A stretch of DNA of 64,000 nucleotides, taken from the NCBI RefSeq assembly GCF_963666255.1, contig NZ_OY762655.1, forward strand, positions 310,001 through 374,000. Reading direction: 5' to 3'. The notes under the pieces were generated by a model that did no database searches, was not told the origin of the DNA, and was given only the letters and a program-made list of their open reading frames with translations. The translations under genes and the position numbers were made by a program. How positions within the stretch are numbered: position 1 is the first letter of the stretch; every line of letters begins with the position of its first letter. This DNA comes from an uncultured Propionivibrio sp. Its GTDB lineage: Bacteria; Pseudomonadota; Gammaproteobacteria; Burkholderiales; Rhodocyclaceae. Positions 1-64,000 of the stretch are shown here, one piece after another.

Positions 1-27
1 AATACAGAAACTGCGGCGATTGAGCAT
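1..27 (-). CDS. N-terminus of a leftward gene, possibly exported (partial)
   Basis: Only nine codons lie in the window, reading MLNRRSFCI. The ATG is preceded on the minus strand by a good ribosome binding site (CAGGAGAG, about 6 bases upstream), which makes this a credible gene start. The RR-S-F motif near the N-terminus is compatible with a twin-arginine or other export signal, but the hydrophobic stretch would lie outside the window. It is transcribed away from the LysR gene at 237, the usual arrangement of a LysR regulator and its target. The function cannot be told from this fragment. Confidence 0.55.
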
Positions 28-236
28 GTTTGTCTCTCCTGAAAATCGAATCCACGGCATCCTGATGGTGGTCCCTGTTCCCCGTGGATGTGTCTGGTAT
101 CGGGGCCGCGACCGCTGTTGTTCTTTGACCAATCGAGGCTATTATTCGGATTTGTGCAAATAAATAAAATATTAATTTTTTCTTGAGTCGATAGAATTTA
201 TTTATATTGACTCGGGCAAACGGGCAGAGGGCGGTC
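28..236. promoter_or_regulatory. Divergent promoter region with candidate LysR operator
   Basis: This intergenic stretch separates the leftward partial gene from the rightward LysR gene and turns markedly AT-rich at 145-208. It holds an imperfect inverted repeat, GAGTCGAT at 185-192 and ATTGACTC at 206-213 (one G-T mismatch, 13-base spacer), lying just upstream of the chosen GTG start at 237. Position and symmetry suit an autoregulatory LysR site. Its role is inferred from location only. Confidence 0.4.
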
Positions 237-1112
237 GTGGACGAAAAAGACTGGCGGATTCTCAAGGTGATCGCGGAAGAGAAGAACGTGACCAAGGCCT
301 CGGCACGCCTGTTCATTTCGCAGCCGGCGCTGACCTACCGTCTTAAGCGGATCGAGGCGGAACTGGGCGCGCGACTGCTCACGCGGGTGCCGACTGGCGT
401 CGTACTCACGCCGCAGGGCGAGCATCTGCTGAAATATGCCGAAGAGATGCTGATACGGCTGGCAATCGTCAAGGACCAGGTCAAGAACATCGAAAGCAAG
501 GTCGAAGGGCCGCTGCGTCTGGGCTCGTCCGGGATCTTCGCGCACTATGTCCTGCCGGGCCTGTTTAAAGGATTTCTTGGCCGCTATCCAAAAGTTGAGA
601 TCTCGCTGAAAACCGCGCTGAGTTTCCAGATTGTCGATATGCTCGAACGCCAGGAAATTTCGATTGGCATCGTGCGCGGCGAGCACGACTGGTCCGGTGA
701 CAAAGTGCTGCTGACCGAAGAACCGGTGTCGCTGGTCTCAAGCGAGGCGATCGGCCCCGACGATTTGCTGACGCGTCCGCATATCCGTTATGGCACGGAT
801 ACCTCGCTGAAGAAAATGCTCGACGAATGGTGGCGACTCAACTTTGACTCGCCGCCGAAGACGACGATGGAGGTCAATACGATGGATATCGCCCGCCAGA
901 TGGTCCTGCATGGTCTCGGCTGGACGATGTTGCCGCGCATCGGGCTGCCGGAGGGCGACGGCTTGTGCGTTCAACCTCTGTTCTGGCCCGATGGCTCACC
1001 CGTAACGCGCCGGACCTGGCTGTTCTGCTCGGCGCCGGCCAGGGAGTTGCAAACCGTGAGCGCGTTTATCGACTACGCCGTCGCCGAATTGCAGGGTTCC
1101 GCCCGGCGGTGA
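237..1112 (+). CDS. LysR-family transcriptional regulator
   Basis: The protein has about 291 residues. An N-terminal winged helix-turn-helix (roughly residues 3-62, with the typical VTKASARLFISQPALTYRLKRIEAELG pattern split around the recognition helix) is followed by a LysR substrate-binding domain (about 85-285). I chose the GTG at 237 because an AGAGG sequence lies 6 bases upstream. An in-frame TTG at 207 has no ribosome binding site and falls inside a palindrome. The gene is divergent from the partial gene at the left edge, which is the most likely target. The effector is unknown. Confidence 0.85.
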   Translation: MDEKDWRILKVIAEEKNVTKASARLFISQPALTYRLKRIEAELGARLLTRVPTGVVLTPQGEHLLKYAEEMLIRLAIVKDQVKNIESKVEGPLRLGSSGIFAHYVLPGLFKGFLGRYPKVEISLKTALSFQIVDMLERQEISIGIVRGEHDWSGDKVLLTEEPVSLVSSEAIGPDDLLTRPHIRYGTDTSLKKMLDEWWRLNFDSPPKTTMEVNTMDIARQMVLHGLGWTMLPRIGLPEGDGLCVQPLFWPDGSPVTRRTWLFCSAPARELQTVSAFIDYAVAELQGSARR

Positions 1113-1131
1113 CGCACGGGGGGGAAGCTTC

Positions 1132-2016
1132 TTACTGGATGTCGCTCGATTGGGAGAGGATTTTTGCCTGATTGACGAACAGATTGATCAGTTTCTCGTG
1201 GATCGAGGCGCGTTGCCACAGGATGCCGAGTTGCCGGGGGCGCGTGTTGATCGGGAGCGGCAGGCGGACGATACGCGAGGTGATCGCGGCCGGCATGACG
1301 GTGTCCGGCACCAGCGCGACGCCGACGCCGCGTCCGACCAGGGTGGCGATCGCCGACAGATGGCTGAGTTCGATGCGTTCGCGCGGGACGATGTTGGCGA
1401 TGCGCAGATAATGATCGACCTGCTGACCGCCCCATTGCTTTCGATCGAAGCGGATGAAGGGTTGCGTGCGTAATAATTCGTGCGGGTCCTTGTCGGCCAG
1501 CGACAGCGGCGCCAGGGCGATCAGCTTCTCTTCACGCAACTGTTGCCAGACCAGCGTCTTCGGCAAGGAAAATAGTGGGTGCAGGCAGACCGCCGCATCG
1601 AGATCGCCGTGCTGGACTTCGTTGAACAGTTCGGACGACAGGGCCGGCTTGATGTGGAAACGCAGGTCGGGATAGGCGATCACCAGTTGCGCGACGACCT
1701 CAGGGACGAGCGATTCAACTGCGGTATTGATCGAGCCGAGCCGCAATTCGCCGCTGACTTCGCCAAGATTGGCGGCCGCCTTGAGGTTGGCGGCGTCCTG
1801 AAGCAGGGTGCGCGCACCTTCGATAACGCGATAGCCGGCCTCGGTCGGACGTACCGTCTTGCCGACCCGGGTGACGAGTTCGACGCCGATCTCGCCTTCG
1901 AGCGCCTTGATCTGTTGCGCCACCGCCGCAGCAGTGATGTTGAGTCGGCGTGATGCTTCCGCCATCGAGCCGGTGTCGACGGTCATCAGAAAGGCATGGA
2001 GAAAAGCGGTTTTCAT
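1132..2016 (-). CDS. LysR-family transcriptional regulator
   Basis: A 294-residue LysR protein: helix-turn-helix at about residues 1-60 (AFLMTVDTGSMAEASRRLNI, then the AAAVAQQIKALE recognition helix), and an effector-binding domain at about 90-290. It converges with the preceding LysR gene, with only 19 bases between their stop codons. It is divergent from the kor-type operon that begins about 400 bases away, so it is a candidate regulator of that operon. That link rests on gene order only. Confidence 0.85.
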   Translation of the reverse strand: MKTAFLHAFLMTVDTGSMAEASRRLNITAAAVAQQIKALEGEIGVELVTRVGKTVRPTEAGYRVIEGARTLLQDAANLKAAANLGEVSGELRLGSINTAVESLVPEVVAQLVIAYPDLRFHIKPALSSELFNEVQHGDLDAAVCLHPLFSLPKTLVWQQLREEKLIALAPLSLADKDPHELLRTQPFIRFDRKQWGGQQVDHYLRIANIVPRERIELSHLSAIATLVGRGVGVALVPDTVMPAAITSRIVRLPLPINTRPRQLGILWQRASIHEKLINLFVNQAKILSQSSDIQ

Positions 2017-2420
2017 AGAAGAAACATTTTATATCTTCTTATGATAGGCAACACCTATTTATCTTTGGTCTTCTTTTGACGATACTTCGCGGCACCGAAT
2101 GCCAGCATCGGCGCGTTCCGCGCCTTCCCAGCGCCGCATGAAATATGCCGAATCAGTGCGGTTCGATGCGCGATTCGGCGCAACGACATGGTCATCCGTG
2201 CTTTCGTGGGCTACAGTCAGGAGACCGGCTTTTGCCTGACGGCAAAGTGTCGGGAACCTCGGCTGGTCAGCGTGTCTAACCACGTTGGGCGCGTTTTGGC
2301 CCGATGGCGTTTCGGAGTGTCGTGCAAGCGAGGGATGTCGCACGAAGAGATTTTGCAGTACCTATGGCGCGGCGACGTGTCGCCGGAATTTGCAGAACCA
2401 ACACTGGAGTTACAACGCAC
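2017..2420. promoter_or_regulatory. Long divergent intergenic region (about 400 bases)
   Basis: This region lies between a leftward LysR gene and the rightward kor-type operon. Near the LysR end is a short perfect palindrome, ATAGG at 2044-2048 and CCTAT at 2054-2058 with a 5-base spacer, a plausible LysR half-site pair. I see no credible gene here. The open frame extending korC upstream to an ATG at 2304 has no ribosome binding site and encodes an Arg-rich stretch unlike the rest of the protein, so I treat 2304-2420 as leader. Confidence 0.4.
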
Positions 2421-4208
2421 GTGAAACCGACGAATACAGGCGGGCACGACTATTATCACAAGGTGGTGGATTGCCAATGGGCGTGTCCGGCCCATACCCC
2501 CGTCCCGGAATACATCCGGCTGATCGCTGGGGGACGCTACTCCGAAGCCTACATGATCAACTGGCGGTCGAACGTCTTCCCGGGCATCCTCGGGCGCGTC
2601 TGCGACCGTCCCTGCGAACCGGCGTGCCGTCGCGGCCGCATCGACAATGAGCCGGTGGCGATCTGCCGCCTGAAGCGTGTCGCGGCCGACCTCAAGGACG
2701 ATATCGCCGATCAGATGCCGAAAGTGGCGAAGAAAAACGGCAAGCGCGTCGCCTGTATCGGTGCCGGTCCGGCCTCGCTGACGGTGGCCCGTGACCTCGT
2801 CGTTCAGGGCTATGACGTGACCATCTTCGATTCCGGCAAGGCGCCGGGCGGCATGGTCCGTACACAGATCCCGAAGTTCCGTCTGCCGGATAGCGTCATT
2901 GACGAGGAATGCCAGTACATCCTCGATCTCGGCGTCAATCTGCGTCTCAACCACTGGGTCAAGAGCCTCAAGTCGCTGGTCGAGGATGAGCAGTGGGATG
3001 CCGTGTTTGTTGGCACCGGCGCGCCGCGCGGTCGCGACGCCGACATTCCGGGACGCAAGGAAGCGGCCAGTCATATCCACATCGGTATCGAGTGGCTCGC
3101 CAACGTCGCCTTCGGCCACGTCAAGACCGTTTCGCCGCGGGTCATCGTGCTCGGTGGCGGCAACACGGCGATGGACTGCTGCCGTTCGGCGCGTCGTCTT
3201 GGCGGTACCGACGTCAAGGTTGTCGTGCGCAGCTCGTTCGAGGAAATGAAGGCGTCGCCCTGGGAAAAGGAAGAGGCGATCCACGAGCAGATCCCGATCA
3301 TCAACATGCATGTGCCGAAAGAATTTGTCCATGACAACGGCAAACTGACGGGCGTCAAGTTCGAGGTCGTGCGTGCCGAGTACGACAGTCAGGGACGCCG
3401 CAACTTGGTGCCTTCCGGCGAACCCGATGTCTTCATCGAGTGCGACGAGGTGCTGGTCGCCATCGGTCAGGAGAACGCCTTCCCCTGGATTGAGAAGGAC
3501 ATCGGTCTCGAATTCAACAAGTACGGCCTGCCGGTGCTCGACAAGGAAACCTTCCAGTCCACCGTGCCGAAGGTCTTCTTCGGCGGCGATTCGGCCTTCG
3601 GTCCGAAGAACATCATCACGGCCGTTGCGCATGGTCATGCGGCGGCGATTTCGATCGACCTGTTCTGCAAGGGGCTGCGCGTCGATGAACGTCCGGCGCC
3701 GCTCTACAACCTGGTCAGCCAGAAGATGGGCATCCACGAGTGGAGCTATGACAACCAGGTGTCCGAGGAAGGGCGCAAGAAGGTTCCCGTGAAGTCGCTC
3801 GAGAAGACGCTGCGGGACATCAAGCTCGAACTCGAACTGGGCTTCGATCCGTTCATGGCGTGCTCGGAGGCCGAGCGTTGCCTCAACTGCGACGTCGAAA
3901 CGGTGTTCTCGCCGAAGGTCTGTATCGAGTGCGATGCCTGTACCGATATCTGCCCGACCGAGTGCATCAGCTTCACGGCCAACGGCGAGGAAGAGGATCT
4001 GCGCGGACGCCTGAAGGCACCAGCAAAGAATACCGACCAGGCCTTGCTTGTCTCCGACATCCTGAAGACCGGGCGGGTCATGGTCAAGGATGAAAACATC
4101 TGTCTGCATTGCGGCATGTGTGCCGAGCGTTGCCCGACGGGCGCCTGGGATATGCAGAAGTTTACGTTACACAGCGCCCAGGCCGGCATGGAGGTTCCGA
4201 GAACATGA
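2421..4208 (+). CDS. korC: NAD(P)-dependent FAD/iron-sulfur oxidoreductase (KorC-type, GltD-like)
   Basis: About 595 residues, combining a GltD-like flavoprotein with a ferredoxin tail. N-terminal cysteine clusters (CQWACPAH and CDRPCEPACRRG) are those that hold Fe-S clusters in glutamate synthase small subunits. The FAD site IGAGPASLTVARDL is at about residues 113-126 and a second dinucleotide site, VLGGGNTAMD, at about 243-252. The C-terminus has two 4Fe-4S motifs, CIECDACTDICP and CLHCGMCAERCP. I place the start at a GTG with GGAG about 11 bases upstream. An ATG at 2304 would add 39 residues. Overlapping the 2-oxoacid oxidoreductase genes, it probably passes electrons between NAD(P)H and KorAB, as described for the 2-oxoglutarate:NADP oxidoreductase of Azoarcus evansii. 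Confidence 0.8.
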   Translation: MKPTNTGGHDYYHKVVDCQWACPAHTPVPEYIRLIAGGRYSEAYMINWRSNVFPGILGRVCDRPCEPACRRGRIDNEPVAICRLKRVAADLKDDIADQMPKVAKKNGKRVACIGAGPASLTVARDLVVQGYDVTIFDSGKAPGGMVRTQIPKFRLPDSVIDEECQYILDLGVNLRLNHWVKSLKSLVEDEQWDAVFVGTGAPRGRDADIPGRKEAASHIHIGIEWLANVAFGHVKTVSPRVIVLGGGNTAMDCCRSARRLGGTDVKVVVRSSFEEMKASPWEKEEAIHEQIPIINMHVPKEFVHDNGKLTGVKFEVVRAEYDSQGRRNLVPSGEPDVFIECDEVLVAIGQENAFPWIEKDIGLEFNKYGLPVLDKETFQSTVPKVFFGGDSAFGPKNIITAVAHGHAAAISIDLFCKGLRVDERPAPLYNLVSQKMGIHEWSYDNQVSEEGRKKVPVKSLEKTLRDIKLELELGFDPFMACSEAERCLNCDVETVFSPKVCIECDACTDICPTECISFTANGEEEDLRGRLKAPAKNTDQALLVSDILKTGRVMVKDENICLHCGMCAERCPTGAWDMQKFTLHSAQAGMEVPRT

Positions 4209-6055
4209 GTTCCGTACAGTCAGTGCAAAAAACCAACGACTTCGTCATCAAGTTCGCCAACATCAACGGCACCGGCTCGGCGTCGGCGAACGAGCTTTTC
4301 GCGCGTGCCATCATGGGCATGGGCGTGCCGGTGGCGCCGCGCAACATCTTCCCGTCGAACATCCAGGGGATGCCGACATGGTATGAAGTTCGCGTTTCCG
4401 GCGAAGGCTGGCTCGGCCGCCGCGGCGGTTGCGAAATGATGGTGGCGATGAACCCGCAGACCTGGGATCGCGACGTTGCCGAACTCGCGCCGGGCGGCTA
4501 CCTGTTCTACGACTCGACCAAGATGCTGCCGCGCTCGCGTTTCCGCGACGACATTGTCGTGCTCGGCCTGCCGCTGACCGACATCTGCACACGCGAGTAC
4601 ACCGATCCGCGCCAGCGCATGCTGATGAAGAACATCATGTATGTCGGCGCGCTGACAGCGCTGCTCGACATGGACTTCAAGGCGGTCGAAGGGCTGATCA
4701 CGCAGCAGTATCGCGGCAAGGACAAGCTGATCGCCTCCAACCTGCAGGCGCTGAAGACCGGCTACGAAGAGGCCAAGGCGGCCTTCGACTGCCCGATCGG
4801 CCTGCGCGTCGAGCGTTCGGACATGGTCGGCGACCGCATCTTCGTCAATGGTAACGACGCCTGCGGCCTCGGCGCGGTATACGGCGGCGCGACGGTCGCA
4901 GCCTGGTATCCGATCACGCCCTCGACCTCGGTCATCGAGTCGTTCAGCAGCTATTGCCGCAAATTCCGCACCGATCCGAACAACGGCATGGCGCGTTATG
5001 CGATCGTCCAGTGCGAAGACGAACTGGCCTCGATCGGCATGGTCATCGGCGCCTCATGGAACGGCGCGCGGGCCTTTACCGCGACGTCCGGCCCGGGCAT
5101 CTCGCTGATGCAGGAATTCTTCGGTCTCGCCTATTTTGCCGAAGTGCCGGCGGTGATCTTCAACGTCCAGCGCGGCGGTCCCTCGACCGGCATGCCGACG
5201 CGGACGCAGCAGTCGGACCTGCTCACCTGTGCCTATGCTTCGCACGGCGATACCAAGCACGTCCTGCTCTTCCCGGAAGATCCGTACGAGTGCTTCACCT
5301 TCGGCGCGCAAGCCTTCGATCTTGCCGAGCGTCTCCAGACGCCGGTCTTCGTCATGGCCGATCTTGACATCGGCATGAACGAGGTGCTGTGCAAGCCCTT
5401 CGACTGGGACGACAGCCGTCGTTACGATCGCGGCAAGGTGATGAGCGCCGCCGACCTCGATGCCGGCAAGAATTTCGGCCGCTATCTCGACGTCGATGGC
5501 GATGGCATTCCCTATCGCACGATTCCGGCGACGCACCCGACCAAGGGCGCCTTCTTCAGCCGTGGTACGACGCGTAATGCCTACGCCAAGTACAGCGAGA
5601 CCGGCACCGACTACGTCTACAACATGGAACGTCTGCGTCGCAAGCTCGCGACGGCGCGCAAGCTGGTGCCGGCACCGGTGGTTAAGAAGGCCGCCTTGCC
5701 GACCCGCTTTGGCGCCATCTACTACGGCTCGACGAGCCCGGCGATGGCCGAAGCCTTTGCCTTGCTCGAGGAACAGCACATTCACGTCGATATCATGCGG
5801 GTGCGTGGTTTCCCGTTCGCCGACGAGGTCGTCGATTTCATCAACGACCACGACCAGGTCTTTGTCGTCGAGCAGAACGAAGCCGGACAGCTGCGCATGC
5901 TGCTCGTCAATGAATGCGAAATCGATCCGAAGCGCCTGGTTCGCGTGCTGCATTACGACGGAACGCCGATCACCGCGGGCTTCATCGCCGGCAAGATCGC
6001 CGATGCCGTGAAACAAGACAACGTCACTCCGCTTCGCAAACAGGTGGCCTCATGA
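4205..6055 (+). CDS. korA: 2-oxoacid:acceptor oxidoreductase, fused gamma-alpha subunit (KorA)
   Basis: 616 residues. The first 190 or so form the gamma domain (IKFANINGTGSASANELFARA), which interacts with CoA and the acceptor. From about residue 210 comes the alpha (PYR-type thiamine) domain, with GNDACGLGAVYGGATVAAWYPITPS and SGPGISLMQEFFGLA. The ATG overlaps the korC stop (ATGA), and its own stop overlaps the korB start in the same way, which indicates translational coupling of three subunits. The enzyme oxidatively decarboxylates a 2-oxoacid to its acyl-CoA. 2-Oxoglutarate is favoured by the similarity of the three-gene set to korCAB; the substrate cannot be read from the sequence. Confidence 0.85.
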   Translation: MSSVQSVQKTNDFVIKFANINGTGSASANELFARAIMGMGVPVAPRNIFPSNIQGMPTWYEVRVSGEGWLGRRGGCEMMVAMNPQTWDRDVAELAPGGYLFYDSTKMLPRSRFRDDIVVLGLPLTDICTREYTDPRQRMLMKNIMYVGALTALLDMDFKAVEGLITQQYRGKDKLIASNLQALKTGYEEAKAAFDCPIGLRVERSDMVGDRIFVNGNDACGLGAVYGGATVAAWYPITPSTSVIESFSSYCRKFRTDPNNGMARYAIVQCEDELASIGMVIGASWNGARAFTATSGPGISLMQEFFGLAYFAEVPAVIFNVQRGGPSTGMPTRTQQSDLLTCAYASHGDTKHVLLFPEDPYECFTFGAQAFDLAERLQTPVFVMADLDIGMNEVLCKPFDWDDSRRYDRGKVMSAADLDAGKNFGRYLDVDGDGIPYRTIPATHPTKGAFFSRGTTRNAYAKYSETGTDYVYNMERLRRKLATARKLVPAPVVKKAALPTRFGAIYYGSTSPAMAEAFALLEEQHIHVDIMRVRGFPFADEVVDFINDHDQVFVVEQNEAGQLRMLLVNECEIDPKRLVRVLHYDGTPITAGFIAGKIADAVKQDNVTPLRKQVAS

Positions 6056-7116
6056 CTTATCTCGCCAAACCCAAACTGCTGCGCCCCGATACCCCGAAAA
6101 ACGCCGTCGGCTACACCAAGCGCGACTACGAGGGCGCGATTTCGACCCTCTGCGCCGGTTGCGGCCACGACTCGATCAGCGCCTCGATCGTCCAGGCCTG
6201 CTTCGACCTCGACATCGAACCGCATCGCGTCGCCAAGCTCTCCGGCATCGGGTGTTCGTCGAAGACGCCGGACTACTTCCTCGGCGCGTCGCACGGTTTC
6301 AACACCACGCACGGACGGATGCCGTCGGTATTGACCGGCGCCGCCGTCGCCAACCGCGACCTGCTGTATCTCGGCATTTCCGGTGACGGTGACTCGGCCT
6401 CGATCGGTATCGGCCAGTTCGCCCACGCCATGCGTCGCGGCGTCAACATGACCTACATCGTCGAGAACAACGGCGTGTATGGCCTGACCAAGGGGCAGTT
6501 CTCGGCGACCGCCGACAAGGGCTCGAAGAGCAAGCGCGGCGTCATCAACAACGACACGCCGATCGATCTCGTCTCTCTCGCCCTGCAACTCGGCGCGAGC
6601 TATGTCGCCCGCAGCTTCTCCGGCGACAAGGAGCAGCTGATCCCGCTGATCAAGGGCGCCATGCGTCACCGCGGCCCGGCCCTGATCGACGTCATCAGCC
6701 CCTGCGTGACCTTCAACAACCACCAGGGCTCGACGCGCAGCTACGACTACGTGCGCGAGCACAACGAGGCAATCAACCGCGTCGACGTCATCCTGCCGCG
6801 TGACAAGATCACCGCCAGCTATGCGCCGGGCGAACTTCGTCGCGTCGTCCAGCATGACGGTTCGGTATTGATGTTACGCAAGCTGCATGCCGACTACGAT
6901 CCCTCGGATCGCGTCGGGGCGATGAACTACCTCCAGGAACGGCAGGCGGTCGGCGAAATCGTCACCGGCCTCATCTATGTTGACAGCAGCGCGGAAGACC
7001 TGCATCGTTACCTCAATACGGTCGAAACGCCGCTGAACAAGCTCGGTGATGCCGATCTTTGTCCGGGGTCGAAAGCGCTTGAAGCGCTCAACGCTTCGCT
7101 GCGCTGCAATCCGTAA
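6052..7116 (+). CDS. korB: 2-oxoacid:acceptor oxidoreductase, beta subunit (KorB)
   Basis: 354 residues, the thiamine-diphosphate subunit. The ThDP/Mg motif GDGDSASIGIGQ followed by VENNGVYGLTKGQ is intact. The cysteines expected to hold the single 4Fe-4S cluster of beta subunits are present: CAGCGH near residue 29, GIGC near 66 and SPC near 220. The start overlaps the korA stop as ATGA. The gene is longer than a minimal beta subunit, with a C-terminal extension of about 80 residues after the catalytic core. It closes the kor-type operon; a HAD-family gene follows 57 bases later. Confidence 0.87.
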   Translation: MTYLAKPKLLRPDTPKNAVGYTKRDYEGAISTLCAGCGHDSISASIVQACFDLDIEPHRVAKLSGIGCSSKTPDYFLGASHGFNTTHGRMPSVLTGAAVANRDLLYLGISGDGDSASIGIGQFAHAMRRGVNMTYIVENNGVYGLTKGQFSATADKGSKSKRGVINNDTPIDLVSLALQLGASYVARSFSGDKEQLIPLIKGAMRHRGPALIDVISPCVTFNNHQGSTRSYDYVREHNEAINRVDVILPRDKITASYAPGELRRVVQHDGSVLMLRKLHADYDPSDRVGAMNYLQERQAVGEIVTGLIYVDSSAEDLHRYLNTVETPLNKLGDADLCPGSKALEALNASLRCNP

Positions 7117-7173
7117 GGCAGTGTCGGCGGCAGGCGTCCGCCTGCCGCCACCTTCTTGAGGGAGAAACTTAGA

Positions 7174-7893
7174 ATGGCTTTACGAGCAATCATTTTCTGC
7201 GTGGACGGGACGCTCGCCAACACCGAGCGCGACGGCCACCGGCCGGCCTTCAACGCGGCGTTCGCCGAAATGGGTCTGCCGTGGCACTGGGGCGAATCGT
7301 TCTATGGCACCTTGCTGGTCAAGGGCAGCGGTCTTGAGCGGGTGCGCTTCTATGCCGAGCACTTCGATCCGGCGACCTTCGCCCGGCCCGACTTCGAGGA
7401 ATTCATCCAGCGGCTGTACGAACTCAAGACGCGCAACTACCAGCGTTTGCTGGCAGCCGGCGCGATTCCCCTGCGTGCCGATATCGGCAGCCTGATCTGC
7501 GATGCGCGGACCGAAGGCGTGCGTCTGGCGATTGCGTCGAATTCGCGTCTCGACAATATCGTCGGTCTGTTGCGGGCGAATCTCGGACCGAACGCCGACG
7601 CCTGGTTCGACGCAATCGTCTCCAGCGACGTGGTCAAGGTGCCGAAGCCTGCGCCGGATGCCTACAAGAAAGTGCTCGAACTGCTCAATCTGCCGCCGCG
7701 CGACTGCCTTGCCGTCGAAAACACGACGGCCGGGCTGGAGGCCAGCGTCGCCGCCGGTATCCCGACCGTGGTGACGATGCGCAGCTACGCCAAGGAAGAC
7801 GAGTATTACGGTGCGCGGCTGGTGTTGCACGAAACCGAGCAGCTCTCGCTTGAGAAGCTGCGCCTCTGGCACGCGACGGCGAGTACCTCGTAG
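7174..7893 (+). CDS. HAD-superfamily CbbY-like protein lacking the nucleophile Asp
   Basis: 239 residues, with the fold signature of the beta-phosphoglucomutase/CbbY branch of HAD hydrolases: a cap domain at about 20-100, then a Rossmannoid core. Motif I reads IIFCVDGTLANTE, so the catalytic Asp of D-x-D-G-T is Cys9 while Asp11 is kept. Motif II is IASNSR (about 120-125). Motif III is K158 in KPAPDAY. Motif IV is VENTTAG, with Asn183 in place of the usual second acid. Two changes at the Mg/phosphoryl site suggest a non-phosphatase or altered chemistry. The start follows an AGGGAG ribosome binding site. It may be co-transcribed with the kor genes; the role is unknown. Confidence 0.75.
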   Translation: MALRAIIFCVDGTLANTERDGHRPAFNAAFAEMGLPWHWGESFYGTLLVKGSGLERVRFYAEHFDPATFARPDFEEFIQRLYELKTRNYQRLLAAGAIPLRADIGSLICDARTEGVRLAIASNSRLDNIVGLLRANLGPNADAWFDAIVSSDVVKVPKPAPDAYKKVLELLNLPPRDCLAVENTTAGLEASVAAGIPTVVTMRSYAKEDEYYGARLVLHETEQLSLEKLRLWHATASTS

Positions 7894-7921
7894 TTTTTTC
7901 GCCGACGTCGGCGGCATCCTC

Positions 7922-7957
7922 AAAAACGGCATCGCATCGCGATGCCGTTTTCATTTT
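7922..7957. terminator. Bidirectional rho-independent terminator
   Basis: A perfect 13-base inverted repeat has arms AAAACGGCATCGC (7923-7935) and GCGATGCCGTTTT (7939-7951) with a 3-base loop. T-runs lie on both sides, so it can end transcription of the HAD gene (+) and of the metallophosphoesterase gene (-). The stop codon of the latter lies at the edge of the stem. Confidence 0.8.
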
Positions 7958-8871
7958 GATGGGTGCGAATGCGGCTCGACGCGGAAGAGGGCCGGGTCCT
8001 CGTCGTCGATCGTGATCTTGATCCAGCCGAGAAAGGGATAGCCGAAGGATTCGGCGCGGGTGAAATTCTCGATCCGGCGCGTGCTGCCGGGCACGTAAAG
8101 CGGATGGTCGACGCGCTGCCAGTGCGTGTCGCCGTGCAGCAGCAGGACCTGTCCTGGAAATTTCAACGTCTCGTCGCGCAGCGTCTCGAGCAGTTCGCGG
8201 AACCCGGCATTCGGCAAGCCCTGAGCGAATTCCTTGAAACCGGGATTGGCCTGCATGGCGATGACGATGCCGGCACGCCTCTCCTGGCGGGCGAGGGCGA
8301 AACCCTGTTTGAGCCAGGCGATGACGGCGGGATTGCGGGCGCTGAACTCGGCGGTCGGTGCCTGACCGAGTCCATGGTTGTTGTCCGGCCCCGGTACGTT
8401 CAGCGTGAGCAACAGCAGCGGGCCGTGCCGCCAGCGGACGTGTTCGGAGCGTTCGGAGGACTGGCGTTCGAGCGGGATGCGCTTTTGTCCGAGCGACACG
8501 GGGTCGGCGAAGAAAATCTCTCGCAGTTTCTGCAACCGTTCGAGTTCGTCGAAATGCCCGGCGGGCAGACGTTTGCAATCGGTCCATTCGTTGTCGCCGG
8601 GCAGGTAGATGAAGGGCGAGCGCGAGGCATCGAAGAGCTGGTGGCGATCTCGGAAGAGCTCGTCGCTGCAGCGCGTCTTGCTGTGCTTGAGGTCGCCGAC
8701 GTGAATGACGAAATCCGGCGCTTCGTCATCGATGTCCTCGAGCATGCGCGGGAAGGCGCGGCGCTCGTAATCGCTGTAGGGCGTATCGCCGATCAGCACG
8801 AAGCGCCAGTGGTCGGCCTGCGCCGCGCTCACGGCGATAAACAGTGCGAGCGCGACGAGCAGGCGTCTCAT
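7951..8871 (-). CDS. Secreted metallophosphoesterase
   Basis: 306 residues with a cleavable signal peptide ([19 protein letters not shown], probable cut before DHW), so the protein is probably periplasmic. Calcineurin-like phosphoesterase motifs are visible: IGDTPYSD near the mature N-terminus, [18 protein letters not shown] in the place of the usual GNHE, and LLHGDTHW near the C-terminus. The substrate is unknown. Its ATG overlaps the mutS stop codon (ATGA), so it is probably translated from the mutS transcript, an odd pairing of a cytoplasmic repair protein with an exported hydrolase. Confidence 0.8.
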
Positions 8872-11468
8872 GCGGCTGACAAGCGCTTCAGTTCATAGAG
8901 CGCTTCGAGCGCCTGCTTTGGCGTCAGGTCGTCCGGGTTGATCGCCAGCAGTCGTTCGAGCGCCGGATGTGCTTCGGCGGGGAGGTCGTACGCTTCTTCT
9001 TCCGGCTCCGGAATCGCCGCGAACAGGTCGGGCTGCAGCGGGTTGATGGCGGCGCGCTGCTCGAATTCTCGCAGTTGCCGCTTGGCCGCCTTGACCACCG
9101 AGGCCGGGATGCCGGCGAGCGCGGCGACCTGGATACCGTAGCTCTGGTTGGCCGGGCCTTCTTCGACCGCGTGCAGGAAGACGATCTTCTCACCGTGCTC
9201 GACGGCGTCGAGGTGCACGTTGGCGAGTTCGGCGTATTCGTTGGCGAGCAGGGTCAGTTCGAAATAGTGCGTGGCGAACAGCGTCAGCGCCCGGTTCTTT
9301 TCGACGAGGTGGCGGCAGATGGCGAATGCCAGCGCCATGCCGTCGAAGGTCGAGGTGCCACGGCCGACCTCGTCCATCAGCACCAGGCTCTGGTCAGTGG
9401 CGTGGTGCAGGATGGCCGCCGATTCGGTCATTTCGACCATGAAGGTCGAACGGCCCGAGGCGAGATCGTCGGCGGCGCCGATGCGCGTGAAGATCTGGTC
9501 GAGCGGCCCCAGCACCGCGCGCCGCGCCGGCACATAGCTGCCGACGTGTGCCATCAGCGCAATCAGCGCCGTCTGCCGCATGTAGGTCGACTTACCGCCC
9601 ATGTTCGGGCCGGTGATCAGGAGCAGTCGGCGCCCGTCGCCGAGTCGCGTGTCATTGGCGATGAAGGATTCGCCGCCGGCCAGTTCGTTTTCGACGACCG
9701 GGTGGCGGCCGTCCTCGATCAGCAGGCCGGGCTCGGTCGAGAACTCGGGGCGGCAGTAATTGCGGGCCAGGGCAATGTCGGCCAGTGCGCCGAGCAGGTC
9801 GAGGTGGGCGACGGCCTGCGCGATCGCCTGCAACTGCGGCAGGTCATCCTGCAGGGCGCTCAGCACGGCTTCATAGAGCAGTTTTTCGCGCGCCAGCGCC
9901 CGGTCCTGCGCTGACAGTGCCTTGTCCTCGAAGGCCTTGAGTTCCGGCGTGATATAGCGCTCGGCGTTCTTCAGCGTCTGGCGGCGGCGGTAATCGTCGG
10001 GCACCTTGGCGGCGTGGGCGTTGGTGATTTCGATGTAGAAGCCATGTACCCGGTTGTATTCGACCTTGAGATTGGCGATGCCGGTGCGCTCGCGTTCGCG
10101 GGCTTCGAGTTCGACCAGAAAGGCGCCGCAGTTCTCGTTGATGCCGCGCAACTCGTCGAGTTCGGCGTCATAACCGTTGGCGATGACGCCGCCTTCGCGC
10201 AAGAGCACCGAGGGTTCGGAGAGGATTGCCCGGCTGAGCAGGTCGAGCGCGCGTTCGGGCGTTGCCGTCTGCGCCAGGGCATCGCGCAGCAGCGGCGCTT
10301 CGGCCTCGGCGAGCGGGGCGCGCAGGTCGGCCAGGCGGTGCAGGCTGTCGCGCAGGCTCGACAGATCGCGCGGACGAGCCGAGAACAGCGCGACGCGGCC
10401 GGCGATCCGTTCGATGTCGGCAATGCCGCGCAGCACCTGGCGGAGCTCGCGCAGACGCTGACCGCCGTCGCCGAGGAATTCGTCGATGGCAGCATGGCGC
10501 GCCGCCGGCAGTGCCGGATCGCGCAGCGGATGATGCAGGGCGTGGCGCAGCGCGCGCGATCCCATTGTCGTGATGCAGGCGTCGAGCAGGCTGAACAGCG
10601 TCGGCGCCGGTTGGCCGCGCAGGGTTTCGGTGAGTTCGAGGTTGCGCCGCGTCGCCGTATCGAGGCCGAGGAAGGTGCCGTCGCGCTCGACGATCAAGGA
10701 CTGGACGTGCGGCAGCGCGCGTGTCTGCGTCGCCTGGGCGTAGCGCAGCAGCGCGCCGGCGGCGGCGATGGCGCTGCGCAGACCGTCGGCGCCGAAACCG
10801 GACAGCGAGGCGGTCTTGAAATGGGCGCAGAGTTCGCGCGTCGCCGCGTCGCTGTCGAAATGCCAGTCGGGTCGGCGGGTCAGCGCCGCTTCCGGCGCGA
10901 ACGGCAGTTGCAGGCTGTCGGGGACGACGACTTCGGCCGGGCGAATGCGCTCCAGCGTCGCCGCCAGCTTCTCCGGGGCGACCTCGCAGACGCGGAATTC
11001 GCCGCTGGCGAGATTGAGCCAGGCGAGGCCGGCGAGCGGACGCGCAACAACGAGCGCCATCAGCAGTGCATCGCGCTTGTCGTCGAGCAGGGCGGCGTCG
11101 GTCAGCGTTCCCGGGGTGACGATGCGCGCGACGGCGCGTTCGACCGGTCCCTTGCTGGTCGCCGGGTCGCCGACCTGTTCGCAGATGACAACCGATTCGC
11201 CGAGCTTGACGAGGCGGGCCAGGTATTGTTCGACGGCGTGATAAGGCACGCCGGCCATCTTGATCGGCATGCCGGCGCTCTGGCCGCGCGTCGTCAGCGT
11301 GATGTCGAGCAAGCGAGCGGCTTTCTCGGCGTCCTCGAAGAACAGTTCGTAGAAGTCGCCCATCCGGTAGAAGAGTAGCAGGTCCGGGTATTGCGCCTTG
11401 AGGCGTAAATACTGCTGCATCATGGGCGTGTGGGCCGCGATGTTCTTGTCTTTGTCGGTATCTGTCAT
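8868..11468 (-). CDS. mutS: DNA mismatch repair protein MutS
   Basis: 866 residues, close to the family's usual length. The N-terminal mismatch-recognition domain has the Phe-x-Glu element (GDFYELF). The C-terminal ATPase carries Walker [16 protein letters not shown], Walker [17 protein letters not shown] and the final ATHYFELT motif. I chose the ATG at 11468 (MTDTDKDKN) over a frame extending to 11534, since MutS proteins normally begin shortly before the [13 protein letters not shown] segment. MutS recognises mismatches and recruits MutL. A metallophosphoesterase gene overlaps its 3' end. Confidence 0.95.
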
Positions 11469-11691
11469 GGTGTCGGTGCGTCGGTCCTGCCGGGTTGCGT
11501 ATTTCTCGAAAGCCGCCATTTTACAGGGAAGCACAGGATCCTTTGATGCCAGTTCCGTCAGGTTTCGGGTTCTTTTTTCTCAATGCGCCGGCCCGCGTCG
11601 ATATATTTTTCCAGCGACGGGAACAAAACGATAGGCGTCCAGTCTCTTGCAACGGTAATGCAAGGATTACTCACCACGAACGGAGACGCCC
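11469..11691. promoter_or_regulatory. Divergent mutS/acs upstream region
   Basis: This region separates two divergent genes and must hold both promoters. A T-rich stretch around 11570-11612 containing TATATTTTT is the only AT-rich segment. I could not assign -35 and -10 boxes with confidence. The sequence before acs (ACGGAGACGCCC) provides its ribosome binding site. Confidence 0.35.
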
Positions 11692-13572
11692 ATGAGCACA
11701 TTGTCCGGCGAGGTTTTCTATCCCGATCCTGCGTTTGCATCGCATGCCCAAGACGAGGCCTTGCGTGCTGCGGCGGCTGCCGATCCCGAAGGGTTCTGGG
11801 CGGCGCGGGCGGCCGAGTTGGACTGGTACAAACCCTGGGATAAAGTGCTCGACCGGTCGAATGCGCCGTTCTTCACCTGGTTCACCGGCGGCAGCACGAA
11901 TATCGTGCATAACTGCATCGACCGGCATCTGACCGGTCCGTACAAGAACAAGCTGGCGCTGATCTGGGTCGGCGAGAACGGCATCGATCAGCAGACCTAC
12001 TCTTATTTCAGCCTGAACCGCGAAGTCACGCGCATGGCCAATATCATCAAGGCGATGGGCGTCGGCAAGGGCGACAAGGTGACGATCTACCTGCCGCGCA
12101 TACCCGAAGTGATTTTCGCGATGCTCGCCTGCGCCAAGCTCGGCGCCGTCCATTCGGTGATTTTCGCCGGTTTCTCGGCCGACGCGCTGCAGGATCGCAT
12201 CAGCGATTCGGAATCGAAGCTCGTCATCACCGCCGACGGTTCCTGGGTCAATGGCGGCATCTTCAAGCTCAAGGACATCGTCGATGAGGCGCTACGCTTC
12301 AGTCCGTCGGTGGAAAATGTCATCGTCGTCAAGCGCACCGGCCATGAAGTCGTCATGGACCCGTTGCGTGACCACTGGTACCACGATCTGACCGCCTTGC
12401 CGATTGCCAAGGGCAATTGCCCGACCGAGCCGATGGATGCCGAGGATACGCTGTTCATCCTCTATACCTCGGGCTCGACCGGCAAGCCCAAGGCCATCCT
12501 GCACACGCACGGCGGCTACATGGTCGGTACCTATGCGACGCTTAAATATACTTTCGACATCCGCGACGAGGATCGCTGGTGGTGTACCGCCGATCCCGGC
12601 TGGATCACGGGGCATTCCTACCTCGTTTATGGTCCGCTGCTCACCGGCGCGACGAGCTTCATGTTCGAGGGCGGCCCGACCTATCCGTACCCGAACCGCT
12701 GGTGGCAACTGATCGAATACCACGGCATCACCACGCTTTATACCGCGCCGACGGCGATCCGCCTGCTGATGCGCTTCGGCGACGCCTGGCCGAATCGCCA
12801 CGACCTTTCCAGCCTGCGTCTGCTCGGTTCGGTCGGGGAGCCGATCAATCCGGAAGCATGGCACTGGTTCCACCAGGTCATCGGCCGGGGCAAGTGTCCG
12901 ATCATGGACACCTGGTGGCAGACCGAGACCGGCATGTTCCAGATCTGCCCGACGCCCTCGATGCCCCTCAAACCGGGCTCAGGCGGCAAGCCGTTCTTCG
13001 GGCAGGAAGCCGAGATTCTCGACGAGCAGGGCAATGTCGTCGCCGATGGCGAGGAGGGCTTCCTGGTCCTCAAGAATCCCTGGCCGGCGATGCTCCGGAC
13101 GCTCTACAACGACGATGCGCGCTATGTCCAGACCTACTGGAGCAAGTATCCCGGAAAATACCTGGCCGGCGATTCGGCAAGGCGGGACAAGGACGGCTAT
13201 TTCTGGGTGATCGGCCGGACCGATGACGTCATCAAGGTGTCCGGTCACCGGCTTGGTTCGGCCGAGGTCGAGTCGGCGCTCGTCTCGCATCCGGCGGTCG
13301 CCGAGGCGGCGGCGATCGGTCTGCCGCATGACGTCAAGGGCAATTCGATTCATGTCTTTGTCGTCCTCAAGGTCGGGATCGAGCCGAGTCCGCTGCTGGC
13401 CGAGGAACTGCGCAAGCATGTGTCGGTCCATCTGAGTCCGATCGCCAAGCCGGATGCCATCGACTTTACCGAAAAGCTGCCCAAGACTCGCTCGGGCAAG
13501 ATCATGCGTCGCGTGCTGAAGGCGCGGGCGCAGGGGCTCGACGAGGGCGACCTGACGACGCTGGAATCCTGA
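11692..13572 (+). CDS. acs: Acetyl-CoA synthetase
   Basis: 626 residues of the AMP-forming acyl-CoA synthetase family. The P-loop-like YTSGSTGKPKAILHTHGGY motif, the acetate-pocket region MDTWWQTETG with its Trp, and the C-terminal PKTRSGKIMRR segment, whose Lys is the regulatory acetylation site in Acs proteins, are all present. The enzyme activates acetate to acetyl-CoA through acetyl-AMP. Propionate is a possible alternative substrate, but the WWQTETG context favours acetate. The gene is monocistronic, divergent from mutS and followed by a strong terminator. Confidence 0.92.
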   Translation: MSTLSGEVFYPDPAFASHAQDEALRAAAAADPEGFWAARAAELDWYKPWDKVLDRSNAPFFTWFTGGSTNIVHNCIDRHLTGPYKNKLALIWVGENGIDQQTYSYFSLNREVTRMANIIKAMGVGKGDKVTIYLPRIPEVIFAMLACAKLGAVHSVIFAGFSADALQDRISDSESKLVITADGSWVNGGIFKLKDIVDEALRFSPSVENVIVVKRTGHEVVMDPLRDHWYHDLTALPIAKGNCPTEPMDAEDTLFILYTSGSTGKPKAILHTHGGYMVGTYATLKYTFDIRDEDRWWCTADPGWITGHSYLVYGPLLTGATSFMFEGGPTYPYPNRWWQLIEYHGITTLYTAPTAIRLLMRFGDAWPNRHDLSSLRLLGSVGEPINPEAWHWFHQVIGRGKCPIMDTWWQTETGMFQICPTPSMPLKPGSGGKPFFGQEAEILDEQGNVVADGEEGFLVLKNPWPAMLRTLYNDDARYVQTYWSKYPGKYLAGDSARRDKDGYFWVIGRTDDVIKVSGHRLGSAEVESALVSHPAVAEAAAIGLPHDVKGNSIHVFVVLKVGIEPSPLLAEELRKHVSVHLSPIAKPDAIDFTEKLPKTRSGKIMRRVLKARAQGLDEGDLTTLES

Positions 13573-13590
13573 TCGTATCGAGCCTGCCTG

Positions 13591-13627
13591 CGGGAGGCGC
13601 CTGTCATGGCGCCTCCCGTTTTCATTT
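13591..13627 (+). terminator. Rho-independent terminator of acs
   Basis: A perfect 11-base inverted repeat (CGGGAGGCGCC at 13591-13601, GGCGCCTCCCG at 13608-13618, loop of 6) is followed by TTTTCATTTT. It lies 19 bases after the acs stop. Confidence 0.85.
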
Positions 13628-13668
13628 TGGGGCGGCGGTGCCGGGGTGAAATCGTCCGCGTTTCGGGA

Positions 13669-13691
13669 ATTGATAATCAGGGGTTATCAAT
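13669..13691. promoter_or_regulatory. LysR-type operator ATTGAT-N11-ATCAAT (site 1)
   Basis: Arms ATTGAT (13669-13674) and ATCAAT (13686-13691) are separated by exactly 11 bases, and the symmetry extends inward by AA/TT. The same arms with the same spacing occur at 17898-17920, between the LysR gene and the denD-like gene. The site lies about 100 bases upstream of the rpiB-like gene, fitting activation of the rpiB-tpi-dhaKL operon by the LysR protein encoded at 16936-17889. Confidence 0.65.
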
Positions 13692-13790
13692 CCATGCAAT
13701 TCTTTCAGTGCATCGGATCGTGCGGCTTGGTAGGATCGCTGTCGCTCATGCAATTCAATTGAAAACCGATCACACCGAAAGGAAGGCATC

Positions 13791-14249
13791 ATGAGAATAG
13801 CGGTTGCCGGCGATAGCGTTGGCGTGTCTCTTTCCGAAGTCCTGGCAGCCCATCTGGCGACCTGTCCCGGTATCGAGGTCACCGACCTGAGCCGCGCTCC
13901 GGACGGATCCGGCGAGTATTACGCCAACATCGCCGAGCGCGTCGGTCAGGCGATCCTGGCCGGCAAGTTCGATCGCGGCATCCTCTGTTGCGGCACTGGC
14001 ATCGGCATGGCGATCTCGGCCAACAAGGTGCCGGGCATCCGTGCCGCGCAAACGCATGACACTTTCTCGGCCGAGCGCGCCGCCAAGAGCAACGATGCGC
14101 ACATCATTACGCTGGGCGCCCGCGTCGTCGGTACCGAGCTTGCCAAGACGATCGTCAATGCCTGGCTGGCCTCCGATTTCGACCCGCAAGGTCCGTCAGC
14201 GAAGAACGTTGCGGCGATCGGCACGCTCGACGCCAAATATCGGCGCTGA
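13791..14249 (+). CDS. RpiB/LacAB-family sugar-phosphate isomerase (DerI/EryI-like)
   Basis: 152 residues, the usual size of RpiB. The active-site segment [24 protein letters not shown] (Cys66/Cys67 followed by the GTGIG loop) is intact. Members interconvert aldose and ketose phosphates. Beside a TIM-like isomerase and a DhaK-type kinase, the best functional analogy is D-erythrulose 4-phosphate isomerase, making erythrose 4-phosphate (DerI in Mycobacterium smegmatis, EryI in Brucella). Ribose-5-phosphate isomerase remains possible. It is the first gene of the operon, has AAAGGA upstream of its ATG, and follows the LysR-type palindrome. Confidence 0.8.
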
Positions 14250-14315
14250 GTTCGGCACAGCGCCCGGCCGCCGGCTCGGGCGCGTTTTTGGTTCATCCAG
14301 GGGAAATACGCCATC

Positions 14316-15104
14316 ATGCGTCGATTGCTCGCCGGAACCGGCTGGAAGATGAACAACACTGTCGCCGAGACGCGGCGATATGGCGAATGGTTCGCCGAAT
14401 GGACGGCCGGGCGCGCGCTTTCGGCCGTCGATATTTTCGTGCTGCCGCCATTTACCTCTCTGCATGCGGCGGCGACGGCTTTCGCCGGCACGCCGGTGGC
14501 GACCGGCGGTCAGAACATGCACTGGCTCGATTCGGGTGGCTGGACCGGGGAAATCTCGGCACCAATGCTGCTGGAAGCCGGCTGCCGCTACGTCGAACTC
14601 GCGCATTCCGAACGCTTGCAGCATTTCGGCGAGACCTATGACTGTGTTCGTCTCAAGGTCGACGCGGCAATGAAGGTCGGCTTGACGCCGATCATCTGTC
14701 TCGGCGAGAGCGCCAGCGAGAAGGAATCGGGACGTGCCGACGCGGTATTGGCGGAACAGGTGCTGACCTCGCTGGCCGGGCAGCCCGAAGCGGCGACGGC
14801 CGATGTGGTGCTGGCCTACGAGCCGCGCTGGGCGATTGGCGGGGCCGAGGCGGCGACGCCGGAATACATCGCGGCGCGGCACGCGGCCTTGCGCCAGGTA
14901 TTGCGTCAGCATCGCGGCGCGCGCGCGGCCGAGGACACCCGCATCATCTACGGCGGCTCGGTGACGCCGGAGAACGGTAAGGAAATCCTCGCGATCGAGG
15001 ACGTCGACGGGCTCTTCGTCGGGCGCGCCGCGTGGAAACCGGAAGGATTTGCCAGAATCATCGAACTTGTCGCCGAAGCCTCGCGTTTGCGGGCGGCGCG
15101 TTGA
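14316..15104 (+). CDS. Triosephosphate-isomerase-like protein (LerI/EryH-type)
   Basis: 262 residues with a TIM-barrel isomerase signature. The catalytic Lys11 (GWKMN), His97 (ELAHSER) and Glu169 (AYEPRWAIGG) are kept, as is the phosphate-binding IIYGGSVTPEN loop. The canonical N-W-K motif is G-W-K here (Gly9 instead of Asn). From memory, the paralogues that isomerise L-erythrulose 1-phosphate to D-erythrulose 4-phosphate also lack this Asn. Together with the RpiB-like and DhaK-like neighbours this suggests a tetrulose-phosphate isomerase rather than the glycolytic enzyme. The start has CAGGGGAA upstream. Confidence 0.78.
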   Translation: MRRLLAGTGWKMNNTVAETRRYGEWFAEWTAGRALSAVDIFVLPPFTSLHAAATAFAGTPVATGGQNMHWLDSGGWTGEISAPMLLEAGCRYVELAHSERLQHFGETYDCVRLKVDAAMKVGLTPIICLGESASEKESGRADAVLAEQVLTSLAGQPEAATADVVLAYEPRWAIGGAEAATPEYIAARHAALRQVLRQHRGARAAEDTRIIYGGSVTPENGKEILAIEDVDGLFVGRAAWKPEGFARIIELVAEASRLRAAR

Positions 15105-15157
15105 TAGCCCGTTTGCATTGATTTCAACCACATAGAATTCGAACAGGAGGAGAGAAC

Positions 15158-16867
15158 ATGACGTGCATCCATGACGACCCCGAAGTATTCGCAACGACTG
15201 CGTTGGCCGGATTCGCCTCGGTTTATGCCAGAAACGTCCGTCTCGTGACCGGCGGTGTGCTGCGCTCGACGGCGACGCCCGAAGGCAAGGTTGCCGTCGT
15301 CGTCGGCGGCGGTTCGGGACACTATCCGGCTTTCGCCGGCTTCGTCGGTCCGGGCATGGCCGATGCGGCTGTGGCCGGCGATGTCTTCGCCTCGCCGTCG
15401 GCGCACAGCGTTGCGCACGTCACCCGTCTCGCCCATCGCGGCGGCGGCATCCTGCTCGGCTTCGGCAAGTATGCCGGCGACGTGATGAATTTCGGCCTGG
15501 CGGCCGAGCGTTTGCAATCGGAAGGCATTGACGTTCGCATCCTGCCGGTGACCGACGACGTCGCCAGCGGCCCCGCTGACAAGCCCGAACTTCGCCGTGG
15601 CGTGGCCGGCGACCTGGTCGTTTTCAAAATTGTCGGTGCCGCGGCCGAGGCGGGTCTTAAACTCGATGATGTCGAGCGCATTGGCATCAAGGCCAACGCG
15701 CGCACCGTCACCTTCGGCGTCGCCTTTACCGGTTGCACGCTGCCGGGTGCCAAGCAACCGCTGTTCACCGTGCCGGCGCAGCGCATGGGCATCGGCCTCG
15801 GCATTCACGGCGAGCCCGGTATCAGTGAGGACAATGTCCTGCCGGCCAAGGAACTGGCGGCCTTGCTGGTCAATAAGCTGCTGGCCGAACGGCCGGCGAA
15901 CTGCAGCCGCGTCGCGGTCGTGCTGAACGGTTTGGGCTGTACCAAGTACGAAGAACTGTTCGTGCTCTGGGTCGGCATCGAAGCGGTACTGAAGCAGGCG
16001 GGCCTGACGCTGGTCCAGCCCGAGGTGGGCGAATTCGTCACCAGCCTCGACATGGCCGGCTGCTCGTTGACGATCACCTGGCTCGACGAGGAACTTGAGA
16101 AGTTCTGGTGCGCACCGGCCGATACGCCGGTCCTGCGTCGTGGCGCCATCATCCCGACCGAGCCGGCGGCGCCGATTTCCGAGGCGCCGCAGGAGGTTAC
16201 GAGCTTCCCGGCAGCGACGGCGGCATCGCAAGCCAATGGCAAATGCATTGCCGGTCTCATCGCCGAGATTGCCGATGTCATGCGCACTGCCGAGAACGAT
16301 CTCGGTCGCATCGATGCACTGGCGGGCGACGGCGATCATGGCATGGGCATGACGCGTGGTTCGGCGGCTGCGGCCGAAGCAGCCAGGAAAGCCGTCGCGG
16401 CGGGCGCGGGCGCAGCCAGTGTTCTCGCCGCTGCCGGCGATGCCTGGGCCGACCGTGCCGGTGGCACCTCGGGTGCCCTGTGGGGCCTGGCGTTGCGCAC
16501 CTGGAGCACGGTCTTCAGCGATCAGCGCGACGTGACGCCGGCCGATGTTGCCAAGGGCGCGCAAGCGAGTCTCGATGCGGTCAAGCGTCTCGGTCGGGCG
16601 AAGATTGGCGACAAGACGCTGGTCGATGCTTTTGAGCCTTTCGTTGTCACGCTGGGCGAACAGATCGGCAAGGGCGTGGCGCTGAGCGCCGCCTGGAACG
16701 AAGCGGCGCGCGTGTCGACGACCGCCGCCGAGCTGACGGCACAACTGACGCCGAAACTCGGACGGGCGCGTTCGCATACGGCGCGCAGTCTCGGCCATCC
16801 CGATGCTGGCGCCGTTTCGCTGGCGATGTGCGCGCGCACCGTTGGAGCGATCCTCAATCTCTCATGA
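15158..16867 (+). CDS. Dihydroxyacetone/erythrulose kinase, DhaK-DhaL fusion
   Basis: 569 residues. The DhaK domain (about 1-325) carries the GGGSGHYPA motif and His217 (GIHGEPG), which binds the ketose covalently as a hemiaminal. A Pro/Ala-rich linker (about 330-360) leads to the DhaL domain (about 362-567) with the ATP/Mg motif DGDHGMG at 391-397. This is the ATP-dependent single-chain form. Relatives phosphorylate dihydroxyacetone, L- or D-erythrulose, or D-apulose. The two neighbouring isomerases favour a tetrulose. An AGGAGGAGAG ribosome binding site precedes the ATG. It is the last gene of the operon, before a strong terminator. Confidence 0.85.
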   Translation: MTCIHDDPEVFATTALAGFASVYARNVRLVTGGVLRSTATPEGKVAVVVGGGSGHYPAFAGFVGPGMADAAVAGDVFASPSAHSVAHVTRLAHRGGGILLGFGKYAGDVMNFGLAAERLQSEGIDVRILPVTDDVASGPADKPELRRGVAGDLVVFKIVGAAAEAGLKLDDVERIGIKANARTVTFGVAFTGCTLPGAKQPLFTVPAQRMGIGLGIHGEPGISEDNVLPAKELAALLVNKLLAERPANCSRVAVVLNGLGCTKYEELFVLWVGIEAVLKQAGLTLVQPEVGEFVTSLDMAGCSLTITWLDEELEKFWCAPADTPVLRRGAIIPTEPAAPISEAPQEVTSFPAATAASQANGKCIAGLIAEIADVMRTAENDLGRIDALAGDGDHGMGMTRGSAAAAEAARKAVAAGAGAASVLAAAGDAWADRAGGTSGALWGLALRTWSTVFSDQRDVTPADVAKGAQASLDAVKRLGRAKIGDKTLVDAFEPFVVTLGEQIGKGVALSAAWNEAARVSTTAAELTAQLTPKLGRARSHTARSLGHPDAGAVSLAMCARTVGAILNLS

Positions 16868-16898
16868 CAAAAGCGTAGTACGCGAACCTGTCCGTGGC

Positions 16899-16933
16899 GG
16901 GGTTGCAGCAGATGCTGCAGCCCCGATTTTTTT
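16899..16933. terminator. Rho-independent terminator between dhaKL and lysR
   Basis: Inverted repeat of 12 bases with one G-T pair (GGGGTTGCAGCA at 16899-16910 and TGCTGCAGCCCC at 16913-16924), followed on the + strand by seven T at 16927-16933. It ends the rpiB-tpi-dhaKL operon and lies next to the stop codon of the converging LysR gene. Confidence 0.85.
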
Positions 16934-16935
16934 GC

Positions 16936-17889
16936 CTAGGGGCTGGGCTCGCGGTTCTTCAGGAAGTAGAGAAATTCCTCGGCGATCGGGCTGACCGTCC
17001 GGTCGCGATGGACGAGGCTGCCCCAGGGCGTCAGCGTGTGCGTGAATTCGTAGGGAATGATGCGCAACAGGCTGTGCGCCTCGTAATGGCGTGCGATCGA
17101 GTGCGGGATGACGGCGATCATGTCGCTGTGGGCGATCAGGCTTTCGGCGAGCAGGATCGAGGTCGTTTCGATCAACCCCTGCGGCAGCGGCAGGTGGTGG
17201 CTGCGCGCCTCCTGCTCGATCATCTCGCGCGAAGGGCTGCCGCGCGGTTGCAGGATCCAGGTATAGGCCAGCAACGCCGAGAAACTGATGGCGCCTTCGC
17301 GTGCCTGGTACTGCAGGGGATGGTCGCGCGAGGCGACAACCGAGATCGCTTCTTCGCCGATCGCATGAAAGACGCAGTCATGGCTTTCGACGCTGGCGAT
17401 GTCGGGCATCCGCCCGATCATGACATCGAGTTTGCCGTTGCGGAGCAGGTCGAGCAGGCGGTCACTGGTGTCGACGATGACTTCCACGGAGAGCAGCGGG
17501 AAGCGCTGCTTGAGACGGATCAGCGCGTCGGCCAGCAGGTCGGGCGCGGCGACCATGATGCTGCCGACGATCAGCTTGCCGGCGCTGCCGAGCCGCAGTT
17601 CGTTGAGCTCGCGGCTGAGCGCGGTCATATTGCTGCTGATGGCGCGGAAAGTGTTCATGACGGCCTGTCCGGCCGCGTTCAACTGCATGCCGCGGCCGAC
17701 GCGGTCGAACAGGGGCTCGCCGAGCGTTTGCTCGAGTTCGTGCAGCATCTTGCTGGCGGCGGGTTGCGAGAGGCCGATATGCTCGGCGGCGTGGTGCAGC
17801 GTCCGGTGTTCGTGAATCGCCAGCATCAGGACGATCTGGCGCATGCGCAGGCGATTGAGCAGTTGGGGGGTGAAGCCGGAATGCGTCAT
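16936..17889 (-). CDS. LysR-family regulator of the sugar regulon
   Basis: About 317 residues. The helix-turn-helix is at roughly 15-70 (TLHHAAEHIGLSQPAASKMLHELEQTLG), followed by the effector domain. The pattern is that of the GbpR/GalR-like branch often linked to sugar and aromatic acid genes. I prefer the ATG at 17889 to an upstream in-frame TTG at 17919, which falls inside the palindrome. It lies between two catabolic operons, converging with the kinase gene and diverging from the denD-like gene. The ATTGAT-N11-ATCAAT sites upstream of both operons make it the probable common regulator. Confidence 0.85.
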   Translation of the reverse strand: MTHSGFTPQLLNRLRMRQIVLMLAIHEHRTLHHAAEHIGLSQPAASKMLHELEQTLGEPLFDRVGRGMQLNAAGQAVMNTFRAISSNMTALSRELNELRLGSAGKLIVGSIMVAAPDLLADALIRLKQRFPLLSVEVIVDTSDRLLDLLRNGKLDVMIGRMPDIASVESHDCVFHAIGEEAISVVASRDHPLQYQAREGAISFSALLAYTWILQPRGSPSREMIEQEARSHHLPLPQGLIETTSILLAESLIAHSDMIAVIPHSIARHYEAHSLLRIIPYEFTHTLTPWGSLVHRDRTVSPIAEEFLYFLKNREPSP

Positions 17890-17897
17890 GGTCGGTG

Positions 17898-17920
17898 ATT
17901 GATAACCTGAAGAGATCAAT
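17898..17920. promoter_or_regulatory. LysR-type operator ATTGAT-N11-ATCAAT (site 2)
   Basis: Arms ATTGAT (17898-17903) and ATCAAT (17915-17920) with an 11-base spacer, the same arms and spacing as at 13669-13691. The site starts 9 bases upstream of the LysR ATG, a typical autoregulatory position, within the 183-base divergent region that also serves the denD-like gene. A wider pair, TGATAAC and GTTATCA, spans 17899-17943. Confidence 0.65.
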
Positions 17921-18072
17921 ATATCAAATAGTTTCAGTTATCAGTAGTTGATCACCTTGCTACGATCCTTTCGACAGTACCTGAACTGCATAGCGAGAAT
18001 TCTTTCCGCGTCGTAAAGGCCTGTGGTCGAGGGGCGTGGATACCGGTTTCCATCAAACTATCCGAGGACATT

Positions 18073-19047
18073 ATGAAAGTACTGATTACCGGCGGGGGCG
18101 GCTTTCTTGGCGGGCGATTGGCCCAGGCCCTGCTCAAGCGGGGCACGCTCGCTGATGCCAATGGCATACAGCGGGAGATCACGCAGATTTCCTTGCTCGA
18201 CATCACGTTCCCGGCACAGGACGATTCGCGTCTCAAGTACGTCTGCGGCGATCTCACCGATCCGGCTTTGCTCAGCACGCTGATCGGGCCGGAAACGACC
18301 TCGGTCTTCCATCTGGCATCGATCGTCAGCGGCGGTGCCGAGGCCGACTTCGAGCTTGGCATGCGCGTCAATCTCGATGGCACGCGCGCTGTCATGGAGG
18401 CCTGCCGCAAGCAGGCTCGCGTGCCGCGCTTCATCTTCTCCAGTTCGGTGGCTGCCTTCGGGTACGGATTCCCCCCTGTGGTTGATGACAATGTCGTCGC
18501 GCTGCCGCTTAACTCCTACGGTGCCCAGAAGGTCTGCTGCGAATATCTGATCAACGATTACAGCCGGCGCGGTTTCATCGACGGACGCGTCCTGCGCCTG
18601 CCGACGATTTCAGTGCGTCCGGGCAAACCCAATCTCGCCAAGTCTTCCTATGCATCAGGCATTATTCGTGAGCCGCTCAACGGCGTTCCCGCGCGCTGCC
18701 CGGTGACGCGTGACACCGGCATCTGGATCCTGTCGCCGGGCAAGGTCATCGATGCGATGATTCACGCCCATGACTTGCCGGCCTCGGCCTGGGGCGTCAA
18801 TCGCGTCCTCAATCTCTGCGGTACGACGGCGACTGCCGGTGAAATGGTCGACGCGCTGCGCAGGATTGCCGGGGACAGTGTCGCGAATCTCGTCGAGTGG
18901 GCCCCGGACGAAGACATCCAGGCCTTCATCGACAGCCTGCCGGTGCGTTTCAAGACCAATCGCGCGCTGATGATGGGATTCGTCGCCGACAAGGACGTCG
19001 ATACGATCATTCGCGATTACATTGCCGACCAGGGTATTCCGGTTTAG
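18073..19047 (+). CDS. NAD-dependent epimerase/dehydratase-family dehydrogenase (DenD-like)
   Basis: 324 residues of an extended SDR. The NAD-binding ITGGGGFLGGRLA (residues 5-17), FSSSVAAFG with the catalytic Ser (about 124), and the Tyr149-x3-Lys153 pair (YGAQK) are intact. The segment LPTISVRPGKPN followed by SSYASGIIREP is the pattern I associate with D-erythronate dehydrogenase (DenD) and close relatives. A 4-carbon sugar or sugar acid is therefore a reasonable substrate, but no 3-oxotetronate kinase (OtnK) or decarboxylase (OtnC) gene accompanies it here. It is the first gene of the operon divergent from lysR. Confidence 0.75.
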   Translation: MKVLITGGGGFLGGRLAQALLKRGTLADANGIQREITQISLLDITFPAQDDSRLKYVCGDLTDPALLSTLIGPETTSVFHLASIVSGGAEADFELGMRVNLDGTRAVMEACRKQARVPRFIFSSSVAAFGYGFPPVVDDNVVALPLNSYGAQKVCCEYLINDYSRRGFIDGRVLRLPTISVRPGKPNLAKSSYASGIIREPLNGVPARCPVTRDTGIWILSPGKVIDAMIHAHDLPASAWGVNRVLNLCGTTATAGEMVDALRRIAGDSVANLVEWAPDEDIQAFIDSLPVRFKTNRALMMGFVADKDVDTIIRDYIADQGIPV

Positions 19048-19079
19048 GCGAACATCATTTCAACGGACGAGGAAACAGA

Positions 19080-20027
19080 ATGACTCAGGAATGCTGCAAC
19101 ACGCCGCGCTGGAACCGCGACAACTGGCCGATCGCGGCGGCCATGATCAATTTCCCCGGCGTCCTGCCGAACGGATCGCTGGTCCAGGAGCAGTCCGTCG
19201 ATCAATGGGCCGAGACGCTGCAGCAGGTCGTCGATGCCGGCTTTACCGAGCTCGATCCGACCGACAGCTGGCTGCGTGTCGCCGATCTTTCGCCGTCCCG
19301 TTTGCGCGAGTTTCAGTATGTCGTCAAGACGCTCGGGCTGACGATCCCGGCGATTTCGACGACGCGGCGCAGCAGCGTCATCGATCCGGATCACGCCGAC
19401 GAATATCTTGCCTACAACCACCGCGTCATCGAGACGGCGGCGGCAATCGGCGCCAAGGCTGTCAGTTTCGGATTGTTCGGGCAGTTTACCGAGGAGCAGA
19501 AAAAGCGGCTGTGGTTCTGGACGGCCGAAGGCGTCAAGAATCCCGATGATGCCGCGACCTACCAGAAGGCGGTGACGCGCATCCGCGAACTCGGCAAGCA
19601 TGCCGCCGAATACGGTATCGAGGTCTCGCTCGAGATGTACGAGGATACCTATATCGGCACGGCCGACGGGGCGGTGCGTTTCGTCAATGACGTCGATGTG
19701 CCTTCGGTCGGGATCAATGCCGACATCGGCAATCTGGTGCGTCTGCACAAGCCGGTCGAGCACTGGTCGGCGATGATCGACAAGATCGTCCCTTACGCAA
19801 AATACTGGCACGTCAAGAACTACATGCGCATCGAGGATCCGGACCGGGGCATCTATTTGTCGTATCCGACCTCGCTGGCGCTCGGCATCATCAACTACCG
19901 GATTGCCGTTCAGAAAGCCATCGCCAGCGGCTTCAAGAGCGCCTTCCTGTGCGAGCACTACGGCGGCGACGGTCTGACCGTCTGTGGCATGAACCGCGAA
20001 TACCTGAGAACGATTTTGCCGCGCTGA
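19080..20027 (+). CDS. Xylose-isomerase-like TIM-barrel sugar isomerase/epimerase
   Basis: 315 residues. The metal-ligand pattern of AP-endonuclease-2/xylose-isomerase-like barrels is visible: Glu in VSLEMYEDT, Asp in INADIGNL, His in YWHVKNY and Glu in FLCEHYGGDG. Such proteins isomerise or epimerise free or phosphorylated sugars and include OtnI and hydroxypyruvate isomerases, but this one is longer than OtnI. ACGAGGAAACAGA upstream of the ATG gives the ribosome binding site. It lies 32 bases after the denD-like gene, so the two probably act in sequence. The substrate is unknown. Confidence 0.72.
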   Translation: MTQECCNTPRWNRDNWPIAAAMINFPGVLPNGSLVQEQSVDQWAETLQQVVDAGFTELDPTDSWLRVADLSPSRLREFQYVVKTLGLTIPAISTTRRSSVIDPDHADEYLAYNHRVIETAAAIGAKAVSFGLFGQFTEEQKKRLWFWTAEGVKNPDDAATYQKAVTRIRELGKHAAEYGIEVSLEMYEDTYIGTADGAVRFVNDVDVPSVGINADIGNLVRLHKPVEHWSAMIDKIVPYAKYWHVKNYMRIEDPDRGIYLSYPTSLALGIINYRIAVQKAIASGFKSAFLCEHYGGDGLTVCGMNREYLRTILPR

Positions 20028-20029
20028 CG

Positions 20030-20062
20030 GGCGGCGCCCCAGGGGCGCCGCCGCAGATTTTT
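20030..20062 (+). terminator. GC-rich hairpin with short T-run after the isomerase gene
   Basis: Perfect 11-base arms (GGCGGCGCCCC at 20030-20040, GGGGCGCCGCC at 20042-20052) around a single A, followed by GCAG and TTTTT at 20058-20062. It resembles an intrinsic terminator or a partial attenuator between the enzyme genes and the TRAP transporter genes. dctP follows 55 bases later. Confidence 0.6.
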
Positions 20063-20116
20063 CGCGCGCGCGTCCCGTTTGCCATTGATCCACAAATCTA
20101 GAACAAGGAGCTGGTC

Positions 20117-21136
20117 ATGTCTTTCGCATCAAAGGGAATGGTTGGCCTGGCGGCGGCTGCCGTCATGGCATGCTTCGCCTCGGGCGCCCTGGCGCAGAAC
20201 GCGACAGAGCGTAATATCCGCCTCGGTCATGGTATTGCCGCCGAACATCCGCTCGGACAGGCCTCGGTGAAATTCGCGGAGATCATGGATCGTCTGAGCG
20301 GCGGGAAATTCAAGATCAAGGTCTTTCCGGCGACCCAGCTAGGATCCGAGACACAGATGATCGCGGCGGTCCGTGGCGGCGTCCAGGAGATCACCATCGT
20401 CGCGTCGGCGCCGGTCGCGACGATCATCAAGGAATACATGCTGTTCGATTTGCCTTTCCTGTTCCAGAACGAAAAGGAAGTCGATGCGGTGCTCGACGGC
20501 AAGCTCGGCCAGCGCCTGCTTGATCTCGCCGAATCGAAGAACATGATCGGCCTGTGCTACTGGGAAAACGGCTTCCGCCAGGTGACCAACAGCAAGCGCC
20601 CGGTCGCCAGCATGGAAGACATGTCGGGCCTCAAGCTGCGGGTCATGCAGAACCCGGTGTACATCGATGCCTTCAAGGCGCTCGGTACCAACGCGATTCC
20701 GATGCCCTTCACCGAACTCTATTCGGCGATGGAGTCGAAGGCGATCGACGCGCAGGAAAATCCGGTGCCGATCATTTATGCCAGCAAGTTCCATGAGGTG
20801 CAGAAGTATCTCAGTCTGACCAACCACGCCTATGCGCCGTATGTCGTGCTGGTCAGCAAGGGCTTCTGGGACAAGCTCGACGCCAAGGAAAAGGACCAGC
20901 TGAAGGCCGGATGCTATGAGGGACGCACCTATCAGCGCAACCTCAACCGCAAGATGACGACCGAGCTGGTCGACAAGCTCAAGAGCGAAGGTATGACGGT
21001 CAGCGTGATTCCGCCGGCCGAAGCGGCGAAGATGCGCGACAAGCTGAAGCCGGTGATCGAGCGGTACACGCAGGACATCGGTCCGTCGGTTGTCGAGCAG
21101 GCGCAGAAGGAAATCGCTGCCGTTCGCGGTCGCTGA
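20117..21136 (+). CDS. dctP: TRAP transporter substrate-binding protein (DctP family)
   Basis: 339 residues with a signal peptide ending ALA-QN (cleavage after about residue 26). The mature protein has the DctP fold signature: IRLGHGIAAEHPLGQASVKFAE at the N-terminus, GLKLRVMQNPVY with the conserved Arg that binds the carboxylate of acid ligands in most family members, and the GTNAIPMPFTELYSAMESKAIDAQENP hinge segment. It delivers substrate to DctQM. The Arg suggests an acidic ligand such as an aldonate. An AAGGAG ribosome binding site precedes the ATG. A large stem-loop follows the gene. Confidence 0.9.
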   Translation: MSFASKGMVGLAAAAVMACFASGALAQNATERNIRLGHGIAAEHPLGQASVKFAEIMDRLSGGKFKIKVFPATQLGSETQMIAAVRGGVQEITIVASAPVATIIKEYMLFDLPFLFQNEKEVDAVLDGKLGQRLLDLAESKNMIGLCYWENGFRQVTNSKRPVASMEDMSGLKLRVMQNPVYIDAFKALGTNAIPMPFTELYSAMESKAIDAQENPVPIIYASKFHEVQKYLSLTNHAYAPYVVLVSKGFWDKLDAKEKDQLKAGCYEGRTYQRNLNRKMTTELVDKLKSEGMTVSVIPPAEAAKMRDKLKPVIERYTQDIGPSVVEQAQKEIAAVRGR

Positions 21137-21148
21137 TAGTGCCGTTAC

Positions 21149-21192
21149 ACGGCCTCGTCTTTCGCTGCTTATCAGGCGAAGGATGAGGCCGT
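21149..21192 (+). repeat. Intercistronic stem-loop between dctP and dctQ
   Basis: A 17-pair stem has arms at 21149-21165 (starting ACGGCCTC) and 21176-21192 (ending GAGGCCGT) with a 10-base loop. Two of the pairs are G-T. There is no T-run after it. Stems of this kind behind binding-protein genes usually protect the upstream mRNA and cause the binding protein to be made in excess over the membrane subunits. Confidence 0.6.
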
Positions 21193-21278
21193 TCCGGTCA
21201 TGCAATTCGAGTTGGCGAGGAGTTCGAAAGGGCTCGGAGGATCGCTTTCGAATGACGTCATAAGCGGGGGAATGTGAA

Positions 21279-21779
21279 ATGCTTGGGAAACTGATAAAGC
21301 TGGTCGAATGGATTCTGGTGGGGATGTTCGGCATCATGGCGGTGCTGGTGTTCGGGAACGTGGTGCTGCGGTATGGATTCAATTCGGGGATCGTGTTTTC
21401 GGAGGAAGTGTCGCGTTTCTTTTTCATGTGGCTGACGCTGATCGGGGCCTTGATCGTGATGAAGGATCACGGGCATCTGGGGATGAGCAGCGTGGTCGAG
21501 AAGTTTGGTGAGCGTGGGCAGCGTATCTGCCGGTTCCTTGCCGATTCGCTGACGCTGATCTGTTGCCTGCTGCTGGCGCACGGGACCTGGAAGCAGATGA
21601 TCATCGGCATGGACGACCATGCGCCGGTGACCGGCATTCCGATGGGGATCGTCCAGTCGGCATTGTTCATTTCGAGCGTCGGCATGGCGCTGGTGCTCGG
21701 TTACGGGATCTGGCGGCAACTGACGGGCCGGATGCCGAAGGAAGAGCTGATTCCGTACAGCGGCAGCGTTGGCGAATAA
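21279..21779 (+). CDS. dctQ: TRAP transporter small membrane subunit (DctQ family)
   Basis: 166 residues with four predicted membrane helices (about 10-33, 45-65, 86-106 and 128-150) and the conserved VLRYGFNSGIVFSEEVSRFFFMWLTLIGA segment of DctQ proteins. It forms the membrane part of the sodium-driven TRAP importer with DctM. It lies 142 bases after dctP, with a stable stem-loop between them, and has GGGGGAATG upstream of its ATG. dctM follows 15 bases later. Confidence 0.88.
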   Translation: MLGKLIKLVEWILVGMFGIMAVLVFGNVVLRYGFNSGIVFSEEVSRFFFMWLTLIGALIVMKDHGHLGMSSVVEKFGERGQRICRFLADSLTLICCLLLAHGTWKQMIIGMDDHAPVTGIPMGIVQSALFISSVGMALVLGYGIWRQLTGRMPKEELIPYSGSVGE

Positions 21780-21794
21780 GCGGAGAAGACGACC

Positions 21795-23078
21795 ATGACC
21801 ATTGCGACTTTTCTCTTCTCCCTGCTGGGCGCGATGGCGCTCGGTGCGCCGATCGCCTTCTCGCTGCTGATCTGCGGCGTTGCGCTGATGCTGCAGATGG
21901 ACAACTTCGACACGCAGATCATTGCGCAGAATCTGCTCGAAGGCGCCAACAACTATCCGCTGATGGCGGTGCCTTTCTTCATGCTGACCGGCGAGCTGAT
22001 GAATGCCGGCGGTCTTTCCAAGCGCATTGTCGAAGTGGCCGACGCGCTGATTGGTCACGTGCGCGGCGGTCTCGGTTATGTCGCGATCATCACGGCGGCG
22101 GTGGTGGCCAGTATCTCGGGGTCGGCGGTGGCCGATACCGCGGCGGTGGCGGCCCTGCTGATTCCGATGATGCGCAATGCCGGCTACAGTGTGCCGCGTT
22201 CGGCCGGTCTGATTGCTTCGGCGGGGTGTATCGCGCCGGTGGTGCCGCCGTCGATTCCGCTGGTTGTCTTTGGCGTGACGACGCAGCTGTCGATCACCAA
22301 GCTGTTCATGGCCGGTATTTTCCCGGGGCTGATGATGGCGGTGACGCTGGCGGTGACCTGGTGGCTGGTGGCGAAGAAGGAGCAGCCGGGCGGACCGGCT
22401 CAGCGCGGCTTCGAGCTGGGGCGTTTCCTGACGGCCTTGCGCAACGGCATCTGGGCGCTGGTTCTGCCGTTTGTCATCATCGGCGGGATGAAGGCGGGCG
22501 TGTTCACGCCGACCGAAGCGGCGGTCGTTGCCGTCTTCTATTCTCTCTTCACCGGTCTTTTCGTCTATCGCGAACTCGATTACCGGAGGGTGCCGCACCT
22601 GATGCTGTCGGCGTTGAAGACGTCCTGCACGATCATGTTCCTGGTCGCCTGCGCGATGGTCTCGGCATGGCTGATCACGATCGCGGACATTCCGGCGCAG
22701 ACGATCGAGCTGCTCAAGCCGTTCATGGGCAACCAGATGGTGCTGATGCTGGTGATCACGATCCTGGTGATCATCGTCGGGACGGCGCTGGACCTGATCC
22801 CGACGGTGCTGATCCTCGGTCCGATCCTGGTGCCGGTGGTGAAGATGGCGGGGATCGATCCGTACTACTTCGGCGTGCTGTTCATCATGAACAATGCCAT
22901 CGGCCTGCTGACGCCGCCGGTCGGGACGGTGCTCAACGTCGTGGCGGCGGTCGGCAAGGAGAAACTCGACAACGTCATCAAGGGCGTCTGGCCTTTTCTG
23001 CTCGCCGAGACCGTGCTGATGTTCCTGCTCGTCTTCTTCCCCAAACTCGTCACCGTGCCGGCCAAGTGGCTGTCATAG
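21795..23078 (+). CDS. dctM: TRAP transporter large membrane subunit (DctM family)
   Basis: 427 residues and about a dozen hydrophobic segments. The family signature is clear: LMAVPFFMLTGELMNAGGLSKRIVEVADALIGHVRGGLGYVAIITAAVVASISGSAVADTAAVAALLIPMM is split across two helices with the conserved Ser/Gly-rich loop, and the C-terminal half has NNAIGLLTPPVGTVLNV. It is the ion-coupled translocation channel. It is the last gene of the transporter set. Confidence 0.92.
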   Translation: MTIATFLFSLLGAMALGAPIAFSLLICGVALMLQMDNFDTQIIAQNLLEGANNYPLMAVPFFMLTGELMNAGGLSKRIVEVADALIGHVRGGLGYVAIITAAVVASISGSAVADTAAVAALLIPMMRNAGYSVPRSAGLIASAGCIAPVVPPSIPLVVFGVTTQLSITKLFMAGIFPGLMMAVTLAVTWWLVAKKEQPGGPAQRGFELGRFLTALRNGIWALVLPFVIIGGMKAGVFTPTEAAVVAVFYSLFTGLFVYRELDYRRVPHLMLSALKTSCTIMFLVACAMVSAWLITIADIPAQTIELLKPFMGNQMVLMLVITILVIIVGTALDLIPTVLILGPILVPVVKMAGIDPYYFGVLFIMNNAIGLLTPPVGTVLNVVAAVGKEKLDNVIKGVWPFLLAETVLMFLLVFFPKLVTVPAKWLS

Positions 23079-23105
23079 TGGCTATCAAAGGTCTGATGCC
23101 GTTGT

Positions 23106-23130
23106 CCGATGCCGCCGTGGGCGGCATCGG
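23106..23130. repeat. Perfect hairpin after dctM
   Basis: Arms CCGATGCCGCC (23106-23116) and GGCGGCATCGG (23120-23130) with a 3-base loop. No T-run follows, so it may stabilise the transcript or act as a weak terminator before the TSUP permease gene. Confidence 0.5.
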
Positions 23131-23160
23131 CGTGATGCGCTGAGCGGTATCGTCGATTTC

Positions 23161-23955
23161 ATGTTTTCGGATTTCGTCCTGATCGCGGTGGCGGCGCTGG
23201 CCGCCGGTTTCGTTAATGCGATTGCCGGCGGCGGCACCTTTTTCAGTTTTCCGGCCTTCGTCGCCGCCGGTGTTCCGCCGGCGCTGGCGAGCGCGTCGAA
23301 TAATGTCGGCTTGTGGCCGGGCAACGGTATGGCGGCCTTCGCCTATCGTCGCGAACTCTGGGCGGTGCGTGCGCACCTGCCGTTCCTGTCGGTCGTGACC
23401 CTGGCGGGCAGCACGGCCGGTGCCGGTCTCCTGTACTGGATCGGTAATGACGGTTTCGCCCGATTGTTGCCAGCGCTTGTCGTCTTCGCGACGGCGCTGT
23501 TCGCTTATGCCGAACAAATCCGGGCCTGGGTGCTGCGTATCGCGCAACGCCAGACGTCGGGTGCCGGGCCGCGTCCCGGTGGGTCGCTTGCCTCGGCGCT
23601 GGGGCTGGGCATCGTCGCTGTCTATGGCGGTTTCTTCGGCGGCGGCGTCAACCTGATGGTGCTCGCCAGCCTCAGTCTGATGGGCTACCGCGATATCCAA
23701 CAGACGAATGCCATCAAGAATTATCTTGCCGTGCTGATTATCGCCAGTGTCTTCGCCGTCTTTATCGTTCAGGGCGGTATCGCCTGGGGGCAGACGCTCG
23801 TCTGCGCCGTCGGCGCAATGACGGGCGGATATGTCGGTGCCAGCGTTGCCAAGAAAATGCCGGTGGGCTGGTTGCGCGGCATGGTGATTTTCGTCGGTAT
23901 CGCGCTGACCGTGATCTACACCTGGCAGTACTGGATCAAGCCAGCGCTGGCTTGA
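23161..23955 (+). CDS. TSUP (TauE/SafE, DUF81) family permease
   Basis: 264 residues with about eight hydrophobic segments. The duplicated family motif appears as GFVNAIAGGGTFFSFPAF (about 16-33) and GIVAVYGGFFGGGVNLMVLASL (about 152-173). TSUP proteins export sulfite, sulfoacetate or related organic anions; the substrate is not evident here. It lies 82 bases downstream of dctM on the same strand, so it could belong to the sugar regulon, or it could be independent because a hairpin lies between. Its start lacks a good ribosome binding site. Confidence 0.82.
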   Translation: MFSDFVLIAVAALAAGFVNAIAGGGTFFSFPAFVAAGVPPALASASNNVGLWPGNGMAAFAYRRELWAVRAHLPFLSVVTLAGSTAGAGLLYWIGNDGFARLLPALVVFATALFAYAEQIRAWVLRIAQRQTSGAGPRPGGSLASALGLGIVAVYGGFFGGGVNLMVLASLSLMGYRDIQQTNAIKNYLAVLIIASVFAVFIVQGGIAWGQTLVCAVGAMTGGYVGASVAKKMPVGWLRGMVIFVGIALTVIYTWQYWIKPALA

Positions 23956-23970
23956 TCCAAGCGTGGCGGC

Positions 23971-25308
23971 TCAGCCCGGCAGGCGTTGGTCGACACTGTT
24001 GGCGAGCGTTTTCAGCGCCGGCGCGATATCGACGGGGTAGGGCGTTGTTGTGTCGAGGCTGCGGCAGCTTTCCGGCAGGCGCGCGAGTTGCGTTTGGGCG
24101 TCGTCGCGCAGTTGCGCCAGCGTTGCCTGCGCTGCCGTCCGCCGACCGTCGCGCATGACGCATTCGAGCAGCGGCGTACCGGCCGGGGCGTCGCCCTCGA
24201 GGGTCAGCGTATCGCCGCACATGCGTCCATCGCCGTCGTAGCGGCGATAGACCTGTTTGCGTCCCGGCCAGCTGGCCTTGCCTTCGGAGCGCTTGCGCCG
24301 CGCTGCGCCGGCGTATTCCTGCAGCTTGTACGCGCATTCGAGGTAGGGGCAGTCGTCCGAGGTGTTCATGCGTGTGCCGATGCCGAAGCCGTCGATCGGT
24401 GCGCGGTCGGCGCGCAGGCGGCGCACGGCGTATTCGTCGAGGTTGCCGCTGGCGAAGATATGCACGTCCTTGAGACCGCCGTCATTGAGAATGGCGCGCA
24501 CACGCGCGGCGTTCTGGCCGAGGTCGCCACTGTCGATGCGTACCGCCTGCAGGCGGATGTTGCGTGCGGCGAGGCGGCCTGCCAGCGGGATGATGGCGCG
24601 GGCGGCGGCGTCGATGTCATAGGTGTCGATCAGCAGTGTCGTGGCGCGCGGATGCGAGAGCGAGAAGTTCTCGAAGGCCTCGCTTTCGTCTTCGTGCGCC
24701 TGAATGAACGAATGCGCCATCGTGCCGAAGAGCGGAATGTCCCACTGCATGCCGGCGAGGACGTTGGCGGTGCCGTTGAAGCCGGCCAGATAGCTGGTGC
24801 GCGCCGAGAGCATGCCGGCTTCGGCGCCGTGGGCCCGGCGGAGGCCGAAGTCGACGAGCAGGGCCTCGGGTGCGACCAGTCGTGTGCGCGCGGCCTTGGT
24901 GGCGATCAGTATCTGGAATTGCAGCAGGTTGATGATGCGCGTTTCAACGAGTTGGGCCTCGCGCAGTGGCGCGACGACGCGCAGGATCGGTTCGTTGGCG
25001 AAAAACGGCGTGCCTTCCGGCATCGCCCAGACTTCGCCGGAAAAGCGGAAGTCGCGGAGCGTGGTGACGAATTCAGGCGTGAATCGGCCGCTCTTCGCCA
25101 GCCAGTCCAGTTCTTCAGGCGTGAAATGCACGGTCTCAAGATAATCGAGTACCTGTGCGAGGCCGGCGGCGAGCAGGAAATTGCGATTGTCGGGCAGGCG
25201 GCGGACGAAGAACTCGAAGACGGCGGTGTCGTTCATGCTGTGGTCATCGTAGGCCTGCAGCATGGTCAGTTGATAGAAGTCGGTGAGGAGGACGCTTTGG
25301 TCGTTCAT
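23971..25308 (-). CDS. pncB: Nicotinate phosphoribosyltransferase
   Basis: 445 residues. LLTDFYQLTMLQAY at the N-terminus, the catalytic His199 region FGTMAHSFIQAHEDE and the phosphoribosyl-binding segments (RIDSGDLG, IFASGNLDE, GFGIGTRMNTS) identify PncB. The enzyme makes nicotinate mononucleotide from nicotinate and PRPP in the Preiss-Handler branch of NAD salvage. Its ATG overlaps the pncA stop codon (ATGA), so both steps of the pathway are translationally coupled. Confidence 0.93.
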   Translation of the reverse strand: MNDQSVLLTDFYQLTMLQAYDDHSMNDTAVFEFFVRRLPDNRNFLLAAGLAQVLDYLETVHFTPEELDWLAKSGRFTPEFVTTLRDFRFSGEVWAMPEGTPFFANEPILRVVAPLREAQLVETRIINLLQFQILIATKAARTRLVAPEALLVDFGLRRAHGAEAGMLSARTSYLAGFNGTANVLAGMQWDIPLFGTMAHSFIQAHEDESEAFENFSLSHPRATTLLIDTYDIDAAARAIIPLAGRLAARNIRLQAVRIDSGDLGQNAARVRAILNDGGLKDVHIFASGNLDEYAVRRLRADRAPIDGFGIGTRMNTSDDCPYLECAYKLQEYAGAARRKRSEGKASWPGRKQVYRRYDGDGRMCGDTLTLEGDAPAGTPLLECVMRDGRRTAAQATLAQLRDDAQTQLARLPESCRSLDTTTPYPVDIAPALKTLANSVDQRLPG

Positions 25309-25883
25309 TCTGGAGTTTCCTCAAGCAGCGTAGCGCCGGCGGCCTGCATTTCGGCGATCGCGTGCGCGCCGTCGCCGGCTTGTACATTGACCGCCCGGAT
25401 CGCTTCGCTCAGCAGGACGACGTCGTAACCGAGACGGCAGGCATCGAGGACCGTGTTGAGCACGCAATAGTCGGTGGCCAGCCCGCCGATGAAGAGGCGT
25501 CTGCTGCCGGTCTGTTGGAGTCGATCGGAAAGGTCTGTGCCGCCGAAACCGGAGTAGGCATCGACGGCAGCGGTCGTCGCCTTGCTGATGATGCTTGCAT
25601 TTTCCGGCACGCGCAGCGCCGCAGCGAAGCGGGCACCGTCGGTGTCGGCGATGCAGTGGTTCGGCCACGGCCCGCCTTGAGGGATGAACGAGCAGTGCGC
25701 GGCCGGATGCCAGTCGCGGGTGGCGAAGATCGGCAGGCCCGCGGCCTGAAATCGTTCGATCCAGCGATTGAGCGGCGCAATGACGGCGTCGCCGTCGGTC
25801 ACGGCGAGCTGGCCGCCGGGAAGAAAGTCATTCTGTACGTCGACGATCAACAGCGCATCGCCGGATTGAAGTCGGGTCGTCAT
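25305..25883 (-). CDS. pncA: Nicotinamidase
   Basis: 192 residues of the isochorismatase-like hydrolase fold. The catalytic triad is visible: Asp15 (IVDVQNDF), Lys101 (IISKATT) and Cys140 (GLATDYCV). The metal ligands appear as Asp57, His59 (ATRDWHP) and His76. It hydrolyses nicotinamide to nicotinate, the substrate of PncB encoded immediately downstream. The ATG at 25883 is followed by the typical sequence; an upstream extension of the frame is Pro/Arg-rich and not credible. Confidence 0.92.
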   Translation of the reverse strand: MTTRLQSGDALLIVDVQNDFLPGGQLAVTDGDAVIAPLNRWIERFQAAGLPIFATRDWHPAAHCSFIPQGGPWPNHCIADTDGARFAAALRVPENASIISKATTAAVDAYSGFGGTDLSDRLQQTGSRRLFIGGLATDYCVLNTVLDACRLGYDVVLLSEAIRAVNVQAGDGAHAIAEMQAAGATLLEETPE

Positions 25884-25971
25884 CGAAGTCTCTGGTGTAT
25901 CAGGCCGGGAACAGGGGGGTGGGCGCGGGGCGGCGGGCGCAATTCGTTTGGCATGAACGCCCGGCGCGAAT

Positions 25972-25998
25972 CCCGCGCGCACGGCCGTGGCGCGCGGG
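25972..25998. repeat. GC-rich inverted repeat upstream of pncA
   Basis: Arms CCCGCGCGC (25972-25980) and GCGCGCGGG (25990-25998) flank ACGGCCGTG. The repeat lies after the suhB stop codon and before pncA on the minus strand. Without a T-run on that strand it is at best a weak terminator. Confidence 0.35.
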
Positions 25999-26012
25999 CT
26001 TTGTTTGCGGCG

Positions 26013-26822
26013 TCAGGCCGACAGGGTGCCTGAGCGGTAGCCGTCGACGATCTGCACGATCTGCGAGAACGCCTTGGGCGTGCCGGCGATCAGGTTGCCC
26101 GTTTTCATGTAGTCCTCGCCGCCGGTCAGGTCGCCGACGAGTCCGCCGGCTTCGCTGATCAGCAGGTTGCCGGCAGCCATGTCCCACGGTGCCAGGCCGA
26201 ATTCCCAGAAGCCGTCGAGGCGGCCGCAGGCGACATAGGCGAGGTCGAGCGCGGCCGATCCGGCACGGCGCACACCGGCGCTCTTCTCGGTGAATTCCTT
26301 GAAAAGCTTGAGGTAGGTGTCGATGTGATCGAAAACACGGAAGGGGAAGCCGGTGCCGATCAGCGCGTCTTCGAGCTTCACGCACTTCGAGACGCGAATG
26401 CGGCGCTCGTTGAGGAAGGCGCCGCCGCCCTTGCTGGCGGTAAACATTTCGTTGCGCAGCGTGTCATAGACCAGCGCCTGGTTCATCTGGCCTTTGTAGG
26501 CGAGGCCGATCGACACCGAGTATTGCGGGAAGCCGTGGATGAAATTGGTGGTGCCGTCGATCGGGTCGATGATCCACTGATAGTCGCAGCCGGCGCCGCT
26601 GCCAAGGGTCTCGCCGGACTCTTCTGCTAGAATCCCGTACTCCGGATACGCCTCGCGCAGCACTTCGATGATGGCGGCTTCGGCGGCTTTGTCGACCTCG
26701 GTGACGAAGTCGTTCTGGCGCTTGACGGTGACGCGCAGATGTTCGAGATCCTGCGAGGCGCGGTTGATGATCTGGCTGGCGCGACGCGCGGCCTTAACCA
26801 TGATGTTGAGTGCTGGATGCAT
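26013..26822 (-). CDS. suhB: Inositol-1-monophosphatase family protein SuhB
   Basis: 269 residues. The family's metal-binding motifs are intact: Glu67 in [15 protein letters not shown] (Asp86, Asp89) and [15 protein letters not shown] near the C-terminus. SuhB dephosphorylates inositol phosphates in vitro and acts with NusA/NusB in ribosomal RNA antitermination in E. coli. The ATG at 26822 ([15 protein letters not shown]) is the standard start; the frame continues upstream only as low-complexity sequence. It is divergent from trmJ, with which it is commonly paired. Confidence 0.93.
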
Positions 26823-26902
26823 AGGGTATCTTTTAAAGAGAGTTCGCCGGAGGCCGAAGTGCTTCGGTTTGTCCGCGAAGTTGAGTGAATCCGGTATTTT
26901 AT

Positions 26903-27673
26903 ATGAATCAAGTTTCTGCGTCTTCCCTGGCCGCATCCGTCGGCGCTCTTGACCGTGTGCGCGTGGTGCTCTGTCGCCCGAGTCATCCCGGCAATATTGG
27001 CGCGGCGGCGCGGGCGATGAAGACAATGGGATTGTCGCGTCTCGTGCTCGTCGATCCCGCCCGTTTCCCCGATGACGAAGCCATTGCCCGTGCGGCGGGG
27101 GCGGAGGATGTGCTGGTCCATTGTCAGGTCTGCGCGACGCTCGACGAGGCGCTGACGGGTACGGTGATGGCGATCGCGATGTCGGCCCGGCACCGCAACC
27201 TCGGTCCGGCGCCGTTGCAGGCGAGGGAAGGGGCGGCTGTCGCCGTCGACCGGGCGAAAGAAGGCGAGGTGGCGCTCGTCTTCGGCAACGAAACGCGCGG
27301 ACTCGCCAACGAGGATGTCATGCGCTGTCAGCATACGGTGTTCATTCCCGCCAATCCGGACTACACCTCGCTCAATCTCGGCGCCGCCGTGCAGGTGCTC
27401 TGTTATGAATTGCGCATGGCCGCTTTTGCCGAGCGTCCGCCGGTGGTGACGCGGACGGTGCCTTTCGAGTCGCCGCCGGCAAGTTTCGACGACGTCGAAC
27501 GCTTTTATGCGCATCTTGAGTCGGTGATGGTCGATACCGGTTTTCATAATCCCTCGCAACCGAAGCGGCTGATGCCGAAGATCCGCCGCCTGTTTGGCCG
27601 GGCCGCGCTCGAACGCGACGAGATCAATATCCTGCGCGGAATTCTCGACGCCGTTCAGAAACGCCTGCGTTGA
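26903..27673 (+). CDS. trmJ: tRNA (cytidine/uridine-2'-O-)-methyltransferase TrmJ
   Basis: About 256 residues of the SpoU/SPOUT family: [23 protein letters not shown] at the N-terminus, [18 protein letters not shown] and [22 protein letters not shown] form the knotted SAM-binding core, followed by a C-terminal dimer tail. TrmJ methylates position 32 of tRNA. I chose the ATG at 26903; an in-frame GTG at 26885 is an alternative. In many proteobacteria trmJ lies near suhB, cysE and iscR, as it does here. Confidence 0.9.
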
Positions 27674-27677
27674 GGCG

Positions 27678-27700
27678 CGGTCGGCGAACGCCGACCGTTT
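27678..27700 (+). terminator. Hairpin after trmJ
   Basis: Arms CGGTCGGC (27678-27685) and GCCGACCG (27690-27697) with a 4-base loop, followed by TTT. It is a likely but short-tailed terminator between trmJ and cysE. Confidence 0.5.
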
Positions 27701-27714
27701 GCTGCGTTCAATTG

Positions 27715-27748
27715 TTGATAGAAACGGTCGGGTATTGTAGAATACCCG
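27715..27748 (+). promoter_or_regulatory. cysE promoter with palindrome over the -10 box
   Basis: TTGATA (27715-27720) and TAGAAT (27738-27743) are separated by 17 bases, a good sigma-70 promoter. A perfect palindrome, CGGGTATT (27729-27736) and AATACCCG (27741-27748) with a 4-base centre, covers the -10 hexamer. It could be a repressor site or the start of a 5' stem. Confidence 0.6.
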
Positions 27749-27773
27749 CCTATCGCCTGTGGAGATTTTCCTG

Positions 27774-28526
27774 ATGTTCAGCCGCCTTCGCGAAGATGTT
27801 CGTTCCGTGTTCGACCGGGACCCGGCCGCCCGTAACACCTGGGAGGTCCTGACCTGTTATCCGGGCGTGCATGCGGTGATCCTGCACCGCGTCTCGCACG
27901 GCTTCTGGCGGCGCGGATTTTTCTGGCTCGGGCGTTTCACCTCGCATATCGCCCGACTCATGACGGGCATCGAAATTCACCCGGGCGCGACGATCGGTCG
28001 CCGCTTCTTCATTGACCACGGCATGGGGGTGGTTATCGGTGAAACGGCAGTGATCGGCGACGACGTCACGCTTTATCACGGCGTGACGCTCGGCGGCACG
28101 TCCTGGGCCAAGGGCAAGCGCCATCCGACGCTCGAGGATGGCGTGGTGGTCGGGGCCGGCGCCCAGATTCTCGGGCCGATCACGATCGGCGCGCGTGCCA
28201 AGGTCGGCTCCAACGCGGTGGTGGTCAAGGACGTGCCGCCGGAAACGACGGCGGTCGGCAATCCGGCGCGCATCATCGACTCCGAGCAGGCGCAGAAGCG
28301 TGAGGAGAAGGCCGGCCAGATGGGCTTTTCCGCCTATGCGCTGGCAGGCAAGCAGGACGACCCGCTGGCCAAGGCGATCCACGGACTGCTTGATCATGCG
28401 GTCGAGACCGACCGGCGACTGGAACTCCTGCTGCACAAGCTCGAAGCCACCGGGGTCTGCATTGAGGATGAGTTGGCAACGGCCGACAAGTTCGATCCGA
28501 AATACCTGAGCAAAATAGTTGACTAA
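27774..28526 (+). CDS. cysE: Serine O-acetyltransferase
   Basis: 250 residues. The N-terminal helical part ([19 protein letters not shown]) precedes a left-handed parallel beta-helix of hexapeptide repeats containing [27 protein letters not shown] and the substrate loop GVTLGGTSW. It acetylates serine with acetyl-CoA, the first step of cysteine synthesis. Cysteine is the sulfur donor for the isc genes that follow. GGAG lies upstream of the ATG at 27774. Its stop codon lies inside the iscR promoter. Confidence 0.92.
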
Positions 28527-28549
28527 TATCGGCGCAACTCGGTATAGTT
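28516..28549 (+). promoter_or_regulatory. iscR promoter with type 1 IscR half-site
   Basis: TTGACT (28520-28525) and TATAGT (28544-28549) with an 18-base spacer form the isc promoter, overlapping the end of cysE. The bases 28516-28530 (ATAGTTGACTAATAT) match the left part of the E. coli type 1 IscR consensus at every position; the right part is poorly matched, although CTCGGTAT follows a few bases later. This predicts autorepression by [2Fe-2S]-IscR. Confidence 0.6.
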
Positions 28550-28583
28550 GAGTCTGCTGATCGGGTATTCACAGGAGGACCCC

Positions 28584-29072
28584 ATGCGACTGACCACCAA
28601 AGGACGTTTTGCCGTGACGGCCATGATCGACCTTGCGCTGCGTAGCGGCGAAGGGCCGGTAACACTGGCAGGCATTAGCGAACGGCAGAAAATTTCGTTG
28701 TCGTATCTGGAGCAGCTCTTCGGCAAATTGCGCCGTCACGAGCTGGTCGGCAGCGTACGCGGACCGGGCGGCGGGTATTGTCTGGCGCGTCCGGGAAACC
28801 AGATTACCGTCGCGGATATTGTGCGCGCTGTCGATGAGCCGCTCGATGCGACGCAGTGTGGCGGTCACGAGAATTGCCGCGACGAGGAGCGTTGCATGAC
28901 GCACGATTTGTGGACGACGCTCAACGCCAAGATGTATGAGTATCTGTCGTCGGTGACGCTGGCCGATCTCGTCGAGAAGCAGTTGCGCAAGCTCGGCGGC
29001 GAGGTGGTCACGCTCGAGGAATTGCGCCGTCCGGCGGGCAGCCGCACACGGACGTTGTCGGTGGTGGCCTGA
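28584..29072 (+). CDS. iscR: Fe-S cluster assembly transcription factor IscR
   Basis: 162 residues, Rrf2 family. The winged helix (MRLTTKGRFAVTAMIDLAL onward) and the cluster ligands Cys92, Cys98, Cys104 and His107 are at exactly the E. coli positions. Holo-IscR represses the isc operon and apo-IscR relieves this and activates other targets. An AGGAGGA ribosome binding site precedes the ATG. It is the first gene of the nine-gene isc cluster, ending at 35322. Confidence 0.95.
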   Translation: MRLTTKGRFAVTAMIDLALRSGEGPVTLAGISERQKISLSYLEQLFGKLRRHELVGSVRGPGGGYCLARPGNQITVADIVRAVDEPLDATQCGGHENCRDEERCMTHDLWTTLNAKMYEYLSSVTLADLVEKQLRKLGGEVVTLEELRRPAGSRTRTLSVVA

Positions 29073-29081
29073 GTAACAGCG

Positions 29082-30239
29082 ATGTTCGCGCCCGTCTATC
29101 TCGATCATAACGCGACGACGCCGCTCGATCCGGCGGTGCTCGACGCGATGATGCCTTGGCTGTCGCAGCGCTTCGGCAATGCGTCGAGTCGGCACGAGTA
29201 CGGACGCGATGCGCGTCGGGCAATCGACGCGGCGCGCGAACAGGTCGCCCGGGCGGTCGGCGCGCATGCTACCGAAGTGGTGTTTACGAGCGGTGGTTCG
29301 GAAGCCAACAATCTTTTCGTCAAGGGCGTGGCCGCCCGGCTGAGGCCGGGGCTTGCGGCGATCAGTGCGGTCGAGCATCCCTGTGTGCTGAAACCTGCGG
29401 GGCAGCTGGCGCGCCAAGGCTGGGACATCAGCACCTTGCCGGTCGATGCGCAGGGGTGCGTTGATGTTGCCGCGTACCGGGAAACCGTGGCGCGACGTCC
29501 GCGCTTTGTCTCGGTCATGGCGGCGAACAACGAAACCGGCGTCGTTCAGGATATCGCGGCCTTGTCCGCGCAGGCCAAGGCCGCCGGTGCCTGGTTTCAT
29601 GCCGACGCCGTCCAGGCGCTCGGCAAGATGCCGGTCGATTTCCGTGCACTGAACGCACAGGGCGTCAATGCCTTGACGATATCGGCGCACAAGATTGGCG
29701 GTCCGCAGGGTGCGGGTGCGCTGATCGTCGATAAGCGCGTCGAGTTGGAACCTTTGATCGCCGGCGGCGGTCATGAGAGAGGATTGCGCTCGGGGACCGA
29801 AAACGTGGCGGCGATCGTCGGTTTCGGCGCCGCGTGCGCACTCGCGGTCGAGCGGCTGGAGGAAGTGTCGCGGCGTCTGCCGGCGCTGCGGCTACGAATT
29901 GAAGCCGGGCTTGCGGAAATGGGGGCTGTCGTTTTCGGACTCGAAGCGCCGCGCCTGCCGAACACGGTGCTGTTCTCGATTCCCGGTATTGAGGGCGAAA
30001 CGCTCGTCGGGCAACTCGATCGTGCCGGTTTCGCCGTGGCCAGCGGTGCGGCGTGTTCAAGCGCCAATCCCGAGCCGTCGCATGTGCTGCAAGCGATGGC
30101 GGTGCCGCCGGTATTGGCACGCGGTGCGGTGCGGGTGAGCCTGGGTGTATCGAATACAGAGCAACACATGGACGATTTTTTATTGACTTTGCAGGAGACC
30201 GTGTCGAAACTGCGGCGTTTGTCCGCAATCGCGGTTTGA
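29082..30239 (+). CDS. Cysteine desulfurase, NifS/IscS-like (first copy)
   Basis: 385 residues. It is a class V PLP aminotransferase-fold protein: YLDHNATTPLDPAV at the N-terminus, the PLP Lys in TISAHKIGGPQG and the catalytic Cys loop ASGAACSSANPEPSHVL. It removes sulfur from cysteine as an enzyme-bound persulfide. It differs clearly from the canonical IscS encoded 21 bases downstream (shorter, different Cys loop), so it is an ancient paralogue rather than a recent duplicate. Paired desulfurases between iscR and iscU occur in several Rhodocyclales as far as I recall. Confidence 0.88.
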   Translation: MFAPVYLDHNATTPLDPAVLDAMMPWLSQRFGNASSRHEYGRDARRAIDAAREQVARAVGAHATEVVFTSGGSEANNLFVKGVAARLRPGLAAISAVEHPCVLKPAGQLARQGWDISTLPVDAQGCVDVAAYRETVARRPRFVSVMAANNETGVVQDIAALSAQAKAAGAWFHADAVQALGKMPVDFRALNAQGVNALTISAHKIGGPQGAGALIVDKRVELEPLIAGGGHERGLRSGTENVAAIVGFGAACALAVERLEEVSRRLPALRLRIEAGLAEMGAVVFGLEAPRLPNTVLFSIPGIEGETLVGQLDRAGFAVASGAACSSANPEPSHVLQAMAVPPVLARGAVRVSLGVSNTEQHMDDFLLTLQETVSKLRRLSAIAV

Positions 30240-30260
30240 TGCTCATTACGGAGTGAACAC

Positions 30261-31472
30261 ATGTTGAGACTGCCCATCTATCTGGATAACTCGGCAACGA
30301 CGCCCGTCGATCCGCGCGTGGCAGACAAGATGATTCCCTATCTCGTCGAGAAATTCGGTAATCCGGCCTCGCGCTCGCACGCTTTTGGCTGGGAAGCCGA
30401 GGCGGCGGTCGAGGAAGCGCGCGAGGAAGTGGCGCGGCTCGTCAATGCCGATCCCAAGGAAATCGTCTGGACCTCTGGTGCCACCGAGTCGGATAACCTC
30501 GCCATCAAGGGCGCCGCCAATTTCTATTCGGGCAAGGGCAAACACCTCATCACGGTGAAGACCGAGCACAAGGCCGTACTCGACACCTGTCGGGAGCTCG
30601 AGCGCACCGGTTTTGAAGTGACCTACCTCGATGTTCAGGACAATGGCCTGATTGACCTCGACGCCTTCAAGGCGGCGATCCGTCCCGATACGATTCTCGT
30701 CTCGGTGATGTTCGTCAATAACGAGATCGGCGTCATCCAGCCGATCGCCGAGATCGGTGAGATCTGCCGCGAGAAGGGCATCATTTTCCACGTCGATGCG
30801 GCGCAGGCGACTGGCAAGGTCGAGATCGACCTGGCCAAGCTCAAGGTCGATCTGATGAGTTTCTCGGCGCACAAGACCTATGGCCCGAAGGGCATCGGCG
30901 CGCTCTATATCCGTCGCAAGCCGCGCGTGCGCCTCGAAGCGCAGATGCATGGCGGTGGACACGAGCGTGGATTCCGCTCGGGTACGCTGGCGACGCACCA
31001 GATCGTCGGCATGGGCGAGGCCTTCCGCATCGCCCGCGAGGAAATGACGAGCGAGAACGCCCACATCGGCGCCTTGCGCGACCGTCTGCTCAAGGGCTTG
31101 TCGGATATTCCCCAAGTCTTCGTCAATGGCGATCTCGACAGGCGCGTGCCGCATAACCTCAACATCAGCTTCGCCTACGTCGAAGGCGAGTCGATGCTGA
31201 TGGCGATCAAGGATCTGGCCGTGTCTTCCGGATCGGCCTGCACCTCGGCATCGCTCGAGCCGTCGTACGTGCTGCGTGCGCTCGGTCGCGACGACGAACT
31301 GGCGCACAGCTCGATTCGTTTCACGATCGGACGTTTCAATACCCAGGAAGAAATCGATTTCGCCGTCAAGCTGCTGCACGAAAAGATCGGCAAGCTGCGC
31401 GAACTCTCGCCATTGTGGGAAATGGTGCAGGAAGGGGTTGATCTTAACACCGTCCAGTGGGCTGCCCACTGA
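30261..31472 (+). CDS. iscS: Cysteine desulfurase IscS
   Basis: 403 residues, almost exactly the E. coli length. [16 protein letters not shown], the PLP Lys in [12 protein letters not shown] and the catalytic loop [21 protein letters not shown] are intact. The C-terminal segment that contacts IscU ([21 protein letters not shown]) is conserved. It supplies sulfur to IscU for cluster building and to other acceptors. GGAG lies 8 bases before the ATG. Confidence 0.95.
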
Positions 31473-31503
31473 CGCAGTAATACAAGGATGAATGGAGTCG
31501 AAA

Positions 31504-31887
31504 ATGGCATACAGTGAAAAAGTTCTGGATCACTACGAGAATCCCCGCAACGTCGGGTCCTTCGGCAAGGAAGAGTCGGGCGTCGCGACCGGCATGGTCG
31601 GCGCGCCGGCCTGCGGTGACGTGATGAAGCTGCAGATCAAGGTTGGCAAGGACGGCGTAATCGAAGACGCGAAGTTCAAGACCTACGGCTGCGGTTCGGC
31701 GATCGCTTCGTCATCGCTGGTGACCGAATGGGTCAAGGGCAAGACCCTCGACCAGGCGCTCGAGATCAAGAATACGCAGATTGCGGAAGAACTGGCGCTG
31801 CCGCCGGTCAAGATCCACTGCTCGATTCTGGCGGAAGATGCGATCAAGGCGGCGGTGGCCGATTACAAGAAAAAGAACGGCGAATGA
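31504..31887 (+). CDS. iscU: Fe-S cluster scaffold IscU
   Basis: 127 residues. The cluster ligands Cys37, Asp39, Cys63 and Cys106, the adjacent His105 and the HscA-recognition motif LPPVK (99-103) are all at the expected positions. The ATG at 31504 ([18 protein letters not shown]) is the usual start; an in-frame ATG four codons earlier overlaps the GGAG ribosome binding site. It assembles [2Fe-2S] clusters from IscS sulfur. Confidence 0.96.
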
Positions 31888-31915
31888 CATCGTCGTTGAA
31901 GACAGGAGAACAGGA

Positions 31916-32239
31916 ATGGCGGTAACACTCTCGGAGCGGGCAGCGACGCACGTTGCCAACTATCTCAGCAAGCGCGGCAAGGGCATTGGTCTGCGTCTTG
32001 GCGTTCGCACCAGTGGTTGCTCGGGGGTCGCCTACAAGCTCGAGTTTGCCGATGTCATCGAACCCGAGGACGTGACTTTCGAGTCGCATGGCGTCAAGGT
32101 GCTGATCGATGCGAAGAGCCTCGCCTATCTGGACGGCACTGAACTCGATTACACACGCGAGGGCTTGAACGAAGGCTTCAAGTTCAACAACCCGAACGTC
32201 AAGGATGCCTGCGGCTGCGGCGAAAGCTTCACGGTTTGA
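31916..32239 (+). CDS. iscA: A-type Fe-S carrier IscA
   Basis: 107 residues with the three A-type cysteines Cys35, Cys99 and Cys101 (SGCSG and CGCGES). IscA takes clusters or iron to apo-targets, mainly for [4Fe-4S] maturation. AGACAGGAGAACAGG upstream supplies the ribosome binding site. The gap to iscU is 28 bases. Confidence 0.95.
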
Positions 32240-32330
32240 GCTCTGCGTGGTATCCGGCGGGCGCGCCGGGTACTGCGGGATTGCGACGAATCCGGCAGGA
32301 CTGATTCGTCGGGCATCGTCAAGGGAAGAC

Positions 32331-32858
32331 ATGGATTTCAACGCCGATTATTTTGCGCTGTTCGATTTGCCGCGGCGCTTCCGCATCGATGCTGCACAGC
32401 TCGATGCCCGTTACCGTGACGTTCAGGCGCAGGTGCATCCGGATCGTTTCGCCGATGCAGACGATGCGCAGCGGCGTCTGTCGCTGCAGTGGGCGACACG
32501 GGCCAACGAAGCGTATCTGGCACTGAAAAAGCCGCTGTCTCGCGCCATTTATTTGCTGGAACTCTCCGGGCAGGGCATCGATCTTGCCGACAATCGCGCC
32601 ATGTCGGCCGAATTTCTGGTCGAACAGATGGAGTGGCGCGAAACGGTGGCCGAAGCGCGTGCCGCGCAGGCAGCCCCGGAGCTTGAAGACCTCGATCAGC
32701 GTGTCCGGGCCTCGATCCGCGCCGGTTATGAGGAACTGGCGGAATTGCTCGACGATCGCAACGACCTGATGCAGGCGGGGGATCGTGTGCGGCGCCTGAT
32801 GTTCCTTGAACGCCTGCTCGTCGATATCGACGAGGCCTTGGAGGCCGTCGAGGCCTGA
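32331..32858 (+). CDS. hscB: Co-chaperone HscB
   Basis: 175 residues. The J domain (about 1-75) has the HPD motif at 36-38, and the C-terminal three-helix part binds IscU. HscB delivers IscU to HscA and stimulates its ATPase. AAGGGAAGAC precedes the ATG. It lies 91 bases after iscA, and hscA follows 24 bases later. Confidence 0.93.
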   Translation: MDFNADYFALFDLPRRFRIDAAQLDARYRDVQAQVHPDRFADADDAQRRLSLQWATRANEAYLALKKPLSRAIYLLELSGQGIDLADNRAMSAEFLVEQMEWRETVAEARAAQAAPELEDLDQRVRASIRAGYEELAELLDDRNDLMQAGDRVRRLMFLERLLVDIDEALEAVEA

Positions 32859-32882
32859 TAAAAATACACACAGGGACCCCTT

Positions 32883-34787
32883 ATGGCCTTACTGCAAATT
32901 TCGGAACCGGGCGAATCGCCGGCACCGCATCAACACAAACTGGCGGTCGGGATCGACCTGGGGACGACCAACTCCCTGGTGGCGACGGTGCGCAGCGGCC
33001 TTTCGGTCGTTCTCGCCGACGAACTTGGCCGGCCGCTCTTGCCCTCGGTCGTTCAATACCGAGCCGACGAGGCGCCGGTCGTCGGCTACGAGGCACAGGC
33101 CGTGCAGGCCGTCGATCCGCGCAATGTCGTCGTTTCGGTCAAGCGCTTCATGGGCCGTGGCCTCAAGGACATTGCCCACCGCGATTCTCTGCCGTATGCC
33201 TTCGATGATGCTCCCGGCATGGTCCGGCTGCAGACGGTGGCGGGCATCAAGAGCCCGGTCGAGGTGTCGGCCGATATCCTGCGCGCCTTGCGCGAGCGCG
33301 CCGAGAGTGCGCTCGGCGGTGCGCTTGTCGGTGCGGTGATTACTGTTCCGGCCTATTTTGATGATGCCCAGCGGCAGGCGACGAAGGATGCGGCCAAGCT
33401 GGCCGGGCTGTCGGTCCTGCGCCTGCTCAACGAACCGACGGCGGCAGCGATCGCTTATGGTCTCGACAACGCGGCCGAAGGCATCTATGCCGTCTATGAC
33501 CTCGGCGGTGGCACCTTTGATATCTCGATCCTGCGCCTGTCGCGCGGCGTTTTCGAAGTCTTGTCGACCGGTGGCGACTCGGCGCTTGGTGGCGACGATT
33601 TCGACCAGCGTATCTTCTGCTGGATTCTCGAGGCAGCCAAACTGAAGCCGCTGTCGGCCGAGGATGCCCGCCTGCTGCTGACCTGCGCGCGCGAAGCCAA
33701 GGAATACCTGACGCCGCATGGCGTCGCTCCGATTTCGGCGCGGCTCGGCAGCGGCGAAGTCGTCGACCTCAAGCTGACGACCGAGATATTCACCGAGATC
33801 ACGCAGACGCTGGTGTCGAAGACGATTCAGCCGGTGAAAAAGGCGCTGCGCGACGCCGGGCTCACGATCGATGACGTCAAGGGCGTCGTCATGGTCGGCG
33901 GCGCGACACGCATGCCGCAGATCCAGCGTGCTGTCGCCGAGTATTTCAAACAACAGCCGCTCAATAATCTCGATCCCGACAAGGTGGTCGCGCTGGGCGC
34001 GGCGACGCAGGCCAATCTGCTTGCCGGCAACCGCGCCGCCGGCGACGACTGGCTGTTGCTCGACGTCATTCCGCTCTCGCTCGGACTCGAGACGATGGGC
34101 GGACTCGTCGAGAAGATCATCCCGCGCAACTCGACGATTCCGGTCGCGCGTGCGCAGGAGTTCACGACCTTCCGCGACGGGCAGACCGCGTTGGCGGTTC
34201 ACGTCGTGCAAGGCGAGCGCGAGCTGGTCAGCGACTGTCGCTCGCTCGCCCGCTTCGAACTGCGCGGCATTCCGCCGATGGTCGCCGGTGCGGCGCGTAT
34301 TCGCGTGACCTTCCAGGTCGATGCCGATGGCCTGTTGTCCGTGTCGGCGCGCGAAACGACCTCGGGTGTTGAGGCCAGCATTTCGGTGAAGCCGTCGTAT
34401 GGCTTGTCCGACGACGAGATCGCCAGCATGCTCAAGGACTCGATGACGCATACGCGCGACGATGCGCTCCGGCGTGCGATGAAGGAAGCCCAGGTCGAGG
34501 CGCAGCGCCTGATCGAAGCCGTGCAGGCGGCCTTGCGTAGCGACGGCGAATTGCTCGAAACCGAACAGCGTTCTCGCATTGAGCAGTTGATGACGCGTTT
34601 GCAGGCGGTTTCACTTGGCGAAGACCGGGTGCAGATCAACGCGGCGATGAATGAACTCGAGATGCAGACCAAGGCGTTTGCCGCGCTGCGTATGGACAAG
34701 TCGATTCGCAAGGCATTTGCCGGCAAGCGGATCGAATCGCTGACGGAGGAACAAACCACTGATCAGACTTCGGGAGAATCGGCATGA
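32883..34787 (+). CDS. hscA: Hsp70-type chaperone HscA
   Basis: 634 residues of the Hsp70 family in its Fe-S-specific form: [28 protein letters not shown] and [13 protein letters not shown] in the nucleotide-binding domain, then a substrate-binding domain from about 400. It releases clusters from IscU in an ATP-dependent manner. Its stop codon overlaps the fdx start (ATGA). Confidence 0.95.
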
Positions 34788-35125
34788 CCCAGATCATCGT
34801 ATTGCCCCACGCGGAAATCTGCCCGGACGGGGCTGTCATCGAGGCCAAGGAGGGCGAGTCGGTTTGTCAGAATCTGCTCGATAACGGTATCGAGATCGAG
34901 CACGCCTGCGAGATGTCCTGCGCCTGTACGACTTGCCACGTTGTCATTCGCGAGGGCTTCAACGGTCTTGAGCCCTCGGATGAACTCGAGGACGATCTGC
35001 TCGACAAGGCCTGGGGGCTTGAGCCCAATTCGCGCCTCTCGTGTCAGGCCGTGGTGAACGAAACGCCATTGGTCATCGAGATTCCGCGCTATTCGATCAA
35101 CATGACACGGGAAGGGAAGCGCTGA
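34784..35125 (+). CDS. fdx: [2Fe-2S] ferredoxin Fdx (isc type)
   Basis: 113 residues with the adrenodoxin-like ligands Cys42, Cys48, Cys51 and Cys87 at the E. coli Fdx positions, plus an extra Cys46 between them. It supplies electrons during cluster assembly. The start overlaps the hscA stop. Confidence 0.95.
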
Positions 35126-35127
35126 TC

Positions 35128-35322
35128 ATGAAGTGGACTTCCGTTTACGACATCGCCGCCGAGTTGGCAGATTCGCATCCCGACGTCGATCCGAAGAAGA
35201 TCAATTTTGTCGATTTGATGCAATGGGTTATCGCTTTGCCCGACTTCGACGACGACCCCAAACATTGCGGCGAAAAGGTGCTGGAGGCCATTCAGCAGGC
35301 CTGGATCGACGAGGTCGATTGA
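35128..35322 (+). CDS. iscX: Fe-S assembly protein IscX
   Basis: 64 residues, strongly acidic, with the family pattern MKWTSVYDIAAELADSHPDVDP, then FVDLMQWVIALPDFDDDP and the C-terminal EAIQQAWIDE. IscX binds iron and IscS and modulates the rate of cluster formation. It starts 2 bases after the fdx stop and ends the isc cluster. I see no clear terminator behind it. Confidence 0.93.
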   Translation: MKWTSVYDIAAELADSHPDVDPKKINFVDLMQWVIALPDFDDDPKHCGEKVLEAIQQAWIDEVD

Positions 35323-35502
35323 GACTTTTTAAAGAATCGAAAAGCATTATTGCGTTTGCTTCATCGGGCGCGATGCGTTACTCTTCACTACGCCTTAAGT
35401 GGTAATGCGGTCATACCGGCTCATGGTTTTTTCGCTCGATAAATAAAGAAAATGAGTGGACTACCGGAGAGCCATTGTTCGTTCAAAAGGGGATGGTTCG
35501 AA
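35323..35502. promoter_or_regulatory. Intergenic region before the chemoreceptor gene
   Basis: AT-richer than its surroundings. CGCTCGATAAATAAA at 35433-35447 weakly resembles the -10 element of motility (sigma-28) promoters, but I found no fitting -35 element. AAAAGGGGAT at 35485-35494 is the ribosome binding site of the next gene. Confidence 0.3.
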
Positions 35503-37116
35503 ATGCTGATTAGCAGGAAAATCTGGCTTCTGGTGGCATTGGCGATGGCGACTGCCGCGGCGATTTCTTTTTTTGGCCTGTTCGGACTCAGGGTCGTGAA
35601 CACCGATGTCAAGGGCATTGCCGAAGAATCGGTTCCGGCGATGCTGAAGGTCAGCGACATGCGCAGTACTTATCTCGGGCTGATTCCGAAACTGTATGAA
35701 CGCGCCGGCACCGACGATGCCGCCAAGGGCGAAGCGCTCGAAAAAGAAATCAACGAAGGCGGACAGGCGCTGATCAAGCAGATCAACGGTTACGCCGATA
35801 GCATTACGGATGAGGAGCGCAAGAACGATCTCACGCAGGCCAAACTGGGTCTGATTGCCTTCATCACGCGGATGCGGCAAATCAGCGCGCTCGCCTCGCA
35901 AGGCGAGAACGGCATGGCGCTGGACATGATCAAGCGCGATATCGGTCCCTTGCATCGCGACCTCGCCGCTGCGTTCGACAAGCTTGTGAAGATCAGCATC
36001 GATGATGTCAATCAGCATTCCTCCTCGGCCGACTCGGCGTTCAAGCGGACGCTGATGATTACGATATCAGCGGCCATCCTGGGGGTCGGCGGCATCGGCG
36101 TGATGGGCTTTTTCCTCGGCGGTTCGATCACCAAACCGCTGTCAGCGATGCAGCAAGCCATCACTCAAACCTCCACCGAGCTCGACTTTACCCGCCCGAT
36201 TGACGTTCGCAGCAATGATGAGATCGGCAAGACGCTGTGCGCGTACAACGAGTTGTTATCGCGTTTGCGGACAAGCCTGAGCGAGGTGCAGTCTGCCGCC
36301 GCGCGCATGGCCGAGATTTCCGAAGACGTCAATCAGACTACCCGGGAAATTACCGAGAACTCGCACGCACAGAACGATGCATCGTCCTCAATGGCGGCTG
36401 CGATCGAGGAACTCACGGTCAGCATCTCGATGGTCGCCAGTCAGGCTCAGGAAGCCAGCCAGCATACGCTCAAGTCGCGCGACACCGCTGATAGCGGCGC
36501 CGAGGTGATTCTGGCGACGGTGCAGGGGATCCAGACGATTTCGGATTCGGTGCGCCAGACCTCGACGCGTATTGATGCGCTGCGTAACGACAGCGAGAAG
36601 ATTTCTTCGGTCGCCAACATAATCAAGGAGATCGCCGAGCAGACCAACCTGCTGGCGCTCAACGCCGCGATCGAGGCGGCGCGGGCAGGTGAGCAGGGCC
36701 GCGGTTTTGCGGTCGTGGCCGACGAGGTGCGCAAGCTTGCCGAGCGGACGACGCAGTCGACGCAAGAGATTTCGACTTTGCTCGGACAGATGCAGAGCAG
36801 CGCTGCCCATGCCGTCAATAGCATGAGCCAGGCGGTGCGGTCGGTCGACGTCGGCGTCGAGAACGCGCAGCGTGCGGGCAACTCGATTCAGGAGATCAAG
36901 GAAGGATCGGGTACCGTGGTCGGTTCGGTCGAGGAGATCTCGGAGGCCGTACGCGAGCAGAGCGCGGCGACTACCTCGATCTCTCAGCGCATCGAGCAGA
37001 TTGCGCAGATGACCGAGCGCAATACACTAGCGGTCGAGACGACGGCAGAATCCGTCAATCGCATGAGCGAGATGAGCCGCGAGATTGCCGAGACGCTGCG
37101 CGCCTACAAGGTCTGA
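35503..37116 (+). CDS. Methyl-accepting chemotaxis protein
   Basis: 537 residues. A membrane helix (about 8-28), a periplasmic four-helix-bundle sensor (about 30-185), a second helix (about 190-213), a HAMP domain (about 214-268) and a cytoplasmic signalling domain follow in order. The hairpin tip [41 protein letters not shown] is intact. I chose the ATG at 35503, 8 bases after AAGGGGAT. It lacks a C-terminal CheR-binding pentapeptide. No che genes are nearby. The ligand is unknown. Confidence 0.9.
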
Positions 37117-37127
37117 TTGCTGACGGT

Positions 37128-39314
37128 TTATTCCAGACTCAGCCGATAGTCCTTGCGGATCATGTCGGCGAGTTTGTCTGCGGGCACCGGCGGGCTGAAA
37201 AGATAGCCTTGCAACTGGTCGCAACCGAGCGAGCGCAGGAAGTCCATCTGCGCTCTGTTCTCGATGCCCTCGGCAACGATTTCGTGCTCAAGTTGCTTGC
37301 CCATGGTGACGATGGCCTGCGCAATGGCGCAGTCGTTCTTGTCCTGCGGCACGCCGATGACAAATGAACGGTCGATCTTGAGGGTCGAGATCGGAAATTT
37401 TTTCAGATAGGCGAGGCTCGAATAGCCTGTGCCGAAATCATCCAGCGACAGATTGAACCCGCGGGCGACGAGGTCGTTCATGATCGGGATGACGATTTCG
37501 GCGCCGCGGACCAGCAGGCTTTCGGTGATTTCAAGACGGAGCATTTCCGGCGGTATGCCGTTCCGTTCGACGATCTCGCTGATCCGGTCGGGAAGCTGCG
37601 CGTCAAACTGCCGCGCGGAGAGATTCACGGCAATCGGAATCAATGGGGTGCCATCACCCATCCAGTCCCGAATCTGGCGGCAGGCGGCTTCGATGACCCA
37701 GTTGCCGAGGCTGTAGATGAGGCCGGTTTCTTCGGCAAGCGGCACGAAACGGGAAGGCGGGATCATGCCTTGTACCGGGTGCGGCCAGCGGATCAAGGCT
37801 TCTGCGCCGACAATGCGACCGTTGCGGAGGCTTGCCTTGGGCTGGTAATGCAGGACCAGTGCGTTTTCCTTGACGGCCTGGCGCAGTTCGCCTTCGAGTT
37901 GCCAGAGTTCCTTGGCGCGAATATTCATCGCCGGACCGAAGAACAGGTAGCCGGAGTTGTTGATCTGTTGCACGCGCTTCATTGCCACGTCGGCGGCGCG
38001 CTGCAACTCGTCGATGTTCTGACCGTCTTCCGGCAGCGTCGCAATTCCGATGCAAGCCTCTATGTGCAAAGCATGCGGTCCGATGGCGAACAGGGGGTGC
38101 AATGTTTCCAACAGTTTCTCGGCGACGAGTCCGCAGTGCTCGCGCTTCTGTATGTTGAGGGCGACGACGAATTCGTCGCCACCAAAGCGCGCGATGATGT
38201 CCTCATCACGCAAAGCCTGGCGGAATCGTTGCGCGATCTGGCGGAGGAGTTCGTCGCCGATTTCGAGCCCGAGCGAATCGTTGACCGAGGTGAAGCGGTT
38301 GATGTCGATCACCATCAGTGCGACATTGCGGTCGTTGCGGCGTGCGCTGGCAAACATCCGATCCGCCAGCTGGTGAAAAAGCGTGCGATTGGGTAATCCC
38401 GTCAGGCTGTCGTAATTGACGATTTGCTGCATGCGCTGTTCGGCGGCCCGCAGTACGCTGACATCGGAGAAGATGGAAAAAGCGTGCGTGACTTCCCCCT
38501 GAGGATTGCGTACGACGCCGATCGATACCGATTGCGGGAACAATTCCCCGTTCTTTCGACGCCCGATGATTTCGCCTTGCCATGCGCCGGCCCCGCGCAT
38601 CGCGGCACGCACTTCGGCGCGGAAGTCGGCGCTGTGCACGCCTGAGCGAAGCAGGTCGGGTGTCCGTCCGATAGCTTCGTACGAAGAATATCCGGTGATG
38701 CGGGAGAAGGCTGAATTGACCGACACGATCTTCTCGTCGCTGTCGGTAATCAGAATGCCTTCGTCACTGTATTCAATGATGTGGGCATGTAAACGCTGGC
38801 GGTCCTCGTCGCTGAGAAGATCGCTCACCGTTGTCATGTTGGCGGCCATGCCGACTGCCTGGCCGGTATCGTCGACGAGACGAGAAAGGGTCAGATTGGC
38901 GCGAAAAACTTCACCGGTCTTCTTGCGGTGACGGACCTCGATGACAGGGCTGCCTTCGTTCAGGAAAAATTCGTGCAGCCCGTCATTCAGCGTGTCCGGT
39001 TCGTCGGCGTAAAGGAAGAGGATATGTTGCCCGACGGCTTCGTCGTGGCTGTAGCCAAAAAGGGATTCCGCCGCTGCGTTCCAGTCGGTGATATACCCGG
39101 CCAGGTCCATCTGGATGATCGGTTGTTCCGGGGCTTGCGGTGGAGGGGTCGGTGCCTTTCCGCGGCAATGATCGTCGCTGAGTCTTGCCAGCATTCCTTC
39201 AAGCGAGTCGAGCGTCCGCTGCAGTCTTTCGCCGGATTGGTCCCGTGCTTGCAGGCACAATCCGATGCATTGGGCGAGCGTGGGTTCAGGCGTTGTCATC
39301 GCGCTGACGCTCAT
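37128..39314 (-). CDS. PAS-PAS-GGDEF-EAL cyclic-di-GMP protein
   Basis: 728 residues: an N-terminal helical stretch, PAS domains at about 65-165 and 175-295, GGDEF at about 305-465 with an intact FGGDEF, and EAL at about 480-720 with GAEALIRW, ITESLL, DDFGTGYSS and KIDRSF. Both active sites look complete, so it may make, degrade or do both with c-di-GMP depending on the PAS signal. No membrane segment. An in-frame ATG five codons downstream (39299) is an alternative start. The start overlaps the end of the HDOD gene upstream. Confidence 0.9.
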   Translation of the reverse strand: MSVSAMTTPEPTLAQCIGLCLQARDQSGERLQRTLDSLEGMLARLSDDHCRGKAPTPPPQAPEQPIIQMDLAGYITDWNAAAESLFGYSHDEAVGQHILFLYADEPDTLNDGLHEFFLNEGSPVIEVRHRKKTGEVFRANLTLSRLVDDTGQAVGMAANMTTVSDLLSDEDRQRLHAHIIEYSDEGILITDSDEKIVSVNSAFSRITGYSSYEAIGRTPDLLRSGVHSADFRAEVRAAMRGAGAWQGEIIGRRKNGELFPQSVSIGVVRNPQGEVTHAFSIFSDVSVLRAAEQRMQQIVNYDSLTGLPNRTLFHQLADRMFASARRNDRNVALMVIDINRFTSVNDSLGLEIGDELLRQIAQRFRQALRDEDIIARFGGDEFVVALNIQKREHCGLVAEKLLETLHPLFAIGPHALHIEACIGIATLPEDGQNIDELQRAADVAMKRVQQINNSGYLFFGPAMNIRAKELWQLEGELRQAVKENALVLHYQPKASLRNGRIVGAEALIRWPHPVQGMIPPSRFVPLAEETGLIYSLGNWVIEAACRQIRDWMGDGTPLIPIAVNLSARQFDAQLPDRISEIVERNGIPPEMLRLEITESLLVRGAEIVIPIMNDLVARGFNLSLDDFGTGYSSLAYLKKFPISTLKIDRSFVIGVPQDKNDCAIAQAIVTMGKQLEHEIVAEGIENRAQMDFLRSLGCDQLQGYLFSPPVPADKLADMIRKDYRLSLE

Positions 39315-40275
39315 GAACGACGCCGAGCATCCACTGATAAGCCTCGACGTACAACAGGTTGTAGTCCTCCAGTGGGACGCCGAGCGAAACGAGTTCGGCC
39401 GTCAGTGCCTTTGCATCGAATTGTTCGGCGGCGTCAATCGCTTTCAGCATGCGGCCGAGATCCCCTTCCGACGCGAGCAGGGCGCTCATCAGCGGCTTGC
39501 TCAGGTTGAGTGGAACCAGAATTTTTTCCAGCGGCATCGCGAAGAGTGTGCCCAGAAGCGAGAACATGCCCGCCATAAACGCCTGTTCCTGCATCTGGCG
39601 GTCGAACCCGGCTGCTTTGGCGAGCAACTCCATGGCGCGTGCGCGCACCGTGACATGGGCGAGCAGCAAGGCCGAGCGACGATCGTTCCGGTTGGCCGAA
39701 AAGAGCATCAGATTCAGCCAGCGCTTCAATTGTTGCCGGCCGAGAATCAGGATCGCCTGCGAAAAACTCGAGATGTTCCGGTTGACGCCCATGCCAATCG
39801 AATTGACGAGCCGAAGGAGGTGGTAGGAAAGCACCGGGTCCTGGCGAAAGACAGCTTCGATATCGCGCGTATCGGCCTCATTGGCGACGAGTTGAAGCAG
39901 CTTGAGTTCAAGTCCGCGCGATGTTGACTGGGTGCTGCCGCTCTGTCCGCCAGAAGTCATGAACCAGCGTCCGCCGAGCCATTCGCACGGTGGTTGCAGG
40001 TCAATCTGGTCGAGTGCGGCGGCCGTTCGTATTGCGTCACCGGCAACGAAGCGGCAGCCTGTCCGTGCGAGCTGCTCCTGAATCGGGGCAGGCATCCGGG
40101 CAACGCGGTCGTTGGGGATCAGGCAGGGGAGGGCAGATGTCAACGCAGCGAAGGCCTCGGTCTTCATCAGCGCCAGAATCCCGGTGTCGTCTTCAGGGTC
40201 GATATACAGCGCGATCGCCCCGACCCGCAACGATGGATCGGCCAAGGGTTCGATCAGCAGTGGCGAACGTGTCAT
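39286..40275 (-). CDS. HDOD-domain protein
   Basis: About 329 residues. The HDOD domain is at about 115-315 (LKLLQLVANEADTRDIEAVFRQDPVLSYHLLRLVNS, then SFSQAILILGRQQLKRWL). HDOD proteins are non-catalytic relatives of HD phosphohydrolases that work in signalling assemblies. The first 100 residues are those of the YuxH-like EAL-HDOD layout in position, but I see no EAL motif. I used the ATG at 40275; a TTG at 40386 is possible. It overlaps the PAS-GGDEF-EAL gene downstream by up to 29 bases, so the two are probably co-translated and may work together. Confidence 0.75.
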   Translation of the reverse strand: MTRSPLLIEPLADPSLRVGAIALYIDPEDDTGILALMKTEAFAALTSALPCLIPNDRVARMPAPIQEQLARTGCRFVAGDAIRTAAALDQIDLQPPCEWLGGRWFMTSGGQSGSTQSTSRGLELKLLQLVANEADTRDIEAVFRQDPVLSYHLLRLVNSIGMGVNRNISSFSQAILILGRQQLKRWLNLMLFSANRNDRRSALLLAHVTVRARAMELLAKAAGFDRQMQEQAFMAGMFSLLGTLFAMPLEKILVPLNLSKPLMSALLASEGDLGRMLKAIDAAEQFDAKALTAELVSLGVPLEDYNLLYVEAYQWMLGVVHERQRDDNA

Positions 40276-40466
40276 CTGTCGTGTGGCGCCGGATCGGCGA
40301 CGTTCCGGAGTAAGTGAAGTGTCCAGTTGCCCAGCGTCGGGTAGTCTGCGCAAGAATATACGATTTTTGTCCTGACGACGCGGCAATTTTGCGTGACGAA
40401 GCGCCTCTCTGTCGCGATCCTGCCACGCTTTGCGCGGTGTCGTTATCGAGGCGCACCGGAGAGACG

Positions 40467-40506
40467 CCGGGCCGGGCGCGGGCGATTATTCGCGCGCCTG
40501 GCCGGG
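40467..40506. repeat. GC-rich imperfect hairpin
   Basis: Arms of about 14 bases with two mismatches lie around GGCGATTATT. It lies downstream of the glycine-zipper gene and upstream of the HDOD gene on the minus strand, with no T-run. A possible weak terminator; I see nothing else in 40276-40523. Confidence 0.3.
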
Positions 40507-40523
40507 ATGGTTTGTTGCGTTCG

Positions 40524-41261
40524 CTAAGGGCTCGGCATGAGTTGGCCGTTGACCATGCGGACGCGCTCGCCGCGTTGCAGTCCCGGCGCTTGCGTCTGGG
40601 TGAAGACGCGAACGTTGCCGTCGTCAAAGCGGACTGCGATTTCGTAGTGATGCGTTGCCCGGACGTTCTTTTCAACTTCGTTGCCGGCCAGTGCGCCGCC
40701 GACTGCGCCGACTACAGCACCGACGGTCTTGCCACGGCCGCCGCCGATCTGATTGCCGAGCAGGCCGCCGATGACGCCGCCGCCGACTGCCCCGAGTCCC
40801 GAGCCTTCGCCTTCCTGACGAATTTCCCGCACGCTTTCGACAATGCCGCAGTCGCGGCATACGGGCGGCGTTTGTAAGGCAGGCGGTACGCGATCAGCAT
40901 TGCGTCCGCCCCAGGTGTTGTCGCTCATCGGTGCTTCGGCGACGAAACCGGGTTGCGCGAGCGCAGGGGCTCGCCTTGCTGAACGACGCTCGGTTTGACG
41001 AGGAGGCGGGATCGGTGCGTCGCGATCGCTTTGTGCATGTGCCTTGGCGACGGGGGCCGGTTTCTTCTCGCTCGTTGGGGTGGATACCGGAGCTGGGGCT
41101 GCGGCGGCGGCTTGCGGAGCCGGTGCTGCCGTGGCTGCCGGTTCGGTGCGTGGTGGCAGATAACCGGCGAACCAGGCGGTTGCGGCCAGGCTGGCAACGG
41201 TAACGGCGACTGCGGCGACGATGACGAGCGGGTGGGTGCGGGATGCGGATGAATTGTCCAT
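40524..41261 (-). CDS. Glycine-zipper 2TM-domain membrane protein
   Basis: 245 residues. One N-terminal membrane helix (about 12-33), an Ala/Pro-rich linker (about 37-105), then a motif with two cysteines (VCRDCGIVESVREI) and the glycine zipper GSGLGAVGGGVIGGLLGNQIGGGRGKTVGAVVGAVGGALAGNEVEKN (given here as a domain at about 153-200), ending in a small beta domain. The same arrangement occurs in SlyB/PcpY-like envelope proteins. It is probably anchored in the inner membrane with its zipper domain in the periplasm. Function unknown. Confidence 0.8.
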   Translation of the reverse strand: MDNSSASRTHPLVIVAAVAVTVASLAATAWFAGYLPPRTEPAATAAPAPQAAAAAPAPVSTPTSEKKPAPVAKAHAQSDRDAPIPPPRQTERRSARRAPALAQPGFVAEAPMSDNTWGGRNADRVPPALQTPPVCRDCGIVESVREIRQEGEGSGLGAVGGGVIGGLLGNQIGGGRGKTVGAVVGAVGGALAGNEVEKNVRATHHYEIAVRFDDGNVRVFTQTQAPGLQRGERVRMVNGQLMPSP

Positions 41262-41482
41262 GGCGTGTCTCCTTGCGACGTCCTCAATAGTGCGTTAACG
41301 CCAACTCCCTGCAATTGGCTGACAGCATCGGTCATGTGCGTCGTTGCAGCGCCGTTGGGCAGTTTGTTGCCATGGCGCCAGCCATTGATTTCATGCAAGA
41401 AAAAACGGGAAACCCCTGAATGGGGTTCCCCGTCGATTGTCGCCGGGCGCTGTCAGCGCCGGATTGGCCAGCGGTCAGCGCA

Positions 41483-42991
41483 TCATTCCGGGCGCATCTG
41501 CGGGAAGAGGATGACGTCGCGGATGTTTGCCGAGTCGGTCAGCAGCATCACCAGACGGTCGATGCCGATGCCGCAGCCGCCGGTCGGCGGGAGACCGTAT
41601 TCGAGCGCGCGAATGAAGTCGGCGTCGTAGTACATCGCTTCCTCGTCGCCGGCATCCTTGGCCTTGGCCTGCGCCATGAAGCGTTCAGCCTGGTCCTCGG
41701 GGTCGTTGAGTTCGGAGAATCCGTTGGCGATTTCACGACCGACGATAAAGAGCTCAAAGCGTTCGGTGATGTCGGGATTGTCGTTGCTGCTGCGGGCGAG
41801 CGGGCTGATCTCGGCCGGGTAGTCGACGATGAAGGTCGGGTCCCAGAGATCGGCTTCGGTCGTTTCTTCGAACATCAGCAACTGCAGCGTTCCCAGACCC
41901 ATGCCCGGCTTGAGCTCGACTCTCATGGCCGTGAGTTTTTGACGCAGCCAGTCGGCGTCGGTCAGTTGTTCGAGCGTGTATTGCGGACGGTATTTCATGA
42001 TCGCTTCGACCATCGTCAGGCGGTCGAACGGCTTCGAGAGGTCGAGCGTGCGTCCCTGATATTCGAAGGTCTCGGCGCCAAGCGCCTCGCGCGCCGAATG
42101 ACGCAGCAGGCCTTCGGTGAAGTCCATCAGTTTGTTGTATTCGCTGTACGCCTCATAGAATTCCATCATCGTGAATTCCGGGTTGTGGCGCGGACTCATG
42201 CCTTCGTTGCGGAAGTTGCGGTTGAGCTCGAAGACCTTTTCGAAGCCGCCGACGACGAGCTTCTTGAGATAGAGTTCCGGGGCGATACGCAGGTAAAGCT
42301 CCATGTCGAGCGCATTGTGGTGCGTCTTGAACGGACGTGCCGACGCGCCGCCGGGAATCGGGTGCATCATCGGTGTTTCGACTTCGAGGAAGCCGTGCGC
42401 GCACATGTGGTTGCGGATCGACTGGACGATGCGGCTGCGCGCCATGAACGTGAAGCGCGATTGCTCGTTCATGATCAGGTCGAGATGGCGCATCCGGTAT
42501 TTTTGTTCCTGGTCGGTCAGGCCGTGGAATTTTTCCGGCAACGGACGCAGCGATTTCGACAACAGGCGGATTTCCGTGGCCTGGACGGTCAGCTCATTGG
42601 TCTTGGTGCGGAACAAGGGGCCGACGACGCCGACGATGTCGCCGATGTCCCAGCGCTTGAAGGCGGTATAGGCTTCCTCGCCGACCTTGTCGCGGGCGAC
42701 GTAGATCTGGAGGCGGCCGCCGACGTCCGAGATGGTGATGAACGAGGCCTTGCCCATGACGCGCTTGAGCATGATGCGGCCGGCGACCTTGACCTCGACC
42801 GGGTTGGCTTCGAGTTCTTCGGTCGTCTTGCCGTCGTAGAGTTCGATGATCTTGCCGGTGATGTTCTCGCGCTCGAAATCGTTCGGATAGGCTTTTCCGG
42901 TCGCCCGCCATTCGGCCAGCTTGGCGCGGCGCTCGGCGATGATGTGGTTCTCGTCCTGCTGTTGTTCGGGGGTGGAGTTCTGTTCGGACAT
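41483..42991 (-). CDS. lysS: Lysyl-tRNA synthetase, class II
   Basis: 502 residues. An OB-fold anticodon-binding domain (about 55-180) is followed by the class II core with motif 2 ([23 protein letters not shown]) and motif 3 ([13 protein letters not shown]). It charges tRNA-Lys. The ATG at 42991 ([25 protein letters not shown]) is the natural start. It follows prfB by 26 bases, the conserved prfB-lysS operon. Confidence 0.96.
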
Positions 42992-43017
42992 GGTCAGTCT
43001 CTGAAAGGGAATGGTTG

Positions 43018-44122
43018 TCAGACGCCTTGTTTCAGGCTGGCTTCGATGAAAAGGTCGAGATCGCCGTCGAGGACGCGTTGCGTGTCGCCGACTTCGACAT
43101 TGGTGCGCAGATCCTTGATGCGCGACTGGTCGAGCACGTAGGAGCGGATTTGGTGGCCCCAACCGATGTCGGTCTTGGCGTCTTCGAGCTTCTGCTGGTC
43201 GGCCTGACGCTTGCGCATCTCGGCTTCATACAGGCGGGATTTCAGCATGGCCATCGCTTCGGCCCGGTTGCGGTGCTGCGAGCGATCGTTCTGGCACTGC
43301 ACGACGATGCCGGAGGGATTGTGCGTGATACGGACGGCCGAATCGGTCTTGTTGATGTGCTGACCGCCGGCGCCTGAAGCGCGATAGGTGTCGATGCGCA
43401 GATCGGCCGGGTTGATCTCGATCTCGAACGAGTCGTCGATTTCCGGATAGACGAAGACCGACGCGAAGCTCGTATGACGGCGGGCGTTCGAGTCGAATGG
43501 CGACTTGCGCACCAGACGGTGAATGCCGGTTTCGGAACGCAGCATGCCAAAGCAGTATTCGCCGGAGAGCTTGATCGTCGCCGTCTTGATGCCGGCGACA
43601 TCACCTTCGGATTCTTCCAGCACCTCGACGCCGTAACCCTTGCGTTCGCCATACTTGACGTACATGCGCAACAGCATCGACGCCCAGTCCTGCGCTTCGG
43701 TACCGCCGGCGCCGGCCTGAATATCGACGAAGCAATTGAGCGGGTCGGCCGGGTTGTTGAACATCCGCCGGAATTCGAGTCCGGCGACATCCTTCTCGAC
43801 GAGGTCGATGTCGGCGGCGACAGCGAGCAGCGTGTCGTCGTCTTCCTCCTCGCGCGCCATGGCGAAGAGTTCGTCGGCATCCTTGAGGCTATCGGTGACG
43901 CGGTTCAGCGTCAACACGACGCCTTCGAGCGCCTTCTTTTCCTTGGAGAGTTCCTGGGCGCGCTCGGCGTTATCCCAGACCTTGGGATCTTCGAGCTCGC
44001 GATTGACTGCGTTCAGTTGATCGAATTTCTGATCGTAGTCAAAGATACCTCCGTAGCTCGGTGGCGCGCTGGGCGAGATCCACGAGCCGGTTGGCGATCT
44101 GGTTAAGTTGTTCGGCTTCCAT
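43018..44122 (-). CDS. prfB: Peptide chain release factor 2, with programmed +1 frameshift
   Basis: The gene starts at the ATG at 44122 and reads 27 codons to an in-frame TGA at 44041-44039. The context, an SD-like CGGAGG then TATCTTTGAC, is the classic RF2 recoding site. After a +1 shift the frame continues with GAC and reaches the stop at 43018, giving 367 residues. The stop-recognition SPF motif (RKSPFDS) and the hydrolysis motif GGQ ([10 protein letters not shown]) are present. RF2 controls its own level through this shift. It is translated with lysS downstream. Confidence 0.95.
44038..44053 (-). promoter_or_regulatory. RF2 autoregulatory frameshift site
   Basis: On the minus strand the sequence reads CGG-AGG-TAT-CTT-TGA-C. 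The CGGAGG acts as an internal Shine-Dalgarno close to the slippery CTT, and TGA-C is a poorly terminating stop. When RF2 is scarce the ribosome slips +1 and makes full-length protein. Confidence 0.92.
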
Positions 44123-44151
44123 AGTCTTCCGGACGTTCAGTGAAACCCGTA

Positions 44152-44180
44152 ATTATATACGCTGAACGCCCGGATGACGG
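44152..44180 (-). promoter_or_regulatory. Probable prfB promoter
   Basis: A consensus TATAAT on the minus strand (plus positions 44152-44157) lies 30 bases before the prfB ATG. A weak -35 (CCGTCA, 44175-44180) is 17 bases upstream. Confidence 0.5.
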
Positions 44181-44192
44181 CTTTTTGCCCGG

Positions 44193-45818
44193 TCAAAGGC
44201 GGAATTTCTCGGCGGTCTGACTCAGCTCTCGGGCCAGATGGTCGAGTTGCTGGACCTGCCTGTGCACCGCCTGCACCGAAGCGTCGGCTTCCTCGACCAT
44301 CAACGCGATCTGCTCGACGTTGTTGGCGATGTTGTTGCTTGCCTGGCTCTGCTCGAGCGACGCGTCGGCGACGTCCCGCGTCTTTTCCAGGGTAGCCTGG
44401 GCGTTCCCGGTGATTTCCTGCAAGGCCTGCGCCGCCTTTTCGGCCAGCTCGACGCCGAGCGTGACTTGTTTGCGCACGCCGTCCATTCGTGCCGCCGCCA
44501 TGTCAGTATCGTTCTGTACCGCGCGAATGGTCTGCGTGATGTCCTGCGTCGCCCCACTGGTACGTTCCGCAAGCTTGCGGACCTCGTCGGCGACGACGGC
44601 GAAACCGCGCCCCTGTTCGCCGGCACGGGCCGCCTCGATCGCGGCATTGAGCGCCAGGAGGTTGGTCTGGTCAGCGATTTCCTTGATGACTGCGCTCATG
44701 CTGTCGATTTCGCGTGAACGTTCGACCAGCCCGAGAATCAGTTCGGAGGCGCTGGCGATATCGGACGAGATGCGCTGGATTTCCGCAGCGGCATCCCGCG
44801 CCAGTTTTTCGCCGTCGGCGGCGATGCTTGCCGCATGCCGGGAATTTCGTTCGGTATCGCGGGCGTTGTCGGAAATGTGATTGATGCTGACGGTCATCTC
44901 TTCGACGGCGGCAGCCGTGGATGAGGTCGCCGCCGATGTTTTCTGGCTGCTGTTGCTGATTCGTGCCGTTTCGTCGGAAAGCTGTCGCGAGGCCTCGGCC
45001 AGGGTGGTGGAGGCCTGGTTGAAACGGGCGGCCATGTCGTGCAGCCCTGCTTGCATCGTCTTCATCGATCCCAGCAGGCTGGCGCTGTTGTTGCCGGCGG
45101 CGATCTCCTGCGACAGGTCACCGTCGGCAATGCCGCGTGCGATTTCAGTGGCGTATGCGGGTTCGCCGCCAAGCTGGTCGAGGATGCTGCGCATCGTCCT
45201 GAAGGCGAGGAACGCGACGATGCCCAGCAGGATGCCGCCGATGATCAGCAGGTTGGCAGCATCGCGCCAGAAAACCCGATCAATGTCATCGACGAAGAAG
45301 CCGATCGCGATGAGCCAGCCCCATGGCTCGAAAATGCTGGCGCCATTGAGCTTCTTGTAGAGCGTCTTGTCTTCGGTCCCCGGGCGGACGGCCTCCAGCA
45401 TGACATAGCCCTTGCCGTCCTTGCTGCTGCGGATTTCCTCCTGATACACCGTCATTACCTGGCGTCCGTCGGTGGTCTTCCCACCCGGGTCGATTTTGCC
45501 GACCCGCGCGGGGTTGCCGTGGATCATCAGCATGTTGTCGGCAATGTTACGGACGATGAAGTAATTGTCAGCTGTTCGCTGTGCCGAAATGGCTTCCTTG
45601 GCGCGTGCTTGGGCCTCGTCGCGCGAAATCTTTCCGGCGCGTTCCAGGGCGTTGAAATACTTGAGTTGTGCCTCGGCGACATCAAGCAATTGCGCAATCT
45701 GTGCCCGCCGTTCGTTATGCAGACTCTCGCGCAATTGGTGCAGCCCGTAACTGGCCATGGCGGCGAGCCCGATCAGCGAGGCTGACACGATCGTGAGTAT
45801 CCGGTTTCTTAACTTCAT
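44193..45818 (-). CDS. Methyl-accepting chemotaxis protein with single Cache sensor
   Basis: 541 residues. A membrane helix (about 8-28), a Cache_2-type extracytoplasmic sensor (about 32-185, with [26 protein letters not shown] and [14 protein letters not shown]), a second helix (about 190-210), HAMP, and an intact signalling tip ([40 protein letters not shown]). Such sensors often bind small carboxylates. GAGGACA precedes the ATG. There is no CheR pentapeptide. It lies alone, downstream of nothing related. Confidence 0.9.
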
Positions 45819-46003
45819 CGCAATGTCCTCCGTGTCTCGCAGCCTGAGTCGGCTTGTTGCGAGTATTCTTGTTTGCTTATGTTAGACCATTATCCGAATG
45901 TCAAGCCTTCGATTCGCTTTCATTTCAGGCGCAGTCTGGTGCTGCGCTGGTTTTTTGGCCATCCGGCTGATACGATAAAGGCATTAGGGAGATGAGGCGG
46001 GTG

Positions 46004-46225
46004 ATGGGGCGAAAGAAATCTACTTGGGTGCCGCAGGTTGGCGTTGTTGCGACGTATGTCGGGCGCGCGGGCCGTTTGGCTCGTGGCGGTTACAACGTCC
46101 GCATCGTTGCCGAAACCTGTGCAAACCGGATGGTCGTCGAGGCGATCGGCCGCAGCGGTGCTCCCGTTCGCTTCACCGTCAAGCGCGAGAATCTGGCACC
46201 GCTTCAGCCGGGGCTGTTCGACTGA
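46004..46225 (+). CDS. Small basic protein of unknown function
   Basis: 73 residues, MGRKKSTWVPQVG at the N-terminus and ENLAPLQPGLFD at the C-terminus. It is rich in Arg, Val and Gly, with no membrane segment. GAGGCGG 3-9 bases before the ATG at 46004 supports this start over an ATG at 45992 that directly abuts AGGGAG. I do not recognise a family; the pattern of short strands would suit a small beta-barrel (SH3/OB-like) nucleic-acid or ribosome-associated protein, which is a guess. Its 3' end overlaps the GIY-YIG gene on the other strand by 47 bases. Confidence 0.55.
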   Translation: MGRKKSTWVPQVGVVATYVGRAGRLARGGYNVRIVAETCANRMVVEAIGRSGAPVRFTVKRENLAPLQPGLFD

Positions 46226-46490
46226 GGTAGGGGTGTTCTTTGGCCAGCGCCCGCTTTTCAGCGGGAGGCAGTGCCTTGATCCGGCGCTCGGCGCTGAGGG
46301 CGGCCGAGCGGTCGGTGCAGGGAATCACCGCCAGAAGCCGTAAGGGCGGATGCATGCGCGTGTAGCGCGCGCCCTTGCCGCAAAGATGTGCGTGATAGCG
46401 GGCATCGACGTCGGTGCTGATGCCTGTATAGACGCTACCGCCCCGGCATTCGATCAGGTACACGAACCAGGGGCGGGTAGCGGCGCTCAC
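46179..46490 (-). CDS. GIY-YIG nuclease-family protein (UPF0213-like)
   Basis: About 103 residues. The GIY-YIG core is visible: WFVYLIECRGGSVYTGISTDVDARYHAH with both Tyr elements, then KGARYTRMHPPLRLL and a Glu in AERRIKAL that would bind metal. Stand-alone proteins of this type are small nucleases of unclear function. I chose a GTG at 46490, which avoids overlap with the rdgC stop at 46498; a TTG at 46526 would overlap it by 29 bases. Confidence 0.75.
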   Translation of the reverse strand: MSAATRPWFVYLIECRGGSVYTGISTDVDARYHAHLCGKGARYTRMHPPLRLLAVIPCTDRSAALSAERRIKALPPAEKRALAKEHPYLSRTAPAEAVPDSRA

Positions 46491-46497
46491 GTTGTTG

Positions 46498-47397
46498 TCA
46501 TGCGCCCTTTTCGGGCTCTCCGCCAAGCACGCCGATGAGGTCCGCCATGAGGTGCGCGAGTTCGCCGGTCATCAAGGCGAAATCGAGATCAAAGCGTTCG
46601 TCCTCGTTTTCCGCCTGGCCGTCGGTTTCTTCCTTGAGGATGTCGAGGAAGGAAAGCCGCTTGATCTGCAGTTTCTCGTCGAGTACGAACGAAATGCGAT
46701 CGTTCCAGGTCAAGCCCAAGCGGGTAACGACCTTGCCTTCGGCAATGTGCTCGCGAATTTCCTTGCCTTCCAGCGAGTGCCTCGTGTAGCGGATCAGGGC
46801 GTTTTCGGCCGAGCGCAATTCGATGTCCTGGTCGATGGTGAATCCCGCCGGCGCATCGTTGCCGGCGATCCAGGAGGTCATCGCCGAGGAGGGCGACAGC
46901 GCTGTCTTGAGCAGGGTCGCCGGAAAACTGTCGACGGATTTGCGCAGGTGCTCCAGAAATTCCTCGGCCTTGGCCTGCGCGCCGGCATCGATGACGAGCC
47001 AGCCGTTGAGCGGATCGATCCAGCCGAAGGTCGTGCGGCGGCGGACGAAGGCACGTGGCAGGAGTTCGGTGGTCAGCGCTTCGCGCAGATCGCGCAGTTC
47101 CTTGCGTCCGACGCGTCGTCCTTCGGCCTCTTCAATGGCTTTCGCGCGGTCGTCGGCAATTTGCCGGACGATCGAAGTCGGCAGCAGTCGCTGTTCGACG
47201 CCGAGGGCGATCAGCCATTGATGATTGACCGAATGCACGAGCGCGCCGCTGGCCGACGGCGCCACCCAGCCGAGACACTCCGCTTCAAGCGGTCCGCAGG
47301 GATGAAGCGCGGCAGCGGAGAGGGCGGCGTCGAGCGTCTCGATGTCGATGTCGAGGTTTTGGGGGAGTCGAAAGATCTGAAGGTTTCTGAACCACAT
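46498..47397 (-). CDS. rdgC: Recombination-associated protein RdgC
   Basis: 299 residues starting MWFRNLQIFRLP, the typical RdgC N-terminus. RdgC is a ring-shaped double-strand DNA-binding dimer that modulates RecA. Conserved landmarks include GWVAP, the central LLPTSIVRQIADDRAKAIEEAEGRRVGRKELRDL and LGLTWNDRISFVLDEKLQIKRL. The length is normal. It precedes the GIY-YIG gene with almost no gap, so both may be on one transcript. Confidence 0.93.
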   Translation of the reverse strand: MWFRNLQIFRLPQNLDIDIETLDAALSAAALHPCGPLEAECLGWVAPSASGALVHSVNHQWLIALGVEQRLLPTSIVRQIADDRAKAIEEAEGRRVGRKELRDLREALTTELLPRAFVRRRTTFGWIDPLNGWLVIDAGAQAKAEEFLEHLRKSVDSFPATLLKTALSPSSAMTSWIAGNDAPAGFTIDQDIELRSAENALIRYTRHSLEGKEIREHIAEGKVVTRLGLTWNDRISFVLDEKLQIKRLSFLDILKEETDGQAENEDERFDLDFALMTGELAHLMADLIGVLGGEPEKGA

Positions 47398-47508
47398 GCG
47401 ACGAACTCGAAAAAGGAGGGGATTATAGGGTTGATTCGATCAGGCGGGGAGGCTGGTATTTTTTCTTTAGTATTGAATGCAACTCCCCGACTGGGTCATA
47501 ATACCGTC

Positions 47509-47895
47509 ATGAACGATCCACAACCATTTGATATTCGTCGCCGGATTCGCGAACTGCTTTCCATTCCTGATCGTGATCGTACCGATGCGGAATGGGACGA
47601 GTTGAACGAACTCGAAATCCGTACGGCGCCGGGAAACCGTGACAACGGTTACGCGCAGGACCGTCCGGAAGGAAAGCGTCCGGGGAATTTCGGTCAGGGA
47701 CGGCGGCAAGGACAGGGCTTCGGCAAGAAGAATGTCGGTCCGCGACAGGATGTTCGTCCGCAACAGCAGGAAAACCGCCCCGAGGGGCCACGGCCGGAAG
47801 GACAGGTGCGGCCGCCGAAGCGTCAGCACCGGCGCCCGAAGCGTCCGCAACAAGGGGACGCGCCGCCGCAAGGAAATCCGGAAGGCAATTCCTGA
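47509..47895 (+). CDS. Small protein with disordered basic tail, unknown function
   Basis: 128 residues. A short acidic helical head (MNDPQPFDIRRRIRELLSIPDRDRTDAEWDELNELEI, residues 1-37) leads into a low-complexity tail rich in Arg, Gln, Pro, Gly and Asn (about 40-128), probably disordered. Such tails bind RNA in several bacterial proteins, but no folded RNA-binding domain is present. It has its own terminator and a divergent neighbour (rdgC), so it is a real transcription unit. The ribosome binding site is not obvious. Confidence 0.6.
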   Translation: MNDPQPFDIRRRIRELLSIPDRDRTDAEWDELNELEIRTAPGNRDNGYAQDRPEGKRPGNFGQGRRQGQGFGKKNVGPRQDVRPQQQENRPEGPRPEGQVRPPKRQHRRPKRPQQGDAPPQGNPEGNS

Positions 47896-47915
47896 GGTTT
47901 CGCTTGTCGTAAATG

Positions 47916-47945
47916 AAAAACCAGGTCGCTTGACCTGGTTTTTTT
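47916..47945 (+). terminator. Rho-independent terminator
   Basis: A 12-base stem (AAAAACCAGGTC at 47916-47927, GACCTGGTTTTT at 47932-47943) with a GCTT loop and a T-run. The A-run on the other side allows it to end dnaQ (-) as well. Confidence 0.88.
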
Positions 47946-47985
47946 GCCGCCGCAGTTGGGCGGCAGTGTTGGTCGAATCCTTGTT

Positions 47986-48705
47986 TCAGTGTTCGGTGTC
48001 GTCGGCAAGCCAGACGCACTTGCCTTTGCTTTCTTTCTGGATGACGCCAAGCAGCGCTTCGTGCTGTTCGATTTCCTCGGGACTGGCCCGGAGAATGCGT
48101 TGCGCGCGTTTTCCTGCATTGCCTGAAAATACGGTAGCGGTAGCGAGTTCCGCTTGCGGTTCATCGACCGGTTCGATCATCAGGCTTTCCTGGCCGCGCG
48201 TCATGGCGACATAGACTTCGGCCAGTATTTCCGCGTCGAGCAAGGCGCCGTGAAGCGTCCGGCGCGAGTTGTCGATGCCATAGCGATCGCAGAGTGCATC
48301 GAGACTGTTGCGCTTGCCCGGGAATGATTCCTTCGCCATGCGAAGGGTATCGTGTACGGCGTGGCAAACGGTTTCGATCGGTGCCATGTCCAGGCGCGCC
48401 AGTTCAGCGTTCAGGAAGCCGATATCGAATGGCGCGTTGTGGATGATCAAGTCGGCGCCGCGTACGAAATCGAGGAATTCCCCGGCGACCTCGGCGAAGC
48501 GGGGTTTGTCCTGCAGAAAATCGAGGCTGATGCCGTGTACCGCCAGCGCGCCTTCGTCGATGTCGCGTTCAGGATTGAGATAGCGGTGGAAATGATGGTG
48601 GGTCAGGCGGCGGTTACGCATTTCGACGCCGCCGATTTCGATGATCCGGTGCCCCAGCTTGTGTTCGAGACCCGTGGTCTCCGTATCGAGAAAAATCTGT
48701 CTCAT
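47986..48705 (-). CDS. dnaQ: DNA polymerase III epsilon subunit (3'-5' exonuclease)
   Basis: 239 residues. The DEDDh exonuclease motifs are intact: Asp7 and Glu9 (IFLDTETTG), HNAPFDIGFLNAEL with the third Asp, and HGALLDAEILAEVY with His and the last Asp. The C-terminal part carries the segment that binds the alpha subunit. It proofreads during replication. Its start lies 17 bases after the rnhA stop, the rnhA-dnaQ arrangement typical of proteobacteria (there usually divergent, here co-directional). Confidence 0.93.
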   Translation of the reverse strand: MRQIFLDTETTGLEHKLGHRIIEIGGVEMRNRRLTHHHFHRYLNPERDIDEGALAVHGISLDFLQDKPRFAEVAGEFLDFVRGADLIIHNAPFDIGFLNAELARLDMAPIETVCHAVHDTLRMAKESFPGKRNSLDALCDRYGIDNSRRTLHGALLDAEILAEVYVAMTRGQESLMIEPVDEPQAELATATVFSGNAGKRAQRILRASPEEIEQHEALLGVIQKESKGKCVWLADDTEH

Positions 48706-48722
48706 GATGTTGTACTGATGCC

Positions 48723-49190
48723 TCAGGTGGGCGACGAAGTGCGCCCGGAAAGAAGGTCGTCTATCCCGCGATTGGCCAGCGCGTCGGCCCGCTCGTTGCC
48801 GGGGTGCCCCGCATGTCCCTTGACCCAGGTCCAGGTGATTTGATGTTGCTGGCTGATCTCGTCGAGTTTCTGCCACAGGTCGGCATTTTTGACCGGTTTC
48901 TTGTCGGCGGTTTTCCAGCCGTTACGCTTCCAGTTGTGGATCCATTGGCTGATGCCTTTTTGCACATACTGTGAGTCGGTGTGCAGGTGGATGCGCGCCG
49001 GACGTTTGAGCGCTTCCAGAGCCCGGATCACGGCCGTCAACTCCATGCGATTGTTGGTGGTGTCGCGTTCGCCGCCCCAAAGCTCTTTTTCGGCGGAGCC
49101 AGCTTGCATCAGGACCCCCCAGCCTCCGGGGCCCGGGTTGCCGCGACAACCGCCGTCGGCGTAGATGTTTGTAATCAGTTCAGAGTTCAC
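48723..49190 (-). CDS. rnhA: Ribonuclease HI
   Basis: 155 residues. The catalytic carboxylates are all present: Asp12 ([16 protein letters not shown]), Glu in [11 protein letters not shown], Asp in HTDSQYV and the final Asp in NERADALA. The basic handle ([20 protein letters not shown]) is also conserved. It removes RNA from RNA-DNA hybrids. The start is a GTG at 49190 with AAGGAACT upstream, overlapping the 3' end of the methyltransferase gene by 11 bases. Confidence 0.93.
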
Positions 49191-49908
49191 GCGTGTCCAG
49201 TTCCTTGTGTGTAACGGTGGTGAGTGCCTTGTGCGAGGCCTTTTTCCGGGTGTTCCATCCGGGCAGGATGAGGCGCATGCCGCGCACCCGCTTGACCGCG
49301 CGCAGGACATACGCGCCGCCGGCGAAACTCCACCAGCGGTCGCCCGCTGCTTCCATGAAGTGGCAGCGTCTGAGCCAGTGCTCGTGACGGAAGGGCGGGG
49401 CGTAGCAACCGAAGTTGCCTCGATCGACTTCGAAACTGAGCAGGTGCAGCCAGTCGCGCAGGCGGAGTACCGAGATGAAATTGCCCTGTGCGAGAAAATC
49501 GTCCTTGCCGCCCGGAAACTTGCGACGTAACCCCCAGAGCGACAGCGGGTTGAATCCGGTGACGATCAGTTGTCCATCCGGGATGAGGATACGTTCGACT
49601 TCACGCAGGATCTGGTGCGGATCGTCATGGAATTCGAGGATGTGCGGCAGGACGACGAGATCGATACTGTTGGCCGAAAATGGAAGTTCATGCAGGTCGC
49701 ACAAAACGTCGACCGGCCCGGTGTCGCCGGCGCTCTGGCGCAGCGGAATGCGATTCTGCTCGAGCAGGCGAATCTGCGGCAAGCCGAGTTGCAGGGCGTT
49801 ATAGCCGAACAGGTCGCTGACCAGTGCGGTCACACGGTCCTTTTCCCAGGTCATGACATAGCGTCCCTGGGGCGATTCGAGCCATTCATTCATGCCGTGA
49901 TTTGACAT
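49180..49908 (-). CDS. SAM-dependent class I methyltransferase
   Basis: About 242 residues. A methyltransferase type 11-like domain is visible ([56 protein letters not shown]), although the glycine-rich motif I is weak. The substrate is unknown. It is divergent from gloB and overlaps rnhA. A methyltransferase gene between gloB and rnhA is common in beta- and gammaproteobacteria. An in-frame ATG at 49893 is an alternative start. Confidence 0.82.
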
Positions 49909-49935
49909 TTTTCGCGATTCTTCCACAATCAGATC

Positions 49936-50697
49936 ATGTTCGAGATCATCGGAATTCCGGCCTTCAAGGATAACTACATCTGGCTCTTGCGCAAAGGCGC
50001 CGCGGCGGTCGTTGTCGACCCCGGTGATGCCGCGCCGGTGTTGGAGGTCTTGCAACGTGAGCGATTATCGCTCGAGGCCATCCTCATCACACACCATCAT
50101 CAGGACCATCAGGGTGGTGTTCCAACGCTGCTGTCGCACTTTGCTGCCGAGGTGTATGGGCCGGCGACGGAGTCTATCACAGCGTTGACACATCCTCTGC
50201 GTGGCGGCGAGGTGCTGATGTTGCCGGCCTTGGGTTGCACGGTCCGGGTGATATCGACGCCAGGGCATACGGCCGGACATGTCGCCTATCTGGCGGGCGA
50301 TGCCTTGTTTTGCGGCGACACCCTATTTTCAGCGGGCTGTGGTCGGGTTTTCGAGGGCACCGCGACGCAGATGTCGATGTCGTTGTCATTGCTGGCGGCA
50401 TTGCCCGATGCCACGCGGGTGTATTGTGCTCACGAATACACCGAAGCCAATCTTCGCTTTGCCATGACCGTCGAACCCGGGAACCGTTTCTTGCGCGATC
50501 GCGTCGATGAGGTGGCGGTCCTGAGGGCCAAGGGACAGCCCTCAGTGCCATCGCTACTCTCGCTGGAAAAGACGACTAATCCGTTCCTGCGCTGCAACGT
50601 GCCCGAGGTTGTGGAGTCTGCACGTCAGCACGGTGCCGCAAGTCTGGAACCGGCTGACGTGTTTGCTGAACTGCGTAGCTGGAAGAATACGTTCTGA
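49936..50697 (+). CDS. gloB: Hydroxyacylglutathione hydrolase (glyoxalase II)
   Basis: 253 residues of the metallo-beta-lactamase fold. The metal motif THHHQDHQGG (His53, His55, Asp57, His58), STPGHTAGH, CGDTLFSAGCGR and CAHEYTEAN are complete, and the C-terminal helical domain has LLSLEKTTNPFLR, which binds glutathione. It hydrolyses S-lactoylglutathione in methylglyoxal removal. It is divergent from the methyltransferase gene, with 27 bases between the starts. Confidence 0.94.
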   Translation: MFEIIGIPAFKDNYIWLLRKGAAAVVVDPGDAAPVLEVLQRERLSLEAILITHHHQDHQGGVPTLLSHFAAEVYGPATESITALTHPLRGGEVLMLPALGCTVRVISTPGHTAGHVAYLAGDALFCGDTLFSAGCGRVFEGTATQMSMSLSLLAALPDATRVYCAHEYTEANLRFAMTVEPGNRFLRDRVDEVAVLRAKGQPSVPSLLSLEKTTNPFLRCNVPEVVESARQHGAASLEPADVFAELRSWKNTF

Positions 50698-50720
50698 CGG
50701 GGGACGATAGCGCCTCAGCG

Positions 50721-51101
50721 CTAACGCTTGCGGTTTTGCCAGGCGCGGTTGAGTGTGTCGAGGACGCGGGCCGTGTTGAAGGGCTTTATGATGAAGCCAT
50801 TGGCGCCGTTGCGGATCGACTCCTCGACGTTCTCCTTGCTGGGGTTGCCGGTGATCATGATGACGACGATTTCCGGATAGAGTTCCTTGATGCGTTGAAG
50901 CGCTTCAAGTCCGTCCATCTGGGGCATGGCGACGTCCATGAAAACGATGTCGGGTTTTGACTTGGCAATCAACTCCAGTGACAACGCTCCATTTCTTGCG
51001 TCGCCAATGATGTCGTAATTTTCGCCGCGCAGGACGCCGCGAAGCAGGGTCCGCATCAGGTCGTTGTCATCGACGATGAGGACTTTTGGATGCGGTGTCA
51101 T
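50721..51101 (-). CDS. CheY-like single-domain response regulator
   Basis: 126 residues, receiver domain only. Asp11/Asp12, the phosphoacceptor Asp56 (FMDVAMPQMDG), Thr84 and Lys106 (IIKPF) are all present, so it should be phosphorylated. Without an output domain it probably acts by protein contact. It starts 9 bases after the stop of a GGDEF response regulator, so the two are likely co-expressed. Confidence 0.88.
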   Translation of the reverse strand: MTPHPKVLIVDDNDLMRTLLRGVLRGENYDIIGDARNGALSLELIAKSKPDIVFMDVAMPQMDGLEALQRIKELYPEIVVIMITGNPSKENVEESIRNGANGFIIKPFNTARVLDTLNRAWQNRKR

Positions 51102-51110
51102 GACGATTTT

Positions 51111-52067
51111 CTAGTTCTCCTGCGGGTCGAAGGAGAGCGTCTGGCAGATCTGGTTTCTTCCCAGGTGCTTTGCCTTGTAGAGCGCCAGATCGGCGGCGCC
51201 AACGAGATCCTGCGGATCGGTTTCAGGCATGGCGATGGCTGATGCAACGCCGAAACTCGCGGTAATATGCCCGAACGGTGCGCTCGGATGGGGAATGCGC
51301 AAATCGCTGACCGTTTTTCGCATCTGTTCGGCGACAAAACTGGCGCCGTTGAGCGAGGTGCCCGGGAGAACAGCGATAAATTCCTCGCCGCCATAACGGG
51401 CCAGAAGATCGCCGCCACGGTCTGTGGTGTGACTGAGCGCCTGGGCGATCTGGCGCAGGCATTCGTCGCCGTTCTGATGGCCGTAAGTGTCGTTGTACAG
51501 CTTGAAGAAATCAATGTCGGCCATGATGATCGACAACTCCTCTCCCATGCGCATGGCACGTCGCCATTCTCGCAGCAGCACGGCGTCGAAATGGCGGCGG
51601 TTGGCAATGCCGGTGAGACCGTCGAGCGACGTCAGACGCTTGAGTTCCTGATTTGCATTGTCGAGTTTGCGCGTCAATACGACCAGCGACTGGCGCATTT
51701 GCAGAATGCGTTGCATGGCGCGGATTTTTGCGCCGAGAACGACCTCGCTGACCGGCTTCAGCAGGTAGTCGTCACCGCCCGCGCCGATGCCTCGTTCAAT
51801 GTCCTGATCCTTGTTCAGCGAACTCAGGAAAATGATGGGGGTCCATTCGCCAGGTGTTTCGATCTGTCTTATCTGGCGCGCAACTTCGAAACCATCAATA
51901 TCCGGCATGACGACGTCGAGGAGCACCAGATCCGGCCGTTCCTTGAGAAACAGGTCGACGCCCTGATGTCCTGTCTCCGCCGGGATGGGCTGGAAATACA
52001 TCTTGCGAATATGGTCGCAGAGAAGCTTGAGGCTGCTCCTGCTGTCTTCGATGACGAGAATTTTCAT
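51111..52067 (-). CDS. Response regulator with GGDEF output (diguanylate cyclase)
   Basis: 318 residues: a receiver domain (about 1-120, Asp8, phosphoacceptor Asp51 in LLDVVMPDIDG, Lys in LLKPVSE), a helical linker, and a GGDEF domain (about 155-315) with the active site RYGGEEF, so cyclase activity is expected. I see no RxxD inhibitory site (the residues before GGEEF are DLLA). It is a two-component-controlled c-di-GMP synthase of the PleD/WspR type. The ATG at 52067 (MKILVIEDSRSS) is the natural start. Confidence 0.88.
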   Translation of the reverse strand: MKILVIEDSRSSLKLLCDHIRKMYFQPIPAETGHQGVDLFLKERPDLVLLDVVMPDIDGFEVARQIRQIETPGEWTPIIFLSSLNKDQDIERGIGAGGDDYLLKPVSEVVLGAKIRAMQRILQMRQSLVVLTRKLDNANQELKRLTSLDGLTGIANRRHFDAVLLREWRRAMRMGEELSIIMADIDFFKLYNDTYGHQNGDECLRQIAQALSHTTDRGGDLLARYGGEEFIAVLPGTSLNGASFVAEQMRKTVSDLRIPHPSAPFGHITASFGVASAIAMPETDPQDLVGAADLALYKAKHLGRNQICQTLSFDPQEN

Positions 52068-52219
52068 TGTCACGCGTGAATTTGGCCAATAGTCGTATTT
52101 TGACACTTCACCCGGCGCTTGTCGCGGCGAATCGCGCACTGCGACGCTTTTGTCCGCGGTCGGGAGTGTCCGGCATGTGCTAGATTCTTACTATTGGATT
52201 GCTTTGTGATGGTGATGGC

Positions 52220-55200
52220 ATGAACAGGAATCGATTGACGGCGTTATTCGGGCACTATCGGGCGGTGCGCTACGCGGCTTACGCGACACTTGCCATTGTC
52301 CTGTTCGCAATTCTCGGCTTCTTTGTCCTGCCGCCGATTGTCAAATCGGTAATGATCGACCAGGCGAGCAAAGCCTTGCATCGCACGGTCGCCGTGGAGC
52401 GCGTTCACATCAATCCTTTCGCCATGACGCTTGACGTCGATGGATTGTCGATCAAGGAACGAGATAGCGACACGATTTTCCTCGCTTTTGACCAGTTGCA
52501 TGTCAACCTCGATGCCGCTTCCCTGTTCAAGGGGGGCGTGGTGATTGGCGAGTTGCGTCTCGATGGTCCGCGTGCGCATGTCGTGCGTTTGCAGGCAGGG
52601 CAATACAATTTTTCTGATCTGCTCGAAACGCCGCAAGAACCGCCACCAAAGAGCGACGCCAAGCCGCCGCTTTTTTCGGTCAGCAATATCCGCATCACCG
52701 GTGGCGCGCTGACCTTCGATGATCGGCCGATGCGCGAAACGCATGAAATCGGGGAATTGAATGTTGCGCTTCCCTTCATTTCCAACATGGCGTTTGCCGT
52801 CGATACGTTTGTCGAGCCATCCTTTTCGGCGATCGTGAACGGTGCCCCCGTGCATGCGCAAGGGAAGAGCAAGCCTTTCTCCGAATCGCACGAAAGCGAA
52901 CTGGCGCTGGATCTTTCCGACCTGAAATTGAAGCAGTACCTTCCGTACGTTCCGGCGAAATTGCCGGTCAAAGTCGAAAGCGGCGCACTGGACGTTGGCG
53001 TCACCGTACGTTTTCATCAGGAAAAAACAGGCACGGCATCGATTCATCTGTCGGGGAAAACGGCGCTCAGAAATATCGATGTCCGCGATCGCCAAGGTGC
53101 GGCGCTGGTTTCATTTAAACGACTGGAACTTGCGCTTGGTGCACTGGACTTGCCCGCCCGGAAAGCGCAGGTCGATCGTATTCTGCTCGACGCGCCGGAG
53201 TTTAATGTCAATATCGATCAGAAAGGACGGCTGAATCTGGCCGCCTTGTCCGAAACGGAAGCGCCGGATGCCGGGACCAAGACGCAGGCTTCCGGGGGCG
53301 CTCCGACCAAGGCGCAAGCTGAGGCGCCATTCGACTGGTCGTTGGGGGAATTCTCGTTGACTGGCGGGGTGCTGCGCGTATTGGATCAGTCGCGGAAAAT
53401 GCCGTTCAAGGGGATGGTCGACATTCCGGAAATGCGCGTCAGGAAACTTACCGGCCGAAGTGTTGAACCGGCTGAGATCGCCGTACGCCTGCTGATCAAC
53501 AAGCGCGGCGAGTTGGGCGTCAACGGGAGCGTCAATCCGGTACAGGGGGCTGCCGATCTGGATGTTGCGATCAAGTCGCTCGAGTTGCTGCCGTTCCAGC
53601 CGTATTTTGCCGAGAAGCTCAATGTTGCGGTGACCCGGGGACAGTTGACGGCTGATGGCGCACTTCGCTTGCGCAAGGCGGCGGACTCGCCTTTGGGCGT
53701 GGTGGGGCAGTTTTCCGGTCAAGCGACGCTCGGCGATTTTCAGGCGGTCGATAAGTTGAACTCGGCGGACTTCCTGCGCTGGAAGTCGTTTTATTTCGGC
53801 AAGGTCGATGTCAACCTGCAGCCGATGTCGGTCTCTGTCGGAGAGATCGCGCTGTCGGATTTCTTTGCCCGGGTGATCGTCAGCCGTGAGGGTAAACTGA
53901 ATCTGCTGCAATTGGTGCGGCAGGATGAGTCTGCCCCTGCAGCGCCGCATGCAGATCCCGTTGCTCTATCCGGCGAGGGCAAGGCAACGGCTCAGCTGGC
54001 GTCAAAAGCGTCCGACGGCAAGCCGGCGACGCCCATCCGCATCGGCAGGATTACGCTGCAGGGTGGTGACGTCCGCTTCACGGACAACTTCGTCAAACCC
54101 AATTACACCGCCAACCTGCGCAAGATCAGCGGCCGGATTTCCGGGCTGTCGTCCGAGCCGGGAACCACTGCGAAGCTCGAATTGCGGGGCCGTTACGACG
54201 ATGTCGCGCCGCTCACGATCGACGCTCAGATCAATCCGTTGTCGGCGAAGCCCTATCTCGATCTCCAAGCCGAAATCAAGGGGGTCGAGATGACGCCGTT
54301 CTCGAGCTACTCAGGCAAATATGCGGGCTATGCGATTGAAAAGGGCAAGTTGTCCTTGTTCGTGAAATACAAGATAGCTAACGATCAGCTCGAAGCCGAG
54401 AATCGTGTGTTCATAGACCAACTGACGTTCGGCGATGCGATCGAGAGTCCCGATGCGACGAAGTTACCGGTGCGTCTGGCCGTGTCGCTGCTCAAGAACC
54501 GTAGCGGTGAGATCGATCTGAATCTGCCGATTTCAGGCTCGTTGAACGATCCGCAGTTCAGCGTCGGTGGCGTGGTCATCAAGGTGATCGTCAATCTGGT
54601 TGTCAAGGCGGTGACGTCGCCGTTCGCCTTGCTGGGGTCGATGTTCGGTGGGGAAGAGCTGTCGGCAATCGAGTTCGACGCTGGTCGGGACGTCATTACG
54701 TCGACGGCCGAAAAGCGGCTTGAGAATTTGGCCAAGGCACTGATTGATCGTCCGGGTCTCAAGCTGGAAATCACTCCCGTTGTAGACCCCGCGCGGGAAC
54801 TGGAGGCGCTCAAGCGCGTTGATCTGGAACGCAAGGTCAAGGCGGCCAAGCGCGAGGAGCTGACGCGTTCGGGCGTCGCCAGCGGGGCCGTTGACGGCAT
54901 CCGGATTCGGGCCGAGGAGTATCCTGCGCTGCTTGAGCGCGCGTATCGTGCCGAAAAATTCCCGAAGCCGCGCAATGTGGTCGGCCTGATCAAGACACTG
55001 CCGGTCGAAGAGATGGAAAAACTGATGCTGGCGTACGCGAACATTGGTGACGAGGCGCTGCGTGATCTTGGCGAGGCGCGCGCGAGACAAGTGCGTGACT
55101 GGTTGGCAGCGCATGAGGTTCCGCTTGAGCGCATTTTTACGTTGCCGGGTAAATCGACAGAGACAGGCGAGTCGGCCTCGGGCGAAAAGAAAGCCGCGGC

Positions 55201-55228
55201 GGGCCAGGTTGTCTTCTCTCTGAAATAG
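52220..55228 (+). CDS. DUF748 / AsmA-like envelope protein
   Basis: About 1002 residues. One N-terminal membrane helix (about 20-45), followed by long AsmA-like repeats (FAMTLDVDGLSIKE, then NIRITGGALTFDDRP, FSLTGGVLRVLDQS, ITLQGGDVRFTDNF), and a C-terminal part with LNDPQFSVGGVVIKVIVNLVVKAVTSPFALLGSMFGGEELSAIEFDAG, characteristic of DUF748 proteins. The last 200 residues resemble an OmpA-type fold in pattern (VRDWLAAHEVPLERIF). Relatives form bridges for phospholipid transport to the outer membrane; that role here is inferred. Confidence 0.8.
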   Translation: MNRNRLTALFGHYRAVRYAAYATLAIVLFAILGFFVLPPIVKSVMIDQASKALHRTVAVERVHINPFAMTLDVDGLSIKERDSDTIFLAFDQLHVNLDAASLFKGGVVIGELRLDGPRAHVVRLQAGQYNFSDLLETPQEPPPKSDAKPPLFSVSNIRITGGALTFDDRPMRETHEIGELNVALPFISNMAFAVDTFVEPSFSAIVNGAPVHAQGKSKPFSESHESELALDLSDLKLKQYLPYVPAKLPVKVESGALDVGVTVRFHQEKTGTASIHLSGKTALRNIDVRDRQGAALVSFKRLELALGALDLPARKAQVDRILLDAPEFNVNIDQKGRLNLAALSETEAPDAGTKTQASGGAPTKAQAEAPFDWSLGEFSLTGGVLRVLDQSRKMPFKGMVDIPEMRVRKLTGRSVEPAEIAVRLLINKRGELGVNGSVNPVQGAADLDVAIKSLELLPFQPYFAEKLNVAVTRGQLTADGALRLRKAADSPLGVVGQFSGQATLGDFQAVDKLNSADFLRWKSFYFGKVDVNLQPMSVSVGEIALSDFFARVIVSREGKLNLLQLVRQDESAPAAPHADPVALSGEGKATAQLASKASDGKPATPIRIGRITLQGGDVRFTDNFVKPNYTANLRKISGRISGLSSEPGTTAKLELRGRYDDVAPLTIDAQINPLSAKPYLDLQAEIKGVEMTPFSSYSGKYAGYAIEKGKLSLFVKYKIANDQLEAENRVFIDQLTFGDAIESPDATKLPVRLAVSLLKNRSGEIDLNLPISGSLNDPQFSVGGVVIKVIVNLVVKAVTSPFALLGSMFGGEELSAIEFDAGRDVITSTAEKRLENLAKALIDRPGLKLEITPVVDPARELEALKRVDLERKVKAAKREELTRSGVASGAVDGIRIRAEEYPALLERAYRAEKFPKPRNVVGLIKTLPVEEMEKLMLAYANIGDEALRDLGEARARQVRDWLAAHEVPLERIFTLPGKSTETGESASGEKKAAAGQVVFSLK

Positions 55229-55250
55229 AAAAAGGATTCGAAGCTGATTT

Positions 55251-56597
55251 ATGAGTGATTTTCTCCTGATGGTTGTTCTTGGCCTGCTGGTGTGTATCCT
55301 GGCCCTGCAGTGGGTGAGCTGGCGGCGCATGGCGTCGGGCGCCGATGATTCGTCGCTGAGGGCGTTGCAGGAGGGGCAGGAGCGGGGGGCGCGCGAAATG
55401 CGCGAGGAACTGGCGCGCGGTCGTCAGGAATCAGCGACGGCATCACGACACGACCGAGAGGAAATGGCCCAGGGACTGGATCGTCTGGCGCAGGGGCTTG
55501 GCGACCAGCTTTCCCGATTGGGAACCTTGCAGGGCCAGCAACTTGAGAGTTTTGCCCAGCAATTGGCGCGCTTGACCCAAAGCAACGACCAACGTTTCGA
55601 GCAATTGCGACAGGCCGTCGAGGCGCGGCTGGTGGCCATCCAGGCGGATAACGCCAGCAAGCTCGAGGAAATGCGCAAGACGGTCGATGAGAAGCTTCAT
55701 GCGACGCTTGAGCAACGACTGGGTGAGTCCTTTCGTCTCGTCGGCGAGCGCCTGGAGCAGGTGCACAAGGGTCTTGGCGAAATGCAGAGCCTTGCCGCCG
55801 GCGTTGGCGACCTGAAGAAAGTCCTGACGAACGTGAAGACGCGTGGAACGTGGGGCGAGGTTCAACTCGAAGCATTGCTTGAGCAGGTGCTGACCGTCGA
55901 CCAATATGAAAAGAACGTGGCGACCCGACCTGGCAGCAACGAGCGCGTGGAATTCGCCATTCGCCTTCCCGGGCGCGAAACCGGCGGACGCAACGCGGCG
56001 CCGGTATGGCTGCCGATTGATGCCAAGTTTCCGATCGAGGATTACCAGCGTCTTGTCGAAGCACAAGAGCGGGCGGACGCGCTTCAGGTCGAGCAGGCGG
56101 CGCGCGCGCTGGAAGTCCGCTTGCGCGACGAAGCCCGGAAGATTCGTGACAAATATGTCGATCCGCCTCACACGACCGATTTTGCCATCCTCTACCTGCC
56201 GACCGAAGGGCTGTATGCCGAAGTGCTGCGTCGTCCCGGCCTGGCCGAAGCATTGCAACGCGACGCACGCGTCAGTATCGCCGGGCCGACGACACTGACG
56301 GCGTTGCTCAACAGCTTGCAGATGGGATTTCGGACGCTGGCGATAGAAAAACGGTCGTCCGAGGTCTGGGCCGTGTTAGGGGCTGTCAAGACCGAGTTCG
56401 GAAAGTTCGGCGAAGTGCTCGAGGCAACGCGGAAGAAGCTGGAGCAGGCGACCAAGAGTATCGAGTCGGCGGGCGTTCGCACACGGCAGATCGAACGCAA
56501 ACTCAAGGGCGTGGAGGCATTGTCCGTCGCCGACGCGCAGGATCAGATGGGGCGTCTTGAAGAAATCGAAGTGGCGGAGCCGAGCGAGTCGTCATGA
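55251..56597 (+). CDS. rmuC: DNA recombination protein RmuC
   Basis: 448 residues: an N-terminal membrane helix (about 3-22), a long coiled coil (about 35-170) and the RmuC nuclease-like domain (about 185-390) with VKTRGTWGEVQLEALLEQVL, LPIDAKFPIEDYQRL and FAILYLPTEGLYAEVLRRPGL. RmuC limits inversions at repeats and is assigned to the PD-(D/E)XK-like nucleases. The stop overlaps the start of the next gene (ATGA). Confidence 0.93.
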   Translation: MSDFLLMVVLGLLVCILALQWVSWRRMASGADDSSLRALQEGQERGAREMREELARGRQESATASRHDREEMAQGLDRLAQGLGDQLSRLGTLQGQQLESFAQQLARLTQSNDQRFEQLRQAVEARLVAIQADNASKLEEMRKTVDEKLHATLEQRLGESFRLVGERLEQVHKGLGEMQSLAAGVGDLKKVLTNVKTRGTWGEVQLEALLEQVLTVDQYEKNVATRPGSNERVEFAIRLPGRETGGRNAAPVWLPIDAKFPIEDYQRLVEAQERADALQVEQAARALEVRLRDEARKIRDKYVDPPHTTDFAILYLPTEGLYAEVLRRPGLAEALQRDARVSIAGPTTLTALLNSLQMGFRTLAIEKRSSEVWAVLGAVKTEFGKFGEVLEATRKKLEQATKSIESAGVRTRQIERKLKGVEALSVADAQDQMGRLEEIEVAEPSESS

Positions 56598-57028
56598 CCT
56601 CGGGGGGGCGGGTACCGCGACTGGAGGCGGCGTTCAAGGCAACGACCTATCTGGTTAACACCGAAGACGGCGACTTCGCTCTGCGTATCGGTCAGTTGGA
56701 TCACCGTTTCGATGCGTTTGTGGCAGCGCGAGGTGGTGGGCCCTGGGGAATTGTCACGGCCGCGAATCCGGCGGCCAGGCGCTGTGCCGAAGCGGATAAC
56801 ATGCGTGCGCTGCAGGCGCTGCAGGACCGTGTTGGTGAGCTCGGCATGGTATTCCGGCATACCAGTCATCATGCCGATGACGGTGCCTGGCCGGATGAGA
56901 AGGGCGTGTTGCTGTTCAATGCCGATGTCAATGAAACCTGTTGTCTGGCACGTGACTTCGGTCAGTGTGCTTGCGTGGTCGGAAGCATTGGTCACGCGCC
57001 GGAACTCGTGTGGATCGATGCTTCTTAG
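56594..57028 (+). CDS. DUF3293-domain protein
   Basis: 144 residues. The pattern FKATTYLV, then GIVTAANPAARRCAEADNMRALQALQDRV, and near the end ARDFGQCACVVG is what I associate with DUF3293. The function is unknown. It is translationally coupled to rmuC by an ATGA overlap and ends 33 bases before a kinase gene. Confidence 0.7.
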   Translation: MTSGGRVPRLEAAFKATTYLVNTEDGDFALRIGQLDHRFDAFVAARGGGPWGIVTAANPAARRCAEADNMRALQALQDRVGELGMVFRHTSHHADDGAWPDEKGVLLFNADVNETCCLARDFGQCACVVGSIGHAPELVWIDAS

Positions 57029-57061
57029 GCTACACTCATGTCATGAACCGGAAGCCCTGCT

Positions 57062-59458
57062 ATGAGCAAGCACATTGGACGTTTCGAGATTATCCGGGAA
57101 TTGGGGCGCGGCGCCCAAAGCGTGGTTTACCTCGCGCAGGATCCGCATTTGCAGCGCGAGGTGGCGATCAAGACGCTGCATTTTTCCCGGCATGATCCAC
57201 AACAGAATCAGCAGTTGCTTTCCGAGGCACGTACCGCCAGTCAGTTGCGTCATCCGAATATCGTTCCGATCTTCGAGGCTGGCGAGGCGTCGGGCGATCC
57301 CTATCTCGTCTTCGAACATGTTCCAGGCCAGAACCTCTGCGAGTTGTTGAAGCGCGAGGGGCGCTTGTCACCGGCGCGGGCGTTGGCGATCCTGAGCGGG
57401 GTGCTTGATGCCATCGGCCACGCCCATGAAGCTGGCATCGTTCATCGAGATCTCAAACCGAGCAACATCCTGATCGATGACAAAGGCACGGCGCGAATCA
57501 TGGATTTCGGTATCGCCGCGCGCATGGATGCCCAATCCGAGGGCGCAGATGCATTGACGGGGACTCTTTGCTATTTGGCGCCGGAATGTATCGCCGAGCG
57601 CATCAGTAGCGAGCGTTCCGATATTTTTTCTGCCGGCCTTGTCCTATATGAAATGCTGGTTGGCACACCGGCGGTGGCTGGAAACAATCGCGAGGCGATA
57701 TTCAAGCGCCTGACGGCGGAAGATATTCGCCTGCCAGTCGTTGCCGGATTAGAGATTGATGTGGCGCTGGCGAGCCTGCTCTATCGCGCACTTGCCCGAG
57801 ACCCCGATCAGCGAATTCAGTCTGTGCGGCAGTTCCGCGAGATGCTGGATGATTACATGAAGCCGTTTGAACCGGCGCCGAGTGCTGATGCCACCCAGAG
57901 CACGATCGATTTTCTGTTGCGCCGGATGCGCGTCAAGAGCGATTTTCCCGCGCTGTCGGACTCGGTCAGTACGATCAATAAAATCACAAGGTCGGATAAG
58001 GAGAGTATCGCTGCGCTGTCTACGTCGATCCTCAAGGATTTCTCGCTGACCAACAAGATCCTGCGCCTGGTGAATTCCGTCTACTATCGGCAGGCGGGGG
58101 GCGGCAGCATCAGCACGATCTCGCGTGCGGTATTGGTGCTTGGTTTCGACGCCGTTCGCAATATGGCGGTGACGGTGATGCTGTTCGAGCATCTGCAAGA
58201 CAAGGTGGGGACCGGGAGTCTCAAGGACGAGTTCCTGCGAGCGAATCTTGCGGCGATCCTGGCCAAAGACATCAGCGAGAAGAACGCACCCCGCGAGGTC
58301 GAGCAGATCTTCATCTGTGCATTGTTCCATGGTCTGGGGCGGCTGCTTTGCCACTATCATTTCGTCGACGAAAGTCAGGAGATCCGGCGCCTGGTCGAGC
58401 AGAAGTCGGTGAGCGAAGAAGTGGCCGCGCTCCAAGTGCTCGGCGTTTCGTTCGAGGATCTCGGCATGGGGATCGCCAAATCCTGGGGGTTCCCGCCGCT
58501 GATCGTCAATGCCATGCGGAATTTGCCGGCCGGCAAGGTCCGCAAGGCAACAAGCAATGAAGAGCGCATGCGTGTCCTGTCATCGCTTGCCAACGAACTC
58601 TGCGGGCTGATTTCGGCGGTTGAACCCGATCAGCGACAAGCCGAGTTGCGCAAGATGTCGACGCGCTTCGGGGAGAATTTTCCTCAGGGAGAGCAGGGCT
58701 TGCGCGAAGCGATCGATCGATCCTTCGTCGAGATATCCCAATTTGCCACGATCATTGGCATCAACATGAAACAGTCGGTCTTTGCCAAGCAGATGCGTGC
58801 CTGGGGGGCAAAGACGCTGGTCGCTGCCGGGAAAGATGCTACGGTACCGGATGGTGGGGAAACGATTCTGGCCGAAGGTGTGCCGTCCGGAGCGCTGGGA
58901 GCGACCTCTCCCGACGATCCGTCGAATGCGGGTGACAGCGTGGCGAGTTCAGAGGCGATTCTGATGGCCGGAATTCAGGACATCAGCAACACCTTGGTCG
59001 AGGAGTTCAAGTTGAACGACCTCCTGCGCATCATTCTCGAAACGATGTTTCGCGCCAAGAATTTCAAGCGCGTCATTCTTTGCGTGCGCGATCCCCTGAG
59101 CAATCGCATGATCGGTCGTTTCGGTTTTGGTCCGGATGCGATGGAGTTGGCGCAGCGATTCAAATTTTCGCTCGAATTCACGCCTGATATTTTCCATGCG
59201 GCGTTGTCCAAGAACGTCGATATCCTGATCAGCGACACCAGCGACACCAAGATCGTTGGCCGTATTCCCGAGTGGTTCCGCAAGGGGATCAATGCCGGGA
59301 CATTCGTGATTTTTCCGCTCTCGATCAAGAGCGCCGCTGTCGCAATGATCTATGCGGACGCCGATCTGGCCGGGGAAATCGTGATTTCGGAAAGGGAGCT
59401 TGCCTTGTTGCGCACCTTGCGCAACCAGGCTGTTCTTGCGATCAAGCAGTCGTCATGA
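57062..59458 (+). CDS. Serine/threonine kinase-HDOD-GAF signalling protein
   Basis: 798 residues. The kinase domain (about 8-265) is complete: glycine loop GRGAQS, Lys37 (VAIK), Glu55, HRDLKPSN with Asp130, and DFG with Asp148. An HDOD domain (about 285-480, with LRLVNSVYYR and AVLVLGFDAVRNMA) is followed by a linker (about 580-640) and a GAF domain (about 640-795). No membrane segment follows the kinase, unlike PASTA-type kinases. The kinase probably phosphorylates a partner in response to the GAF signal; no substrate is evident nearby. The ribosome binding site lies in AAGCCCTGCT, weak. Confidence 0.88.
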   Translation: MSKHIGRFEIIRELGRGAQSVVYLAQDPHLQREVAIKTLHFSRHDPQQNQQLLSEARTASQLRHPNIVPIFEAGEASGDPYLVFEHVPGQNLCELLKREGRLSPARALAILSGVLDAIGHAHEAGIVHRDLKPSNILIDDKGTARIMDFGIAARMDAQSEGADALTGTLCYLAPECIAERISSERSDIFSAGLVLYEMLVGTPAVAGNNREAIFKRLTAEDIRLPVVAGLEIDVALASLLYRALARDPDQRIQSVRQFREMLDDYMKPFEPAPSADATQSTIDFLLRRMRVKSDFPALSDSVSTINKITRSDKESIAALSTSILKDFSLTNKILRLVNSVYYRQAGGGSISTISRAVLVLGFDAVRNMAVTVMLFEHLQDKVGTGSLKDEFLRANLAAILAKDISEKNAPREVEQIFICALFHGLGRLLCHYHFVDESQEIRRLVEQKSVSEEVAALQVLGVSFEDLGMGIAKSWGFPPLIVNAMRNLPAGKVRKATSNEERMRVLSSLANELCGLISAVEPDQRQAELRKMSTRFGENFPQGEQGLREAIDRSFVEISQFATIIGINMKQSVFAKQMRAWGAKTLVAAGKDATVPDGGETILAEGVPSGALGATSPDDPSNAGDSVASSEAILMAGIQDISNTLVEEFKLNDLLRIILETMFRAKNFKRVILCVRDPLSNRMIGRFGFGPDAMELAQRFKFSLEFTPDIFHAALSKNVDILISDTSDTKIVGRIPEWFRKGINAGTFVIFPLSIKSAAVAMIYADADLAGEIVISERELALLRTLRNQAVLAIKQSS

Positions 59459-59492
59459 GCGGGCAGGGCGGGAGGAATTCCGCGTCCGCCTG

Positions 59493-60287
59493 CTACCAGA
59501 GCTTCCACCACGGTGTCTTGCGTTCGAGTCCGCGCGTGTAGTAAATGCTGTCGGGGAAATTCTTGCGCATGATCCGCTCTGCGTCGTCGCGCAGATCATT
59601 CATGCCCATCTCGTCGTAAGCCTTGACCATGATGAACAAGGCCTCTTCGATTGCCGGCGCATCGGGATAGTTCTTGAGCGCGTACTGGGCGCGATTGACG
59701 GCGGCCAGGTAAGCGGTCCGTTTCATGTAGTAGCGCGCGACGTGAACTTCCAGGGTTGCCAGTGCATTGACGAGATACTTCATGCGCAGGATGCCGTCTG
59801 GCGTGTATTTGCTTTCAGGGAAACGTGTGACCAGTTCCTTGAAGGCGTCGAAGGACTCTCGTGCGCCTTTCGGGTCGCGCTCGGTCATGTCCTGTTGGCT
59901 GATGGTACCGAGCAGGCCGAGGTCTTCGTTGAAGTTGACAAGCCCCTTGAGGTAATAGACGTAATCGATATTCGGATGATTCGGGTGCAACTTGATGAAC
60001 CGGTCGCAGGCGGCAATCGCCGATGCCGGTTCGTTGGCCTTCCAGTACGCATATGCCGCTTCCATTTGCGCCTGTTGCGCATAGCGACCGTAGGGGTATC
60101 GGGATTCAAGCTTTTCAAAGAGCTTGACAGCCTTGTCATAAGCGCCGTCCCCCATCGCCATTTTGGCCTCGGAGTACAGTTTCGTGGCCGACCAGCCGAT
60201 GGTTTCGTCCTTGGTCTCCGGAAGGAGACCGCATCCGGATTGAAGCAGGAGCAGGAAAAGCGCCGCGATAACCGCTAAACTACGCAT
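59493..60287 (-). CDS. bamD: Outer membrane assembly lipoprotein BamD
   Basis: 264 residues. The lipobox LLQSGC puts the lipid on Cys19. Five TPR-like repeats follow (YSEAKMAMGDGAYDKAVKLFEKLESRYPYGRYAQQAQMEAAYAYWK and so on), as in BamD/ComL. It is an essential part of the BAM complex that folds outer-membrane proteins. GGAATTTTC lies upstream of its ATG, inside the frame of the divergent rluD gene; the start codons overlap by two bases. Confidence 0.94.
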   Translation of the reverse strand: MRSLAVIAALFLLLLQSGCGLLPETKDETIGWSATKLYSEAKMAMGDGAYDKAVKLFEKLESRYPYGRYAQQAQMEAAYAYWKANEPASAIAACDRFIKLHPNHPNIDYVYYLKGLVNFNEDLGLLGTISQQDMTERDPKGARESFDAFKELVTRFPESKYTPDGILRMKYLVNALATLEVHVARYYMKRTAYLAAVNRAQYALKNYPDAPAIEEALFIMVKAYDEMGMNDLRDDAERIMRKNFPDSIYYTRGLERKTPWWKLW

Positions 60288-61410
60288 GATGAAAATTCCG
60301 CAAAATAAATTAGCGCCTTCCGATCCCGGTGGCGACGTTGCAGGGCCGGCAGATTATAGCGCAACAAACGCCGCCCTTCGCCTGAGTGTGCCGTCCGAAT
60401 GTGGCGGACTTCGTCTTGATCAGGTTCTGGCACGCCTGTGTCCGCAACACTCGCGCAGTCGTCTGCAACAGTGGGTCCGCGAGGGTAGCGTGACGATCGA
60501 CGGTGTGCGCATCAGCGAGCCAAAACACAAGCTGTGGGGGGGGGAGTCCGTCGAGATTGTCGAACGCCCCGATCCGCATCTGCTTGCGGCGAAGCCAGAA
60601 AACATCAGCCTCAACGTGGTTTACGAGGATGAGGCCTTGATCGTTGTCGATAAGCCGGCTGGTTTGGTCGTGCATCCGGGCAGCGGCAACTGGAGCGGTA
60701 CCTTGCAGAATGCCTTGCTGCACCATGCGCCAGAACTCGAACGGGTGCCGCGTGCCGGTATTGTGCATCGCCTCGACAAGGATACCAGCGGATTGCTGGT
60801 GGTGGCGCGCACGCTTGAGGCGCAGACCGATCTGGTACGCCAGCTGCAGGCGCGAACGATGAAGCGTTATTACTATGCGCTTGTCCGTGGCGTGCTTGAA
60901 CGCGGCGGCACGGTCGATGCGCCGATGGGGCGCCATCCGTCGCAGCGGACCAAAATGGCGATCGTGCAGAATGGCAAGCCGGCACGGACACATTATCGGG
61001 TCGTTGAACGCTTCCTCGATTGCACGCTGGTTGAATGTGCGCTGGAAACGGGGCGGACGCATCAGATCCGGGTACATATGACATCAATCGGCCATCCCCT
61101 CGTCGGCGATCCGGTATATGGCGGTGGGGCGAGCCGGATCCCGGGCGGCCCGGCGTTTCCGCGTCAGGCGCTGCATGCCCGGCGTCTCGGCCTGATCCAT
61201 CCGCTGACGCAGCGGTCAATGCTCTGGAAATCAGAATTGCCGGACGATATGCGCGAACTGATTGAAAACGCGCGTACCGAAGCGTATGAAGCCCGTCTGA
61301 TGGCGGAAGAGGCCGAGGACGATTGGAATGAAGATGATTTCGCCGACGGACCGGAGCTTATTTACGTCCGTGGCGACGGCAGCGAAGACGATGACGACGA
61401 TCTTGAGTGA
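60286..61410 (+). CDS. rluD: 23S rRNA pseudouridine synthase RluD
   Basis: 374 residues. An S4 domain (about 40-100, RLDQVLARLCPQHSRSRLQQWVREG) is followed by the catalytic domain with VHRLDKDTSGLLVVA (Asp164) and GRTHQIRVHM. It makes the pseudouridines of helix 69. The C-terminus carries an unusual acidic tail (about 335-374). The start is uncertain: ATG at 60286 or 60289 lacks a ribosome binding site and overlaps the bamD start; a GTG at 60388 is the next candidate, just before the S4 domain. Confidence 0.9.
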   Translation: MMKIPQNKLAPSDPGGDVAGPADYSATNAALRLSVPSECGGLRLDQVLARLCPQHSRSRLQQWVREGSVTIDGVRISEPKHKLWGGESVEIVERPDPHLLAAKPENISLNVVYEDEALIVVDKPAGLVVHPGSGNWSGTLQNALLHHAPELERVPRAGIVHRLDKDTSGLLVVARTLEAQTDLVRQLQARTMKRYYYALVRGVLERGGTVDAPMGRHPSQRTKMAIVQNGKPARTHYRVVERFLDCTLVECALETGRTHQIRVHMTSIGHPLVGDPVYGGGASRIPGGPAFPRQALHARRLGLIHPLTQRSMLWKSELPDDMRELIENARTEAYEARLMAEEAEDDWNEDDFADGPELIYVRGDGSEDDDDDLE

Positions 61411-62146
61411 TGGCGTCTGTCTGGTTCCCGACTGGCCCGCACCATCCGGGGTGCGCAGCCTTTCGACAACGCGACGAGGAGGCATCAGCCTGGGAAAATA
61501 CTCGAGCCTGAACCTCGGCGATCACGTTGGTGATGATCCGCAGGCTGTTCTGGCCAACCGGCGTTGGTTGGCGGATCGGGTATCCGGCGAACCATGCTGG
61601 CTCAATCAGGTGCATGGCACCACGGTGGTGGATGCGGCCGCTGTTGCCGCGGGTGAGCAACGCCCCGACGCGGACGCGGCCTTTGCGTATCAAGCCGGTG
61701 TCATCTGCACGGTGATGACGGCCGATTGTCTTCCGGTACTCTTGTGTGATGATCGCGGACGTGTTGTTGCCGCGGCACATGCCGGATGGCGCGGCCTGCT
61801 CGACGGTGTGCTCGAAGCGACGGTGGCGGCGATGGCGATCCCCGGCGAACATCTGCTGGCCTGGCTCGGCCCGGCCATTGGCCCGATGGCGTTCGAAGTG
61901 GGCGATGAAGTTCGCCTGGCATTCGTGGAGCGTGATGCCGGTGCCACCGCAGCCTTTGTTCCGGCCCCTGGCGACAAATGGCTTGCCGACATCTTCATGT
62001 TGGCCAGTCAGCGCCTGGCCGCTTGCGGGGTCGAGCGCGTTTTCGGCGGGAACCACTGTACCGTGAACGATCCCGAGCGATTTTTTTCCTATCGTCGTGA
62101 CGGCCAGACCGGTCGAATGGCGACGATGGTCTGGCTCGAGCGCTAA
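61391..62146 (+). CDS. pgeF: PgeF/YfiH-family protein (laccase domain, purine nucleoside phosphorylase LACC1-type)
   Basis: 251 residues. The metal-binding residues His75 (LNQVHGTTVV), Cys113 (MTADCLPVLLCD) and His130 (AAAHAGWRG) are in place. The family was first called polyphenol oxidase and includes YfiH/PgeF, which edits peptidoglycan precursors, and LACC1-type purine nucleoside enzymes. The ATG overlaps the rluD stop by 20 bases, the usual rluD-yfiH pair. Confidence 0.9.
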   Translation: MTTILSDGVCLVPDWPAPSGVRSLSTTRRGGISLGKYSSLNLGDHVGDDPQAVLANRRWLADRVSGEPCWLNQVHGTTVVDAAAVAAGEQRPDADAAFAYQAGVICTVMTADCLPVLLCDDRGRVVAAAHAGWRGLLDGVLEATVAAMAIPGEHLLAWLGPAIGPMAFEVGDEVRLAFVERDAGATAAFVPAPGDKWLADIFMLASQRLAACGVERVFGGNHCTVNDPERFFSYRRDGQTGRMATMVWLER

Positions 62147-62159
62147 GCGCGAACGGCGC

Positions 62160-62867
62160 TCAGCCTTCGCCGAGATAGGCTTTGCGCACGCGGTCGTCGG
62201 CCAGCAGATCCTTGCCGGAGCCTGAAAAGCTGATCGATCCTGTTTCCATGACGTAGCCGGTATCGGCGACATCAAGCGCTGCCTTGGCGTTTTGCTCGAC
62301 CAGAAGTACCGTGACGCCTTCCGCATTGATCTGACGAATGATGTCGAAAATCATGCCGACGAAGAGCGGCGCCAGGCCGAGCGAAGGTTCGTCCATCATC
62401 AGGACCGTCGGACGCGACATCAGCGCGCGGCCGACGGCAAGCATCTGCTGTTCGCCGCCGGAGAAGGTGCCGGCCTTTTGCTTGTGGCGTTCCTTGAGGC
62501 GCGGGAAAAGCTTGAAGACGTGTTCGCGATCGGCTTCGATGGCGGCCTTGTCATGACGTGCGAAAGCGCCGAGGGTCAGGTTCTCGTCGACGCTCAGGTT
62601 GGGAAAGACACGCCGTCCTTCCGGCACCAGAACGATGCCCGATTCGACAATGCGTTTGGTCGGCTGGCCGATGATTTCCTCGCCATTCCAGCAGACCGAG
62701 CCAATGCCTGCCTTGACGAGGCCCATGATCGAATTCAACGTCGTGCTTTTGCCGGCACCATTGGCGCCGATCAGCGTGACGATCTTTCCGGCCGGAACAT
62801 CGAGGCTGATCCCGCGCAGCGCGTGGATGCCGCCGTAATGAACGGACAGATTACGGATTGACAGCAT
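62160..62867 (-). CDS. livF: Branched-chain amino-acid ABC transporter ATP-binding protein LivF
   Basis: 235 residues. Walker A GANGAGKST, Q-loop, signature FSGGEQQML, Walker B VLMMDEPSLGLAP and the switch His replaced by VEQN, as normal for LivF. It powers uptake of Leu/Ile/Val or another amino acid or carboxylate. It follows livG with no gap. Confidence 0.92.
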   Translation of the reverse strand: MLSIRNLSVHYGGIHALRGISLDVPAGKIVTLIGANGAGKSTTLNSIMGLVKAGIGSVCWNGEEIIGQPTKRIVESGIVLVPEGRRVFPNLSVDENLTLGAFARHDKAAIEADREHVFKLFPRLKERHKQKAGTFSGGEQQMLAVGRALMSRPTVLMMDEPSLGLAPLFVGMIFDIIRQINAEGVTVLLVEQNAKAALDVADTGYVMETGSISFSGSGKDLLADDRVRKAYLGEG

Positions 62868-63632
62868 TTATTCGACTCCCAGGTAGGCCTCGATGACCTT
62901 CGGATTGTTCTGGATTTCCTCCGGCGTGCCATGCGCGATGGTGACGCCGTAGTCGAGCACATAAAGACGCTTGCAGACGCCCATGACGACCTGCATATGA
63001 TGTTCGATGAGCACGATGGTGAGCTTGAACTGGTCGCGGATTTTCAGGATGAATTCCATCAGTTCGACCGACTCCTGCGGGTTCATGCCTGCCGCCGGTT
63101 CGTCGAGGAACAGGAGCTTCGGCTCGGTGGCCAATGCGCGGGCGATCTCGAGGCGGCGTTGCTTGCCGTAGGGCAGGCTGGTGGCCTTGGCATTTTCGTG
63201 TTCCGAGAGGCCCACCTCGGCCAGCAAGGCGCGAGCCCGTTCGTGAATATGCCGTTCGCGCTTCATGTAGGACGGCAGGCGCAGGGTGGCTTCGAAGAGG
63301 TTCGTTCCCATGCGCATGTGCTGGGCGACGAGCACGTTCTCGAGCACGCTCATCTCCTTGAACAGGCGGATGTTCTGGAAAGTGCGGGCGACGCCCAGTC
63401 GGGTGATTCCGTGCGGCTTCATGCCGGTAATATCGTGTCCTGCGAAGGTGACGCTGCCGCTTGTCGGCGTATAGACGCCGGTGATGAGGTTGAACGAGGT
63501 CGTCTTGCCGGCGCCGTTGGGGCCGATCAGGCCGATGATCTCGCCCTCGTCGACACGCAGGTTGAGTTCGGTCACAGCGGCGAGGCCGCCGAATTTCTTG
63601 TTGACGTTTTTCGTCTCAAGCAAGGTGCTCAT
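62868..63632 (-). CDS. livG: Branched-chain amino-acid ABC transporter ATP-binding protein LivG
   Basis: 254 residues. Walker [10 protein letters not shown], the LivG-type variant signature [15 protein letters not shown], Walker [14 protein letters not shown] and the switch motif [11 protein letters not shown]. It pairs with LivF. Its ATG shares one base with the livM stop codon (TAATG). Confidence 0.93.
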
Positions 63633-64000
63633 TACGCGGCCTCCTTGTTGGAGCGCTTTGGCAGCAGGCCGATGCGCGAGAGCGACGCCCAGCTGAATTC
63701 GGCCGTGCCCATCAGTCCTTGCTGGCGGTAGATGACGACGATCATCAGCAGCGCCGAGAAGAAGACCATGCGCAGACCTGGAATGCCGTGCGTTACCATG
63801 AAGCCGAGGTTGAGCGGTCCATCGAGGAAACGCAGCGCTTCCATTGCTACGGTGACGACGATGGCTGCGACGACCGAACCGGTGATCGAACCGACGCCGC
63901 CGAGCACGACGATCAGCAGGATGTCGAAAGTCTTGAGGAAGATGAACTGCTTCGGATCGATGGTCGTCAGGTAATGTGCCAGCAGTCCGCCGGCGATGCC
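63632..64000 (-). CDS. livM: Branched-chain amino-acid ABC permease LivM (partial, C-terminal part)
   Basis: The visible frame reads from the right edge ([43 protein letters not shown] split across two segments) to the stop at 63632, about 122 residues. The LGGVGSITG motif is typical of LivM/LivH permeases. The N-terminal part and the upstream livH and livJ/K genes, if present, lie beyond the window. Confidence 0.9.

Follow-up and report, generated by a model that had tools for sequence, protein, structure and literature searches.

A cluster of ten adjoining genes in a 64,000-nucleotide window (the whole stretch of DNA analysed) from an uncultured Propionivibrio sp. raises the question of which substrate would call for both a DenD-type front end and a tetrulose-phosphate back end. 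This mix had been pointed out in the first-pass annotation; it is real and recurs in other genomes. We suggest, with a probability of about 0.5, that the cluster is a LysR-controlled sugar-acid regulon, which most likely converts a C5 aldonate to a keto acid, the keto acid to erythrulose and CO2, and erythrulose to erythrose 4-phosphate.

Gene content and candidate operators

The RpiB-like and TIM-like isomerases, DhaK-DhaL kinase, LysR regulator, DenD-like SDR, barrel protein and DctPQM importer named at first pass were all borne out by an open frame at the place given for each and by family matches (ORF list and family profiles). The features are as follows:

13670..13690, no strand: candidate LysR operator 1, 5' of derI, perfect palindrome TTGATAA-N7-TTATCAA
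13791-14249, plus strand: derI, RpiB/LacAB-type isomerase (NF051858, 243.6 bits, cut-off 240; CCGTGIG motif)
14316-15104, plus strand: lerI, TIM paralogue (11ef best PDB match; TPI equivalog below cut-off; tree)
15158-16867, plus strand: lerK, kinase of the DhaK-DhaL type, proposed to act on L-erythrulose (PF02733 and PF02734)
16936-17889, minus strand: LysR regulator, divergent from denD (PF00126 and PF03466)
17899..17919, no strand: candidate LysR operator 2, lysR-denD intergenic, TTGATAACCTGAAGAGATCAA
18073-19047, plus strand: DenD-like extended SDR dehydrogenase (NF043036, 433.6 bits, cut-off 325)
19080-20027, plus strand: xylose-isomerase-like barrel (PF01261)
20117-21136, plus strand: DctP, TRAP solute-binding protein (family profiles)
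21279-21779, plus strand: DctQ, TRAP small permease (family profile)
21795-23078, plus strand: DctM, TRAP large permease (family profile)
23161-23955, plus strand: TauE/SafE-type membrane protein (PF01925), about 80 bases 3' of dctM

The TauE/SafE-type gene probably extends the second operon. Signature residues were found in the SDR (Y149xxxK), DhaK (GIHGEPG), DhaL (GDGDHG), TIM (WKMN, HSER and YEP), RpiB (CCGTGIG) and DctP (LRVMQN) proteins, and their roles, like those of the barrel residues given below, are presumed to be those usual in these families.

In the ORF list lysR starts at a TTG (17919); we prefer the ATG at 17889, read from the sequence, and with the start moved there the second operator falls outside lysR. 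The pattern TTGATAA-N9-ATCAA occurs at four sites in the 3.99 Mb genome and its reversed control at none, and operator 2 has 28 of 40 bases in common with the derI site, against a maximum of 27 among 919 random window stretches. The near-palindrome at both places, as a predicted operator, ties both transcription units to LysR. An operator common to the derI unit and the lysR-denD region supports the earlier description of the cluster as a regulon.

The proposed erythrulose back end and the barrel family

In the proposed pathway DctPQM would import the sugar acid and the DenD-like dehydrogenase would oxidise a secondary alcohol of the acid, giving a keto acid. The metal-dependent barrel would then make or use a 3-oxo (beta-keto) acid, with release of CO2 and formation of erythrulose, after which LerK would phosphorylate erythrulose at C1, a carbonyl shift by LerI would yield D-erythrulose 4-phosphate, and DerI would convert this to D-erythrose 4-phosphate, which enters the pentose phosphate pathway. 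The imported acid would have five carbons, CO2 would be lost at the barrel step (by isomerisation first, decarboxylation, or both), and erythrulose would have the L configuration. What the sequences themselves bear out are the family-level gene identities, the position of LerI outside the TPI clade, the common operator, the co-occurrence of barrel and LerK, and the interchangeable dehydrogenases.

The back end resembles the L-erythrulose module of LerK, LerI and DerI, which are enzymes of the tetritol pathway according to the available part of PMC10733421. The best PDB match of LerI is the L-erythrulose-1-phosphate isomerase 11ef (215.8 bits, against 182.6 for the best TPI), and LerI scores 275.7 with the TPI equivalog, below its cut-off of 293. 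Besides lerI the genome has one more TIM gene, tpiA, whose product groups with PDB TPIs (100/99), and LerI lies outside this clade of three TPI rows. The same tree places 11ef, the characterised LerI, with rhizobial LerI and not within the group that holds the window's protein, though the forks between groups are weak (82/79, with long branches flagged). DerI clears the DerI equivalog NF051858 by just 3.6 bits and misses the rpiB equivalog (110, cut-off 138.65). The expectation that the isomerases would fall outside the TpiA and RpiB clades was thus upheld, for LerI by tree and for DerI by equivalog scores, which supports the tetrulose-phosphate back end. LerK scores under the NCBIfam glycerone kinase cut-off and is 53% identical to the kinase of an Erwinia operon of the ApnO/OiaC type.

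The barrel family has 531 confirmed matches among GTDB species genomes, and in the best 80 loci of these 531, 21 of which have less than full flank, LerK is present in 70. Among 398 Pseudomonadota genomes five carry the barrel, all five with LerK; when the window's own genome is left out, LerK is present in 4 of 4 barrel genomes against 10 of 397 (hypergeometric 2e-7), three of those four belonging to one family. In the genus survey five genomes have both genes, one has the barrel only, none has LerK only and nine have neither (Fisher 0.002); in two of them (G234, G241) barrel and LerK are on separate contigs. LerK is nearby in 4 of 12 barrel loci of the DenD type, once at 36% identity; of the remaining eight, the two whose genomes were searched carry it elsewhere. 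One locus (L143) has LerK, DenD and TRAP genes with no adjoining barrel, and DerI is found beside this cluster's genes in the operons of relatives too.

The barrel is 98% identical to that of P. dicarboxylicus, and its metal-ligand positions E185/D215/H244/E292 do not vary across the 23 rows of the alignment, the window's included. It matches 5tnv over nearly its full length (305 bits), also by structure (Foldseek E 7e-34; model pLDDT 84.1); UlaE and D-tagatose 3-epimerases rank next, at about 15% identity. It does not match OtnI (no match to NF043033 at E 0.001; hhalign E 0.0089), and hydroxypyruvate isomerase models gave no match at E 0.001 either. Nor does it match EryC, for which sequences from rhizobial ery-type loci were used (BLAST E 2.2; profile E 0.41 for a single sequence and 0.093 for the family). 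The OiaC-like barrels were the closest of the three families by hhalign (E 9.5e-6 over 208 columns), the profiles being unequal in depth (5, 2 and 4 sequences), although BLAST between the two gave E 1.8 and another barrel of the same genome (L107) is about level with it (hhalign E 2.3e-5). We propose that the barrel is a 3-oxo-acid decarboxylase, or an isomerase/decarboxylase, that would yield erythrulose.

Front end, substrate and alternative readings

The DenD-like SDR passes the D-erythronate dehydrogenase model NF043036, is a paralogue with 50% identity to the genome's own canonical operonic DenD, and has 2hrz as first PDB match, followed by matches that include SDR-type L-threonine 3-dehydrogenases. 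In the best 80 of the 531 barrel loci a PdxA-type dehydrogenase is found at 63, DenD at 12 and both together at none. A Streptomyces locus (L014) has an LtnD-like dehydrogenase, and two loci (L152, L154) have a 3-hydroxyacyl-CoA-dehydrogenase-like gene immediately 3' of the barrel, with relatives of about 54% at L080, L090, L095 and L157. The dehydrogenases beside the barrel, that is the DenD-like, PdxA-type, LtnD-like and 3-hydroxyacyl-CoA-dehydrogenase-like enzymes, appear from these neighbourhoods to be interchangeable. A beta-hydroxyl is the group oxidised by PdxA, by dehydrogenases of the 3-hydroxyacyl-CoA/L-gulonate type and by beta-hydroxyacid dehydrogenases. DenD proper oxidises C2, not C3, which counts against our best reading.

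The best PDB match of DctP is 7bbr, which we take to be CxaP, with 44% identity and the RVMQN motif in common; the counterpart in this genome's tetronate operon, which has the same pocket motif, is 59% identical. A C4 ligand may hold at the transport step, because DctP is nearer to this protein than to the C5/C6-acid binder CxaP. The LRVMQN motif places in DctP the conserved TRAP arginine, which binds carboxylate according to the available part of PMC12076931, where 7bbr is a TRAP binding protein for sugar acids. TctA is found at 59, D-galactonate-type MFS homologues at 8 and SMP-30 lactonase at 2 of the best 80 barrel loci (of 531), and gluconate-type GntP lies 5' of the barrel in L152 and L154, with a GntP relative in L014. 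The C4 polyol put forward at first pass found no support, since the TRAP, TctABC, GntP and D-galactonate-type MFS neighbours indicate an acid. A C4 aldonate, also put forward, is disfavoured because by ordinary chemistry its oxidation cannot yield a C4 ketose and because a full tetronate operon is present elsewhere in the genome. A C5 aldonate with loss of CO2 fits better than either.

It has to be considered whether the barrel could instead be a tetrulose 3-epimerase resembling EryC or D-tagatose 3-epimerase, inverting C3 to the L form for LerI; the D form would arise as D-erythrulose from a beta-keto acid that loses CO2 spontaneously, or as D-erythrulose 1-phosphate made by LerK. The rank of UlaE and D-tagatose 3-epimerases below 5tnv is in favour of this, as are weak NCBIfam matches to D-psicose 3-epimerase and L-ribulose-5-phosphate 3-epimerase, and EryC takes such a step ahead of LerI/DerI in the available part of PMC10733421. 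However, the barrel shows no similarity to EryC at the E values given above, its identity to 3-epimerases is only about 15%, and the OiaC-like protein shares its L-ribulose-5-phosphate 3-epimerase matches, which are equally weak, so that we regard an epimerase as unlikely, if still a serious contender. Still less probable is a tetritol route, in which erythrulose would come from erythritol or threitol through oxidation by the SDR, with only a side activity for the barrel. The three back-end enzymes do belong to tetritol catabolism (PMC10733421, available part), but EryA/EryB-type families were not found among the ten proteins and barrel loci carry importers of acid types, or else sugar ABC systems alongside lactonase or other aldonate genes; we hold this route to be very improbable.

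A C4-acid route would have DenD forming 2-oxo-tetronate, the barrel in place of OtnI, LerK phosphorylating 3-oxo-tetronate, decarboxylation to DHAP, and the TIM-like protein as an accessory triose-phosphate isomerase. In agreement with it are the DenD equivalog score, the presence of barrel-adjoining DenD in two separate DenD clades, and the importer, as DctQ is 100% identical to the tetronate-operon copy, the DctQM DNA is 99.7% identical over 1816 bp, and DctP is at 59%. Yet LtnD, DctPQM, OtnK, OtnC, OtnI and DenD are already together in one complete canonical operon of this genome (L108), LerI is not within the TpiA clade, DerI would have no role although it is in the operon, relatives included, and OtnK, like OtnC, has no match among the ten cluster proteins, which makes the route improbable. 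A branched C5 acid resembling apionate, for which dehydrogenase and barrel would stand in for ApnO and OiaC, a hydroxymethyl group migrating before loss of CO2 leaves L-erythrulose, is distinctly improbable as well. In its favour are the LerK/LerI/DerI-type back end, which is also that of the operons in Erwinia and Pantoea that encode a PGDH_C protein and a xylose-isomerase-like barrel, the remote similarity of the two barrels, and SAF proteins with the DRL domain (PF21135, presumably DXR-like) at 8 of the best 80 loci (of 531), collinear with the barrel in L156. However, the SAF gene of the window genome is about 0.49 Mb away, PdxA-, LtnD- and 3HCDH-type dehydrogenases suit linear hydroxy acids better, and ApnO-like and OiaC-like genes occur at 0 of the best 80 loci (of 531) at BLAST thresholds that may miss a distant OiaC, which also speaks against the D-apiose alternative raised at first pass.

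The decarboxylating pentonate reading can tentatively be widened. The barrel family might be a beta-keto-aldonate decarboxylase that defines a general trunk from pentonate through erythrulose to erythrose 4-phosphate, replacing the dehydratase routes known for pentonates. Four or more unrelated families of dehydrogenase (DenD-like SDR, PdxA-like, LtnD-like, 3-hydroxyacyl-CoA-dehydrogenase-like) would feed it, as would TRAP, TTT, GntP, MFS or ABC importers; this generalisation is possible but still doubtful. If true, a conserved barrel family with a solved structure (5tnv) would gain a function, and a new CO2-releasing pentonate route would lead to erythrose 4-phosphate rather than to 2-oxoglutarate or pyruvate. 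Proteins beside the barrel named 'D-erythronate dehydrogenase' in curated models or 'PdxA' in records would then act on longer acids and would likely be mis-annotated.

Comparison with known systems

Two of the comparisons are with PDB entries. CxaP is the best PDB match of DctP, though the tetronate DctP of the same genome is closer, and 5tnv is a Mycobacterium smegmatis xylose-isomerase-like barrel with magnesium, whose PDB title gives no reaction. The D-erythronate/L-threonate pathway of LtnD, DenD, OtnI, OtnK and OtnC, reportedly described by Zhang et al. in 2016, is similar in its DenD family and TRAP permease, whereas the cluster is without OtnI, OtnK and OtnC and would end at a tetrulose phosphate, not at DHAP. 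Tetritol catabolism, reportedly described by Huang et al. in 2015 and also treated in the available part of PMC10733421, occurs in Mycolicibacterium smegmatis and Brucella/rhizobia. The back end of LerK (as in M. smegmatis), LerI/EryH and DerI/EryI is alike; however, EryA, EryB and EryC are absent from the cluster and the importer is of an acid type.

The D-apionate pathway of ApnO, OiaC, LerK, LerI and DerI was reportedly described by Carter et al. in 2018, and both Erwinia sp. E602 and Pantoea sp. At-9b carry operons of this type. We take the Erwinia barrel to be OiaC; no NCBIfam model gave that protein a name. The window cluster differs in having a DenD-like SDR instead of a PGDH_C protein (no PF16896 match, as for ApnO, among the ten cluster proteins), a TRAP instead of an MFS importer, and a barrel that is similar only remotely, by profile. 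Both have in common a LerK/LerI/DerI-type back end and a xylose-isomerase-like barrel together with a dehydrogenase and a kinase, and in both, if our reading of the cluster is right, an acid would go in and L-erythrulose come out.

Organization and regulation of the cluster

The ten genes at 13791-23955 are read as a catabolic regulon; its tetrulose-phosphate back end and its regulation are well supported, and its substrate is probably an aldonate. According to the reading proposed here, a sugar acid, likely a C5 aldonate, would be imported by the TRAP system, oxidized by the DenD-like dehydrogenase and converted with loss of CO2 to erythrulose by a xylose-isomerase-like protein, here termed the barrel, after which LerK, LerI and DerI would yield erythrose 4-phosphate. 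The first-pass annotation had proposed a candidate C4-sugar (or branched-sugar) assimilation regulon at 13669-23078, and its gene assignments are correct at the family level. The window covers positions 310001-374000 of contig C1 in a genome of 3.99 Mb. Two plus-strand units, derI-lerI-lerK and denD-barrel-dctP-dctQ-dctM, lie on either side of a minus-strand lysR, and the TauE-type gene probably belongs to the second unit.

Features in and around the cluster (window coordinates)
11692-13572, acetyl-CoA-synthetase-like gene flanking the cluster, named by eye
13670-13690, perfect palindrome TTGATAATCAGGGGTTATCAA, 5' of derI
17899-17919, TTGATAACCTGAAGAGATCAA, between lysR and denD
19080-20027, plus strand, barrel
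23161-23955, TauE/SafE-type membrane gene after dctM
23971-25308, nicotinate-phosphoribosyltransferase-like gene, convergent, flanking the cluster, named by eye

A TauE/SafE-type membrane gene (12679-13407) comes after LerK in the Rhizobium ruizarguesonis locus L015.

Judged from the DNA patterns, both units are very probably governed by this LysR, because the palindrome 5' of derI was matched in 0 of 100 shuffles, and when the two upstream regions are compared without gaps, their most similar 40-base stretches agree at 28/40 positions, the maximum among 919 random window stretches being 27. In addition, TTGATAA-N9-ATCAA has four sites genome-wide, including the two in the cluster, and the reversed control pattern has none. 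A looser operator pattern gave seven matches in 16 loci, each of them ahead of derI or at a LysR gene's 5' end, four of these coming from the window and a same-species copy and two from one genome seen twice.

Distribution and neighbours of the barrel family

Within the window's class, 229 genomes were scanned, and only the own genome had the barrel; the sampling was widened to relatives in the genus, contigs from GTDB and a sample of the phylum. The window barrel shares 98% identity with its counterpart in Propionivibrio dicarboxylicus DSM 5885. The GTDB contig scan gave 531 confirmed matches. Neighbours were counted for the best 80 of these with fixed score thresholds in flanks of at most 9 kb, 21 loci being too short for the full flank; in high-GC loci, genes were taken as stop-to-stop frames combined with marker searches. 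Among these best 80 of 531, LerK was near the barrel in 70, TctA in 59, DerI in 13 and LerI in 11; a PdxA-type gene was present in 63, DenD in 12, both in none and neither in five, namely L023 and L024 (contigs of 6.8 and 6.0 kb), L055 (barrel at the locus end), L044 and L093. At the same thresholds and flank, ApnO-like and OiaC-like genes were each found in 0 of the 80. The usual rhizobial order is GntR, PdxA, TctCBA, barrel, LerK. In Sinorhizobium meliloti 1021, the barrel is located on pSymB (1560393-1561331 of NC_003078.1), which also carries PdxA-like and LerK genes.

Across 398 Pseudomonadota genomes, the barrel was found in five and LerK in 11, with LerK in all five barrel genomes; leaving out the own genome, LerK occurs in 4/4 barrel genomes, three of which are from one family, versus 10/397 (p = 2e-7). 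Of 15 genus relatives, five have both genes, nine neither, none LerK only and one the barrel only (Fisher 0.002), the last being G232, in which a contig end falls inside the barrel (L104). Since the two genes lie on separate contigs in relatives G234 and G241, the link between them is more than proximity. Two findings on LerK count against the proposed reading: just four of the 12 DenD loci have it next to the barrel, in one case as a 36% identical kinase, and at L143 LerK, DenD and TRAP genes have no adjoining barrel. Of the other eight DenD-barrel loci, L020 and L022, the two whose genomes were covered, have LerK elsewhere in the genome. L143, with the order LysR-DctP-x-LerK-DenD-DctQM, encodes between DctP and LerK a 359-aa protein (7285-8361) with no NCBIfam or Pfam match. 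Among the papers listed from the open-licence literature, judged by titles and abstract openings, none was recognized as describing the cluster's gene combination.

Other dehydrogenases and importers are also encoded at barrel loci. In a Streptomyces plasmid (L014), the barrel, LerK and a DerI-like gene have an LtnD-like enzyme and a permease resembling GntP in their vicinity, and two genomes from one family of the window's class (L152, L154) have LysR, a GntP permease, the barrel and a 3-hydroxyacyl-CoA-dehydrogenase-like enzyme, with relatives of about 54% at L080, L090, L095 and L157 and of 32% at L026. Known PdxA-, LtnD- and 3-hydroxyacyl-CoA-dehydrogenase-type members oxidize beta-hydroxyl groups, and L-gulonate 3-dehydrogenase is a member of the last family. 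Importers are of the TRAP, TctABC, GntP and D-galactonate-type MFS types, the MFS homologues occurring at 8 and SMP-30 lactonases at 2 (L026, Acidisoma; L080, Brytella) of the best 80 of 531 loci; ribose-type periplasmic binding proteins were confirmed at L026 and L090. Aldonates, or aldoses oxidized via a lactone, therefore suit as substrates, and as one carbon must be lost between the acid and a C4 ketose, we infer a C5 acid. At the acetobacterial DenD-barrel loci L080, L090, L095 and L098, two types of gene come up repeatedly, those for an LldD-like, FMN-dependent alpha-hydroxyacid dehydrogenase and those for MFS proteins of the D-galactonate type.

In 8 of the best 80 of 531 loci, PdxA/TctABC/barrel genes are accompanied by SAF-domain proteins whose catalytic domain is of the DRL type (PF21135, as tested for L018), possibly a hydroxymethyl-migrating oxidoisomerase.

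Sites of SAF-domain/DRL proteins
L156, 4428-11111, in line with the barrel
L018, 15120-16517
L141, 6462-7862
L159, 8168-9538
Own genome, C1:818161-819537

The proposed barrel reaction and the tetrulose-phosphate back end

The nearest structure to the barrel model (pLDDT 84.1, pTM 0.85) is 5tnv, an M. smegmatis protein with bound magnesium; its PDB title gives no reaction. E185, D215, H244 and E292 are invariant in 23/23 aligned rows and are likely the metal ligands. In a comparison of profiles of unequal depth, the barrel matched OiaC-like barrels with an E of 9.5e-6 over 208 columns, ahead of OtnI and EryC. Only two of the five rows in the OiaC-like profile (Erwinia, Pantoea) are from operons that include PGDH_C, and a further XI-like barrel encoded in the own genome scores close by at 2.3e-5. 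We therefore favour a decarboxylating role, as predicted from model and sequence. A 3-epimerase, the type of enzyme nearest to the model after 5tnv (about 15% identity), is a live alternative, and so is an isomerase-decarboxylase. Native DenD oxidation is at C2, and the barrel-linked DenDs fall in two separate clades of a 23-row tree, which may mean that DenD oxidizes at its native C2 and that the barrel would shift the 2-oxo group to 3-oxo prior to CO2 loss. Three closer assignments were rejected: OtnI/hydroxypyruvate isomerase (no model match at E 0.001, weak profile match of 0.0089), EryC of the tetritol catabolism reportedly described by Huang in 2015 (profile match of just 0.093), and a close OiaC, the enzyme of the D-apionate pathway said to have been worked out by Carter in 2018 (BLAST E 1.8, the likeness being remote and seen by profile only).

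For the decarboxylating reading, the product would be handed to LerK, LerI and DerI. DerI scores 243.6 bits against the NCBIfam equivalog for D-erythrulose-4-phosphate isomerase, narrowly above its cut-off of 240, and is below that for rpiB (110, cut-off 138.65). LerI is below the main TPI equivalog (275.7, cut-off 293); its closest solved relative is the L-erythrulose-1-phosphate isomerase 11ef (215.8 bits; best TPI 182.6), and both proteins have QNMHW and GRxAW stretches that are absent from two aligned TPIs. That LerI is an extra TpiA was rejected on a 23-row tree, in which the own-genome TpiA clusters with two TPIs from the PDB (support 100/99) and LerI is outside their clade, within a starred set of ten rows (98/96). 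The picture is not a simple one, as 11ef groups with rhizobial LerI outside this set, the inter-group forks being weak and long branches flagged. LerK has DhaK and DhaL motifs, scores under the glycerone kinase cut-off and shares 53% identity with the kinase encoded in an Erwinia operon. The reactions of LerK, LerI, DerI and EryC, and their use in E. coli, including the rescue of a tktA tktB strain with LerI/DerI, are covered in PMC10733421.

The own genome encodes a third DerI-type isomerase, 83% identical to the window copy (8455-8910 of L109, G000:C1:1117000-1134500); nearby genes weakly resemble those for GntR and class II aldolase. A second, separate tetrulose-like cluster (L107, G000:C3:331000-346500) contains DctPQM, an XI-like barrel (285 aa), DhaK, DhaL, a DerI-type isomerase (75%), a GntR-like gene and an isopropylmalate/tartrate-dehydrogenase-like enzyme. 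Two-subunit transketolase genes, perhaps a sink for erythrulose or erythrose 4-phosphate, adjoin OiaC-like, LerK/LerI/DerI or DenD-barrel loci at L162, L163, L153, L155 and L020. The Aestuarium zhoushanense plasmid CP021116.1 (L163) has a like layout made from other parts, namely TRAP, SDR, transketolase subunits, an OiaC-like barrel, DHA kinase, RpiB and TIM.

The front end and the tetronate pathway

With 433.6 bits, the window SDR is above the cut-off of 325 set for D-erythronate dehydrogenase. The DctP comparison does not separate a C4 from a C5 acid ligand, which counts against the proposed reading. Ligands of CxaP are listed in PMC12076931. PMC12780249 states that there had been no report of the transporters and kinases which its authors expect to act in tetrose uptake. 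A second DenD, 50% identical to that of the window, is encoded in the same genome, within a complete canonical D-erythronate/L-threonate operon on contig C3 (L108, G000:C3:401000-418500; LtnD, DctP, DctQ, DctM, OtnK, OtnC, OtnI, DenD), in which all five enzymes, LtnD, OtnK, OtnC, OtnI and DenD, exceed their cut-offs. This pathway was reportedly described by Zhang in 2016. The DctQM DNA of the two loci differs at just 5 positions in 1816 bp (99.7% identity), reflecting a recent copy or duplication, or gene conversion, of the permease only, and the DctP proteins are 59% identical and have thus diverged like DenD. An ordinary D-erythronate pathway was rejected for the cluster, as this complete operon is located elsewhere and the cluster is without OtnI, OtnK and OtnC. 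Because of the second DenD in a complete tetronate operon, the near-identical DctQM and the diverged DctP, we conclude that the window cluster is not the erythronate pathway itself but a front end paralogous to it, the permease being common to both.
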